Assembly: GCA_903827955.1 (NCBI GenBank)
Contig: CAIKKJ010000038.1
Location: 1-44,044 of the forward strand
Direction of reading: 5' to 3'
Length of the DNA stretch: 44,044 nucleotides
Source: an uncultured Verrucomicrobia subdivision 3 bacterium
GTDB lineage: Bacteria; Verrucomicrobiota; Verrucomicrobiia; Limisphaerales; UBA11358
Shown here: positions 1 through 44,044 of the stretch, piece after piece
Numbering within the stretch: position 1 is the first letter of the stretch
Layout of the letters: each line of letters starts with the position of its first letter
Position numbers and translations under genes: made by a program
Notes under the pieces: model-generated
The model's database searches: none
What the model saw: the letters and a program-made list of their open reading frames with translations, nothing else
Told to the model about the DNA's origin: nothing

Positions 1-300
1 CACGAAGTGAAACTGCGCGACCGCACTGGCGCGCAGCATCCGCTCAAGGCCGATGCCGGCTGCCGCAACACCGTTTTTAATTCGCAGGCGCAGACCGGCG
101 CAGAATTTGTGGAACGGCTGCTTGCACTTGGCGTGAAAAATTTCCGCGTGGAATTTTTGAATGAATCGCCGGATGACGTGGAGAAAACCATTGCCAAATA
201 CCGAGCGCTTTTGCGTGGCGAAATAACGGGCACGGCGCTCTGGAGTGAATTGAGATTGTTCAACCAGCTCGGCGTCACCCGCGGACAGATGGCGGGCTGA
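1..300 (+). CDS. Peptidase U32 family protein, C-terminal end (5' truncated by window)
   Basis: The reading frame is open from the first base, so the gene starts before the window; the GTG at 7 is probably internal. About 99 residues are visible. They carry the block H-P-L-K-A-D-A-G-C-R-N-T-V-F-N and then a stretch reading F-R-V-E-F-L-N-E, which resemble the C-terminal part of U32 (collagenase-like) proteins such as YhbU/YdcP/RlhA. In that family the conserved Cys helps bind an iron-sulfur cluster, and several members act in tRNA or rRNA hydroxylation rather than proteolysis. The N-terminal barrel lies outside the window, so the subfamily cannot be decided. The next gene follows closely on the same strand. 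Confidence 0.75.
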   Translation, partial: HEVKLRDRTGAQHPLKADAGCRNTVFNSQAQTGAEFVERLLALGVKNFRVEFLNESPDDVEKTIAKYRALLRGEITGTALWSELRLFNQLGVTRGQMAG

Positions 301-348
301 CAGAAGAAGTTGTTGTTTTCAAAAATCATCCGCTTAAGCTTTCGCTCG

Positions 349-1947
349 GTGAAAAGAATTTTTGCAATTTTGTTTTTCGCCCTGTTCGTGGCGCGTCCCG
401 CGTCCGCGCAGCCGCTCACGCTGGCCGACGTGCAGCAAATCATCGCGCAGGCCGTCAGCCGCGCCACCAATCTTCCCGCGCCGCTCAAGACCAATGCCGT
501 CGTCGCCGTGACCGACCGCGAAGGCTGGGTGCTCGGCGTGTGGGCGGTGAACACGAATCTTTCGACCAACGACACGCTCATCGGCGAAGCCGTCGCCAAG
601 GCGGGCACGGCGGCGTTTTTGAGCAGCGGGCAAAACGCGTTTTCCACGCGCACCGCCGGCTTCATCGTGCAGCAACATTTTCCGCCAGTCGCGGACAACA
701 CACCGCCCGGGCCGCTCGTGGGCGTGAATTTTTCGCAGCTCGCGTTTTCCGACATTAACAAATACAAGGCGCCCGGCAGTGTCACCAACTACGGTTGTTC
801 GCCCGCGACCAACACCATCGCGCCGCCTTTGCCCATCACCGGCGGCCTCGAAGGCACGCCCGGCGGCCTGCCGCTCTACAAAAACGGCACGCTCGTCGGC
901 GGCATCGGTGTGGCGGGCAACGGCGTTTCGCCCTTGGGAATTTCGCCAACCCTCATCGCCAATGCCGACAGCGATGAAGACGCGGCGCTCGCGGGACAAA
1001 TTGGATTTGCGCCGTCGCCGAAAATTTTCGGCTCCGAAGCTCTGGTCGCGGGACTCCGGCTGGAATATATCGAAAGTTCCACCAGCCTCGGCGCAGTGAT
1101 TTCGTTCGGTAATTTGCCGGGGGAAAATATTTCGCCCTACACGCTCATCGCCTCACCCACGCCATTTAATTATCCGGTGAAAACGATGGGCGGCGTCACC
1201 GGCGAATTGCGCCAACCCATCACCGACGATCCGCTGCTGCACGACGCCGACCCGAACAATGACACTATCAACGGCGCGGCGCGGCTCACGGAACTTGAAG
1301 TCTCCAACATCCTCGCCACCGCCGCGAACCGTGCCCGCACTACGCGCGCCGGGATTCGTCTGCCGCGCGGTGTGGCGATGCAAGTCTTCATCACCGTTGT
1401 CAACAATCCCAATTCCAACGGCGTGCCGCCGACGGTGCTAGGAACGTTTTGCACCTCGCCGGACACGACGCGGTTTAGTTGGGATGTGTCGGTGCAAAAG
1501 GCTCGCACGGCAGTTTTCTTTTCCGCGACGAACCGCGCTTACTCCGCGCGCACCGTCGGCTTTCTCGCGCAAAGTTTGTATCCGCCCGGCATCAACGGCA
1601 CGGCGCCCGGATTATTTTTCGGGATGCAGGAACGCTTTTCCATCATCACGCCGACCGCATTTACGGCGACCAATCCCGTGAACGGCGCGGTCTTCACCAC
1701 TTCGACGAACGTGAATCCCAACCTGCCGAACGGCATCACGATTTTCCCCGGCGGCTTTCCGCTGTATCGCAACGGAATTCTCATCGGTGCCATCGGCGTG
1801 AGCGGCGACGGTATTGATCAAGACGACCTCGTGGCCGCCAGTGGTGCGGCAGTTTTTTTGCCGCCGATTCCCATCCGCGCCGACCAGACGCAATATCGCG
1901 GTGCGCGGCTGCCGTTTGCCAAATTTCCGCGCAACCCGGCGATGTAA
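349..1947 (+). CDS. Secreted protein with two GlcG/HbpS (DUF336) domains
   Basis: The GTG at 349 gives a compact signal peptide (M-K-R-I-F-A-I-L-F-F-A-L-F-V-A-R-P-A-S-A, then Q). In-frame TTG codons at 310 and 313 would add 13 or 12 residues before it. The mature protein has two copies of the GlcG/HbpS fold. Copy one starts just after the signal peptide and copy two begins around residue 310. Each copy has an S-x-x-N-x-x-(F/Y)-S-(T/A)-R-T-x-G-F block and ends in a glycine-rich strand, GGLPLYKNGTLVGGIGV in copy one and GGFPLYRNGILIGAIGV in copy two. Single-domain relatives bind haem or corrinoid-like ligands, or are linked to glycolate metabolism. Haem binding by this protein is not shown. It is more than three times the usual single-domain length because of the duplication and linkers. 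It has no obvious operon partner. Confidence 0.75.
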   Translation: MKRIFAILFFALFVARPASAQPLTLADVQQIIAQAVSRATNLPAPLKTNAVVAVTDREGWVLGVWAVNTNLSTNDTLIGEAVAKAGTAAFLSSGQNAFSTRTAGFIVQQHFPPVADNTPPGPLVGVNFSQLAFSDINKYKAPGSVTNYGCSPATNTIAPPLPITGGLEGTPGGLPLYKNGTLVGGIGVAGNGVSPLGISPTLIANADSDEDAALAGQIGFAPSPKIFGSEALVAGLRLEYIESSTSLGAVISFGNLPGENISPYTLIASPTPFNYPVKTMGGVTGELRQPITDDPLLHDADPNNDTINGAARLTELEVSNILATAANRARTTRAGIRLPRGVAMQVFITVVNNPNSNGVPPTVLGTFCTSPDTTRFSWDVSVQKARTAVFFSATNRAYSARTVGFLAQSLYPPGINGTAPGLFFGMQERFSIITPTAFTATNPVNGAVFTTSTNVNPNLPNGITIFPGGFPLYRNGILIGAIGVSGDGIDQDDLVAASGAAVFLPPIPIRADQTQYRGARLPFAKFPRNPAM

Positions 1948-2002
1948 AATAACGCGGCGTTCCGTTGAAATAAAATTCACGTTCCTTCGCCGTCATTCTT
2001 GG

Positions 2003-2008
2003 TTAAAT
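2003..2008 (+). promoter_or_regulatory. Candidate -10 hexamer of a leaderless transcript (HDAC-like gene)
   Basis: TTAAAT lies 7 bases before the GTG start at 2016 and no Shine-Dalgarno sequence fits between them. With usual -10 to start spacing, transcription would begin at or next to the start codon. No clear -35 is visible. Confidence 0.35.
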
Positions 2009-2015
2009 TTTTCGC

Positions 2016-2879
2016 GTGATCATCATCACTGACGAACATTGCGCGGAATACTCGCGCGCCGGTCATCCCGAACGCCCGCAGCGCATCACGGCCACGGTCG
2101 AATTGTTGCGCAAGCAAACCGAATTGGCTCTGACGTGGCAAACTCCGACCCATGTGAGCGATGAACCCATTCTCCGCGCCCACACGCCGCAGTTGCTCGC
2201 CCGGCTTGAAACACCGGAAGATTTTGACAACGACACGCCGTATTTTGACGGCATCGCCCATCACGCCCGCGCCTCGGTCGCCGCGGCCCTGGATGCACTG
2301 CGGCTGGCGCGCGAAGGAAAAAGTGCGTTCAGCCTCATGCGTCCGCCCGGTCACCACGCCACACGCGAACATTCCATGGGCTTTTGCTACATGAACAACA
2401 TCGCCATCGCTGCGCTCGCGGCGACGGCCACCGGCGCGAAGCGGGTCGCCGTTTTTGATTTTGACGTGCATCACGGCAACGGCACCGAAGACATTTTGCT
2501 GAACCAACCGGGCATTGAATTTTTTTCCGTTCACCAACATCCCGCCTATCCCAATACCGGCGCAACCAGCATTGGCCGAAACTGCTTTAATTACCCCGTT
2601 TGGCCTGCCGCCGGGCGGGAAACCTACCGCGCCAAGCTCGTTCACGCGCTGGACGACTTGAAACATTTCCGCCCCGATCTGATCGCCGTATCCGCCGGTT
2701 TCGACGCCTACGCCCGCGACCCGCTGGCGGACGGCCCATTGCTCGCGGAAGATTTCCACTGGCTCGGCCAGTCGTTGGGCAAACTAGGCGTGCCCATGTT
2801 TAGTGTGCTGGAGGGCGGTTACAGCCGCGATTTGCCGGAGTTGATTCTGGCCTATCTTCAGGGCGTGGCCGGAAAATAA
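2016..2879 (+). CDS. Histone deacetylase family protein (AcuC/class II HDAC-like)
   Basis: A 287-residue protein of the arginase/deacetylase fold, the usual length for bacterial single-domain members. Visible motifs in order: R-P-P-G-H-H with the catalytic His pair at 113-114, G-F-C-Y-M-N-N at 122-128, D-F-D-V-H-H-G-N-G with zinc ligands D150 and H152, S-A-G-F-D with zinc ligand D230, and L-E-G-G-Y with the transition-state Tyr at 269. All catalytic residues are present. Bacterial relatives remove acetyl groups from small amides such as acetylpolyamines or acetoin-related substrates, or from protein lysines; the substrate here cannot be told. GTG at 2016 is the only sensible start, because the sequence reads straight into the conserved N-terminal H-P-E-R-P. 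Likely cytoplasmic. Confidence 0.9.
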   Translation: MIIITDEHCAEYSRAGHPERPQRITATVELLRKQTELALTWQTPTHVSDEPILRAHTPQLLARLETPEDFDNDTPYFDGIAHHARASVAAALDALRLAREGKSAFSLMRPPGHHATREHSMGFCYMNNIAIAALAATATGAKRVAVFDFDVHHGNGTEDILLNQPGIEFFSVHQHPAYPNTGATSIGRNCFNYPVWPAAGRETYRAKLVHALDDLKHFRPDLIAVSAGFDAYARDPLADGPLLAEDFHWLGQSLGKLGVPMFSVLEGGYSRDLPELILAYLQGVAGK

Positions 2880-2961
2880 TCTTGGGCATGGCGCGTGAGT
2901 TGCAGCTTCAGCCATTCCAGCCGATAAGAAATGGCGGTGTCGCCTCGCCGCCAGATTGAGC

Positions 2962-3804
2962 ATGGAAGCTATCTATAAATTATTACGCGAAGTCAAAGAC
3001 CTGCCGCCCGCGCCGCAGGTTTTGCCCAAGGTGCTGGCCGCGTTGAACAACGAACAGACCACGCTGGAGGAAGTCGGCGAACTCATCGCACTCGAACCCG
3101 TCCTGACCGGCAAGCTGCTGCACTATTGCAACAGCGCTTATTTTCGCGGCGCAGAACCTGTCGCCAGCGTGCCGGAAGCCATCGGCCGCGTAGGCTTCCA
3201 AACCATTTTTGCGCTCGTCGCGGCAGTCAGTGGCAACCAGGCATTCAAGGTGCCGCCGACCTCCGGCGTGGATGTGGCCTTGCTTTGGAAACACAGCCTC
3301 ACCACGGCGTTCGGCTGCAAATTTGTCGCCGAAGATCGGGAGCTTGATAACAACCTGCTGTTCACCGCCGGTCTGCTGCACGATATCGGTCGCGTGGTGC
3401 TCGCCAAGGCCAAGGGCGCGGAATATGGGAAACTGCTCGCGGCCGCCAACGGTTCATCCATCGCCGTATTACAAGCGGAAAAAGCCGCGTATGGTTTTAC
3501 CCACGCCGAGGTCGGTGCCTGCCTGATGGAAAATTGGAACCTGCCGCCACCGCTCGTAGCGAGTGTGCGGTTTCACCATCAGCCCGCCGCCGCCGGCCCG
3601 GCGCAAAAGCTCGCCGCCTGCGTTTGCACGGGCAACGCGCTGTCCCACCTCTTCGAGCATCCGGCGGACGGCCTGAACCCCAACGATGTCATTCTCCAAA
3701 ACGCCATGAACGTGCTCGGCATCAGCAAGCAACACATGGAAACCTACGACGAGCAATTGCAAGAGAACTGGAACTTTGTCAACGCGCTCGTCGAGTTGCG
3801 CTGA
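2962..3804 (+). CDS. HDOD domain protein
   Basis: About 280 residues made almost wholly of one HDOD domain: P-x-x-P-Q-V-L-P-K-V near the N-terminus, E-P-V-L-T-G-K-L-L-H-Y-C-N-S-A-Y-F, then L-L-H-D-I-G-R around residue 138 and V-R-F-H-H near 210. HDOD is a catalytically altered relative of HD phosphohydrolases, used in signalling proteins that control motility, cell cycle or c-di-GMP outputs. Here L-H-D-I-G keeps an HD pair, but the full HD metal set is not obvious. ATG at 2962 is chosen; an in-frame TTG two codons upstream (2956) is the alternative. It sits between the deacetylase and prmC on the same strand, with gaps of 82 and 61 bases and no evident functional link. Confidence 0.85.
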   Translation: MEAIYKLLREVKDLPPAPQVLPKVLAALNNEQTTLEEVGELIALEPVLTGKLLHYCNSAYFRGAEPVASVPEAIGRVGFQTIFALVAAVSGNQAFKVPPTSGVDVALLWKHSLTTAFGCKFVAEDRELDNNLLFTAGLLHDIGRVVLAKAKGAEYGKLLAAANGSSIAVLQAEKAAYGFTHAEVGACLMENWNLPPPLVASVRFHHQPAAAGPAQKLAACVCTGNALSHLFEHPADGLNPNDVILQNAMNVLGISKQHMETYDEQLQENWNFVNALVELR

Positions 3805-3852
3805 TAGTTCCGCGACCGCCACAAGCAGGCTGGCGCGGCCGGCGGCGACGGT

Positions 3853-3858
3853 TTAATT
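3853..3858 (+). promoter_or_regulatory. Candidate -10 hexamer of a leaderless transcript (prmC)
   Basis: TTAATT sits 7 bases before the GTG start of prmC with no ribosome-binding site between. The run TTAATTTCTTCGCGTG closely resembles TTAAATTTTTCGCGTG before the gene at 2016. Confidence 0.35.
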
Positions 3859-3865
3859 TCTTCGC

Positions 3866-4720
3866 GTGACCGTTCTCGAAGCGATTCAAAAAAGCGCGGA
3901 TTTTCTCGGCAAAAAAAACGTGGAATCCTCGCGTCTGAATGCGGAACTGCTGCTCGCGCATCTGCTCCAAATGCCGCGCATGAAATTGTATCTTAATTTC
4001 GAACGCGCCCTGACGGCAGCAGAAACGGACGGCTTACGTGAACTCATCAAGCGACGCGGCCAGCGCGAACCATTACAGCACATCACGGGTTCAGCCTCAT
4101 TTTGCGGCTGTGAAATCATTGCGAACCGCCACGCACTTGTGCCGCGCCCGGAAACGGAACTGCTCGCGGAACTCGGTTGGACTTTTCTCGCCACATGTCA
4201 CTCGTCACCCGTCTCGGCGCTGGATTTTGGCACCGGCACGGGCTGCATCGCGATTGCGCTGGCGGTGAAATGTCCGGCGGCAAAAATCACCGCGCTGGAT
4301 CTCTCAGCCGAAGCGCTGGCGCTCGCAAAACAAAATGCGGCAGCGAACAAGGGCGCGGAGCGGATAGAATTTTTTCACGGCGATGGGTTTGCCGCTCTGC
4401 CGGGCAACGTGCTATTTGATTTGATCAGCAGCAATCCGCCTTACATCGCTTCGGCGGAAATCGAGACGCTGCAGCCCGAAGTTCGCGATTTCGATCCGCG
4501 CGCAGCTCTGGATGGCGGTGCCGATGGATTAGATTTTTATCGCCGGTTGGCCGTTGAAGCCAAAGCGTTCCTCAAGCCCGATGGCAAAATTATGCTGGAA
4601 TTCGGTGACGGCCAGGCCGACGCGATAAAAAATCTCTTCGAAAGTGAAAAGTGGATTGTCGAAGCCGTGCGAGAGGACTACTCTCACCGCGCTCGAATTT
4701 TAATCGCGCGACATAGATGA
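3866..4720 (+). CDS. prmC: Peptide chain release factor N5-glutamine methyltransferase PrmC
   Basis: PrmC (HemK) methylates the Gln of the GGQ motif in release factors RF1 and RF2, using S-adenosylmethionine. The 284-residue protein has the helical N-terminal domain (about 1-85), P-R-P-E-T-E at 93-98, the SAM-binding loop D-F-G-T-G-T-G-C-I-A at 120-129, an acidic residue after the next strand (A-L-D-L-S), and the catalytic N-P-P-Y at 190-193. All family hallmarks are present and the length is normal. The GTG start is forced by an upstream stop and by the good N-terminal match. It has no release-factor gene beside it; murA follows after an 81-base gap that holds a repeat element. Confidence 0.95.
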   Translation: MTVLEAIQKSADFLGKKNVESSRLNAELLLAHLLQMPRMKLYLNFERALTAAETDGLRELIKRRGQREPLQHITGSASFCGCEIIANRHALVPRPETELLAELGWTFLATCHSSPVSALDFGTGTGCIAIALAVKCPAAKITALDLSAEALALAKQNAAANKGAERIEFFHGDGFAALPGNVLFDLISSNPPYIASAEIETLQPEVRDFDPRAALDGGADGLDFYRRLAVEAKAFLKPDGKIMLEFGDGQADAIKNLFESEKWIVEAVREDYSHRARILIARHR

Positions 4721-4725
4721 TTTTT

Positions 4726-4784
4726 GACACGGATTGCAAGGATTTTTACCGATTGAATCCGTGCTAATCCGTGAAATCCGTGTC
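4726..4784. repeat. Small inverted-repeat element of CACGGAT-type units
   Basis: Outer arms GACACGGATT (4726-4735) and AATCCGTGTC (4775-4784) are perfect 10-base inverted repeats. Inside the right arm the unit ATCCG is repeated (ATCCGTG, CTAATCCGTG, AAATCCGTG), and the left arm carries CACGGATT and a decayed CAAGGAT. The element fills most of the gap between prmC and murA and would form a long imperfect hairpin in RNA. It looks like a short non-autonomous repeat; no transposase is nearby. It could also act as a processing or termination structure. Confidence 0.7.
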
Positions 4785-4801
4785 TCAATAACAATTTTTT
4801 T

Positions 4802-6073
4802 ATGGACTCATTTTTGATCAAAGGCGGCGTGCCGTTGCGCGGCACGGTGGAAATCAGCGGCAGTAAAAATGCCGCGCTCCCAATCCTCGCAGCGACGCTC
4901 CTCACGGACGAGCCGTGCATCATCCGCCGCGTGCCGGACTTGAGCGACACGCGGTTCATGGTGAAGATCCTCGAATCGCTCGGTGCGACCGCCAAGTTTG
5001 AGAACGGCACCGTCACCGTTCACGCCAAAAAAATCAAAGGCTACGCGGACTACGATCTCGTCCGCAAAATGCGCGGCTCCATCTGCATCGCCGGGCCGCT
5101 GCTGGGGCGTTTGAAGAAGGCGCGGATTTCTCTGCCCGGCGGCTGCATCATCGGCGCTCGGCCAATTAATTTGCACTTGAAAGGTTTTCAGGCGCTCGGC
5201 TGCAAGATCAAAATTGAGGGCGGCTACATTGACGCGACAGCCAAAAAAATTACCGGCAATTCCATGTTCCTCGGCGGGCGCGCCGGCCCGACGGTGCTCG
5301 GCACGGCGAACATCATGATGGCCGCCGCGCTCGGCGACGGCATCACGGTCATCGAAAGCGCGGCCTGCGAGCCGGAAGTTGTGGACGTGGCGAATTTCCT
5401 GAACGCGATGGGCGCGAAAATTTCCGGCGCGGGCAGCCCGACGGTCACGATTGAAGGCGTCAAAAAACTCCACGGCGCGGAACACGAGGTCATTCCCGAC
5501 CGCATCGAGGCGGCAACGTTCTTAATCGCTGCTGGCGCGACGAATGGCGAAATCACTTTGAAGGGCGCACGGGCCGAACATCTGCGCGCGGTCATCGACA
5601 AGCTGGGCGAGGCGGGCGTGTCGGTCGAAAGGCGCGGCGCGGATTTGGTTTCCCGGCGCAAGGGCGCTTTGAAACCCGTGGACATCACGACGCTTCCTTA
5701 TTCCGGTTTTCCGACCGACGTGCAGGCGCAGATGATGGCGTTGCTGGTGCAGGCGAAGGGCATCAGCATCATCACCGAGCGGATTTTTGAATCGCGCTTC
5801 ATGCACGTCAGCGAGCTGGCGCGTCTCGGTGCGGACATCGAGATCGAAGGGCCGAGCGCGATTGTGAAGGGCGGCAAACCATTGAGCGGCGCACCCGTCA
5901 TGGCGAGCGACCTGCGCGCGAGCGCCGCGCTGGTCATCGCGGGCATGGCCGCGAAAGGCACGACGCAAGTGAACCGCATCTACCATCTGGATCGCGGCTA
6001 CGAGAAGATGGATGAGAAATTAAAAAAACTCGGCGCGCGGATTCAGCGGGTCAAGGAAGTCGAAGGAAAATAA
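4802..6073 (+). CDS. murA: UDP-N-acetylglucosamine 1-carboxyvinyltransferase MurA
   Basis: MurA transfers enolpyruvate from PEP to UDP-GlcNAc, the first committed step of peptidoglycan synthesis in the cytoplasm. The 423-residue length is typical. Visible hallmarks: S-G-S-K-N-A with catalytic K22 and N23, and G-G-C-I-I-G-A-R-P with the active-site Cys exactly at 115. This Cys is the fosfomycin target in the family, so a sensitive-type enzyme is expected. ATG at 4802 is preceded by a T-rich stretch without a Shine-Dalgarno sequence. A functional murA agrees with evidence that Verrucomicrobia generally make peptidoglycan. The gene appears monocistronic: a repeat element lies upstream and a 292-base gap downstream. 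Confidence 0.97.
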   Translation: MDSFLIKGGVPLRGTVEISGSKNAALPILAATLLTDEPCIIRRVPDLSDTRFMVKILESLGATAKFENGTVTVHAKKIKGYADYDLVRKMRGSICIAGPLLGRLKKARISLPGGCIIGARPINLHLKGFQALGCKIKIEGGYIDATAKKITGNSMFLGGRAGPTVLGTANIMMAAALGDGITVIESAACEPEVVDVANFLNAMGAKISGAGSPTVTIEGVKKLHGAEHEVIPDRIEAATFLIAAGATNGEITLKGARAEHLRAVIDKLGEAGVSVERRGADLVSRRKGALKPVDITTLPYSGFPTDVQAQMMALLVQAKGISIITERIFESRFMHVSELARLGADIEIEGPSAIVKGGKPLSGAPVMASDLRASAALVIAGMAAKGTTQVNRIYHLDRGYEKMDEKLKKLGARIQRVKEVEGK

Positions 6074-6365
6074 CGGCGACTAAGGCCGTCAAGAACTGAT
6101 TGGTTTTCCGCCCTGCTATCGTCCAGTGTTTTGCCGGCGCTGCCTTTTATCAGGACAAACTCGCGCGGCAGCGGCGCGCGGCATGTGGCGGTCAAAAAAA
6201 TTTCCGCGATGGCTGGCATTGTGAATAACTTTTGGTTTCGTTGGGACAGGTTTTGATTGCAAGGTGATTACACCATTTTTCCCGCGACGATTTTGTTTTC
6301 CAAAAAACTTTAGGAAAATTTCTTCATAAAATTTTCAAAAAGAATCCGGCTGGCAACCCGGCTGC
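6074..6365. other. Intergenic region between murA and the FN3 gene
   Basis: No supported ORF. A short weak stem (ACGGC/GCCGT, 6074-6090) follows murA without a T-run. The last 100 bases are very AT-rich, with several T- and A-tracts, and probably hold the promoter of the next gene. A CCGG-loop-CCGG stem and the 6362-6383 hairpin lie at its right edge. Confidence 0.5.
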
Positions 6366-6383
6366 ATGAGGGGAGTCATGCAG
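6362..6383 (+). promoter_or_regulatory. Hairpin covering the translation start of the FN3 gene
   Basis: CTGCATGA (6362-6369) and TCATGCAG (6376-6383) are a perfect 8-base inverted repeat with loop GGGGAG. Both candidate ATG codons (6366 and 6378) lie in the arms, and the purine-rich loop is the only Shine-Dalgarno-like sequence. If it folds in the mRNA it would sequester the starts. No known riboswitch consensus was recognised. Confidence 0.45.
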
Positions 6384-6914
6384 TGCAGTTGGTTCAAAAT
6401 TTTAATGGTCGGCTGGATGTTGAGCGGCGGCGTGGCGGCGGCGGCGGTGCTGGCGTCTGGTGCCGGCGAATCAGTGCAACTGGCGTGGAACCCAAGCCCC
6501 GCGACCGGCTTGGCGGGTTATAAAATTTTTTATGGCACCAACAGCCACGCTTACGCGGCCAGCGTGTCGGTGGGCGCGGTGACCAACACGACGGTGGCCG
6601 GCCTAGCCGCAGGCATGACGTATTATTTTGCGGCGGCGGCGGTGGATGCAGCGGGTAACTTGAGTCCGTTGTCCAACGAGGCGAGCATTACCACCACCAA
6701 TCTGGCGGCCAGCTTGAGCGCGCCGGTTAACGCCGGCGGGCAGTTCAGCTTTACGGTTTCGGGTGTGGCCGGTTCCAAGTATGTCGTGCAGGCGTCCACG
6801 AACCTGACGAACTGGAGTTCATTGGCGACGAATATCGCGCCGTTCGTGTTTGTGGACCCGAATGCGGCTAGCTACAGGCAGCGTTTTTACCGGTCGTTTT
6901 ACCTGTCGCCTTAG
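6366..6914 (+). CDS. Secreted fibronectin type III protein
   Basis: A 182-residue secreted protein. An N-terminal signal sequence (about 1-26, hydrophobic F-K-I-L-M-V-G-W-M-L-S-G-G-V-A-A-A) is followed by one fibronectin type III domain (about 33-112). Typical features are V-Q-L-A-W-N-P-S-P-A, G-Y-K-I-F-Y-G and the closing A-x-D-A-A-G-N-L-S-P-L-S-N-E-A. The last 70 residues form the lineage-type module with V-V-Q-A-S-T-N-L-T-N-W and an aromatic end (R-Q-R-F-Y-R-S-F-Y). No enzyme domain is present, so a binding or surface role is likely but unproven. ATG at 6378 is an alternative start; both lie in the hairpin. Its 3' end overlaps the convergent gene by 4 bases. Confidence 0.8.
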   Translation: MRGVMQCSWFKILMVGWMLSGGVAAAAVLASGAGESVQLAWNPSPATGLAGYKIFYGTNSHAYAASVSVGAVTNTTVAGLAAGMTYYFAAAAVDAAGNLSPLSNEASITTTNLAASLSAPVNAGGQFSFTVSGVAGSKYVVQASTNLTNWSSLATNIAPFVFVDPNAASYRQRFYRSFYLSP

Positions 6915-7276
6915 CCAGCAGCGAGCAACCGGTTCATCTGGCGGATGCGCTCCACGAGTTCTTTCATGACGTGCGTGGCGAAGAAAGGATTCTGCTGGAT
7001 GAGCCGTTGAAAGCGACGTTGATCCACTTTGGCGAGCTTGCAAGCGTCCACGGCCACGACACTCGCGCCGCGCGGGGCGCTGTCCACGAGCGCCATTTCA
7101 CCAAGAATCGCGCCGCGTTTGGAATTTTCCACGACCTTGCCGCCGAGCATGACATTAAGCGAACCTTCGAGCACGACGAACATGCAATCCGCCGCATCAC
7201 CGGCATGAAAGAGGGTTTCGCCCGCTGCGAGGACAACGGGGGTTTCTTCGTGGGCGAACAAATCTGCCGGATTCAT
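6911..7276 (-). CDS. Stand-alone cyclic nucleotide-binding domain protein
   Basis: A 121-residue protein that is almost entirely one Crp/Fnr-type cNMP-binding beta-roll. It shows G-E-T-L-F-H-A-G-D, F-V-V-L-E-G-S-L-N-V and a phosphate-binding-cassette-like G-E-M-A-L-V-D-S-A-P-R-G-A-S with the expected Arg. It ends in two short helices and has no DNA-binding helix-turn-helix, so it is not a Crp-type regulator by itself. It may bind cAMP or cGMP and act on a partner protein. The window also encodes a CHASE2 nucleotide cyclase and a larger protein with two such folds, so a common second messenger is possible. It is divergent from the di-haem peroxidase gene with a 108-base gap. Confidence 0.85.
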   Translation of the reverse strand: MNPADLFAHEETPVVLAAGETLFHAGDAADCMFVVLEGSLNVMLGGKVVENSKRGAILGEMALVDSAPRGASVVAVDACKLAKVDQRRFQRLIQQNPFFATHVMKELVERIRQMNRLLAAG

Positions 7277-7310
7277 ATCTTGTAGGATAGCGGGATAATC
7301 GCGTCGCCAA

Positions 7311-7331
7311 AGTTACAATCCAGTTACAATC
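7311..7331. repeat. Tandem 10-base repeat in a divergent promoter region
   Basis: AGTTACAATC occurs at 7311-7320 and again at 7322-7331, so the copies are 11 bases apart, one helical turn. It lies between the divergent cNMP-binding gene and the peroxidase gene and could be a paired operator. No known regulator consensus was matched. Confidence 0.4.
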
Positions 7332-7384
7332 ACGGAGACGGAAGCTTCATGTTCTCTTAAGGTAGGCGGGCGCAAGCTAGGAAC

Positions 7385-8761
7385 ATGAAAGCCATCAACC
7401 CCCTGAACGTCGCGCGCAGCCTTGCCACTTTCATGCTCGCGCTAAATCATTCAACGGTTTCCGCCGGGGTCACCACCAATGCGCAGTTGAACCTGGCAAA
7501 AACTAGTGGCTCCACACTCAGCCTGAACATCAGCAACGCGGCCAATCAGGTCTGGGTCATGCAAAGTTCCAGCAACCTCACCAGTTGGACGACGGTAGAA
7601 AGCCTGAAAGTGTTCAACGGCCTTTACCATCGCAGCTACACCAACAGCGCGGGCAACAGTGTTTTCTACCGCGCCTACTTTGATGGCGCAGGCCAGAACA
7701 TCGCCAGCCTGACCACGAATGCATTGCAGCTGCCGGCGACGAATTACAACTACGCCGCGCCGGTGTTGCCGACCAATTTTCTCGTGAACCCCATCCTCGC
7801 CGAGGACAACACGCCCGCCAACAACACCAACACGGACGCCGGTGCGATGCTTGGCCGGGCGCTGTTCTACGACCGTCGGCTTTCGACGAACCAGACGATT
7901 GCGTGCGCCTCATGCCATCAGCAGGCGCATGGTTTTTCCGACCCGCGCCAGTTCAGCGTAGGTTTCGATGGCAGCGTGGGCACGCGAAATTCCATGGGCT
8001 TGAGCAATGCCCGCTGGTATCAGCGGAAACATTTTTTCTGGGATGAACGCGCCAACACCTTGGAAGACCAGACGCTAATGCCCATCCAAAACCCGATTGA
8101 AATGGGCATGACGCTCGGCGCGCTCACCAACCGCCTCGCCGCCGAGCCATTTTACACCAATCTGTTCGCGCAGGCTTTTGGTTCAACCGACGTGACGACG
8201 AACCGCATTTCCCGCGCGCTGGCACAATTCGTCCGCTCCATCGTCACGACGCAATCGAAATATGACCTTGGCCTGACGAATAATTTTGCGAACTTCACCG
8301 CGCAGGAAAACACCGGACGGCAAATCTTCTTCGGGCAAAACGGCAGCCGCGCCACCTGTGCGCTCTGCCACCTCACGGATAATTTTGTGCAAACGGGCGG
8401 CATTGACAACAACGGGCTGGAGTTTCCCTACGTGGACACCGGCATCGGCGGCATCACGGGTAACGCGGGGGACATGGGCAAGTTCAAAGTGCCGTCGCTG
8501 CGGAATATCGAGCTGACCGCGCCCTATATGCACGACGGCCGGTTCACGAATCTCGAACAGGTCGTGGAGTTCTACAATTCCGGCGTGGTCTTCAACGCCA
8601 ACCTCACACCGCCGTTGCGGGCGGCAGGCGGCAACAGCGCGTTGCGCCTGAACCTGACCGCCGACCAGAAGACTGCGCTCGTAGCGTTCCTCAAAACGCT
8701 CACGGACACAAACCTCGCAAACGACGTGAAATTGTCCGACCCATTCAACTACGGCAATTGA
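7385..8761 (+). CDS. Di-haem cytochrome c peroxidase/MauG family protein with N-terminal accessory module
   Basis: A 458-residue secreted protein with a signal peptide (about 1-27). Residues 30-100 are an accessory module of the type seen at the C-termini of other secreted proteins here (V-M-Q-S-S-S-N-L-T-S-W, then F-Y-R-A-Y-F). The catalytic part begins near 130. It has C-A-S-C-H at 174-178 for the first haem and C-A-L-C-H at 325-329 for the second, and A-P-Y-M-H-D-G-R-F around M382, a possible axial ligand loop. Family members reduce peroxide with electrons from cytochromes or carry out MauG-like oxidations in the periplasm. Which reaction this one performs cannot be read from sequence. The extra N-terminal module is unusual for the family. 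ATG at 7385 gives a complete signal peptide. Confidence 0.88.
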   Translation: MKAINPLNVARSLATFMLALNHSTVSAGVTTNAQLNLAKTSGSTLSLNISNAANQVWVMQSSSNLTSWTTVESLKVFNGLYHRSYTNSAGNSVFYRAYFDGAGQNIASLTTNALQLPATNYNYAAPVLPTNFLVNPILAEDNTPANNTNTDAGAMLGRALFYDRRLSTNQTIACASCHQQAHGFSDPRQFSVGFDGSVGTRNSMGLSNARWYQRKHFFWDERANTLEDQTLMPIQNPIEMGMTLGALTNRLAAEPFYTNLFAQAFGSTDVTTNRISRALAQFVRSIVTTQSKYDLGLTNNFANFTAQENTGRQIFFGQNGSRATCALCHLTDNFVQTGGIDNNGLEFPYVDTGIGGITGNAGDMGKFKVPSLRNIELTAPYMHDGRFTNLEQVVEFYNSGVVFNANLTPPLRAAGGNSALRLNLTADQKTALVAFLKTLTDTNLANDVKLSDPFNYGN

Positions 8762-8762
8762 A

Positions 8763-10376
8763 TCAGGCCGCCGGAGTTTCCGGAGCCGGCGCGGCGGTTT
8801 CCACCGTGGCTGAAACGGTTTCGGTGGAGACCGCGATTTCAGCCGGCGTCACCGTTTCCGTGGTGGCAACAACTTCGGCCGGCTTTTCAGATTTCTTTTC
8901 CTGCTTCACCGGTTTTGGTGCGGGCTTCTTTGCCGTTTCCATGCGGCCATCGGCAAACTCCAGCACGGCTCCCTGATGAATCAGCCAGTGTAAATCCACG
9001 AGCACGGCGGTCTGCTCCGGCGTGGCTTCGGGCGCTTTGGGCTCGGCCGGCTTGGCCGCTTCACCTTCAACAACCGATGCCGGCGTGGCGACGACGGGAA
9101 TCATGGTCGGCCTGGGCGCGAGTGCTTCGAGCAATTTTTTGCGCGAACATTTCGGCGTGGCGTTGATGAATTCCACGATGCGCTTGATGCCGTCGGACAC
9201 CGGATTGCTTTCGATGTCGAGAAAGGTCGGCCGCGCGACGCTGACGTGCGTGACGGTTTTGTTGACCTTGAAAAATTGCAGGCCATGCTGCGCGAACTGC
9301 TGGCTCAACTTCGTGGCGATGGGCAACGGGAAATGTTTCTGGTGCTCCCATTCCTGGCGGATGAGCCGTTGGAGGCCGCCGCAACGCAAACTGCGGCTCG
9401 GCAAACCGGCGACGGTGAGCGTCTCGACCGCCTTGATGATGGAATCCTTGTGCGTCGCGCGAAAATGTTTCTCCACTTCTTCCATCGTCGGCAGCTTGAC
9501 CGGCTCCGGCACGTTGAGGCAGTTAAACTCCGTTTTGAAACTCTGTTCCTCGACCCATTTTTTTACGACGGCTTCGTCCTTCACGATTTTCACGCGCGCC
9601 TTGAACATGTCGAACGGCATCCGCGCGAATTTTTCCGTGTGCAGCTTGCGCAGCTGGTTTTGATAATCGTGATAATTTGGCGGGCCGAGAATTTCCCCGC
9701 TCATGCCGCATTGCGCGACGAAAGTATAAACCCCTTTTGGCGGTTCCGTGGCCAGCCGTTCCGCCTGATAAAACGTGCCGAAATGATTTTTGAGCGCATG
9801 CGCCACCGCTTCGTCCTCGCTCGTCCAAGGCGTCTCGTCCAGCGCGCAGACAAACAATTTTTCCGTCGTGCCGTCGGCCTTTTTCTTGGGCGTGAGCTGG
9901 ACGGAATAACGCTCGGCCTTGTCCAGAATCAGCAGCGCGATCTGGAACAACGGATACGCGCGGCCGGTGACCTTGATCTGGCGAGCGAGCTGTTCAACGC
10001 CGCGTTCTTCGGGAATGAATGCAACATTGAATTCCGGCAATGGCGCCGGCGATGCCGGACGCTCGCGGCGCGCTTCATCGCGCCGGTCGCCGCCACGGAA
10101 ACCGCCCTTGCGGTCACCGCCACCAAATTTGGAACCACCGCGCGCCGCGCCACCCGGCCCGCCACGACGATCCCCACCGCCGCCAAAACCACCACCGCCC
10201 GCGCCATCGCGCCGCGGCGCGCGGCGTTCCCCAGGCTTGCCGCTGAAGCTGCGCTCCGGCTTGACCCCTTCGTTACCGGTGAATTTTGCAAATTTGTTTG
10301 TCTCGGTTTTCCCCTGCGCCCAGGAGGGCTGGAAGAGGTTTTCCAAGTTCAGATCGAGTTCAGCGATGTTGCTCAT
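8763..10376 (-). CDS. RGG-rich protein of unknown function, probable nucleic-acid binder
   Basis: The ATG at 10376 is chosen because upstream codons read through a GC hairpin; it gives 537 residues. Layout: a conserved-looking start (I-A-E-L-D-L-N-L-E-N-L-F-Q-P-S-W), an intrinsically disordered Gly/Arg region (about 45-105) with many RGG, GGG and GGD-R-R units, a folded core (about 110-440), and an Ala/Pro/Thr/Glu-rich tail. Near residue 470 a helix pair (L-H-W-L-I-H-Q-G-A-V-L-E-F-A-D-G) resembles a winged-helix end. RGG tracts in known proteins bind RNA. I recognise no named family for the core, so RNA binding is inference. There is no signal peptide. It is convergent with the peroxidase gene and ends one base after it. 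Confidence 0.8.
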   Translation of the reverse strand: MSNIAELDLNLENLFQPSWAQGKTETNKFAKFTGNEGVKPERSFSGKPGERRAPRRDGAGGGGFGGGGDRRGGPGGAARGGSKFGGGDRKGGFRGGDRRDEARRERPASPAPLPEFNVAFIPEERGVEQLARQIKVTGRAYPLFQIALLILDKAERYSVQLTPKKKADGTTEKLFVCALDETPWTSEDEAVAHALKNHFGTFYQAERLATEPPKGVYTFVAQCGMSGEILGPPNYHDYQNQLRKLHTEKFARMPFDMFKARVKIVKDEAVVKKWVEEQSFKTEFNCLNVPEPVKLPTMEEVEKHFRATHKDSIIKAVETLTVAGLPSRSLRCGGLQRLIRQEWEHQKHFPLPIATKLSQQFAQHGLQFFKVNKTVTHVSVARPTFLDIESNPVSDGIKRIVEFINATPKCSRKKLLEALAPRPTMIPVVATPASVVEGEAAKPAEPKAPEATPEQTAVLVDLHWLIHQGAVLEFADGRMETAKKPAPKPVKQEKKSEKPAEVVATTETVTPAEIAVSTETVSATVETAAPAPETPAA

Positions 10377-10401
10377 GATAAAAAAGCCCCGACACGCGGG
10401 G
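10377..10401 (-). promoter_or_regulatory. Terminator-like hairpin immediately before the RGG-protein start codon
   Basis: Read on the minus strand, CCCCG-CGTGT-CGGGG is followed by C, six T and then ATC-ATG. It has the form of a small intrinsic terminator (5 GC pairs plus a U-run), and the U-run ends three bases before the ATG. It could terminate readthrough, attenuate this gene, or merely be a leader hairpin. No gene directly upstream on this strand needs a terminator here; GH44 ends at 10558, further upstream. Confidence 0.5.
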
Positions 10402-10464
10402 TTGATGTTCAGAATAGTGGATTGACGCGGTGGTGAAAGCAAGGCTGCAAAAGGGCGGCGGCCT

Positions 10465-10523
10465 AATCATAATCCTAATCCCGTTTTTTGCCGATTAGGA
10501 TTAAGCGCAAGATTAAGATTACA
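10465..10523. repeat. Small inverted-repeat element of GATTAAG-type units
   Basis: AATCCTAATC (10471-10480) and GATTAGGATT (10493-10502) are perfect inverted 10-mers around a 12-base centre. The right side continues with further units (AAGATTAAGATTA), and the left begins TAATCATAATC. It fills much of the gap between the GH44 and RGG genes. Its design, an inverted pair of short degenerate direct repeats, matches the CACGGAT-type element at 4726. It may also serve as the transcript end of the GH44 gene. Confidence 0.6.
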
Positions 10524-10557
10524 AAGCCAGATTATAAAGCGAATGCCGCGGCGGACA

Positions 10558-12876
10558 TCACGGCGGCCACATGGCGCGGAAAAAACCCGCGACGCCAGTG
10601 GTGGCCGGAGCCACGAGCGCAGAGTTGGTCTGCACGAGGTTCGTGCTCCAGTTCGCCCACGTCACGAGGTTGGTGGAGCGCTGAATGACGTAGGGCGTGC
10701 CGTTCGCGCCGTCGAGCCAGAAGTTGACGCCAGTGGTGAGGCGTAATTTCGGCGCAGCCGCCGGCACGATGAAGAGCGTGATGCTTTCGGCGGGCAGCGT
10801 GTTGCTCAACAAATTTCCGCGCAGCGAAATGTCCGCGAGCCGCGACAAAATGTTCGACCGCAACTGCCAGACTTGCGCGTTGGTGGCGGCGGGAAAATTC
10901 GTGATGGCAAAGGTAGCGGGCGTGAAGTTCAACAAATCCTTGTTGATGGCCATCACGGTCAGCGCGTTGTCACGCGAACGCACGGCGGCGAACGCGACGA
11001 GGCTGTCCGGGTTCGGCACGGTGGCGGAGCCGCCGAGGTCGCCGAAGGTGGATTTCTGGCCGTCGTAATTGCGATACATTTTGAAGGCGTTGTAGGCGGG
11101 CGTGCCGGCGTCCGGCACCACCCAGCGCGTGGCGAGATCGAGGCCTTCGCGACCGAAGATGCCGAGCAGGTCAGCTTGCGCAGTCGCGCCGTTCATGTCG
11201 GCGTCTGCGCCCCAGTTGTATTCGGTGATGCCGACTTTTGTTCCAGGATAATTCGTGGCCACCCAGTTTTTCATGCGGGGGATGAGCATGATGACATTAT
11301 TGATCCAACTCGGATCAACGTAGTTCGTGTCCCAAAACTGCCGGGTGGACTGGTTGCGCAACAGCGCCGTGGCGGCATCCACCGCGCTGCTGCCCACGCT
11401 GCCCTCCTGCGGGTAGCAGTGCAGCGTGAAATAATCAAGCAGCCGCACACCGGTGTTGGTGTCGTGCTGGTGAATTTGGCTCAACAGCCAGGGCATATAG
11501 TCCATGCCGGCGTTTGTGGCGCGGTCGGGATAATGCGTGGAGTTATAATCGTTGTTCTTGCCGGACCACTGCTGGTCGTAGCCGCTGTAAAAATAACCGG
11601 GCCAGCCCCATTCTTCCGGCGCGCAAATCAGCGCGTTGGGGTCGTTCGTGTGAACCATCGTGGCGTAATCGAAAAATTTGTCGCGGATCTCCTGCATCGT
11701 GGGGCCGACGGGATGCACGTCCTGATGCGTGGATTGCCAGAGCGTGTGCTCGTTGTCCATGAGGTAGAATTTCACGCCGCCATTGGTGGCCGCGCCCCAG
11801 GTGGTTTTCAGATGCTGGACGTAATTTTTTTGGAATACGGAATTCACCGGCACATTAGCGTCATTCGGATCATTCCAAGTGATGGGGGTGTTGTTCGTCA
11901 CGCTGATGCCGTTGCCGGCATCGGGAAACCACTGCCAGTCGTTGCCGGTCTGCGGGCCGTATTTGGCGATGGAGTAACTGCCGAGCCGACCGTCGCCACT
12001 AGAGCCGAGTTTGGGCGCCCAACCAATCATGGGAACCGTGATCATCGCGGCCGCACCGCCGTTCCGGCTGTTGGCCACAAAATCATCCGCGCTCGCACCG
12101 GGCGTGGTGGATGAATCGCGCAAACTTTCAAAATAATAATCCGCCGCGTGGTTGTGCGCGTTGAGCTGCCAGTTGTAACGCGTCTCGGAATTGCCGCCGG
12201 AACGGTTGATGGGTGAGTTCAAGTCCGCCAGTTGGTTTGAGGACGCGAACGCCACGCCGTAAATCAGCGGACTGATGTTGTGGCGGTTGGCTCGCACATC
12301 CACCGCCACCGTCACCGCCGCATTCGTCGCGACCGCTGGCGGTGCATACGCGCTGTTGGTCGCCAGCGAAATGTCATCCACATAAAACGTCGCCTGCGTC
12401 GCGCCGATGGCATCTTGAATCACGAAGCCGGTGAAGTTCGCGTGGCTCGCCACACCTAGCGCGGAGAGCGGCACCATGAATTGCGTCCAGACATTTCCGC
12501 CCGCCAGCGTGCCGAGCGAGTAGCGCTGGCTGGGGGCGAAGTTCACGCTGCCGTTTGTATCAAGCAGTCCATAAACCTGGAGCTTTTGCCCGCCGGCCGC
12601 GCCGCCGTTTAACCAGAAGACCAGATTGGTGTATGGCGATGAATCCAGATCCACATGATAAACCTGCATTCCCTGCCAAGCGGAAGTCATCGTCACGGCG
12701 ACAGAATCTGCGCCGCCGTGAACCGGCGCGGTGTTGGCATAATTCAACGTCGCCCAGCCCCAGTTTTGCCAGCCATTTTGCAGAGAGTCAGTGTAAATGG
12801 CCTGATCCGCCCGCGCCGCCGCGAGCCAGATCGCCAGGCCGAGCGTGACACAACCAACGATGCTCCAAAATCGCAT
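10558..12876 (-). CDS. Secreted glycoside hydrolase family 44 protein (endoglucanase/xyloglucanase type)
   Basis: A 772-residue secreted enzyme. It has a signal peptide (M-R-F-W-S-I-V-G-C-V, cleaved after A-A-A-R-A) and a beta-sandwich carbohydrate-binding-like domain (about 25-170, ending Y-V-D-D-I-S-L). The GH44 catalytic region follows (about 190-690), with N-R-H-N-I-S-P-L-I-Y-G-V and R-S-G-G-N-S-x-T-R-Y-N-W. E376 in M-D-N-E-H-T-L-W is the likely acid/base and E552 in G-I-T-E-Y-N-W-G the likely nucleophile; the match to GH44 is strong. The family hydrolyses beta-1,4-glucans, xyloglucan and sometimes mannan. The end is the lineage module (V-I-Q-R-S-T-N-L-V-T-W). ATG at 12876 is preferred over the TTG at 12891. 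It stands alone. Confidence 0.9.
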   Translation of the reverse strand: MRFWSIVGCVTLGLAIWLAAARADQAIYTDSLQNGWQNWGWATLNYANTAPVHGGADSVAVTMTSAWQGMQVYHVDLDSSPYTNLVFWLNGGAAGGQKLQVYGLLDTNGSVNFAPSQRYSLGTLAGGNVWTQFMVPLSALGVASHANFTGFVIQDAIGATQATFYVDDISLATNSAYAPPAVATNAAVTVAVDVRANRHNISPLIYGVAFASSNQLADLNSPINRSGGNSETRYNWQLNAHNHAADYYFESLRDSSTTPGASADDFVANSRNGGAAAMITVPMIGWAPKLGSSGDGRLGSYSIAKYGPQTGNDWQWFPDAGNGISVTNNTPITWNDPNDANVPVNSVFQKNYVQHLKTTWGAATNGGVKFYLMDNEHTLWQSTHQDVHPVGPTMQEIRDKFFDYATMVHTNDPNALICAPEEWGWPGYFYSGYDQQWSGKNNDYNSTHYPDRATNAGMDYMPWLLSQIHQHDTNTGVRLLDYFTLHCYPQEGSVGSSAVDAATALLRNQSTRQFWDTNYVDPSWINNVIMLIPRMKNWVATNYPGTKVGITEYNWGADADMNGATAQADLLGIFGREGLDLATRWVVPDAGTPAYNAFKMYRNYDGQKSTFGDLGGSATVPNPDSLVAFAAVRSRDNALTVMAINKDLLNFTPATFAITNFPAATNAQVWQLRSNILSRLADISLRGNLLSNTLPAESITLFIVPAAAPKLRLTTGVNFWLDGANGTPYVIQRSTNLVTWANWSTNLVQTNSALVAPATTGVAGFFRAMWPP

Positions 12877-12882
12877 TTTGAA

Positions 12883-12888
12883 ATGATA
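12883..12888 (-). promoter_or_regulatory. Candidate -10 hexamer for the GH44 gene
   Basis: On the minus strand TATCAT lies 6 bases before the ATG at 12876, with TTCAAA between and no Shine-Dalgarno sequence. It fits the leaderless pattern seen at other genes of the window. Confidence 0.35.
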
Positions 12889-12928
12889 CAATCATTTCCG
12901 CCCGCCGCTGCTCCCGAATTTTGATGAC

Positions 12929-12963
12929 AAAAAAAGCCTCCGGGAAATTTCCCGGAGGCTTTT
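12929..12963. terminator. Rho-independent terminator after recA (bidirectional form)
   Basis: GCCTCCGGGAAA/TTTCCCGGAGGC (12936-12959) is a perfect 24-base palindrome, flanked by seven A on the left and four T on the right. On the minus strand it ends in a seven-base T-run 20 bases past the recA stop, so it terminates recA before the GH44 promoter. Confidence 0.85.
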
Positions 12964-12981
12964 AAAACTGGTTGCGCGCCA

Positions 12982-14055
12982 TTATTTTTCCGCCGTCGGC
13001 ACCGCGGCGCGTTTTTCCATGATGGCCTCGATAATTTTCTTCGCGAGCTCTGGTTTTTCCACGAGCGCCTTCTTCGCGGCTTCGCGGCCCTGGCCGATAA
13101 GCGCGCCATCGAATTGCAGCCACGCGCCTTTTTTGTCCACCGCGCCACAGTCAATGCCCACGTCGAGAATGCTGCCTTCCTTGTCAATGCCGTGGTTGTA
13201 GATGATATCGAACTCGGCTTCCGCAAACGGCGGCGCAACCTTGTTTTTTACGATCTTCACGCGCGTGTGATTGCCGTAAACATTGCCGGCGGCGTCTTTG
13301 AGTTGGTCACGGCGGCGAATATCAATCCGCACGCTTGCGTAAAATTTCAACGCCTTGCCGCCGGGCGTGGTTTCTGGACTACCAAACATGACGCCGACTT
13401 TTTCGCGCAACTGGTTCGTGAAAATGCAAGTCGTCTTGGACTTGCTCAAAATTGCCGTGAGCTTGCGCAAGGCCTGCGACATCAAGCGCGCCTGCATGCC
13501 CATCGTGGCCATGCCCATTTCGCCTTCGAGTTCCGCTTTCGGCACCAGCGCGGCGACGGAATCAATGACGATGACATCCAGCGCGTTCGAACGCGCGAGC
13601 GTTTCGCAAATAGTTAATGCCTCTTCACCGCTGTCCGGCTGCGACACGAGCAGGTCGTCGAGGTTCACCCCGAGCTTTTTCGCGTAGCCGGGATCCAGCG
13701 CGTGTTCGGCATCAATGAACGCCGCAAGGCCGCCGGCCTTTTGTGCGTTGGCAATGACGTGCAGCATCAGCGTGGTTTTACCGGACGATTCCGGCCCGTA
13801 AATTTCCACGACGCGGCCGCGCGGCAGACCGCCGACGCCGAGCGCAAGGTCAATCGCCAGTCCGCCGGTCGGGATGACTTCAATTTTTTTCTGCGCGCGG
13901 GCATCGCCGAGGCGCATGATCGCGCCGTCGCCGTAGGCTTTGGTGATGGAGGAAATCGCGGCATCCAGTTCGCGTTCACGCGTGGCGGCGGCCTTGGAGT
14001 CAACGGTGGCTTTCTCGACAGATTTGTCGGTAGATTTTTCGGATTTGGCGGCCAT
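12982..14055 (-). CDS. recA: Recombinase RecA
   Basis: RecA forms filaments on single-stranded DNA, drives homologous recombination and triggers LexA self-cleavage. The 357-residue protein has Walker A G-P-E-S-S-G-K-T at 87-94, the N-terminal G-D-G-A-I-M-R-L-G and G-L-P-R-G-R blocks, Walker [11 protein letters not shown], and the DNA loop motifs around [12 protein letters not shown]. It has about 20 extra N-terminal residues, rich in Lys, Ser and Ala, compared with E. coli RecA, and lacks the long acidic C-terminal tail. ATG at 14055 is clear. It is a single gene with its own terminator. I did not find a convincing LexA site upstream. Confidence 0.98.
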
Positions 14056-14413
14056 AACAGTTTAGTGGTTGGGTTTTAAGTCGTGGGCGCGATGTTGGAG
14101 AAGTTCGCCGGAATAGTCAAACGCTGTTCGGCCTGGCGACCTAGCTGGTTGGTCGGAATGTTTTTTGATGTGTGTAATTTCATAATTGTTCACCGAGCAT
14201 ACCACTCCGAACGGACATTGGCTGTCCGGGCGGAAAAATATTAAATACCCGTTTTCTACAAAAATTCAGGGGCGAAAACTTCGGCTTGTTGCTGCATAAG
14301 CCAACGCCAGAGGTTCATAGATGACAAAACTGTCACGCGACAGTTATTGAATATTCATTCACGTCCAGCTTAATGTCGCGTCTGAATTCACCAACAACAC
14401 CAACAAAAAAATT
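14056..14413. other. Divergent intergenic region between recA and the PepSY lipoprotein gene
   Basis: No supported ORF in 358 bases. It must hold both promoters. I looked for the TGTTC-N4-GAACA type LexA motif described for Verrucomicrobia. TGTTC occurs at 14128 and GTTC near 14190, but neither has a matching second half. The right part is AT-rich and contains the perfect inverted repeat annotated at 14328-14345. Confidence 0.5.
14328..14345. promoter_or_regulatory. Perfect 7-base inverted repeat, possible operator
   Basis: AACTGTC-ACGC-GACAGTT lies 69 bases before the lipoprotein start and is followed by an AT-rich stretch (TTATTGAATATTCATTC). It has no T-run, so an operator is more likely than a terminator. 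The cognate regulator is unknown. Confidence 0.35.
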
Positions 14414-14818
14414 ATGAACCTAAAAATGATTGTCAGTGTCGGGCTCGCGGCGGTGCTCTTCGCCGGTTGCGCGTGGGAAAAATGTGAGAAGTGCGAAAAG
14501 GGCGGCGAAGGCAAGGAAACCAAAATGAAGGCCGAGTCAAAAATCTCGAAGGAAGCCGCGCAGGCCTCCGCGCTGGCAAAAGTTCCCGGCGGCACGGTCA
14601 AGGACGGCGAACTCGAAAAGGAAAAAGGCAAATTAATCTGGTCGTTCGACATTAGCCTCCCCGGCTCGACTGACATCAAGGAAGTCGCTGTGGACGCGAC
14701 GACCGGCGAAGTGCTCGACGTAGCCACCGAAACGGCCGCCGACCAAGCCAAGGAAGCTGCCGAAGACGCCGCTGCTGCTGCCAAGAAGAAAAAAGCCGGC
14801 AAGGAAGACAAAGACTGA
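14414..14818 (+). CDS. Small PepSY-domain lipoprotein
   Basis: 134 residues. A lipoprotein signal with lipobox L-F-A-G-C (Cys 19) is followed by a short Cys/Lys/Glu linker (W-E-K-C-E-K-C-E-K) and a PepSY-type domain (about 45-100). Typical PepSY traits are K-I-S-K-E-A-A-Q-A-S-A-L-A-K-V-P-G-G and W-S-F-D-I-S, ending V-D-A-T-T-G-E-V-L-D-V. The tail is Ala/Lys/Glu-rich and probably helical. PepSY domains often inhibit or modulate partner proteins in the envelope; the role here is unknown. The two Cys after the lipobox could bind metal or form a disulfide, which is speculative. A terminator follows directly. Confidence 0.8.
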   Translation: MNLKMIVSVGLAAVLFAGCAWEKCEKCEKGGEGKETKMKAESKISKEAAQASALAKVPGGTVKDGELEKEKGKLIWSFDISLPGSTDIKEVAVDATTGEVLDVATETAADQAKEAAEDAAAAAKKKKAGKEDKD

Positions 14819-14851
14819 CCGCATCTGTCTTTTATCTGAAATCTAAAAACA

Positions 14852-14883
14852 AAAGGCCGGGCGGATGAAACCTCCCGGCCTTT
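14852..14883 (+). terminator. Rho-independent terminator after the PepSY lipoprotein
   Basis: AAAGGCCGGG (14852-14861) pairs perfectly with CCCGGCCTTT (14874-14883) around a 12-base loop, followed by ATT. It starts 33 bases past the stop codon. Confidence 0.75.
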
Positions 14884-14929
14884 ATTGCTGTCTAAACCAG
14901 CTCCATCCGCCAACCAAAAAAATTTTTCT

Positions 14930-15937
14930 ATGAAAAAAATCCTCCTGCCTGTTTTACTTTCCCTCATCACCGCCTCGGCTGCCTGCGCCGGGGACTATCA
15001 TCTGCTCAAGGAAATTCCCATCGGCACCGATGGCGGTTGGGATTATCTCTCGGTAGATTCCGCCGGGCAGCGGCTTTACGTTTCGCACGGCACCAAAGTT
15101 GTCGTCATTGATCTGGCGAAAGACATGGTCGCGGGCGAAATCACCAATACGCCGGGCGTCCATGGCATCGCCATCGCGCCGGAATTCGGGCGCGGCCTCG
15201 TCACCTGCGGCCGCGAGAACAAGGGCGCGCTCGTGGATTTGAAAACGCTTCAGATTATTTCCAAGACCGACACCGGCGCCAACCCGGACGGCATGCTTTA
15301 CGAGCCGGGGCAGAAGGAATTTTACACGTTCAACGGACGCGGCGAATCCGCCACGGTCATTGACGCACAGACCGGCAAAGTCACCGCCACGATTCCGCTT
15401 GGCGGCAAGCCGGAGTTCGCAGCGGTGGATGAGAAGGCCGGTTTGGTTTTCAATAACCTAGAAGATAAAAGCGAACTCGTCGCCATCGACACCAAAACGC
15501 ACGCGGTGAAAAACCGCTGGCCAATTGCGCCAGGCGAAGAAGCGAGCGGTTTGGCGTTCGATGAAAAAAACCACCGCCTCTTCCTCGGCTGCGGCGGCAA
15601 CAAAACCATGGTGATGATGGATAGCACCAGCGGCAAAGTGCTCGCCAGCGTGCCGATCGGCGACGGCGTGGATGCGAATTCATTCGACCCCGCCTCGCAA
15701 CTCGCGTTCGCCTCGTGCAGCGACGGCACAGTGACCATCGCCAAGGAAGACGGGGATAAACTGACGGTCGTGCAGACGTTGAAAACGGAAAAAGGTTCAC
15801 GCACGATGGTGCTTGATCCAGCCACGCACAAAATTTATCTCGCCGCTGCTAAGTTCGACGCCCCGGCGGCAGGCCAGCGTCGCGGCAAGATGGCGGCGGG
15901 CAGTTTCAAGGTGCTGGTGTATGGGCCGGAAAAATAA
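14930..15937 (+). CDS. Secreted YncE/YVTN-type beta-propeller protein
   Basis: ATG at 14930 starts a clear signal peptide (M-K-K-I-L-L-P-V-L-L, cleaved near A-A-C-A-G); an upstream in-frame TTG at 14885 lies inside the preceding terminator and is rejected. The 335-residue protein is built of repeated blades with the pattern G-(x)2-V-x-V-I-D-x-x-x-G-K-V, such as Y-V-S-H-G-T-K-V-V-V-I-D-L, A-T-V-I-D-A-Q-T-G-K-V and L-V-A-I-D-T-K-T-H-A-V. This is the seven-bladed YncE-like propeller family, found in the periplasm or on the surface. No catalytic site is known for the family and the ligand here is unknown. A hairpin terminator follows. Confidence 0.85.
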   Translation: MKKILLPVLLSLITASAACAGDYHLLKEIPIGTDGGWDYLSVDSAGQRLYVSHGTKVVVIDLAKDMVAGEITNTPGVHGIAIAPEFGRGLVTCGRENKGALVDLKTLQIISKTDTGANPDGMLYEPGQKEFYTFNGRGESATVIDAQTGKVTATIPLGGKPEFAAVDEKAGLVFNNLEDKSELVAIDTKTHAVKNRWPIAPGEEASGLAFDEKNHRLFLGCGGNKTMVMMDSTSGKVLASVPIGDGVDANSFDPASQLAFASCSDGTVTIAKEDGDKLTVVQTLKTEKGSRTMVLDPATHKIYLAAAKFDAPAAGQRRGKMAAGSFKVLVYGPEK

Positions 15938-15941
15938 TCGG

Positions 15942-15966
15942 AGCGCGGAGCATTGCTCCGCGCTTT
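15942..15966 (+). terminator. Hairpin terminator after the beta-propeller gene
   Basis: AGCGCGGAGC (15942-15951) and GCTCCGCGCT (15955-15964) form a perfect 10-pair stem with an ATT loop. Only three T follow, so termination may be imperfect. It begins 5 bases past the stop codon. Confidence 0.6.
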
Positions 15967-16071
15967 GGCAGCACGTTGAATGACACGAAATTCATTTTCC
16001 GTTCAGGTTGGATTCATGTCGTTGTGGTGAACTGAAGCAAACGGCAACGACGCTGTTGAAAAATTTAAACC

Positions 16072-17013
16072 ATGAAAAATAAAATTACGTTGCTCATCGG
16101 TTTGCTCAACGGCGCGCTGCTCACAAACAGTTGGGCCGGCACCGAAATGAAATGGGCCGATGTGCCCGAAGCTGTGTGCGCGGCGGTGCTGGCCAATGGC
16201 GGCACGACTGGACAATCGGTGGACGACGAAGGAAAGAAAATTAACGGCAAAGCGATTTACGAAGCCAGCGTGAAGGATAAGGACGGCAACGTCGCCGATC
16301 TCGTCATCAACGAAGACGGCAAGCTCGTTGAGACCAAGCACGACGATGCGGATGACGCCGCTGCGGAACGCGCCGAGCGCGCGAAAAAACTTTTGGCCGG
16401 CGTGAAGTTCAGTCATCCGCGCGACATCACGAATCCGTATCTGCCGCTCGCTTCGCTGAAACAGGACATCATCGAAGGCTCCGAGGCTGGCAAAAAAACA
16501 CGTGTCGAACGCACGGCCATGCCAGACAAGCATCGGACGTTCACCATCAACGGCAAGGAAGTGGACACGCTCATCGTGGAAGACCGCGCGTTTGAAGACG
16601 GCAAGCTCGCGGAAGTGGCACTGGATTATTTCGCGCAGGATGACAACGGCACGGTGTATTATTTCGGCGAGGACGTGGACGAATATCAGAACGGTAAAAT
16701 CACCAGCCACGAAGGTTCGTGGTTGCTTGGCAAAGACACGCCGGTTCCCGGAGTTCTTTTCCTCGCGCATCCAAAAGTTGGCAGCAAATTTAATTCCGAA
16801 GATGTCTCCAAGGAAATTTCCGAAGCGGATGAAGTAATTTCCGTTTCTGAAACCGTGACCGTGCCGGCCGGGACTTTCAAAGACTGCGTGAAGACCAAGG
16901 AAGTTTGTGGCGATGGTAGCGTGGAATATAAATACTACGCCAAGGGTGTCGGCGTCGTGCGCGAAGTGCCGGCGGAAGGCGATGAACTCTTGGTTTCTCA
17001 CGCCACGAATTAA
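16072..17013 (+). CDS. Secreted protein with N-terminal PepSY-like region, function unknown
   Basis: 313 residues with a signal peptide (cleaved after W-A). Residues 26-90 resemble the PepSY-like fold of putative beta-lactamase-inhibitor-like proteins: D-V-P-E-A-V-C-A-A-V-L, then A-I-Y-E-A-S-V-K-D-K-D-G-N and N-E-D-G-K-L-V. A charged linker is followed by a beta-rich domain (about 120-313) containing N-P-Y-L-P-L, Y-Y-F-G-E-D-V-D-E-Y and V-T-V-P-A-G-T-F-K-D-C-V-K-T-K-E. Such domains recur in secreted bacterial proteins without known function, so I give none. It is the first of three same-strand genes with gaps of 26 and 24 bases, likely co-transcribed. Confidence 0.75.
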   Translation: MKNKITLLIGLLNGALLTNSWAGTEMKWADVPEAVCAAVLANGGTTGQSVDDEGKKINGKAIYEASVKDKDGNVADLVINEDGKLVETKHDDADDAAAERAERAKKLLAGVKFSHPRDITNPYLPLASLKQDIIEGSEAGKKTRVERTAMPDKHRTFTINGKEVDTLIVEDRAFEDGKLAEVALDYFAQDDNGTVYYFGEDVDEYQNGKITSHEGSWLLGKDTPVPGVLFLAHPKVGSKFNSEDVSKEISEADEVISVSETVTVPAGTFKDCVKTKEVCGDGSVEYKYYAKGVGVVREVPAEGDELLVSHATN

Positions 17014-17039
17014 CCGGAACCATCACCAAAAAATCCAAA

Positions 17040-17459
17040 ATGAAAAACCTCCCTTCCCAATTCAAGTCGGTCAGCATCGTTATTTTGCTCACAGCAGCCA
17101 GCCTTGTTCCCTTCGTCAGCCGGGCGGAAGACGCGCAGGCCACTGTCGAGACGAATTTCATTTCCGCCATTTACACCGCAGCGGAAACGGCGGAGTTCGT
17201 GAAGCTCACCCAAGCCACACTCGCATCGCTCGCGGCCGGCCAAGAAACCGAAATGGTCGCCAAGCTCACGGATTTGGAGACGGCCTGGGATGACCAGGAA
17301 AAAACGCTGCGTCCGAAAAACGAAGCCATCTGGACAGCGCTCGACAAAACGCTCGACAAGGGGATTTCCGCCTTACGCAGCAGCCACAAAAATTTGGCGA
17401 AAGGCAAGGCGGCTTTGGAAGAGCTGTTGAAAAATCTGGAACTGGCCACGAAGCATTGA
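17040..17459 (+). CDS. Small secreted alpha-helical protein, unknown
   Basis: 139 residues. A signal peptide (about 1-29, ending S-R-A-E-D) precedes a helical, Ala/Glu/Lys-rich body (A-A-E-T-A-E-F-V-K-L-T-Q, L-E-T-A-W-D-D-Q-E-K-T-L) with heptad-like spacing of Leu, suggesting a small helical bundle in the periplasm. No family was recognised. ATG at 17040 lies 26 bases after the preceding gene. Confidence 0.65.
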   Translation: MKNLPSQFKSVSIVILLTAASLVPFVSRAEDAQATVETNFISAIYTAAETAEFVKLTQATLASLAAGQETEMVAKLTDLETAWDDQEKTLRPKNEAIWTALDKTLDKGISALRSSHKNLAKGKAALEELLKNLELATKH

Positions 17460-17483
17460 ATCGTCAGACCCGCGCGGAGAAAT

Positions 17484-18080
17484 ATGAATACACCTAAAGC
17501 AATCAGTTTTACTTTGATGATAGCGGTCATTGTCGTCGTCGTCTATGTGGCGATTGCCCATCGCCCCACCGCACAAGCACCGGAAAAAATTCACGCGGTC
17601 CAACTTAAGGCTGTTGAAAATGTCTCAGCCTCCGCAGTCGTATCGTCCGTTGAAATCCCGGTGCCGGAAACCGAGCCATCCGCGCCGGGCAATAAAACCC
17701 ACCAAGCCCCGGTCGCGCAGAAAAAAATTGCCGCCACGCAATCCAGCAAGCCGGCAAAGGTGAAACCGCCGATTCAAGACCCCGATGCGCGCGAAGCGTT
17801 GGGTCTGGTTGGCGTGGATCCGATGGCAGAGCAGTATTGGCTCACCGCCATTAGTGACCCAACCCTGCCCGCCGAGGAGCGCAAAGATTTGATGGAAGAT
17901 TTGAACGAAGACGGCTTGTCTGACCCTAAACATCCCACCCCAGAAGATTTAGCGTTGATTAAAATTCGGATCGCAATCATAGAGCGAATTCTGCCGCAAG
18001 CCGACGAGTTCATGCTCCCACCCCTCGGCGAAGCCTACAAAGATCTCAACAACTTGCTCGCGGGCAAACCGGTGCAGTGA
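17484..18080 (+). CDS. Membrane-anchored protein of unknown function
   Basis: 198 residues. One N-terminal signal-anchor (about 7-26, S-F-T-L-M-I-A-V-I-V-V-V-V-Y-V-A-I-A) is followed by a long Pro/Ala/Lys/Glu-rich disordered stretch (30-95) and a compact C-terminal region. That region contains D-P-M-A-E-Q-Y-W-L-T-A-I-S-D-P-T-L-P-A-E-E-R and E-D-L-N-E-D-G-L. The P-x-L-x-x-E-E-R-x-D-L-x-E-D-L-N-x-D-G type segment resembles short helical repeats in other secreted proteins, but I do not recognise a named domain. It is the last gene before the two-component operon, with 44 bases between. Confidence 0.65.
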   Translation: MNTPKAISFTLMIAVIVVVVYVAIAHRPTAQAPEKIHAVQLKAVENVSASAVVSSVEIPVPETEPSAPGNKTHQAPVAQKKIAATQSSKPAKVKPPIQDPDAREALGLVGVDPMAEQYWLTAISDPTLPAEERKDLMEDLNEDGLSDPKHPTPEDLALIKIRIAIIERILPQADEFMLPPLGEAYKDLNNLLAGKPVQ

Positions 18081-18124
18081 CGAAATAATTTCGTCTGTTG
18101 GCCAACGTGATTTAACCTCCTCCC

Positions 18125-18799
18125 ATGCGCGTGCTCGTCGTTGAAGACGAAAAAAAAACCGCCTCCTTTGTCCGCAAGGCATTGCAGGCGGAGAGCTTTG
18201 CCGTGGACGTGTGCCACAACGGCGACGACGCACTCGCCGCCGCCAGCACCACGCCCTTCGATGCCATCGTGCTCGACATCATGCTGCCGGGGCGCGACGG
18301 CATCAGCGTCTTGAAACAGTTGCGCGAGCGAAAAAATTCCACGCCCGTGCTGCTCCTTTCCGCGCGCGGTGAAGTCAATGAACGCGTCGAAGGCTTAAAT
18401 GCCGGCGCGGATGATTATCTGCCAAAGCCGTTTGAGCTTTCTGAACTCATCGCTCGTGTGCGCGCACTCACTAGGCGCAGTGGGGAAAACAAATCCACGA
18501 CACTACGCGTGGCTGATCTCACGCTCGACACGCTCACGCACAAGGCCCAACGTGGCAACACCGCCATCGAACTGACCGCGCGCGAGTATCGGCTGCTGGA
18601 ATTTCTCATGCGTTCCGCCGGTCGGCTCTGCGGGCGCATGATGATTTTGGAGAAAGTCTGGGACTACAGTTTTGATCCCGGCACAAACTTGGTGGATGTC
18701 TATGTCCGCCGGTTGCGCGAAAAAATTGACGCGGATTTTGCAACCAAACTGCTGCACACCGTGCGCGGCGAAGGCTACATTTTGAAGGAGGCGGCATGA
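18125..18799 (+). CDS. OmpR-family response regulator (likely metal-responsive)
   Basis: 224 residues, the normal length. The receiver domain (1-112) has acidic D8/E9, phospho-acceptor D51 in V-L-D-I-M-L-P-G-R-D-G and the conserved Lys in D-Y-L-P-K-P-F. A winged-helix OmpR/PhoB output domain (about 125-222) contains E-L-T-A-R-E-Y-R-L-L-E-F-L-M and the D-V-Y-V-R-R-L-R-E-K recognition helix region. It overlaps the histidine kinase by 4 bases (ATGA) and is followed by the three genes of a tripartite efflux pump in the same orientation. By analogy with CusR/CzcR it probably activates this operon in response to metal. That role is inferred from gene order. Confidence 0.93.
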   Translation: MRVLVVEDEKKTASFVRKALQAESFAVDVCHNGDDALAAASTTPFDAIVLDIMLPGRDGISVLKQLRERKNSTPVLLLSARGEVNERVEGLNAGADDYLPKPFELSELIARVRALTRRSGENKSTTLRVADLTLDTLTHKAQRGNTAIELTAREYRLLEFLMRSAGRLCGRMMILEKVWDYSFDPGTNLVDVYVRRLREKIDADFATKLLHTVRGEGYILKEAA

Positions 18800-19872
18800 C
18801 CATCCGCACGCGGTTGAGTTTGTGGTATGCCACCGTGATGTTCATCGCGCTGATGGTCATGGGCGTGCTGCTTTATTTTCAACTCGTCATCGAGCCGCGC
18901 CAGGAAGCACACCGGCATCACCACGAACAAAACGAAGAAGCCGTTGACCCGGATGTTTTTGAAGACGTGACAGGCATCGTGCTGTCCTGCGGCATCCCGG
19001 CGGCGCTGCTCGCCGTGGCCGGCGGCTGGTGGCTTATGAAAAAATCCCTCGCGCCCGTCGCCAGCCTCACGCAAGCGACGGAAAAAATCACCGCGCAAAA
19101 CCTTGGTGAAAAAATTCCGCGCACTGGCAACGGCGACGAGTTCGACCGACTCACGGAAGTTTTCAATTCCATGCTCGCGCGGCTGGATGATTCCTTCAAC
19201 CGCATCCGCGAATTCACGCTCCACGCCTCGCATGAATTAAAAACGCCGCTCACCGTCCTGCGCGGCGAAACGGAAACCGCGTTGCGCGATGAAAAAATTT
19301 CTCCCACCGAACGCGAGCGCGCCCACAGCCAGCTAGAAGAGTTGCGCCGCCTCACGCAAATCGTGGACGGCCTCACGCTCCTCGCGAAGGCCGACGCCGG
19401 GCAAGTCGCGCTCACGCTGGAGCCGTTGCGCCTCGATGAACTGGTGCGCGATTGCTTCGCCGATCTGCAAATCCTTGCCGAGCCGCAGCACATTCAAGTG
19501 GAATTGGAAGCGTGCGAGGAAATTTCCGTGCGCGGCGACCGTCATCGGCTGCGTCAGCTTTTGCTGAACCTGGCCGACAACGCCGTGAAATACAACCAGC
19601 CGTCAGGCCACGTGACGATGAGCTTGCGTCGCGCGGCTGGTTTGGCTGAAATTAAAATTACCAACACCAGCGCTGGAATTCCGCCAGAAATTTTGCCGCG
19701 CGTGTTTGACCGTTTCTTTCGCGGGGATTCCGCTCACGGCAACACCATTGAAGGCTGCGGCCTCGGCCTGAGCATTGCGCAGTGGATTGTTTCCGCGCAC
19801 GCCGGAAAAATTCAAATTGCGTCCGCGCCGTCACAATCCACAATTGTCACCGTGCAACTGCCGACCGCATGA
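18796..19872 (+). CDS. Sensor histidine kinase (CusS/CzcS-like) with His-rich sensor loop
   Basis: 358 residues. TM1 (about 8-30), a short periplasmic loop (about 33-60), TM2 (about 61-79), HAMP (about 80-133) and HisKA follow, with phospho-acceptor H146 in H-A-S-H-E-L-K-T-P-L. The HATPase_c domain has N-L-A-D-N-A-V-K-Y, G-I-P-P-E-I-L-P-R-V-F-D-R-F and G-x-G-L-G-L-S-I boxes. The loop reads E-A-H-R-H-H-H-E-Q-N-E-E-A-V-D, rich in His and Glu, as expected of a periplasmic metal sensor. It is shorter than the sensor domain of E. coli CusS. It overlaps both neighbours by 4 bases. Together with the regulator before it and the pump after it, a metal-inducible efflux operon is likely. Confidence 0.93.
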   Translation: MTIRTRLSLWYATVMFIALMVMGVLLYFQLVIEPRQEAHRHHHEQNEEAVDPDVFEDVTGIVLSCGIPAALLAVAGGWWLMKKSLAPVASLTQATEKITAQNLGEKIPRTGNGDEFDRLTEVFNSMLARLDDSFNRIREFTLHASHELKTPLTVLRGETETALRDEKISPTERERAHSQLEELRRLTQIVDGLTLLAKADAGQVALTLEPLRLDELVRDCFADLQILAEPQHIQVELEACEEISVRGDRHRLRQLLLNLADNAVKYNQPSGHVTMSLRRAAGLAEIKITNTSAGIPPEILPRVFDRFFRGDSAHGNTIEGCGLGLSIAQWIVSAHAGKIQIASAPSQSTIVTVQLPTA

Positions 19873-21275
19873 AATTTTGGCCGCTCATCTTGGGAACCTC
19901 TTTGCTTGCCGGCTGCGCGCGATTTCAGACACAGCCGCTGGCGCCGGAAAAATCCGCCGCGCAACTAGAGTCGCGTCGGCTTGATGACGCGGGGCTGAAA
20001 AAATTCTTTACTACCAATGCCGTTCCCGCGCCGGAAAGCTGGCCGCTGACGAAATGGGATTTGAATTCGCTTACGCTCGCCGCGTTTTATTTTCATCCCG
20101 ACCTTGCCGTGGCTCGCGCGCAATGGCGGCTCGCAGACGCGGGTGTGAAAACCGCCGGCGGCCGGCCCAATCCCACTTTGAGCGTCACGCCGTCTTACAA
20201 TTCAACGGTCTTCACGCCTTCGCCGTGGGCACCATCTGTGAACTTCGACATCCCGATTGAGACCATGGGCAAACGCGGCAAACGCATCGCCGAGGCGGAA
20301 AAAATTTCTGAGTCCGCGCGTTGGAATTTTGTCTCCGCCGCGTGGTCGGTTCGCAGCGGCGTGCGCGCGGCGCTCGCGGAATTTTCCACCGCTCAACGCC
20401 GTCTGCCGCTGCTGCAACAACAACTCGCCGCGCAGCGCGAAATTGTTTCGCTGATGCAGGGCAGCTTCGATGCCGGCGCAACGTCGCGACCCGAACTCAC
20501 CACCGCGCAAATGGCTTTGGGGAAAATGCAGCTTGAAGTTTCCAGCGCGGAAGCGAAGTCCGCCGAAACGCGCTCGCGGTTGGCAGAGGCGGTGGGTGTT
20601 TCGTCGGCCGCGCTGGAGGGAATTGAATTTCAAACGGATTTTTCCGCTGGTGCTCCCAGCGATTTACCTTCGCAAGCCGCGCGCCACGCCGCGCTGGTTG
20701 GTCGCGCGGACATTCGCGCCGCGCTCGCGGACTACGCGGCGGCGGAAAATAATTTTCGCCTCGAAATCGCCAAGCAGTATCCCGACGTGCATCTGAATCC
20801 CGGCTACCAGTTCGATCAGGGCGACAACAAATGGTCGCTCGGCCTCACCGTGGAACTGCCCATCCTGAATCAAAATCAAGGTGCCATCGCCGAGTCGCGA
20901 GCGCGGCGCGAACTGGAGGCGGCGAAATTTCTTCAGCTGCAATCGCAAATCATCGCGCAGGCAGAGCGCGCCGTTGCCGGCTGGCAAAGCGCCCAAGGCC
21001 AGTTGAAAACGAGCGGTGAATTGCTCGCCGCTGCGCAGCGCCAGCAGCAATCCATCGCCGCGCAAGTGCAGGCGGGCGCGGCGGCGAAGATGGATTCGGC
21101 GGCGGCGGGAATCGAACTCGCATCCGTCCGCCTCGCGCAACTCGACAGCGAAACGCAGGCGCAGTCCGCGCTCGGCGCGCTCGAGGACGCGCTGCAAAGC
21201 CCGGCGAACGACATCGCCGCCGTCATTGAAAAAATTTCTCCCGGCAATCCGAAAGGAAAGGAAACGAATCCATGA
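19869..21275 (+). CDS. TolC-family outer-membrane efflux lipoprotein (CusC/CzcC-like)
   Basis: The ATG at 19869 overlaps the kinase stop (ATGA) and starts a lipoprotein signal with lipobox L-L-A-G-C; an earlier in-frame start would lie inside the kinase gene. The 468-residue protein has two OEP repeats. The first is around F-H-P-D-L-A-V-A-R-A-Q-W-R-L-A-D-A-G-V. The second is around R-A-D-I-R-A-A-L-A-D-Y-A-A-A-E-N-N-F-R, with Y-P-D-V-H-L-N-P-G-Y and L-P-I-L-N-Q-N-Q-G. It forms the outer-membrane duct of a tripartite pump with the two genes downstream, which it joins by another 4-base overlap. Confidence 0.92.
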   Translation: MKFWPLILGTSLLAGCARFQTQPLAPEKSAAQLESRRLDDAGLKKFFTTNAVPAPESWPLTKWDLNSLTLAAFYFHPDLAVARAQWRLADAGVKTAGGRPNPTLSVTPSYNSTVFTPSPWAPSVNFDIPIETMGKRGKRIAEAEKISESARWNFVSAAWSVRSGVRAALAEFSTAQRRLPLLQQQLAAQREIVSLMQGSFDAGATSRPELTTAQMALGKMQLEVSSAEAKSAETRSRLAEAVGVSSAALEGIEFQTDFSAGAPSDLPSQAARHAALVGRADIRAALADYAAAENNFRLEIAKQYPDVHLNPGYQFDQGDNKWSLGLTVELPILNQNQGAIAESRARRELEAAKFLQLQSQIIAQAERAVAGWQSAQGQLKTSGELLAAAQRQQQSIAAQVQAGAAAKMDSAAAGIELASVRLAQLDSETQAQSALGALEDALQSPANDIAAVIEKISPGNPKGKETNP

Positions 21276-22225
21276 AAATTGTTCCAAAAAATTTATTTCT
21301 GTTCGCATTGCTGGCTGCAGTTGCGCTGACAGGCTGTTCCAAATCCGCCACCGACAAGCCCGCCGCTCCTGAAAAATCCGAGCCAGAAAAAAAAGCTGGC
21401 GTGACGCTGGATGCCGAAACGCAGGAACGCCTCGGCTTGAAATTGGCGACGCCAACGGCGATGGACTGGCAGCCGGAGACGAAAGGTTTTGGCCGCGTCA
21501 TTGACCCGGTGGCGCTTTCGGCCGCGGTTTCAGAATTGGCAGCCGCGCGCGTGGCGGCGGAAGTTTCGATCCAAGAACTCGCGCGGCAAAAAACTTTGGC
21601 GGCGCAGGACAATGCTTCCGCCCGCGCACTCGAAACTGCCAAAGCCGCGTTTTCACTGGCGAATTCCGCTTACGCAGCCGCCGAAGCTAAGTTCAAGCTG
21701 GAGTGGGGTTCGGCCCTCGCGGACGCCACCAGCGAAATTATTTCTGACGTTTCCAACCGCACGAAGGCGCTGGTGCGGATTGATTTGCCCGCTGGAGAAA
21801 CGTTGCCGTCGCCGCCAGTCTCGGCGCGCATCATCGCAATGACGGACGAAACCAAATCGGTTCTAGGAGAATTCGCGGGCGCGACGGAGGGCGTGAATCC
21901 GCAGACGCAGAGCCAGAGCTATTTCTTTTCCGTCAAAGGCGGCGCACTGCCATCGGGCGCGGCAGTCACGGGCTTTTTGAAAATTTCCGGCGCAGCGGTC
22001 AGCGGCGTGGTCGTCCCAACCGGCGCGGTGCTGCGGCACGAAGGCAAGGGCTGGGCGTATGTGCAGTCGGAGACGAACCAGTTTGTGCGCGTGGAAATTC
22101 CGCTCGACCGCTTGACGGATGGCGGCTGGTTTGTGGCGGAAAATATTTCGGCGACGAATCACATCGTAGTCAGCGGCGCGCAGACAATTTTGTCGGCGGA
22201 ATTGAGCGGCGGCAAACAAGACTAA
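21272..22225 (+). CDS. Short RND efflux adaptor lipoprotein
   Basis: 317 residues, shorter than typical CusB/CzcB adaptors (about 400). Lipobox A-L-T-G-C (Cys near 17). A helical hairpin region follows (about 75-145, Ala/Glu/Lys-rich: S-E-L-A-A-A-R-V-A-A-E-V, K-A-A-F-S-L-A-N-S-A-Y-A-A-A-E-A-K-F), then beta-barrel and membrane-proximal parts (about 160-300, V-V-V-P-T-G-A-V-L-R-H-E-G-K-G-W-A-Y-V). I cannot see the usual lipoyl half-motifs beside the hairpin, which may be reduced. It probably links the inner-membrane RND pump to the TolC-like duct. It overlaps its predecessor by 4 bases and the pump starts 3 bases after its stop. Confidence 0.85.
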   Translation: MKIVPKNLFLFALLAAVALTGCSKSATDKPAAPEKSEPEKKAGVTLDAETQERLGLKLATPTAMDWQPETKGFGRVIDPVALSAAVSELAAARVAAEVSIQELARQKTLAAQDNASARALETAKAAFSLANSAYAAAEAKFKLEWGSALADATSEIISDVSNRTKALVRIDLPAGETLPSPPVSARIIAMTDETKSVLGEFAGATEGVNPQTQSQSYFFSVKGGALPSGAAVTGFLKISGAAVSGVVVPTGAVLRHEGKGWAYVQSETNQFVRVEIPLDRLTDGGWFVAENISATNHIVVSGAQTILSAELSGGKQD

Positions 22226-22228
22226 AAA

Positions 22229-25200
22229 ATGCTCCGACGACTTGTTGAAATTTCTTTAAGCTCGCGCGGCGTGGTCATCACGCTAGCGGTGGGCTTTATT
22301 TGCTACGGGCTGTTCGTTACGTCGCACGCGAAGCTGGATGTGTTCCCCGAATTCGTCCAACCGCAGGCCACCGTGCAGACGGAAGCGCCGGGCCTCGCGC
22401 CGGAACAGGTCGAGGCGCTCGTCACGCGACCGGTGGAAAACGCCTTGAATGGCGCGGGTGATCTCGATTCCATCCGCTCGGAATCTATCCAAGGTTTATC
22501 GGTGGTCACGGCGGTTTTCAAGGAGGGCACGGACATCCACATCGCGCGGCAGATGCTTGCGGAACGGCTCGCGCAACTCGGCGGCGAACTGCCGGCGGGC
22601 GTGAAGTCGCCGAAGATGGAACCGCTCACGTCCTCGACGATGGACTTGCTGAAGTTCGGGCTGACCTCGGAAAAAATTTCGCCGATGGAATTGCGGACGT
22701 TCGCCGATTGGACGGTGCGGCCGCGTTTGCTGTCTGTTCCCGGCGTGGCGGCGATAAAAGTTTTCGGCGGCGAGACGCGACAGTTGCAAATTCAAATCCG
22801 CCCTGACCGCCTGCTCGCGTTTGGAATTTCGGTTCAGGATGTTTCCGCAGCGGCGAGCGCGGCGACCGGCGTTCGCGGCGCGGGCTTTGTCGAAACGGCA
22901 GCACAACGGCTCGTGTTGCAGACCGAAGGCCAGTCGCTCACGGCGGAACAACTTGGCGAAGTTGTCGTGACGCAGCGCGACGGACGCAGCATCCGCTTGC
23001 GCGACGTGGCGAATGTGGCCGAAGACGCGGAACCGAGATTTGGCGACGCCATCATCAATGGCAAAGCAGGCGTGCTGATGACTTCGTCCAGCCAATACGG
23101 CGCGAATACGATGCAAGTCACACGCGGCGTCGAAGCGGCGCTGGAGGAATTGAAACCGGTTTTCGCAGCAGAAGGAATTGAATACACGCCCGCGTTGCAT
23201 CGCCCGGCGACGTTCATCGAGATTGCGATCCGCAACATGAAGACCTCGCTGCTCATCGGCGCGGTGCTGGTGGGCGTGGTGCTGTTTTTGTTCCTGCTGG
23301 ATTTGCGAACGGCGCTGATTTGCTTCACGGCCATTCCGCTCTCGCTGCTCGCGGCGGTGGTGGTGCTCGACCGTTTCGGTGTGACGCTGAACACGATGAC
23401 GCTCGGCGGTCTGGCGGCGGTGCTGGGCGTGGTCGTGGATGATGCGATCATCACGGTGGAAAATATTTTGCGGCGGCTACGCGAACGAACCGCCTCTGCA
23501 ACCGGCGCGCCGTTGGAAATTTTCCGCGTCGTCTTGAACGCCACGCTCGAAGTGCGGAACTCCGTCGTCTATGCCACGTTTGTCGTGGCGATGGTTTTTG
23601 TGCCGGTGCTGACGATGACCGGCTTGCAGGGGAAATTTTTTGGGCCGCTCGGCATCGCGTTCATCCTCGCAAACATGGCGTCGTTATTGGTCGCGCTCAC
23701 GGTCACGCCGGCGCTTTGTCTGGCGCTGCTTTCGCGAAACAAGCCGCATGAAGAACCGGTTTATCTCCGCAAATTAAAATCATTTCACCGTCGCGCGCTG
23801 GAAAAAATCAGCGGGCATCCGAAGACGATCATCGCCGCCGGATTGATTTCATTTGCGGCGGCGCTGGCGACGCTGCCGTTTTTTGGCGGAGAATTTTTAC
23901 CGGATTTCCGCGAGGGACATTTCGTGGTTGGCATTACGATGGCGCCGGGAACGTCGCTGCTGGAAATGAAACGGCTCGGCACGCAGATTTCGGCGGAGCT
24001 GCTGAAAATTCCCGAGATTAAAAGCGTCGAGGAGCAGATTGGTCGCGCCGAGGGCGGTGAAGACACCTGGGGCACGCATCGCGGCGAGATGCACGTCGAG
24101 TTGAAACCGACGGCGGGCGAAGATCAGGAAAAAGTTCAGAATAAAATCCGCGACACGCTCGCGACCTTTCCCGGCATCCAGACCGAAGTGATGACGTTCC
24201 TCGGCGACCGCATCGGCGAAACCATCGCGGGCGAAACGGCGCAAGTGGTCGTGAATATTTTTGGCGACGACCTCGACGTGCTGGACGCGAAGGCCAGTGA
24301 AGTCGCCGCCGCGCTAAACAAAGTTCCCGGCGCAGCGGACGTGCAAGTTTCCGCGCCGCCCGGTGCGCCGCGCGTAACGATTCGTTTGCGGCCGGAGCGG
24401 TTGACGCAGTTTGGTTTTCGTCCGCTGGAAGTTTTGGAAGCCGTGCGCACGGCATATCAGGGCGATGTCGTGGCGCAAACTTACGAGGGCGAAAGAGTTT
24501 TTGATGTGACGGTGATTTTGGAACCCGCCGCGCGGCAACTGCCTGAATCCATTGGCGATTTGCTCATTAGCAATTCGCAGGGCGCACGGATGCCGCTCAA
24601 GCAGCTCGCAGATGTTTTTCTCACGACCGGGCGCGATACGATTTCGCACGACGGTGCCCGGCGGCGGCAGACGGTGACCTGCAATCCAAAAAACCGCGAC
24701 GTGGCGTCGTTCGTGGCGGACGCGCAAAAACAGATCGCGTCGCAGGTGAAATTTCCGGCGGGCGTATATGCGGAGTTCAGCGGCGCAGCGCAGCAGCAGA
24801 AAAACGCGCAGGCAGAATTGTTGCTGCACTCGCTCGCGGCGACGGCGGGAATTATTTTGCTGCTGGCGATTGTTTTCCGCAAAGCCAGCCATCTGCTGCT
24901 GGTGCTGGCAAATCTGCCGTTCGCGCTGGTCGGCGGCGTGCTGGCGATCTTTGCCGTCGGATTTTTTGGCGACGAAGGACGCGGCTCGCTGTCGCTGGGC
25001 ACGCTCGTTGGTTTCGTGACCCTGTTCGGCATCACGATGCGGAATTCGATCATGATGATCTCGCACTTCGAGCATCTGGTGAACGAGGAAAAAATACCGT
25101 GGGGAATTGAAACCGCGCTGCGCGGCGCGACGGAGCGATTGATTCCGATTCTGATGACCGCACTCGTGACCGGCCTTGGCCTGCTGCCGCTCGCGATTGG

Positions 25201-25345
25201 CAGCGGCGAAGCGGGCCGTGAAATTGAAGGGCCGATGGCGATTGTGATTCTGGGCGGGCTGGTGACTTCCACCGCGCTGAATCTTTTGGTGCTGCCGACG
25301 CTGGCGTTGCGGTTTGGAAAATTTGCGGCCGTGGCCAAAAGCTGA
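22229..25345 (+). CDS. RND efflux pump, CzcA/CusA (heavy-metal efflux) family
   Basis: 1038 residues, the full length of an RND proton-driven inner-membrane pump with 12 membrane helices and two large periplasmic loops. The N-terminus has L-D-V-F-P-E-F and E-A-P-G-L-A-P-E-Q-V-E, typical of CzcA/CusA. In the TM4 region G-V-V-V-D-D-A-I-I-T-V-E-N-I carries D404, D405 and E411, the proton-relay acids of the heavy-metal subfamily. The exported ion (Cu/Ag or Zn/Co/Cd) cannot be told from this alone. It is the last gene of the five-gene regulator-kinase-duct-adaptor-pump operon. Confidence 0.93.
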   Translation: MLRRLVEISLSSRGVVITLAVGFICYGLFVTSHAKLDVFPEFVQPQATVQTEAPGLAPEQVEALVTRPVENALNGAGDLDSIRSESIQGLSVVTAVFKEGTDIHIARQMLAERLAQLGGELPAGVKSPKMEPLTSSTMDLLKFGLTSEKISPMELRTFADWTVRPRLLSVPGVAAIKVFGGETRQLQIQIRPDRLLAFGISVQDVSAAASAATGVRGAGFVETAAQRLVLQTEGQSLTAEQLGEVVVTQRDGRSIRLRDVANVAEDAEPRFGDAIINGKAGVLMTSSSQYGANTMQVTRGVEAALEELKPVFAAEGIEYTPALHRPATFIEIAIRNMKTSLLIGAVLVGVVLFLFLLDLRTALICFTAIPLSLLAAVVVLDRFGVTLNTMTLGGLAAVLGVVVDDAIITVENILRRLRERTASATGAPLEIFRVVLNATLEVRNSVVYATFVVAMVFVPVLTMTGLQGKFFGPLGIAFILANMASLLVALTVTPALCLALLSRNKPHEEPVYLRKLKSFHRRALEKISGHPKTIIAAGLISFAAALATLPFFGGEFLPDFREGHFVVGITMAPGTSLLEMKRLGTQISAELLKIPEIKSVEEQIGRAEGGEDTWGTHRGEMHVELKPTAGEDQEKVQNKIRDTLATFPGIQTEVMTFLGDRIGETIAGETAQVVVNIFGDDLDVLDAKASEVAAALNKVPGAADVQVSAPPGAPRVTIRLRPERLTQFGFRPLEVLEAVRTAYQGDVVAQTYEGERVFDVTVILEPAARQLPESIGDLLISNSQGARMPLKQLADVFLTTGRDTISHDGARRRQTVTCNPKNRDVASFVADAQKQIASQVKFPAGVYAEFSGAAQQQKNAQAELLLHSLAATAGIILLLAIVFRKASHLLLVLANLPFALVGGVLAIFAVGFFGDEGRGSLSLGTLVGFVTLFGITMRNSIMMISHFEHLVNEEKIPWGIETALRGATERLIPILMTALVTGLGLLPLAIGSGEAGREIEGPMAIVILGGLVTSTALNLLVLPTLALRFGKFAAVAKS

Positions 25346-25409
25346 TTTGCTTTTGACTTGTTGCCGGCGCGCGGGGCGTTAAGAATTCGCGGAAGAAAAT
25401 CTACCACAC

Positions 25410-26570
25410 ATGAATCCCATTTCCGCCGCCGAGTTGAACGAACTGCTCACCAAGCTCATCACGAGCGCCGAGGGAATATCTGATTTGATCTTCGTCACGG
25501 GCAAGCCGCCGCAGTCGGAAATTTACGGCAAGCTCGTCACGCCGCCGAATTGCCCGGAGCCAATGCTGACCGGTGAGCGCATCGAGCGGATTGCCTTCGC
25601 CATCATCAACGGCAACGAGCGGCTCATCAATGATCTCGCGAAGGCCGGCTCATGCGATTGCAGTTATTCACTCGAAGGCGTGTGCCGTTTTCGCGTGAAC
25701 ATCTACCGGCAGATCGGCAACTACGCGATGGTGCTGCGGCGTCTTTCTTCGCAAGTGCCGACGATGGAAAAGCTGCGGCTCGCACCGGTGTTCAACGACA
25801 TCATCAAAGAAAAAACTGGACTTATCTTCGTGACCGGCGGCACGGGCAGCGGCAAGACGACGACGCTCGCAGCGTTGCTGAACGAGGTGAACAAGGTTCA
25901 TGAATGCCACATCGTCACGCTCGAAGACCCGGTGGAGTTTGTGCATCCGCAGTTGAAATCAACCATGAGCCAGCGCGAGATGGGGCGGGATTTTTATTCG
26001 TTCCCCGATGGCTTGCGCGCGGCGTTGCGGCAGGCGCCGAAAATTATTTTAGTCGGCGAAATTCGCGACCGCGACACGATGGAAATTGCGCTCACCGCTG
26101 GCGAAACGGGACACGTCGTTTATTCCACGCTGCACACCATCAGCGCGGGGCAAACCATCAACCGTATTCTCGGCATGTTCAGCAAGGACGAGGAGCAGCA
26201 GGTGCGCGAACGGCTCGTGGGGAGCTTGCGCTACATCGTCAGCCAGCGGCTCGTGCCGAAGAAGGAAGGCGGTCGCCTACTTATCACCGAACTCATGGGC
26301 AGCAATCTCCGCAGCCGCGAGGCGATTTTACTCGGCGAAAGTGAGAATCGCCGTTTCTCCGATATCATCGAGGCCGGCGGCACGCTGGGCTGGCACAGCT
26401 TTGAGCAATCGCTGGCGAAAGCGTTTGAAGATGATTTGATCACCGACGAAACGGCGTTGCTCAACAGCGTGAATAAACAACTGATGCACCAGCGCGTGGA
26501 CGCCATCAAGAAACGCACCAACGCGCCGGAGAGCCACGGGTTGAAAATGGCGAACGCCGTGCGGCGATGA
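25410..26570 (+). CDS. PilT/PilU-like type IV pilus retraction ATPase
   Basis: 386 residues. An N-terminal PAS-like domain (about 1-115, S-D-L-I-F-V-T-G-K-P-P) precedes the RecA-like ATPase. Walker A is G-G-T-G-S-G-K-T at 143-150, followed by Asp box L-E-D-P-V-E-F, Walker B I-L-V-G-E-I-R-D-R-D-T and His box T-G-H-V-V-Y-S-T-L-H-T. The A-I-R-N-L-I-R-E motif that marks canonical PilT is not recognisable: the same place reads S-R-E-A-I-L-L-G-E-S-E-N. That suggests a PilU-like or divergent paralogue. PilT proteins are hexameric cytoplasmic motors that pull pili back. No other pilus genes are beside it. Confidence 0.9.
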   Translation: MNPISAAELNELLTKLITSAEGISDLIFVTGKPPQSEIYGKLVTPPNCPEPMLTGERIERIAFAIINGNERLINDLAKAGSCDCSYSLEGVCRFRVNIYRQIGNYAMVLRRLSSQVPTMEKLRLAPVFNDIIKEKTGLIFVTGGTGSGKTTTLAALLNEVNKVHECHIVTLEDPVEFVHPQLKSTMSQREMGRDFYSFPDGLRAALRQAPKIILVGEIRDRDTMEIALTAGETGHVVYSTLHTISAGQTINRILGMFSKDEEQQVRERLVGSLRYIVSQRLVPKKEGGRLLITELMGSNLRSREAILLGESENRRFSDIIEAGGTLGWHSFEQSLAKAFEDDLITDETALLNSVNKQLMHQRVDAIKKRTNAPESHGLKMANAVRR

Positions 26571-26571
26571 T

Positions 26572-26928
26572 TCAATCGCGCGGCGGATGGAACACCAACC
26601 ACGCCCAGCCGACCAAAAAACTGACGCCACCAAACGGCGTAATCGCGCCAAGCCAACGGGTGTTCGTGACGGCGAGCACGTAGAGCGAGCCGGAGAAAAT
26701 AAAAATTCCCGCCAGAAATCCCCACCACGCCACGCGCGGAAATGGTTTCATCTGCGCCAGCACGAAGAGCATGACGGCGTGGATGAAGTGATAGAACACG
26801 GCTTTCTCCCAAATCGTCGTCGTGCCATTTTCGGCGAGCAGATTTTTTAGTCCGTGCGCGCCAAACGCTCCCAGCAACACGGCGAGAAATCCGGCGGCGG
26901 CAGCGATGCGCGCGGCAGAAGAATTCAT
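26572..26928 (-). CDS. DUF423 family inner-membrane protein (YgdD-like)
   Basis: 118 residues with four hydrophobic helices. The N-terminal L-A-V-L-L-G-A-F-G-A-H-G-L-K and the central Y-H-F-I-H-A-V-M-L-F are diagnostic of DUF423, followed by S-G-S-L-Y-V-L-A-V-T and I-T-P-F-G-G-V-S-F-L-V-G-W. The family is widespread and its biochemical role is unknown. The start overlaps the stop of the upstream nuclease gene by 4 bases (ATGA), so the two are co-transcribed. Its stop is two bases from the convergent PilT stop. Confidence 0.92.
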   Translation of the reverse strand: MNSSAARIAAAAGFLAVLLGAFGAHGLKNLLAENGTTTIWEKAVFYHFIHAVMLFVLAQMKPFPRVAWWGFLAGIFIFSGSLYVLAVTNTRWLGAITPFGGVSFLVGWAWLVFHPPRD

Positions 26929-27995
26929 TTCGCAGCGGGCGTGTTCGTAGCGGCGGCAGCGGCACGCGTGTCGAGCGAGCGTTCGAGGAAGGTGTCTTCC
27001 GGCGCGGTTTGATACGCGGTGAACCAGATGTTGCCGAGCAACTGACCGCTCTTCACCAGTTGCGCTTCCAGAAACGCGCGACCTTCCGCGCCTTGACCGG
27101 GCTTGTTCGAGAGCTTGCCGTCGCGATCCAAAATGTAGAGCGGCTCGACGAGTTTGTTGGCTTGCACCACGAAGTCCACGGCCTCGGCAAAAATTCCATC
27201 CGCATCCAGCGAGTTGGGAATGGTCTGCGCGGGCTTGATCTGTGCGGAAAGTTTTTTCACATCAATGCCGCCGGTCTTGTTGAAAAAGCCGCCGTCAATC
27301 CAAGCGTGAAACTTAAACGATGTGGTGTAGTGATTCGGATTGCCGTCCACCGCGTTCGTCACCCAGCCGTGATGATGCTTGGTGCTGTGCAACGGCTGGC
27401 TGGCGTCGCCCACGAAATGCCCCATCACGCCCATGACGTAGAGGACGTCCTGCTGGGCGTTGGCGATTTCGGACGGTGTGCCGCCGTGCGTTTCCAGCGC
27501 GGCGAGCGTGCTGAAGCCGGATTGCAGTTTTTGAAAATTTTCGTTGATGGCCCACGGCAAAAAGCCGGACAACTCGCGCGTGTGGTCGGAATTTTTCGCC
27601 GGATCGATGGCCGGAAAACGCTCCGGATGCTGCAAGCGCGCCTTGGCGAGATCGGCCGCGAACACATAGCGAAACGGCGAGAGCGTGGCGGGCGTGAGAT
27701 CGTAGTCCTTGAGGTCTTCAAGATCCATGTAATGATCCGGGCCGCTGCAATGGCCGAGCTCGAGTCCGCGCTGGGGCTCGGCTTTCACGTCGGTGATGTT
27801 GCGCCAGCGGTCGGCCTCGCCGGCGAGGAAGGCGATGCGGTCGCGCGCGGCGGGTTCGAGGATGAAGGCGGGGAAATTCGTAGGCAACGCCGCCAGCGCG
27901 AGTTCGTTGACGGCGTGATGGCCTTCGTAATCCCACGCACGGATGGTCATAGTCAGCGCGAAGATTGCGAGGGCAGTAGTAAATTTTTTCTTCAT
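26925..27995 (-). CDS. Secreted S1/P1-type zinc nuclease family protein
   Basis: The ATG at 27995 is preferred because AAGGA lies 7 bases before it; an in-frame ATG two codons upstream (28001) is too close to that site. Signal cleavage after T-I-R-A would expose W-D-Y-E-G-H as the mature N-terminus. That matches the Trp1/His6 metal-binding N-terminus of P1 nuclease. Later ligands are visible in A-G-E-A-D-R-W-R, in M-G-H-F-V-G-D-A-S-Q-P-L-H (H-x3-D-x5-H) and in H-A-W-I-D-G-G. The family uses three zinc ions to cleave single-stranded nucleic acids or, in relatives, phospholipids. At 356 residues it is somewhat longer than the catalytic core of about 270. Periplasmic or secreted. It may scavenge phosphate or nucleotides. 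Confidence 0.85.
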   Translation of the reverse strand: MKKKFTTALAIFALTMTIRAWDYEGHHAVNELALAALPTNFPAFILEPAARDRIAFLAGEADRWRNITDVKAEPQRGLELGHCSGPDHYMDLEDLKDYDLTPATLSPFRYVFAADLAKARLQHPERFPAIDPAKNSDHTRELSGFLPWAINENFQKLQSGFSTLAALETHGGTPSEIANAQQDVLYVMGVMGHFVGDASQPLHSTKHHHGWVTNAVDGNPNHYTTSFKFHAWIDGGFFNKTGGIDVKKLSAQIKPAQTIPNSLDADGIFAEAVDFVVQANKLVEPLYILDRDGKLSNKPGQGAEGRAFLEAQLVKSGQLLGNIWFTAYQTAPEDTFLERSLDTRAAAAATNTPAAK

Positions 27996-28103
27996 AAACA
28001 TTTCCTTGAATGTGGCTCAACTCTACCGGACGAGCGGGGTAATTAAAATAAGATTACGCCCGGGGATTTTCCGACGTAAATGGCGGTGTCTTTTTAGGAG
28101 ATT

Positions 28104-28454
28104 TCACTTTTGTTTGATAAGCACGTCCACCTCACTCTTTGTTTCAAAAGGTTTGGTGGAATCAAAGTCTCCGAGCCGTCCATATGATTCGACCTTCCCC
28201 TCAACAAACTTGACGAAATATTTTCCGTCAATGCCGATGGGGGCAATTGCTTCACCGGGTTTGGCAATTCGCTCTTGAAGACTAAAGATTAGAAACTCCA
28301 CTTCGCGAGTTGCACGTGTGCTTTCGGGTGCGCCTAGGATTTTAACTACTTCGGTTTTTCTCATCCCTATGCTCAATTTATTCAAATTACTCGAAGGTGT
28401 AGAACAACCAGCGAGTGATGCCATAAGTATCAGCCCTATGAATTTTTTTAACAT
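28104..28454 (-). CDS. Small lipoprotein with BamE/SmpA-like domain
   Basis: 116 residues. Lipoprotein signal with lipobox S-L-A-G-C (Cys 17). The mature part starts with the SmpA/OmlA-type pattern N-K-L-S-I-G-M-R-K-T-E-V-V-K-I-L-G-A-P-E-S and then a beta strand F-L-I-F-S-L. This fold is a small envelope scaffold used in BamE and many unrelated lipoproteins, so membership of the BAM complex is not implied. Base composition is visibly more AT-rich than the neighbours, with AT-ending codons common (ATT, TTT, AAA), which hints at foreign origin. It stands alone between the nuclease and the cyclase genes. Confidence 0.75.
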   Translation of the reverse strand: MLKKFIGLILMASLAGCSTPSSNLNKLSIGMRKTEVVKILGAPESTRATREVEFLIFSLQERIAKPGEAIAPIGIDGKYFVKFVEGKVESYGRLGDFDSTKPFETKSEVDVLIKQK

Positions 28455-28523
28455 AGTAATAATCTATCATTTCAGGTTTGCCGTCAAAAGACCGAAGTTT
28501 GGCGACTCAGCTCGTGAGGATGT

Positions 28524-30632
28524 CTATTTGGCATCCATCTTCCAAATCCCATTCCACTGCGCCGGCGGATGCGCAAGCAGCTCCGCGCAGCGCGCCGCGA
28601 GGGTTTTGCTCGCGCCGTCGGAAAATTCCTGGGCGAGCAATTCAAACTTCACCTTTGCCTCGGCGAACCTGCCAAAAAAGTATTCGTCGTAAGCCGACTT
28701 GTAGCGCGGGCAAATCTCGGCGTAGTTCGCCGGCGTGCAGGGATTCTCGCACTCGAACAATTCCACCGGCTCGCTCTTACCTTTCACAATGACGCGGTCA
28801 ATCAACCGCCGCGCGCTCGGCGCGGTGAACTGTGCGATTGCGTCGCGCGTGACGAGCAGCTTTACGCCGTAGTATTTCGTGAGCGATTCCACGCGCGCCG
28901 CTTCGTTCACCGTGTCGCCCACGAGGCCGTAGTCGAGGCGCAGCGCGGAACCTTTGTTGCCCACCAGCACACCGCCCGCGTGCAACGCCACGCCGTAGCC
29001 GAAAATTTTCTGCACATCTGCCGGCAGCGTGGCGCGCAACTCCTCCATCGCGTGAATCAACTTCATCGCGGCGCGTGCGGCGCGGTCGGCAGCGTCAGGC
29101 TGCTTCTGCGGCGCGCCCCAGTAGCTCAAAAACTGGTCGCCGAGAAAATGTTCCAAGTTGCCTTCCTCGCCCATGATCGCGCCGGTCTGCGCCTCAAAAA
29201 CTTTGTTGAGCAGCTCGAACATTTTTTTTGGGCCGAGCAATTCCGCCAGCGGCGTGGAGTTGCGCAAATCGGTGAGCAATAAAACCACGTCGGCGCGGCG
29301 CGGCTGCATGGAGCCGGGATCCGACAAAACCGCGTCCAGCACGCGCGGCGAAAAATACAGACCCATCGTGTGCTTGAGCTTCATGCGCTCCAGCCGCTCG
29401 GTGACAAAATCATAAACCAGCGCGCCGAGGCCAATGGTAATGAGCACCAAGAGCGGGCTGACGACGGAGACAATCGTTCCCGCCAACCCAAACAGGAGAA
29501 ATGAAGCGACAAAAAATCCGGCGCTCAAAACCAAAACCACCACCAGTCGTTTGAGCGGCACGCGGATGAACTGGCACAGCACCGCGCCAATCAAACCCGC
29601 CAGCGCAACGAGCGCGCCGGCGGCGAGCGGCGGGAGTTCGCGTAAAAATTCGCCGCGCAGCGCGGCGTTGATGATGTGCAGATGGATTTCCGGGCCGGGC
29701 ATCTCGCTGCGGAACGGCGTGCGGTGCGTGTCTTGAAAGATGTTCGCCGTCGGCCCAATGAGCACCAGCTTGTCTTTGAAAAATGCGCCGCCGCCAAAAT
29801 TATGCGTCCAGATTTTCGGCGTCAGCACGTCGCCGAGCGGGATGACCGGCCACGTTCCCGGCGGACCGGTGAAGCGGATTTTCTGGCGCGTGTTGACGGT
29901 GGGAAGCTTTTCCGCCGCGCCGAATTTTTCCAGCGCGCGGGCGTCGAAGGAATTCACGACGGTGCCGGGCTGGGTGTTCACCGGATCGCCGAGCTCATGG
30001 TTGGTCGCGCGGAAACAGGCGCGCCGGAAAATGTCGTCGTCGTCCGGCCAGATGTTGATGTAGCCCACGCGCGGATTGAGCGCGGCGGGCTGACCGGCGG
30101 CGTCGGGAATCAGATTCGCGTTGGGCGTGGTCAATTTGCCCGGCTCGCCGCGATCCGTTTCGCCGAGCGTGTAGTTCGCGCCGATGACCACTCGATCCCC
30201 GTATTTGTCGAGCGCGGCGCGGAGTTCCTCATCGCCGTCTGCGTCGGCGGCAAAGACCAAATCAATGGCGATGACCTTTGCGCCCGCTTCCGCGAGGCGA
30301 GTGATGGCGGCGGCCCAGACCTTGCGCGACCACGGCCAGCGTTCGCGTAGCGCGGCGAGCACGGGATCGCGTTTGTCCTCATCCGTGATAAAAACATCGT
30401 CGTAGCTGGGCCGGTCAATGCCGACGAGCACGAGGTTGGTATTGGCGGGCGTGTAGCGGCCATTGCGGGCGAACAGGTCATGGACGTAGTTATCGGCATC
30501 CACCAGCGGCGAGCGCAACCACGCCGGGGCAAGGAAATCCAGCGCCAGCACCGCGAGCGTCGCGGCCACGCACAGGCCGACGAGCCGCAAGGCGCGGATT
30601 TTTTCAACCGTGCTGGATTTTTTGCGGGACAT
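28524..30632 (-). CDS. CHASE2-domain class III nucleotide cyclase
   Basis: ATG at 30632 gives 702 residues and a clean N-terminus; upstream in-frame codons to 30704 would overlap the divergent FecR gene. TM1 (about 16-34), extracytoplasmic CHASE2 sensor (about 40-330), three helices (about 333-410), then the cyclase domain (about 445-605). Catalytic metal acids are D455 (T-D-L-R-N-S-T) and D499 (L-G-D-Q-F), with N576 and R580 in N-E-A-A-R. The base-recognition Lys usually found four residues before the second Asp is H495 here, while D567 (L-D-Y) is kept. Adenine versus guanine choice is therefore uncertain. Divergent from a FecR protein, a pairing also seen in other bacteria. Confidence 0.9.
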   Translation of the reverse strand: MSRKKSSTVEKIRALRLVGLCVAATLAVLALDFLAPAWLRSPLVDADNYVHDLFARNGRYTPANTNLVLVGIDRPSYDDVFITDEDKRDPVLAALRERWPWSRKVWAAAITRLAEAGAKVIAIDLVFAADADGDEELRAALDKYGDRVVIGANYTLGETDRGEPGKLTTPNANLIPDAAGQPAALNPRVGYINIWPDDDDIFRRACFRATNHELGDPVNTQPGTVVNSFDARALEKFGAAEKLPTVNTRQKIRFTGPPGTWPVIPLGDVLTPKIWTHNFGGGAFFKDKLVLIGPTANIFQDTHRTPFRSEMPGPEIHLHIINAALRGEFLRELPPLAAGALVALAGLIGAVLCQFIRVPLKRLVVVLVLSAGFFVASFLLFGLAGTIVSVVSPLLVLITIGLGALVYDFVTERLERMKLKHTMGLYFSPRVLDAVLSDPGSMQPRRADVVLLLTDLRNSTPLAELLGPKKMFELLNKVFEAQTGAIMGEEGNLEHFLGDQFLSYWGAPQKQPDAADRAARAAMKLIHAMEELRATLPADVQKIFGYGVALHAGGVLVGNKGSALRLDYGLVGDTVNEAARVESLTKYYGVKLLVTRDAIAQFTAPSARRLIDRVIVKGKSEPVELFECENPCTPANYAEICPRYKSAYDEYFFGRFAEAKVKFELLAQEFSDGASKTLAARCAELLAHPPAQWNGIWKMDAK

Positions 30633-30694
30633 GGCGGATTTGACAATGGTTGGCCGCTGGCGTAAAATTGCGTTGAAATTAGTCGCCTTCCAAA
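30633..30694. promoter_or_regulatory. Divergent promoter region between cyclase and FecR genes
   Basis: Only 62 bases separate the two start codons, so both promoters overlap here and are probably co-regulated. AT-rich blocks GTAAAATTG and GTTGAAATTAG lie upstream of the FecR start. On the other strand TTGTCAAATCC lies just before the cyclase ATG. No operator repeat was seen. Confidence 0.45.
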
Positions 30695-31552
30695 ATGAAA
30701 ACAAACCTTCTTATTTGCGCCGCGCTGGCGCTGGTGAATTTTTCCGCCGTGGCCGCGCCGCTCACGGAAAGCACCTTCACCGAAATCATCCGCGACGTGA
30801 ACACGCTCACGACCGCCGGCAATCCGACGACGGCGAAGCTGAATGATTTGCTGAAGTCGCCCGACCGCGTCCGCACCGGGCCGGAGTCGCGAGCCGAACT
30901 CACGGCGGCAGATAACACCCTCACAAGGGTCGGCGCAAACACGGTGTTTTCATTTTCCGACAGCGGTCGCACGCTGAATCTGGAGCAGGGCAATTTGTTA
31001 TTTCATTCACCCAAAGGCAACGGCGGCGGCACCATCAAATCCGGCGGCGCGAGCGCAGCGGTTTTGGGCACAACGCTGATTGTTTCCGCGACGACCGACG
31101 GCGGATTCAAAGTGATTTTGCTCGAAGGCAAAGGCACGGTGACCTTGGCCGACGGAAAAGCCATGACGCTGAAATCCGGCCAGATGGTTTTCGTCCCACC
31201 CGGCGGAAAAACTTTCAGCCACGTGGTGAACTTCAACCTGGGCAAGCTCGTCGCTGGCTCCAGTTTGATTAACGGCTTTGCCCATCCGCTCGTGTCGTTG
31301 CCACTGATTGAAGCGGCGATTGACCGGCAAAATTCTTTGATCGCGAAAGGTGAGGCGGTCGACACCGGCAATCTGGCGGGCAACGGCCTCGGAACCGTGG
31401 ATCATGCCGGTTACCAGACCGCCGCGCGCCCGCCGGTGGACAAGCAGCAATACACCGTGCTTTCCACGGCAGCCATCACCGGCGGTCCGGGGGGACGCAA
31501 CACCGGCGGTCCGGGGGGACGCAACATTACCACGTTAACTTTCATTCCGTAA
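30695..31552 (+). CDS. FecR-domain secreted protein
   Basis: 285 residues with a signal peptide (about 1-20, cleaved after A-V-A). The FecR beta-structure spans about 40-170: D-R-V-R-T-G-P-E-S-R-A-E-L, V-G-A-N-T-V-F-S-F, L-L-F-H-S-P-K and G-G-A-S-A-A-V-L-G-T-T-L-I-V, ending G-x-V-x-V-x-x-x-G repeats. It lacks the inner-membrane helix of the classical sigma-factor regulator FecR, so it is one of the free secreted FecR proteins of unknown function. The C-terminus carries a duplicated G-G-P-G-G-R-N-T unit. It is followed after 18 bases by an outer-membrane barrel gene and is divergent from the CHASE2 cyclase, suggesting an envelope-sensing unit. Confidence 0.85.
   Translation: MKTNLLICAALALVNFSAVAAPLTESTFTEIIRDVNTLTTAGNPTTAKLNDLLKSPDRVRTGPESRAELTAADNTLTRVGANTVFSFSDSGRTLNLEQGNLLFHSPKGNGGGTIKSGGASAAVLGTTLIVSATTDGGFKVILLEGKGTVTLADGKAMTLKSGQMVFVPPGGKTFSHVVNFNLGKLVAGSSLINGFAHPLVSLPLIEAAIDRQNSLIAKGEAVDTGNLAGNGLGTVDHAGYQTAARPPVDKQQYTVLSTAAITGGPGGRNTGGPGGRNITTLTFIP
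31477..31524 (+). repeat. Perfect 24-base tandem duplication in the FecR gene
   Basis: Two identical 24-base units (31477-31500 and 31501-31524), beginning CACCGGCGGTCC, encode two G-G-P-G-G-R-N-T units near the C-terminus. Identity of the copies and the in-frame length point to recent slippage, so copy number may vary between strains. Confidence 0.85.
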
Positions 31553-31570
31553 AACCGGCTTTTGAATTTC

Positions 31571-32587
31571 ATGAAAAAAATTCTTATTTGTGTTTCACTC
31601 TTTGCCGTCGCCGCCGTGGTGCGCGCGCAAAACCCCGCCGCCAACCAGCAAGCCGACGCATGGCGTTTTCATCAGCAGTTGTCCGCCCCGCTGTTTGCGA
31701 CCAACGCCGCGCCGGAACTTTACAGCGGCGAGACCAGCGACGTCGGCCCGCAAAGCCTACTGCAACTCAAGCCGCGCCGCCGGTGGGTCGAGGCGTCTGC
31801 CGATGTGCAGTTGTTTTACACCGACAACGTTTTTCTGTCCGACCAGCAGCGCCAGTCTGCCAACGTCCTCGTCAGCACCGTCGAAGCCGCGCTCGCACCG
31901 ACGGACATTGAAGTGCATGGCGGCCAGCTCGCGCCGCGCCTCGGCTACCAGCATCAATGGTTCAATTACGGCCTTCTGGGCAGCGATGAGTTTCTCACCG
32001 CCTCGTTCAATCCGACCGCGATTGTCTCGAATACGATGAGCCGCTTTGATTTCAATGTGCAGACCATTTTTGCCGACACCACGTGGAACCGTGGCGGCTG
32101 GGAATTTTCTCTGGGCGTGGATTACCGGCGCTTTCTTGATTCCAGCAGCTACGATGAATTTTACCGCGAAATCGTCCCGCGCATCGCTGCCCGCTACACC
32201 TTTCAGCTTGCGGAAAACAAATCCATCACGCTGGGTTACGAAGGCGACTTCCGCGCCACGCGCACCATCAATCCCATTGTGGGGAACGGAGACAGCTACA
32301 ACGACCGCGCCGACCAAAGCTTCGTGCTCATCGGCAACTGGCAGCTTTGCGCGCACGCCAGCTTGCAGCCGTTTTACCGCCTGCAATATTCCTATTTCAC
32401 CAGTAACAATCCCGGCCGCACCGACTGGCAAAACACCGTTGGCCTCGTCGTCAATTTGCCGATCACCCGCAACATTGCGCTGCGCGTCTTCACCAGCTAC
32501 GACACCCTTTCCACGGATGGCGCGTTTGTGACGAACTACGAAAAATTTGACCTCGGCGGCGGGCTGAATCTCTCCGTGCGGTTTTGA
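31571..32587 (+). CDS. Outer-membrane beta-barrel protein
   Basis: ATG at 31571 starts a signal peptide (M-K-K-I-L-I-C-V-S-L-F-A-V-A-A-V-V-R-A-Q); an in-frame TTG lies 3 codons upstream. The 338-residue protein shows alternating aromatic and polar beta-strands throughout: A-D-V-Q-L-F-Y-T-D-N-V-F, L-G-Y-Q-H-Q-W-F-N-Y, F-S-L-G-V-D-Y-R-R-F. It ends in L-G-G-G-L-N-L-S-V-R-F, whose terminal Phe is the usual beta-barrel assembly signal. No transport substrate can be assigned. It is likely co-transcribed with the FecR gene 18 bases upstream. Confidence 0.8.
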   Translation: MKKILICVSLFAVAAVVRAQNPAANQQADAWRFHQQLSAPLFATNAAPELYSGETSDVGPQSLLQLKPRRRWVEASADVQLFYTDNVFLSDQQRQSANVLVSTVEAALAPTDIEVHGGQLAPRLGYQHQWFNYGLLGSDEFLTASFNPTAIVSNTMSRFDFNVQTIFADTTWNRGGWEFSLGVDYRRFLDSSSYDEFYREIVPRIAARYTFQLAENKSITLGYEGDFRATRTINPIVGNGDSYNDRADQSFVLIGNWQLCAHASLQPFYRLQYSYFTSNNPGRTDWQNTVGLVVNLPITRNIALRVFTSYDTLSTDGAFVTNYEKFDLGGGLNLSVRF

Positions 32588-32618
32588 AAAGGCGTCCTCC
32601 TGCTCGCAATCAAAAACT

Positions 32619-34196
32619 TTAACGCGCGAGTAGCGGCTTGTGGTAAGTGTGGCACTCCGCGCAAGTATCCGCCACGCCGCCGCGCGGACTGTGGCAAACC
32701 GCGCAAGTTTCACGCGCCGGCAATAAAATGTCGGCCGTGTCCTTGCTGTGCACCGCGTCATGGCACGTCGCGCAGGCGACGTTCAGATGTTTTGCGTGGT
32801 TGAATTTCGCCTGCGCCAGCCAGCGTTCCACCTGCACCGGCTTCGTGATTTGCGCCGCCCCTGCTGCTGACGTTTTCACCTCATGGCAATATGCGCAGCC
32901 CGGAAACAGTGACCGCGTCGCGCCGCTCAAAGTTCCGATCTGCGCCTCCGGCCCGAACGTCGCCGTGCTAAAAAAGACGCGCTGCTCCAGCGCTTCGCCG
33001 TCGCCAAATTGCATCCGCAGGCCTGCGAGTTTCTTCGCGGCAAAGTCATTGGCGTCCGCTGAACCCAACTTCATCGCCAAATCCAAATACTGCTTCGGCA
33101 AACTCCGCAGATATGCCGACACGAAATCCACATTTCCGTGCGGTAGTTGCAACTGCGGCGTCTCCGGGTCGAATTGCAGCGAATGGCACACGCGACAGTT
33201 TTTCTCAAACGCCACGGGTTTCATCAATGCGCCCGTCGCATCCGGTTGATGGCAGAACACACAGTCCAGTTTTTCTCCACCGGGTAACTTGGGAATCGTC
33301 GTGCCGGTCAGGTGCAGCGCGTGATTGAATTTCAACGAATCCGGATCGCGCAATTTTTCCGTGATAAATTTGAACTGCGGATGATCGTCCGCAAAATGAT
33401 GAATGACCGGCGGCGGCGGATTGTTGTAGCGCGGAACAACGGCCATTTTTGCCACGTCGCCGTGGCAGAAGCTGCAGCTCGCATCTGTCGTCGCTGCTAT
33501 CACTTTGCCCTGGTGTTCCGCGTGACAGAACGAACAGGAAATCTGCGGCGCGTTCGGCTGATGCACGTTCCGGCCCGAGTGACATTTCAAACACGATGAA
33601 TCAATCGCCGTCGGCTCCTCCGCTTTTGCGAGCGCGAGTTTTTTCAGATCAAAAACTCCAGGATCGGCACGCAGCGCAGCATGAATCATCGGATTCGGAC
33701 CGGAATTTCCCGCGACGTGACACGCGCCGCAGCTTTGGTTTAGATGATTCGTTGACGCCAGCGCCGCGAACGCCGCGCCGGAATGCGGATCGGAAACAAC
33801 TCCGGGACTGATGAAATTATTTCGCCACGGCGGATTACCCAGAATGACCAGCAGCACCCCGCACGACGCGGCGACCACCGCCAGCGTGATGCGTCCGCGC
33901 CATAAACGCAGCGTCGGCACGGGCGAACATTTCGGAATAGGCTTGCAGCAGCTTCCATCCGGCAGCGGGCCGAATTCACATTCACCGCCGGTCCGCGTGC
34001 AAACCCAGCGACCTTTCGTTTCGCCTTCTTTTAATTTCAGGACCGGTTTGCACTCGGCGGTCGCGCGGCAATTTCCCTTTTGATCAGGGCCGAGCCGGCA
34101 CGCATTGCCATCGCAGGCGTGGCCGCAGATGTAATTTTGATTTGGCCGCGCGTAATTCTGCGCATCAAAATCCGGCGCTGGCAATTGCTCACTCAT
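32619..34196 (-). CDS. Membrane-anchored decahaem cytochrome c with duplicated N-terminal Cys motif
   Basis: The ATG at 34196 overlaps the upstream gene by 4 bases and gives 525 residues. There is no signal peptide. Residues 24-90 form a Cys-rich domain with ten Cys. It contains two copies of C-x-(L/F)-G-P-x3-G-x-C-(x5-6)-C-x-P-V (33-52 and 73-93). One membrane helix follows (about 103-120). The rest is periplasmic and holds ten C-x-x-C-H haem sites: CGACH, CLKCH, CSFCH twice, CVFCH, CRVCH, CAYCH, CATCH, CAVCH and CAECH. The haem part resembles the cytochrome c3/c7-like multihaem group. As last gene of the four-gene redox operon, it is the likely periplasmic exit or entry for electrons. The partner and direction are unknown. 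Confidence 0.85.
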   Translation of the reverse strand: MSEQLPAPDFDAQNYARPNQNYICGHACDGNACRLGPDQKGNCRATAECKPVLKLKEGETKGRWVCTRTGGECEFGPLPDGSCCKPIPKCSPVPTLRLWRGRITLAVVAASCGVLLVILGNPPWRNNFISPGVVSDPHSGAAFAALASTNHLNQSCGACHVAGNSGPNPMIHAALRADPGVFDLKKLALAKAEEPTAIDSSCLKCHSGRNVHQPNAPQISCSFCHAEHQGKVIAATTDASCSFCHGDVAKMAVVPRYNNPPPPVIHHFADDHPQFKFITEKLRDPDSLKFNHALHLTGTTIPKLPGGEKLDCVFCHQPDATGALMKPVAFEKNCRVCHSLQFDPETPQLQLPHGNVDFVSAYLRSLPKQYLDLAMKLGSADANDFAAKKLAGLRMQFGDGEALEQRVFFSTATFGPEAQIGTLSGATRSLFPGCAYCHEVKTSAAGAAQITKPVQVERWLAQAKFNHAKHLNVACATCHDAVHSKDTADILLPARETCAVCHSPRGGVADTCAECHTYHKPLLAR

Positions 34197-35008
34197 CGCG
34201 CACCTCCTGAAAAACCGAAGACGAGGACGATGTGCAGCGCCGTGAAAATCATCAGCCCGTAGGTCAGCGGAATGTGAACGAACAGCCACAATCGCAACGC
34301 GAGTTGGAGCGCGCGGTGATAATCCAATCCGTCCTTCTGGCGGACGAGCGCGGTGAGTTTCTCAATCTTTTCCTTTTCCGTGTCGTTGGCGAAACGGCGC
34401 AAATCTTCCAACTCGGCGAGCAGCGCATTGACGGCGCGCCGCGATTCAACGATATGCTTCCAGAAATTTTTTGGGTCGGTGAAAAATGAGGCGAGTCGCT
34501 TCGTGTAGAATTCCGCGATGACCACGGATTTTGTATCCGTGCCGAGCGACAATGTTTCCGCCTCGGTTTTCAGAGCGTGGCGCAACGCGGGAATTTTTTC
34601 AAAAATGACTTCGCCGCCGCGCGTCGCCAACCGGCGCGGCAGCACGCGGCTGAAAAAAAGTCCGACTATGCCGCTGCCGCTGACCAGCACGAACAGCCAC
34701 GCGAGCGTGATCTCAAACCAGCCGTGCGGCGCGCGGAAATTCAGATGGATGAGAAACAGCAACGTCGTGAAAAAGCCGAGGTATATGTGGATCTGCAGCC
34801 ACGTCTCGGATTTGCCGAGCGGCAGGAACGGCAGTTTTTTGCGGACGTTGTAGATCGTCAGCACGAACATCCCTGCGAGTAGCGCCCAGCCGGTCAAGTA
34901 AGCGTAGTTCGGTAGCGCGTTGTATTTCGCATTCAGCCACAACGCTCCCGCCGTCGCGGCAAGCAGCGCGAACAGGCCGAAAAAAAGTTGGCGGCGAAAA
35001 CGGTTCAT
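34193..35008 (-). CDS. Small membrane protein with two H-x13-H pairs, putative di-haem cytochrome b
   Basis: 271 residues; the ATG at 35008 overlaps the upstream stop (ATGA). Five hydrophobic helices are visible: about 7-25, 38-54, 71-90, 98-119 and 238-264. H74 and H88 lie in the third helix and H245 and H259 in the fifth, each pair 14 residues apart. That is the spacing that holds two stacked b haems in bc1-type cytochrome b. A charged soluble segment of about 115 residues (121-236, rich in Glu, Lys and Arg) sits between helices four and five. I recognise no named family. The gene lies between the Fe-S protein and the decahaem cytochrome, so it could carry electrons across the membrane. That is inference. 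Confidence 0.75.
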   Translation of the reverse strand: MNRFRRQLFFGLFALLAATAGALWLNAKYNALPNYAYLTGWALLAGMFVLTIYNVRKKLPFLPLGKSETWLQIHIYLGFFTTLLFLIHLNFRAPHGWFEITLAWLFVLVSGSGIVGLFFSRVLPRRLATRGGEVIFEKIPALRHALKTEAETLSLGTDTKSVVIAEFYTKRLASFFTDPKNFWKHIVESRRAVNALLAELEDLRRFANDTEKEKIEKLTALVRQKDGLDYHRALQLALRLWLFVHIPLTYGLMIFTALHIVLVFGFSGGAR

Positions 35009-36729
35009 AACTTCAACCACTTCGACAGCGAGTCCAGATTGTTCAAGTTCATTCGCGTAAGCGCGCCGTGCGGGCAGGCGCGTTCGCAGGACGGACCGCC
35101 GTGATTTTCTACGCAAAGGTCGCACTTGGTCGCCTTGGCGATGGGTTTCATTTCCTGATCCACTAGCAGTTCGCCGCGTTCGTCGCGGACCTCGACCATG
35201 CGGATGGCGTCGTAGGGACAGTTTGTGAAACAGGATTTGCAGCCGATGCACGTCGCGGGATTGATGACGACCTGACCGGCGAACGACTCGCGATGAATCG
35301 CGCCGGTCGGGCAGCCGATCATGCAGACGGGGTCGGCGCAGTGCATGCAGGCGTTGGCGATCATCAGCCGCCCGGCGCTCGGCCCGTGACGCAGGAAGCG
35401 CGGATTGTTGTCGTGCGTGGAGGCGCAGGCGCGCACGCAATCGTCGCAGCGCGTGCAGCGGTCGAGGTCAATGACCATCGTGGCCGTGCCGTTGAAGAAA
35501 CGGTTCTCGGTGAGAAATTCCAAAACTTCCGCGCCGACTTTCTCACGCGCGGCGGTTTCCGGCGGCGCGGAATCTGAATCATCCTCGCGCTTCTCGATGA
35601 GCGGCGGCAGTTCGTTTTTTGGCAGCGATGGCAGAACAATCTCTTCCATCACGCGCGTGGGCACGATGAGCAAATGCGTGTAGCCGATGGCGCGGAGCGA
35701 GAATTGAAAATTCACCGGCGCGTCTTTCTTGCGCCAGTTGTGGGCGATTTCGTTCAGCCCGAAAATCTGTCCTGCGCCGATGTAGTTCAACGTGCGCTCG
35801 CCGCCACCGAATTTTTGCGAGACACGCGCGAAGCCGGCACGCAGCAGCACGATGCCGTTTGGATAATCGCCTTCGCCAACAATGACGGGCTCTTTCTCTG
35901 GGCGCACGCTGCCGGACTGCGCGAGGCGTTTGTATTCGCCCGACCAGTCGTAGTCGCCAAACGTGGAAAATTCCACAGCCTCGGCCACGGTCGCGAGCTG
36001 CTCCTTGGACAAATTTTTGAACAGCGGCGTGGCGCGGAGATACGAGGCCAGCGCGCGTTCACGGTAAATTTTGTTGATGTGCGTGCGCAACGCGTCGTCA
36101 TACTTCATCAGGTCGCGCAAACCCTGCCAGCGGACTTCGAGCAATTCGGTATCGTCGGCGTCGGCAAAAATCGTGGAGGTGCGCGCCATGCGGCTCAACG
36201 CGGCGATCTCGCCGAAAAATTCGCCGGTCGTCATCTGCTCGGTGCGGTATTTGTCCAGCACGCGCGGAACGTCCTGAAGAAAAACGTGAACCTGATCGTC
36301 TTCCTGCCGCGCGCCGAGACCGGAATTTTCTCCGCGTAGTTTGCTCGAAAGAACTTCCGCCGGGCGCGAGCCGTTCCAGAGTTGTGCGAGGGTGCGGAAA
36401 ATTCCTTTTTTGTTCGTCGCCTGACGGCCGAGCAACGATGGCGGGAGGTCTGGCTTGAGCACCACGCGCGCCGCACCTTGCAAAATCAAAAATGCCGACG
36501 TGCCGTAGTCGCCCTGGCGCATGATGATTTCGCCCTTGCGCAGCTTGAGGATGCGCATGTCGTTGCGGATGATTTCGCGGAGCGGCGTGCGCTTGGGAAA
36601 TTTTTCCGCGTCCATTTTGCTGAACGGCGCGGTGAAGAGGAGACGCGTGACGTCATCCTCGGTCATGTTCGCGTCAAACGCCGCATCCCAGCGTTGCGGG
36701 CGTTCGAGGATGGTTGGGGCGGCGGGCAT
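35005..36729 (-). CDS. Tandem cyclic-nucleotide-binding folds fused to a four-cluster [4Fe-4S] ferredoxin
   Basis: 574 residues, no signal peptide, so cytoplasmic. The first cNMP-binding fold (about 55-205) has G-E-I-I-M-R-Q-G-D and a cassette F-G-E-I-A-A-L-S-R-M-A-R-T-S, but about 70 residues are inserted in the middle (about 93-165). The second (about 235-358) has V-G-E-G-D-Y and G-A-G-Q-I-F-G-L-N-E but lacks the cassette Arg. The C-terminal part (415-560) has 16 Cys in DmsB/HybA-like spacing for four [4Fe-4S] clusters: 425/428/431/435, 461/464/469/473, 494/497/500/504 and 536/539/548/552. It probably relays electrons between the FAD reductase upstream (1-base gap) and the membrane b-type protein downstream. 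Confidence 0.9.
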   Translation of the reverse strand: MPAAPTILERPQRWDAAFDANMTEDDVTRLLFTAPFSKMDAEKFPKRTPLREIIRNDMRILKLRKGEIIMRQGDYGTSAFLILQGAARVVLKPDLPPSLLGRQATNKKGIFRTLAQLWNGSRPAEVLSSKLRGENSGLGARQEDDQVHVFLQDVPRVLDKYRTEQMTTGEFFGEIAALSRMARTSTIFADADDTELLEVRWQGLRDLMKYDDALRTHINKIYRERALASYLRATPLFKNLSKEQLATVAEAVEFSTFGDYDWSGEYKRLAQSGSVRPEKEPVIVGEGDYPNGIVLLRAGFARVSQKFGGGERTLNYIGAGQIFGLNEIAHNWRKKDAPVNFQFSLRAIGYTHLLIVPTRVMEEIVLPSLPKNELPPLIEKREDDSDSAPPETAAREKVGAEVLEFLTENRFFNGTATMVIDLDRCTRCDDCVRACASTHDNNPRFLRHGPSAGRLMIANACMHCADPVCMIGCPTGAIHRESFAGQVVINPATCIGCKSCFTNCPYDAIRMVEVRDERGELLVDQEMKPIAKATKCDLCVENHGGPSCERACPHGALTRMNLNNLDSLSKWLKL

Positions 36730-36730
36730 T

Positions 36731-38041
36731 TTAGGCGTCCAACACGAGGTCGTTCTTCGGACGGCACACGCAAGTCAGACACGTTCCTGCATCGGGCGTG
36801 GTGTCGGGCTTCTTGAGGTAGGTTACATCGCCGGATTTCATCGCGACGACGCACGAACCGCAACTGCCCGCGCAGCAGCCGGAATCAATCTTAACGCCCT
36901 GCGCCTTGGCGAACTCCAATATATTTTCCGCTGACGGTTCCCAGCGCACGGTCTTGCCGGAGCGCGCGAAGGTGACCATGACTTTTTGCAGATGCGTCGT
37001 CTCGGCCTGCGTCGGCACGGCGGCTTTTTTCTTCACCGTCGCGGGGCCGAACGCCTCGAAGTGAACGACGCTATCCGGCACGCCCCACGCTTCGAGGCCG
37101 TCGGTCAAACTTTTCATGAATGCGCCGCTGCCGCAGAGGTAATATTCAAAATTATTCGACGGCAACACTTCCTTCAAAAGCTCAATGCCCACGCGGCCTT
37201 CGTGCTGATAATCTTTGCCCTTCACGTCTTTCTCGCTCGGCTTGCTGTAGGCGATGTGCAAATGAATGTTGTCGTTTTCCGCCGCCAGTTTTTCCAGTTC
37301 CGCCTTGTGAATATGCTCGCGGACATTGCGCACGCCGAAGAAAAAATACGCCTCGCGCTTCGAGCCGCTCGCGGCGATGGCATTGGCCATGCACAACATC
37401 GGCGTGATGCCCACGCCGCCGGCGAGCAGCACGATGGGATTCATCTTGGTCATGTCCAAAAAGAAATGGCCGGTCGGCGCCTTGACGTTCAGGATGTCGC
37501 CTTCCTTCACCACGTCGGTGAAAAAACTGGAGCCGGCGCCCGGCGGCAACTCTGGTTTGTCTGGCGGCGATTTTTCCTTTTTGATCGTGACGCGGTAAAA
37601 ATCTTTTTTGCCATCGTTGCAATCTGAGAGCGAGTAACAACGGATGAGCGGCTTGTCGCGTCCGGGCAAATCCAATTGAAAAGTCAAATACTGGCCGGGC
37701 TTGAACGGCGGCAGCGAGCGACCGTCGTGCGGCTTGAGGTAGAAGGCGTTGACGTCGTCACATTCATTGGCCTTTTTCGTGACGGCAAATTTGCGGATGC
37801 CATTCCAGCCAGACTCAGCCTGTGCGGCGGACTGGCAGCGGAGCTTGGTCTCGGTGAGCTGGGCGCGGAGTTTTTCCAGCGCGACACGCTGCTGTTTGTT
37901 CTCGGCGAAGGTGCGGAGCAGCGAGCGGAAAATTTCCACCGCCAGCCACGCGAGCAGTCCAGCCAGCAGCGCAAAGCCGGCAGCGAAGCTCAAACTGCCT
38001 CCGCTGACACCGCGCAGGGAATCAATTAGGGTTGCGTTCAC
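36731..38041 (-). CDS. Membrane-anchored FAD/2Fe-2S NAD(P)H oxidoreductase (NqrF/ferredoxin-reductase-like)
   Basis: 436 residues from a GTG. One N-terminal membrane helix (about 15-38), a coiled stretch (45-75), then a ferredoxin-NADP reductase module. FAD-binding R-C-Y-S at 134-137, the pyridine-nucleotide loop G-G-V-G-I-T-P at 208-214 and C-G-S-G at 303-306 are visible. The C-terminus is a plant-type 2Fe-2S ferredoxin with C389, C394, C397 and a fourth Cys at 424 (or 426). NqrF has the opposite order, with its ferredoxin domain N-terminal. Here the order is reductase then ferredoxin, as in PaaE or flavohaemoprotein-like enzymes. It is the first gene of the redox operon and the probable NAD(P)H entry point. 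Confidence 0.9.
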   Translation of the reverse strand: MNATLIDSLRGVSGGSLSFAAGFALLAGLLAWLAVEIFRSLLRTFAENKQQRVALEKLRAQLTETKLRCQSAAQAESGWNGIRKFAVTKKANECDDVNAFYLKPHDGRSLPPFKPGQYLTFQLDLPGRDKPLIRCYSLSDCNDGKKDFYRVTIKKEKSPPDKPELPPGAGSSFFTDVVKEGDILNVKAPTGHFFLDMTKMNPIVLLAGGVGITPMLCMANAIAASGSKREAYFFFGVRNVREHIHKAELEKLAAENDNIHLHIAYSKPSEKDVKGKDYQHEGRVGIELLKEVLPSNNFEYYLCGSGAFMKSLTDGLEAWGVPDSVVHFEAFGPATVKKKAAVPTQAETTHLQKVMVTFARSGKTVRWEPSAENILEFAKAQGVKIDSGCCAGSCGSCVVAMKSGDVTYLKKPDTTPDAGTCLTCVCRPKNDLVLDA

Positions 38042-38070
38042 GCTGCTATTCCATTAACCAATTTGTCGCC
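38042..38070. promoter_or_regulatory. Very short divergent promoter region of the redox locus
   Basis: Only 29 bases separate the GTG starts of the reductase gene (minus) and the tetrahaem cytochrome gene (plus), and the AT-rich core ATTCCATTAACCAATTTG must serve both. Promoters of the two units must overlap each other or the facing gene's 5' end, so they are probably regulated together. Confidence 0.4.
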
Positions 38071-39192
38071 GTGAGTAAAACAATTTGTCACTCCATCATC
38101 GCAGGACTGCTATTGGCCGTGGCGGCGACGCGCGGCGCGGACTTATCCACAGTGAAATTTCTCGGCGCGTCATCCTGCGCCAGTTCCGGCTGCCACGGCG
38201 GCGGCGGCCTGAAGCAAAACCAGTTTCTCGTCTGGTCGGTCAAAGATTTTCATTCGCAGCGTCCCACCGCCACGCTCACTACCGCGCGCGCCAAGCAGAT
38301 CGCCGAGGCGCTGGAGATCAAAGACCCAACCACCGACGCACGCTGCACGACGTGCCACGCGCCGTTGCATGACGTGGCGGAACATTTGCGCGGAGAAAAC
38401 TTCAAGGTGAGCGAAGGCGTTTCGTGCGAAAGCTGCCACGGCGCGGCAGAGAATTGGCTGCGTTCGCACACGCGGCACGATTATACCCGCGCTGACCTCA
38501 CGGTGGCGGGAATGCGCGATTTACAAAATCTTTATGTCCGCGCGAACACTTGCGTCGCGTGTCATCAGGTGGTTTCGCAACCGCTGCTCAAGGCGGGGCA
38601 TCCGGAATTAATTTTTGAACTGGATGGTCAAAGCGTCGCCGAGCCGAAACATTGGAGCGCAGAGAAAAATGACAACGGCGCGCAGACGTGGCTCGTCGGG
38701 CAGGCGGTGGCGTTGCGGGAATTGATTTGGCAGATGACCAGAGAACATCCCATGACGGACCACGCGCAACGGATGACGGAGACAAATCTGTTGGAGCGCA
38801 TCTCCGCGCTTTCGTGGTTACTGCACAAGGCCACCGGCGAACAACTTTCCCCGACAACGTTGATGGAGGATTTTGAATCCTACCAGCGCAATGCCGACAA
38901 GCTCGCACAGGAAAAGTCCGCTGCGGCCTGGTCGGAGCAAATGACGCATGATTGCCTGACAGGACTGGCCGCACTCGCTCCGGATTTTCTGGACCAGAAA
39001 ATTCCGGTTTCAATGCACGCCCGCCGCGCCGAGCGCTTGGTGCTCGCGCTTGACCGTTTACTCGCGGCGGAAAACAACCACCAGGCCGACGCAGAGCTGA
39101 ACCAGCTTTTCAAACTCGCGCAATCCATCCCTGACTTTGACGCAAAACAATTTTCCGCCGCGCTGGAAAAATTTTCCGCCGCCTTGAAGTGA
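38071..39192 (+). CDS. Periplasmic tetrahaem cytochrome c554-like protein
   Basis: The GTG at 38071 gives a clean signal peptide (about 1-23, S-I-I-A-G-L-L-L-A-V-A-A-T-R-G-A); an upstream start at 38032 would run into the divergent gene. The 373-residue protein has four c-haem sites: an unusual C-A-S-S-G-C-H (C-x4-C-H) at 36-42, C-T-T-C-H at 92-96, C-E-S-C-H at 119-123 and C-V-A-C-H at 161-165. The arrangement resembles the cytochrome c554 family, which shuttles electrons in nitrogen oxidation and other pathways. After residue 190 the protein is helical with no further haem. It may exchange electrons with the decahaem protein encoded divergently. Confidence 0.85.
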   Translation: MSKTICHSIIAGLLLAVAATRGADLSTVKFLGASSCASSGCHGGGGLKQNQFLVWSVKDFHSQRPTATLTTARAKQIAEALEIKDPTTDARCTTCHAPLHDVAEHLRGENFKVSEGVSCESCHGAAENWLRSHTRHDYTRADLTVAGMRDLQNLYVRANTCVACHQVVSQPLLKAGHPELIFELDGQSVAEPKHWSAEKNDNGAQTWLVGQAVALRELIWQMTREHPMTDHAQRMTETNLLERISALSWLLHKATGEQLSPTTLMEDFESYQRNADKLAQEKSAAAWSEQMTHDCLTGLAALAPDFLDQKIPVSMHARRAERLVLALDRLLAAENNHQADAELNQLFKLAQSIPDFDAKQFSAALEKFSAALK

Positions 39193-39264
39193 GCGGGGAG
39201 ATTTGCACGCACCAACTTTGGTTCTGTCGCCGCACGATGCCACCGTCATGAAACGCGCGACAAT

Positions 39265-39361
39265 CATTTACATTCGCAGTTCTCCCGACCATGATGAAGT
39301 GTCAGCGGAGAAACTTCCATTCCGCCGATGAGTCAACTCGGTCAACAAAAACTAAAATACT
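39265..39361 (+). promoter_or_regulatory. Promoter and conserved leader of the first micro-protein gene
   Basis: Candidate -35 TTTACA (39267-39272) and -10 CATGAT (39290-39295) are 17 bases apart, placing the RNA start near 39302. The leader continues with CGGAGAAACTTCCATTCCGC (39306-39325) and AGTCAACTCG (39331-39340). Blocks CATTTACA-T-TCGC, CGGAGAAA, TTCCAT, CCGC and AGTCAAC recur in the same order and nearly the same spacing at 41832-41924 before the second micro-protein gene. Confidence 0.65.
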
Positions 39362-39436
39362 ATGGCAGCCAAAGCTAAAAAACCCGCCGCTAAAAAACCC
39401 GCTCCGAAGAAAAAGGCCGCTGGTAAGAAGAAGTAA
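39362..39436 (+). CDS. Lys/Ala/Pro-rich micro-protein, 24 residues (paralogue 1)
   Basis: The ORF reads M-A-A-K-A-K-K-P-A-A-K-K-P-A-P and ends in K-K-K. About half of the residues are Lys and nearly all others are Ala or Pro, as in the tails of histone H1-like bacterial proteins. It is too short for a folded domain. Support for a real gene comes from the leader shared with the second locus and from the homologous hairpin that follows 8 bases after the stop. Binding to DNA or RNA is plausible from charge but unproven. No Shine-Dalgarno sequence lies directly before the ATG. Confidence 0.6.
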   Translation: MAAKAKKPAAKKPAPKKKAAGKKK

Positions 39437-39443
39437 CTTCAAG

Positions 39444-39483
39444 CTGCCTCTCCCGAGACTTCAATTCGGGAGAGGCAGGCTTT
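39444..39483 (+). terminator. Hairpin terminator of the first micro-protein gene
   Basis: CTGCCTCTCCCGA (39444-39456) pairs perfectly with TCGGGAGAGGCAG (39466-39478). The T-run is short (GCTTT), so termination may be partial and could let transcription continue into the gene at 39489. The stem is homologous to the one at 42065-42098. Confidence 0.7.
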
Positions 39484-39488
39484 GCCCA

Positions 39489-39707
39489 ATGAAACTGCAA
39501 CAAGGCCAGGTCTGGAAATGTGGCGCGGAATTTGTCCGCATCGTCCAACTCGAACGCCTCGAGGTCGGCTACAAGTCGGGCGCCGATCTCAAGTTCACCG
39601 ACGGCCAGCACCGGCGCACGAGCAAAAAAGATTTCTGCCGCCTGCTCAAAGGCGCGACGCTCGTCGCCCCGCTTCTTCCAGAAAAAACTTCACCGGCGCC
39701 AGTTTGA
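39489..39707 (+). CDS. Small conserved-looking protein of unknown function
   Basis: 72 residues beginning M-K-L-Q-Q-G-Q-V-W-K-C-G. It continues E-F-V-R-I-V-Q-L-E-R-L-E-V-G-Y-K and later T-S-K-K-D-F-C-R-L-L-K-G-A. The pattern suggests a small beta-rich domain with two Cys. I recall similar short proteins of unknown role in Verrucomicrobia, but this is memory, not a search. The last 18 bases overlap the convergent helicase gene. Confidence 0.6.
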   Translation: MKLQQGQVWKCGAEFVRIVQLERLEVGYKSGADLKFTDGQHRRTSKKDFCRLLKGATLVAPLLPEKTSPAPV

Positions 39708-40994
39708 CTGGCCGGAACGTTCCGACCGCGGCTGGCCACCGTGCTGCGGCGCACGCGACTGTCCCGAACGCGATGGTTGTCCCTGCCGTTGCTGGCGATT
39801 CTGATTTTGTCCGCGTGGAAAACGGCGTTCCTCTTCCGCCGGATTGTAGGGCGGCGCGGCGGCGGTGTAATTAAACCCTTCCGCCTTTTTCCGCACGATG
39901 CCGCGGCCGATGAAACGCTCCAGTGCGCGCAATTCGCCGTGGTCTTCGTTCGTCACAAAGCTGATCGCATCGCCGATGGCGTTCGCGCGGCCGGTGCGGC
40001 CGATGCGGTGGATATAGTCTTCGACGTGCATCGGAAAATCATAATTGATGACGTGCGAAATGCCGTCCACATCAATGCCGCGCGCCGCGATGTCCGTTGC
40101 CACCAGCACGCGCACCGCGCCGGATTTGAAATCCTTCAACGCTTTCAACCGCTGGTTCTGCGAGCGGTTTGAGTGCAGCGTCGCCGTGCGAATCCCCTTT
40201 TGCTCCAGCTGCCGCGCCACGCGATCCGCCGCGTGTTTCATGCGCGAGAAAACCAAAACCATTTCCATCTTCGGGTCCTGCAGCAAATGTTGCAGCAGCG
40301 CGGGCTTCAAATGTTTCGGCACTTCATAAACAAATTGGGTGACGGTCTCCGCAGGATTTGCGCGCCGGCCAATCTGCACCACTTTCGGCGCGCGCTGAAA
40401 TTCGTGCGTGAGTGATTCAATTTCTTTCGAGAGCGTCGCGGAGAACATCAGCGTCTGCCGCACTTTGGGCAAGCCTTGCACCACACGGCGGATGGACGGG
40501 AGAAAACCCATGTCCAGCATCCGGTCGGCTTCATCGAGCACGAGATATTTTAACTGCGAAAAATCGGCGGCGCGCTGGCCCATTAAATCAATCAGCCGCC
40601 CCGGACACGCCACAACCACATCCGTGCCCGAACGCAGCGCGCGGATTTGCGGCTGTTCGCCGACGCCGCCGAAAACCGTGGCGACGGTGAGCGGAAGATG
40701 TTTGGCGTAAGCGCGGATGTTTTCCTCGATCTGCACCACGAGTTCGCGCGTCGGTGCGATGACCAAAACTTTGGTGCCGCGCCGTTGTCCCGGCGGTTGC
40801 TGCGCGAGTTTCGTGAGAATCGGCAGTGTGAAGGCCGCCGTTTTGCCCGTGCCGGTTTGCGCAATGCCGATGAGGTCGTGTCCCGCGATGATCGGTGGAA
40901 TGGCGGCGGTCTGGATCGGCGTCGGCTCGGTGTAACCGGCTTCCGTGACCGCCTGCAAGATTTTGGCATCAAGGCCAAGAACGCTGAATGACAT
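39690..40994 (-). CDS. rhlE: DEAD-box RNA helicase, RhlE-like
   Basis: 434 residues. It has the Q motif P-T-P-I-Q, Walker A A-Q-T-G-T-G-K-T at 45-52, motif II D-E-A-D with L-D-M-G-F, motif III S-A-T, and motif VI H-R-I-G-R-T-G-R-A. The core is followed by a basic Arg/Gln/Ser-rich tail (about 375-434) typical of RhlE-type helicases. Family members unwind RNA duplexes in ribosome assembly and mRNA decay, and are often induced by cold. A -10-like TATGAT lies 8 bases before the ATG. The paralogous micro-protein genes flank this gene and the J-domain gene. Confidence 0.93.
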   Translation of the reverse strand: MSFSVLGLDAKILQAVTEAGYTEPTPIQTAAIPPIIAGHDLIGIAQTGTGKTAAFTLPILTKLAQQPPGQRRGTKVLVIAPTRELVVQIEENIRAYAKHLPLTVATVFGGVGEQPQIRALRSGTDVVVACPGRLIDLMGQRAADFSQLKYLVLDEADRMLDMGFLPSIRRVVQGLPKVRQTLMFSATLSKEIESLTHEFQRAPKVVQIGRRANPAETVTQFVYEVPKHLKPALLQHLLQDPKMEMVLVFSRMKHAADRVARQLEQKGIRTATLHSNRSQNQRLKALKDFKSGAVRVLVATDIAARGIDVDGISHVINYDFPMHVEDYIHRIGRTGRANAIGDAISFVTNEDHGELRALERFIGRGIVRKKAEGFNYTAAAPPYNPAEEERRFPRGQNQNRQQRQGQPSRSGQSRAPQHGGQPRSERSGQSNWRR

Positions 40995-41002
40995 AAAGAC
41001 GC

Positions 41003-41008
41003 ATCATA
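41003..41008 (-). promoter_or_regulatory. Candidate -10 hexamer for the rhlE-like gene
   Basis: On the minus strand TATGAT is followed by GCGTCTTT and the ATG at 40994. It matches the -10 consensus at five of six positions, and no Shine-Dalgarno sequence lies between. Confidence 0.4.
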
Positions 41009-41068
41009 ACAGATGCGAAAGCGATAGCAGCAACTAACTTGGCCGTGGCGCGCCGCCGGAAAATGTCC

Positions 41069-41074
41069 TAACTT
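41069..41074 (+). promoter_or_regulatory. Candidate -10 hexamer for the J-domain gene
   Basis: TAACTT lies 7 bases before the TTG start at 41082, the same geometry as at the genes starting at 2016 and 3866. There is no ribosome-binding site between. Confidence 0.3.
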
Positions 41075-41081
41075 CGCGGCG

Positions 41082-41819
41082 TTGAAATCCGCCGCATCCA
41101 ATTATTATGCCGTCCTCGGCTTGCACGAACGCTGCACGGACGCGCAAATCCGCGCCGCCTACCGCGTGCTCGCCAAGCAGCATCATCCCGATGTGAAAGG
41201 CGGTTCCCACGAGGCGCAGGCACGGACGCAGGCACTGAACGCGGCGTATGAAATCTTGAGCGACCCCAATCACCGCGCCGCCTATGATGCGGAACTTGCC
41301 ACGCCGCAAAAATCGGCCGCGCCCAAGCGCGCCGGCAGTTTTGCGGGCAACCTTGCACAGGAAATTTATTTGCGGCTCGATGAATTTATGCGCGGCACCC
41401 GGCTTGAAGTGCGCGTAAACGACCCGGCCCAGCCGGCCAGCGGCGAAAGTTACGAACTTATCGTGCCGCCAGAAACCGCGCCCGGCACGCGCTTCAAAAT
41501 TCCGCGCGCCGAAAATTTTGGCCGCGGCAGCGTGCTGGTGCGAGTGAAGGCGCGGCCGGATTTCCGGTTCAAAGTGCGCGGCTCGGATTTGCGCTGCGAT
41601 TTGAAAATCAAATCCGAACGCGCGACGCACGGCGGCACGGAAACCATTCGCGGCCTCACCGGCGCGCCGCTGCGCGTGCTGATCCCGCGCGGCGTGGGCC
41701 GGAACGAAATCATCCGCCTGGCCGGCGAAGGCCTGCCCAAACCGCGCGGGGGACGCGGCGATTTGCTGGTGCGGATTTCCTACCGGGTGGAAGTCCGCAT
41801 CGTCCGCGCCGCCAAATAA
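41082..41819 (+). CDS. DnaJ-family co-chaperone without zinc finger (CbpA-like)
   Basis: 245 residues from a TTG; no ATG or GTG fits before the conserved domain. The J domain (about 5-70) has Y-Y-A-V-L-G-L and the Hsp70-activating H-P-D in K-Q-H-H-P-D-V. It is followed by two C-terminal substrate-binding beta domains (about 85-240) with V-P-P-E-T-A-P-G-T-R-F-K-I, G-S-V-L-V-R-V and I-P-R-G-V-G-R-N-E-I-I-R-L-A-G-E-G-L-P. The Gly/Phe and zinc-finger regions of DnaJ are missing. This resembles CbpA or an incomplete DnaJ. Typical partner is DnaK, which is not in the window. Confidence 0.88.
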   Translation: MKSAASNYYAVLGLHERCTDAQIRAAYRVLAKQHHPDVKGGSHEAQARTQALNAAYEILSDPNHRAAYDAELATPQKSAAPKRAGSFAGNLAQEIYLRLDEFMRGTRLEVRVNDPAQPASGESYELIVPPETAPGTRFKIPRAENFGRGSVLVRVKARPDFRFKVRGSDLRCDLKIKSERATHGGTETIRGLTGAPLRVLIPRGVGRNEIIRLAGEGLPKPRGGRGDLLVRISYRVEVRIVRAAK

Positions 41820-41831
41820 TTTCACGTCCTG

Positions 41832-41924
41832 CATTTACAATCGCCCGGCCAGCACGCAGGATGGCGCATCCTCCGGAGAAAATTCCATGCCGCAGGCAAG
41901 TCAACCCGCAGAAAAATAAAAGTT
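41832..41924 (+). promoter_or_regulatory. Promoter and conserved leader of the second micro-protein gene
   Basis: CATTTACAATCGC (41832-41844) contains candidate -35 TTTACA (41834-41839). CAGGAT (41857-41862) follows at 17 bases as a -10. The leader has CGGAGAAAATTCCATGCCGC (41874-41893), then AGTCAACCCG (41899-41908) and an A-rich run before the ATG. GGATG-GCG-CATCC (41859-41871) could form a hairpin at the RNA 5' end. It matches the leader at 39265 block by block. In this copy the block contains GGAG, 8 bases and ATG, the start of a 10-codon ORF. Confidence 0.65.
41887..41919 (+). CDS. Possible 10-codon upstream ORF in the micro-protein leader
   Basis: ATG at 41887, 8 bases after GGAG, encodes M-P-Q-A-S-Q-P-A-E-K and stops at 41919, five bases before the micro-protein ATG. 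That layout would allow translational coupling. At the other locus the same position reads ATT, not ATG, and the frame runs past the micro-protein start, with an in-frame ATG at 39328. Conservation of the ORF as such is therefore weak. Confidence 0.3.
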   Translation: MPQASQPAEK

Positions 41925-42050
41925 ATGGGCGACAAATCCCCGAAAGCAAACCAGAAAAAGTCCGGCCAAAAAAACGCCAAGACCAGCAGCGCCAACGCGA
42001 AGAAAAGCGCCGCCGTCGCCGCCAAGTCCGCCGCCGGCAAGAAAAAATAA
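41925..42050 (+). CDS. Lys/Ala/Ser-rich micro-protein, 41 residues (paralogue 2)
   Basis: The ORF begins M-G-D-K-S-P-K-A-N-Q-K-K-S-G and ends S-A-A-G-K-K-K. It is rich in Lys, Ala, Ser, Asn and Gln, has only one acidic residue, and is predicted disordered. It differs from the 24-residue peptide at 39362 in sequence but shares its composition, the A-G-K-K-K end, the upstream leader and the downstream hairpin. A role as a small nucleic-acid-binding or histone-tail-like protein is inference from composition. The transcript itself could also be the functional product. Confidence 0.65.
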   Translation: MGDKSPKANQKKSGQKNAKTSSANAKKSAAVAAKSAAGKKK

Positions 42051-42064
42051 CCGCCGGTTGTTTG

Positions 42065-42107
42065 CTGCCGCTCCTGGGTTTGAATTCAGGACCGGCAGAT
42101 TTTTTTT
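42065..42107 (+). terminator. Rho-independent terminator of the second micro-protein gene
   Basis: CTGCCG-C-TCCTG (42065-42076) pairs with CAGGA-C-CGGCAG (42087-42098) with one C/C mismatch, followed by A and eight T. It is a strong intrinsic terminator 15 bases past the stop codon, with sequence similarity to the stem at 39444-39478 (CTGCC-CTCC at the left, AATTC-GGA-GGCAG at the right). Confidence 0.88.
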
Positions 42108-42152
42108 GTCGCGAATTCCACGCGGTGATTGCGACGCCGCCATGACTCCGGC

Positions 42153-42158
42153 TAAAAT
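42153..42158 (+). promoter_or_regulatory. Candidate -10 hexamer for the TMEM175-like gene
   Basis: TAAAAT lies 6 bases before the ATG at 42165 with TCACGC between, again leaving no room for a ribosome-binding site. Confidence 0.35.
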
Positions 42159-42164
42159 TCACGC

Positions 42165-42755
42165 ATGGAAAAGAACCGGCTCGAAGCTTTCAGTGACGGC
42201 GTCATCGCCATCATCATCACCATCATGGTGCTGGAATTGAAAGTGCCGGAGCATCACGCCGACGGGCTGGCGGATTTGCAGCCGTTGCTGCCTGTATTTT
42301 GCAGCTACATTTTGAGCTTCATCTACGTCGGCATCTACTGGAACAACCATCACCATATGTTTCATTCCACCGAGAAAGTCACCGGCGGCATTTTGTGGGC
42401 GAACCTGCACTTGCTGTTCTGGCTCTCGCTGTTTCCGTTCACCACCGCATGGGTCGGGCAAAATCATCTCGCGCCGGCACCCACGGCGGTTTATGCCTTC
42501 GTGCTGCTGATGGCAGGCGTGGCTTATTATATTTTGGAGCACGCAATCATCCGGCAGCAGGGCAAGGATTCGCTGCTCGCGGCGGCGGTCGGGAATCGCT
42601 GGAAGGAAAACCTTTCGCCGCTCTGCTATCTCGCGGCCATGCCGTTGGCGTTTGTCAGTCCGTGGATTTCAACCGGGCTGTTCATCTTTGTCGCCCTGCT
42701 CTGGCTCGTGCCGGACCGCCGCATCGAACGGGTTTTGGAAAAGCGGGGAAAATAG
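42165..42755 (+). CDS. TMEM175-family (DUF1211) potassium-channel-like membrane protein
   Basis: 196 residues with about six hydrophobic helices. The N-terminal R-L-E-A-F-S-D-G-V-I-A-I-I-I-T (FSDGV at 9-13) is the signature of TMEM175, whose first helix lines the pore in bacterial K+ channels of this family. Later segments include S-F-I-Y-V-G-I-Y-W-N-N-H-H-H-M-F-H and L-F-W-L-S-L-F-P-F-T. Length matches the single-repeat bacterial form, which assembles as a tetramer. Channel activity here is assumed from the family. No operon partner. Confidence 0.9.
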   Translation: MEKNRLEAFSDGVIAIIITIMVLELKVPEHHADGLADLQPLLPVFCSYILSFIYVGIYWNNHHHMFHSTEKVTGGILWANLHLLFWLSLFPFTTAWVGQNHLAPAPTAVYAFVLLMAGVAYYILEHAIIRQQGKDSLLAAAVGNRWKENLSPLCYLAAMPLAFVSPWISTGLFIFVALLWLVPDRRIERVLEKRGK

Positions 42756-42780
42756 TTTTTCGTCACACCCGCACTGGCGG

Positions 42781-42800
42781 CCTGTCCCGGCAGGATTTTT
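42781..42800 (+). terminator. Weak hairpin and T-run after the TMEM175-like gene
   Basis: CCTG-TCCCGG-CAGG (42781-42794) is followed by A and five T. The stem is only four pairs, so this is a tentative terminator. The AT-rich sequence after it (AATAAAAATTATTC) may hold the promoter of the next gene. Confidence 0.4.
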
Positions 42801-42850
42801 AATAAAAATTATTCGTTGCGGTCACGCGCAATTTCAGCAATACAAAACCC

Positions 42851-44044
42851 ATGCTTGCCCGCGCCTGTTCTGCAGCCGTCAACGGCATTGACGCCTACGC
42901 CATCGAAGTCGAGGTGAACTGCGGTTATGGTGAGACCTTCATCGCGCTGGTCGGTTTGCCGGACACCGCCGTGAAGGAATCCAAGGACCGCGTCTCCACC
43001 GCACTCGCCAATTCCGGCTATAAATTTCCGCTGGGCAAAACCACCATCAATCTCGCGCCTGCCGATGTGAAAAAAGAGGGGCCGAGCTTCGACCTGCCCA
43101 TCGCTATCGGCATGCTCGCGGCGAGCGAACAGATTGAAACGGACCAACTCGATCATTTCGTCATCGTCGGCGAACTGGCGCTGACGGGTGCGGTGCGTTC
43201 CTGCAAAGGAATTTTGCCCATCGCACTACGGGCGAAGGCGGATGGCAAAACTGGAATCCTCGTTCCCGCTGAAAACGCCGCCGAGGCCGCCGTGGTGGAC
43301 GGCTTGAATGTCATTCCTGTGCAAAATCTCCGCGAGGCCGCGCAATTTCTGGAAGGTGAAATCCGGATTGCGCCAACAAAGGTTGATCTGCAAAAACTCT
43401 TTGCTCATACGTCCGACGACGAGCACGACTTCTCCGAAGTCAAAGGCCAGGAAAGCGTAAAGCGGGCACTCGAAATCGCGGCCGCCGGCGGCCATAACGT
43501 CATTCTCATCGGCCCACCGGGCACCGGCAAATCCATGCTGGCCAAGCGGCTCGCCACAATTCTGCCGCCGCTCACGCTCGATGAAGCATTGGAGACGACC
43601 AAGATCCACAGCATCGTTGGCCTGCTTAAATCCGGTCAGGCGCTGGTCACGCAGCGACCCTTTCGCGCGCCGCATCACACCGCGAGCGACGCCGGTTTGC
43701 TCGGCGGCAACATCAATCCCACGCCCGGCGAAATTTCCCTCGCCCATCATGGCGTGCTGTTTCTCGATGAATTACCGGAGTTCAAGCGCAGCGTTTTGGA
43801 AACAATGCGCCAGCCGCTCGAGGAAGGCATCGTCACCATTTCGCGCGCCGCGGGGACGATGACTTTTCCGTCACAGTTCATGCTCATCGCCGCGATGAAT
43901 CCGACTCCAGATGGAAAAATGCCGGGCGAGTCAAAGAGTTCGCCGCGCGAAATCCAAAATTATCTCGGCCGAATTTCCGGGCCGCTGCTGGATCGCATTG
44001 ACCTGCACATCGAAGTGCCGACGGTGAAATTTCGCGAGATGAGC
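42851..44044 (+). CDS. YifB/ComM family Mg-chelatase-like AAA+ ATPase (3' truncated by window)
   Basis: The frame is open from ATG 42851 to the window end (398 codons); the usual length is about 500, so the last 100 or so residues are missing. The N-terminal ChlI-like domain (about 1-180) has [26 protein letters not shown] and F-D-L-P-I-A-I-G. The AAA+ core has Walker A G-P-P-G-T-G-K-S at 221-228, Walker [11 protein letters not shown] and [10 protein letters not shown]. ComM is a hexameric helicase that promotes branch migration during natural transformation. Presence of this gene is common even in strains not known to be competent. Confidence 0.93.

Follow-up and report, generated by a model that had tools for sequence, protein, structure and literature searches.

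A predicted NAD(P)H-linked multihaem electron-transfer module of an uncultured Verrucomicrobia bacterium resembles the inner-membrane part of the predicted PCC4 system

Gene organization of the locus

The window, a 44,044-nucleotide stretch of contig CAIKKJ010000038.1, contains four minus-strand genes encoding an FAD/2Fe-2S reductase (FAD, 36731-38041), a cNMP-binding/[4Fe-4S] protein (CRP, 35005-36729), a five-helix membrane protein (MEM, 34193-35008) and a decahaem cytochrome (DECA, 32619-34196). Their junctions, a gap of 1 base followed by overlaps of 4 and 4 bases, are as first noted. On the plus strand, a divergent c554-like tetrahaem gene runs from a GTG start at 38071 to 39192, with 29 bases between its start and that of the reductase gene. 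Pfam domains bear out four of the module types named in the original prediction: the reductase, the cNMP/Fe-S protein, the decahaem (C7/c3) and the tetrahaem (C554). The locus holds 10+4 c-type haem sites and five predicted Fe-S centres, and we likewise recognised no catalytic subunit within it.

The NAD(P)H reductase

The predicted electron input is a membrane-anchored FAD/NAD(P)-binding reductase with a C-terminal plant-type [2Fe-2S] domain. It has FAD_binding_6, NAD_binding_1 and Fer2 domains and an N-terminal hydrophobic stretch at residues 12-43, and its residues R134/Y136/S137, G209/G211/T213/P214 and C389/C394/C397/C421 are at least 95% conserved in 61 sequences. Among proteins of known structure, it is closest to the reductase domains of flavohaemoglobins (E 1.9e-50). 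As identities for the whole protein, Na+-NQR and flavohaemoglobin were rejected, both being far below cut-off among the best 25 of 31 matches. The score for Na+-NQR subunit F is 103.9 bits against an equivalog cut-off of 295, and Fer2 is C-terminal in the reductase. The score for NO-inducible flavohaemoglobin is 257 bits against 432, with only residues 70-336 matching, to profile positions 142-397.

The CRP hub and its cyclic-nucleotide site

CRP has two cyclic-nucleotide-binding folds, with four [4Fe-4S] clusters predicted after them, and may act as an electron hub and possibly as an allosteric switch. Pfam finds cNMP_binding in three stretches together with Fer4 families including PF13247. 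The four clusters proposed earlier hold up, with each of the 16 cluster cysteines present in 97-100% of 73 sequences. A formate/DMSO-type Fe-S subunit was discarded as an identity for CRP, since it lies far below cut-off among the best 25 of 77 matches.

In the first fold, the phosphate-binding cassette (residues 169-186; 36172-36225, minus strand) is marked by invariant residues, G169, F172, G173, E174 and R183 each occurring in 73/73 sequences. The first fold thus keeps an intact putative binding site throughout the alignment. No arginine matching R183 was seen in the second fold. Because the first fold retains its binding residues, a cyclic nucleotide may gate the electron step at CRP. A possible source of the nucleotide is a CHASE2-nucleotidyl cyclase (28524-30704, minus strand; PF05226 and PF00211), whose membership of the module is doubtful; PF00211 has six matches across the genome. 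Relatives of this gene, of a FecR gene and of a 341-aa gene occur near the module in 10, 9 and 6 of 83 loci, and we excluded all three from the module because of this rarity.

The intact site and the occasional neighbouring cyclase would also suit a redox sensor, in which the cNMP folds and the Fe-S chain report redox state rather than carry flux. We consider this highly improbable: an output domain was not recognised, and a succession of 14 c-type haem sites and five Fe-S centres is better suited to flux than to sensing.

The five-helix membrane protein

MEM, a putative two-haem cytochrome b, contains the two H-x13-H pairs reported before, as W70-x3-H74-x13-H88 and W241-x3-H245-x13-H259. The paired W-x3-H-x13-H motif occurs in 69/70 sequences and SGxxG in 64/70 (SGIVG at 112 in the window protein). 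A third bare H-x13-H, H231-H245, depends on a histidine found in only 47% of the 70 sequences. In the AlphaFold2 model (pLDDT 90.7), one histidine pair lies on the third transmembrane helix and the other on the last, and the four conserved histidines are putative ligands for two b haems.

Known families gave little further guidance. DUF4405 is below cut-off (19.3 vs 26.7 bits), and the PF01794 profile does not match MEM at E 0.1. A sequence search of the PDB gave three matches (best E 0.19), no cytochrome among them, and a Foldseek search with the model found no PDB match at E 0.001. The weak structural matches include cytochrome b561, superoxide oxidase and bacterial NOX, all within noise, with unrelated helical proteins ranking higher. 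The values for cytochrome b561 4o6y (Z 7.8, rmsd 3.3, 139 aligned) and for 8qt6 (Z 6.7, rmsd 5.5, 137 aligned) are likewise weak and within noise for helical proteins.

Multihaem cytochromes and an eight-cysteine domain

DECA matches Cytochrome_C7/c3 and has the expected ten CxxCH motifs, all invariant in 22 aligned sequences. Its N-terminal membrane helix is the hydrophobic stretch at residues 100-124. Ahead of this helix we found a feature absent from the original prediction, an eight-cysteine domain (residues 24-90; 33897-34196, minus strand) made of two four-cysteine halves and probably cytoplasmic. Cysteines 24, 33, 43, 49, 66, 73, 83 and 90 are each present in 77/77 sequences of at least 480 aa; an alignment of 17 was also made. 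A Pfam search with four members, extended to E 10, gave no match. The domain is undescribed and new here.

The shorter L050 protein of a distant variant C lacks the domain. In the eight variant C loci examined, both the cysteine domain and a reductase gene in the stretch are missing, so the domain probably docks with the reductase or relays electrons from it. The tie is not strict, because L117, L118 and L126 keep the domain with no reductase in the stretch examined, and L158 retains a shortened one.

The divergent protein is a c554-type tetrahaem cytochrome (Cytochrome_C554) with a signal-like, hydrophobic N terminus (residues 1-23). Its four haem sites, as predicted, comprise three CxxCH motifs and one C-x4-CH. 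It is weakly similar to nitrite-reductase-family proteins, and its gene is divergent in 48/80 loci.

Conservation and variants of the module

The order FAD-CRP-MEM-DECA, whose recurrence elsewhere was the proposed check, is found in 18/18 genomes with full-length CRP among 59 searched. Another 80 loci, spread over several phyla, have a same-strand FAD gene upstream in 70 cases, with MEM following in 75 and DECA in 77; the corresponding counts for the 48 variant A loci are 48, 45 and 46. Since the order is conserved across phyla, the gene set is not a chance arrangement. Variant A forms one clade (support 99/99), to which the window module belongs, in a lineage separate from the PCC4-like variant B. 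Records of variant A are mostly labelled Verrucomicrobiota. An HbpS-like protein, c5, is encoded in 27/48 variant A loci. The window c5 gene (310-1947, plus strand; PF03928) lies 31 kb from the module, and its product shares 75% identity with the c5 protein that neighbours the module in L053, which hints weakly at membership.

The input side varies. In variant B, the reductase gene is on the opposite strand or absent from the stretch in 8/22 loci and downstream in 1/22, and in L044 it lies about 1.2 kb from CRP, non-adjacent. The eight variant C stretches examined have no reductase gene, so the NAD(P)H input may not be general to all variants. In Sphingobium, an unrelated N-terminal Pyr_redox (TrxR-like) domain is fused to the CRP/Fe-S protein and replaces the reductase, beside six partner families: tetrahaem, HbpS-like, barrel, LVIVD decahaem, decahaem and membrane protein. 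The CRP/Fe-S protein of L157 (G113) bears a 2Fe-2S/4Fe-4S part at its N terminus; we do not count it as a further input swap because neither MEM nor DECA was found adjoining.

These inputs bear on a published alternative, the PCC4 model of He et al. (PMC5566968), in which a donor outside the cell, for instance Fe(II), feeds multihaems, the five-helix protein and finally quinone, with the flavoprotein as a side branch. MEM and the PCC4 protein have W-x3-H-x13-H and SGxxG in common, and one module lies in a MAG labelled Mariprofundus (L115). However, a quinone reader would have no use for the dedicated NAD(P)H flavoprotein and four-cluster chain that are core to most loci, nor for the unrelated flavoprotein domain standing in for it in Sphingobium. 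The Verrucomicrobiota, the label of most variant A records, are moreover described as saccharide degraders (PMC5615132) rather than Fe(II) oxidisers. Quinone-linked uptake therefore appears unlikely to us.

Outer-membrane partners

The locus had been called self-contained. It probably is not, because an outer-membrane pair tracks the module: an AlgE-like barrel, c6, and a decahaem LVIVD protein, c7, both encoded on another contig of the source genome. Among the 59 genomes, 18 have the module, 19 have c6 and 17 have both; on long matches alone, c7 is present in 21 and accompanies the module in 18, after removal of 7 weakly matching genomes from a total of 28. Among 141 genomes of the class, 14 have the module, 19 have c7 and 10 have both. 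Seven of the nine c7-only class genomes carry the variant C module, which was found in none of ten control genomes lacking both module and c7. Exceptions exist on both sides, with c7 but no module found in G005, G044 and G104, and the module without c7 in four class genomes. Fisher p-values for these co-occurrences overstate the association because related genomes are not independent. The co-occurrence of the module with c6 and c7 is new here.

The c6 model superimposes on AlgE (Z 25.4, rmsd 3.0, 354 aligned), indicating an outer-membrane barrel fold, with a mean pLDDT of 55 and confidence mainly in the strands. In c7, the first three of the ten haem motifs occur in 22/23 sequences and the other seven in 23/23. 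A barrel of 18 strands could be too narrow to accommodate a multihaem wire, so the pair may not be a conduit.

The partners could instead belong to a periplasmic reductase system. Electrons would then stay within the cell, and the c554-like protein or c7 would itself act on a small molecule as terminal enzyme. The Cytochrome_C554 match with its nitrite-reductase-family similarity is in line with this, as are the resemblance of c6 to substrate channels such as AlgE/OprD and the source-genome c7, which has no lipobox by eye (the L113 c7 has a possible one). A PDB search with c7 gave no relative at E 0.1, which is neutral. No terminal-reductase domain is recognised in the partners scanned, however, and the module and an outer-membrane barrel tend to occur in the same genomes. 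We regard such a system as quite improbable.

Proposed electron path

The transmembrane NAD(P)H:cytochrome c path of the original prediction is still the reading that best fits these genes, and gene order and ligands are conserved. The anchored reductase would take hydride from NAD(P)H to FAD and pass single electrons to its [2Fe-2S] centre, as family knowledge and the conserved sites suggest. Electrons would then enter the four-cluster chain of CRP, possibly under cyclic-nucleotide control, and cross the membrane through two stacked b haems in MEM, as in NOX/ferric reductases. They would next reach the anchored DECA, with the eight-cysteine domain probably docking with or relaying from the reductase, and leave via the tetrahaem c554-like protein. 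In the variant A lineage, the co-occurring c6 barrel and c7 may continue the route, which would end at a periplasmic or extracellular acceptor.

It had also been proposed that the path might run in reverse. Thermodynamics makes this unlikely for a wire that simply leads to NAD(P)+: such a wire should not lift high-potential electrons to NAD+ against the membrane potential, and export is thus the likely direction. We lean towards a module that is driven by NAD(P)H, does not depend on quinone and exports electrons through the inner membrane to acceptors in the envelope or outside the cell. A fuller version, in which the exporter is also gated by cyclic nucleotide, feeds periplasmic and surface multihaem proteins directly, is aided by the membrane potential and can exchange its flavoprotein inputs and outer-membrane outputs across several phyla, is possible but doubtful. 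The module is not the sole electron outlet of the source genome, which has four COX1 matches.

To our knowledge, the characterised Gram-negative multihaem export routes start from quinol. If correct, a route started by NAD(P)H and bypassing quinone, perhaps switched by cAMP/cGMP, would offer such bacteria another means of disposing of reductant. Bacteria bearing PCC4 would be reread as exporters rather than as taking up electrons from Fe(II), and many uncultured Verrucomicrobiota and Planctomycetota would gain a testable link to the redox chemistry of humics or minerals.

Comparison with known systems

CbcL and its kin in Geobacter join a membrane b-type cytochrome to a multihaem c-type protein and are quinol oxidases; we know of no flavoprotein, cNMP or four-cluster subunit among them. 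A CbcL split in two was rejected for its quinol donor and lack of a flavoprotein. The NADPH oxidase/ferric reductase family carries electrons outward from NAD(P)H-FAD through two b haems and has, as far as we know, neither an Fe-S hub nor a multihaem partner; MEM differs from it in lacking a PF01794 match and in its weak structural match. Alternative complex III and Hmc/Tmc/Qrc, as we understand their definitions, do not apply, as no NrfD-type subunit occurs among the five proteins.

The closest counterparts are predicted gene clusters. The original prediction knew of no described complex with such a composition, which is incorrect: the PCC4 cluster that He et al. (2017; PMC5566968) predicted for Zeta-, Gamma- and Alphaproteobacteria and Planctomycetes is made up of the same types of component. 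PCC4 is a predicted gene cluster rather than a purified complex, is routed via quinone in that paper, and comprises a porin, 4-, 5- and 10-haem cytochromes, an Fe-S gene, a redox gene and an inner-membrane protein with two W-x3-H-x13-H motifs. PCC3 has a similar five-helix protein with the same two histidine motifs, which is described as having no significant overall similarity to that of PCC4 and goes with other cytochromes. Beyond the two papers of He et al., our search of open-access journal articles found no description of the gene set.

By description, the window resembles PCC4 Subgroup II in its tetrahaem and decahaem genes, a pfam13247 Fe-S gene before a five-helix SGxxG protein and, possibly, a further redox gene. 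The PF13247 gene is CRP (E 7.5e-9, above cut-off), upstream of MEM with a 4-base overlap; MEM has five helices, with SGxxG on helix 4 and W-x3-H-x13-H on helices 3 and 5. PCC4 has a redox gene ahead of its tetrahaem gene; the candidate counterpart in the window is the FAD/2Fe-2S gene, which is divergent from the tetrahaem gene. The trio of 4-, 5- and 10-haem genes, in contrast, is incomplete in the window, where a pentahaem gene was not found: pentahaem c8 proteins match only weakly, at the tetrahaem gene, and the only other frame with CxxCH has two motifs (7385-8761). Variant B has c8 in 11/22 loci and a candidate porin, c9, called a barrel by eye only, in half. No c9 match lies in the window, and no recognised porin beside its module; the 341-aa protein (31562-32587), convergent with the decahaem gene, has no Pfam match and is unlike c9 (E 1.6). 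The c9 and c6 proteins were not merged into one family, as nothing better than E 2.7 links them. The window thus differs from PCC4 in having no pentahaem gene or recognised porin, in a divergent tetrahaem gene with C-x4-CH, and in a source read as NAD(P)H rather than quinone.

In the same phylum, He et al. (2017; PMC5615132) describe Verrucomicrobia clusters with a porin adjoining multihaem genes and name strain IMCC26134, in which we find the module, c6 and c7 in one stretch (L090). The adjacent cytochrome is reported there to have eight haem sites, whereas c7 and DECA have ten each, which makes c7 an uncertain candidate for that octahaem protein.

Variant B fits PCC4, a correspondence of description rather than of sequence comparison with PMC5566968. 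The NAD(P)H input, where the 2017 model used quinone, is new here, and so are its replacement by an unrelated flavoprotein domain in Sphingobium and the intact cyclic-nucleotide site. In our reading, the module corresponds to the inner-membrane portion of PCC4 as predicted, in a form that occurs here in Verrucomicrobiota.

Conservation and variants of the module

Re-reading the window bore out the predicted layout. Four minus-strand genes encode a membrane-anchored FAD/2Fe-2S reductase (36731–38041), a protein with cyclic-nucleotide-binding (cNMP) folds and four [4Fe-4S] clusters, here CRP (35005–36729), a five-helix membrane protein, MEM (34193–35008), and a decahaem cytochrome, DECA (32619–34196), with a divergent c554-like tetrahaem gene on the plus strand (38071–39192). 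Pfam search assigned FAD_binding_6/NAD_binding_1/Fer2 to the reductase, cNMP_binding and Fer4 families to CRP, c7/c3-type matches to DECA and Cytochrome_C554 to the tetrahaem protein; DUF4405, below threshold, was the sole match of MEM. Among the NCBIfam matches listed, none of the five proteins reached a cut-off (the best 25 of 31 matches for the reductase and the best 25 of 77 for CRP). The sole other window frame of at least 60 aa carrying CxxCH, 458 aa long with two such motifs, lies at 7385–8761. An HbpS-like protein (c5) is encoded at 310–1947; a member of its family also adjoins the module in Sphingobium, as in many Verrucomicrobiota loci.

The module, reductase-CRP-MEM-DECA, is real and widely conserved. 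In this genome (GCA_903827955.1) and 58 relatives, CRP was matched at E 0.001 in 50 of 59 genomes. Full-length matches (>570 bits) were found in 18, the rest being partial, lower-scoring and mostly to the Fe-S part. Gene order was among the checks attached to the original prediction, and the same order was found in all 18 genomes with full-length CRP. Two of these stretches cut off the reductase, one by the contig end (L005) and one by the end of the stretch (L015, with the reductase some 1.2 kb away from CRP). In genome contigs, at least 564 relatives were confirmed, of which the best 80 were analysed. Record titles of these best 80 loci name Verrucomicrobiota, Planctomycetota, Alphaproteobacteria, SAR324, Poribacteria, Mariprofundus and others; 70 of them have the reductase upstream in the same orientation, and MEM and DECA follow in 75 and 77.

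Two main arrangements are displayed by the same 80 of at least 564 loci. Variant A, the lineage of the window, has the divergent tetrahaem gene (48 loci); in variant B, this gene is on the same strand, between reductase and CRP or upstream of CRP (22 loci). The other ten fit neither, mostly with a contig end near the gene. The variant A loci lacking MEM or DECA include L051 and L071, whose sequence ends near the gene. Variant A forms one clade (99/99) in a tree built from 53 rows after a larger set had been thinned. Its 48 loci carry an AlgE-like barrel (c6) in 26, a decahaem LVIVD protein (c7) in 22 and c5 in 27. The 22 variant B loci carry a pentahaem cytochrome (c8) in 11, a candidate porin called a barrel by eye only (c9) in 11, c5 in three, and neither c6 nor c7. 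Among 63 tetrahaem proteins, 47 have three CxxCH plus C-x4-CH and 13 have four CxxCH.

Four variant A loci at 60–63% identity to the window (L064, L072, L076, L108) are titled Proteobacteria, Klebsiella pneumoniae or Acetobacteraceae, and these assembly titles are probably wrong. The Akkermansia muciniphila titles of several records (L066, L067, L086, L087) look doubtful too.

A distant form, variant C (eight loci: L050, L150–L156), has the order CRP-MEM-DECA, and no reductase gene was found in the stretches examined. L050 shares 25%, 22% and 45% identity with the window in CRP, MEM and DECA. Near the module of L154, a glutaminase-STAS-cNMP-binding fusion protein is encoded at 13734–15584.

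The membrane protein and the eight-cysteine domain

In the AlphaFold2 model of MEM (pLDDT 90.7), two long helices carry H74/H88 and H245/H259, and each histidine occurs in 99–100% of 70 sequences. If the N terminus, which is rich in arginine, is inside, H74 and H245 would face the cytoplasm and H88 and H259 the periplasm. From this placement, MEM is predicted to carry two stacked haems. In structural comparison, MEM matched cytochrome b561 (Z 7.8, rmsd 3.3, 139 aligned), superoxide oxidase (Z 6.8, rmsd 4.0, 136 aligned) and bacterial NOX (Z 6.7, rmsd 5.5, 137 aligned); these matches agree with two haems but are no better than the noise level of helical proteins, and unrelated entries outrank them.

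The original gene reading stood, but it overlooked a domain in DECA residues 24–90 with eight cysteines arranged as two four-cysteine halves. Each cysteine is present in 77/77 sequences of at least 480 aa, and Pfam search with four members found nothing at thresholds up to E 10. The domain is probably cytoplasmic because it precedes the membrane helix. In the eight variant C loci, DECA lacks it. On the other hand, all eight cysteines are retained in L117, L118 and L126, where the stretch examined shows no reductase, and L158 has a shortened domain with five cysteines and no reductase within 17 kb. The cysteine domain and the reductase thus tend to co-occur, though not strictly. DECA of Sphingobium has an FHA/YscD-like domain, below cut-off, where the cysteine domain would be, and FHA, FHA-like and eight-cysteine domains are possibly exchangeable docking domains. 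We also notice a reductase with an N-terminal FHA domain in Candidatus Uabimicrobium (L098:8032–9648).

Electron source and direction of flow

In the published PCC4 porin-cytochrome model, the inner-membrane protein exchanges electrons with quinone (He et al., 2017; PMC5566968). For the module, three observations in the sequences favour NAD(P)H as the donor. The reductase heads the operon in 48/48 variant A loci; its FAD, NAD and Fe-S residues are at least 95% conserved in 61 sequences; and an unrelated flavoprotein replaces it in Sphingobium. Plasmid pMSHV of Sphingobium herbicidovorans carries tetrahaem, HbpS-like, barrel, LVIVD decahaem, decahaem and membrane-protein relatives (27–45% identity), and its CRP/Fe-S protein has an N-terminal Pyr_redox (thioredoxin-reductase-like) domain. 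Such a swap of one flavoprotein type for another would be expected if NAD(P)H is the donor. In variant C, other donors may exist, or the reductase may be encoded elsewhere. A CRP/Fe-S protein of 837 aa, whose N-terminal region holds a 2Fe-2S (Fer2_4) and an extra 4Fe-4S part, is encoded at L157:8704–11217 next to an argininosuccinate synthase gene; no cytochrome was found beside it.

Electron flow from NADH (about -0.32 V) to haems or humics is downhill, and the inside-negative membrane potential helps electrons outward. The reverse, Fe(II) to NAD+ through the same wire, is uphill twice. On these established bioenergetics, export would therefore be the sole workable direction if no coupling ion takes part. 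This genome has four COX1 matches, so export would be one of several outlets.

A possible cyclic-nucleotide switch

In the first cNMP fold of CRP, E174 and R183, the ribose- and phosphate-binding residues of the family, are present in 73/73 sequences; no matching arginine was seen in the second fold. Judging by these residues, CRP is possibly a cyclic-nucleotide switch. A nearby CHASE2-cyclase is suggestive as a cyclic-nucleotide link; its relatives occur in only 10/83 loci, and this genome has six PF00211 matches. The window region 28524–32587 encodes this CHASE2-nucleotidyl cyclase along with a FecR-domain protein and a 341-aa product that has no Pfam match; in this genome and several near relatives they adjoin the module. 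A CHASE2 gene likewise lies upstream of c8 in the SAR324 locus L111.

Candidate outer-membrane partners

The c6 and c7 genes stand side by side on another contig (C197) of this genome. Among the 59 genomes, module and c6 occur together in 17, the module without c6 only in G026 (81% complete, with a c7 fragment), and c6 without the module in G044 (57% complete) and G058 (carrying variant C). For c7 we counted long matches only (21 of 28 genomes at E 0.001), the seven dropped being weak and mostly to the C-terminal repeat part. In 18 genomes the module and c7 occur together, while G005, G044 and G058 have c7 without the module. By Fisher's test, p is about 1e-11 for c6 and 2e-12 for c7, values that ignore kinship between genomes.

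A further set of 141 class genomes, which shares members with the first 59, was scored at E 1e-60. Module and c7 were both present in ten, and the module only in four, at about 50% identity. Three of these four (L158–L160) score slightly better with the variant B protein; in two, the tetrahaem gene encodes four CxxCH, and c8 and c9 were not found in the stretches examined. Nine genomes have c7 only, and seven of them carry variant C; G113 has a CRP/Fe-S protein that is distant and has no link to MEM or DECA, and no form of the module was found in G104 (85% complete). Ten control genomes without module and c7 gave no match.

The c6 model (mean pLDDT 55) is an outer-membrane barrel of 18 long strands resembling AlgE (Z 25.4, rmsd 3.0, 354 aligned). 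A barrel of 18 strands is narrower than that of Mtr, and the role of c6 may therefore be to anchor or export c7 instead of enclosing a wire. The c7 of this genome (L133:4360–8193) has ten haem motifs, each conserved in 22 or 23 of the 23 relatives; at E 0.1 it matched no protein of known structure.

Relation to described porin-cytochrome clusters

A paper from the group of PCC4's first author describes porin-multihaem clusters in Verrucomicrobia and names IMCC26134 (PMC5615132). The genome of that strain (L090) has the module, c6 and c7 in one stretch, and these are possibly the genes described there.

The core of the original prediction, a transmembrane path from NAD(P)H to cytochrome c, was right in part. 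The claim that no complex of this composition had been described did not hold, since PCC4, with matching kinds of part, was predicted in 2017 (He et al., 2017; PMC5566968). PCC4 as described there comprises a porin, 4-, 5- and 10-haem cytochromes, a further redox gene, and a pfam13247 gene ahead of a five-helix inner-membrane protein that carries SGxxG and two W-x3-H-x13-H motifs. Variant B loci with c8 and c9 fit this account, as matched by description. Both motif types are present in the window MEM; in its family, two W-x3-H-x13-H occur in 69/70 sequences and SGxxG in 64/70. In contrast to PCC4, the window has no pentahaem gene. Beside its module, no porin was recognised. The window form is related to PCC4 yet distinct from it.
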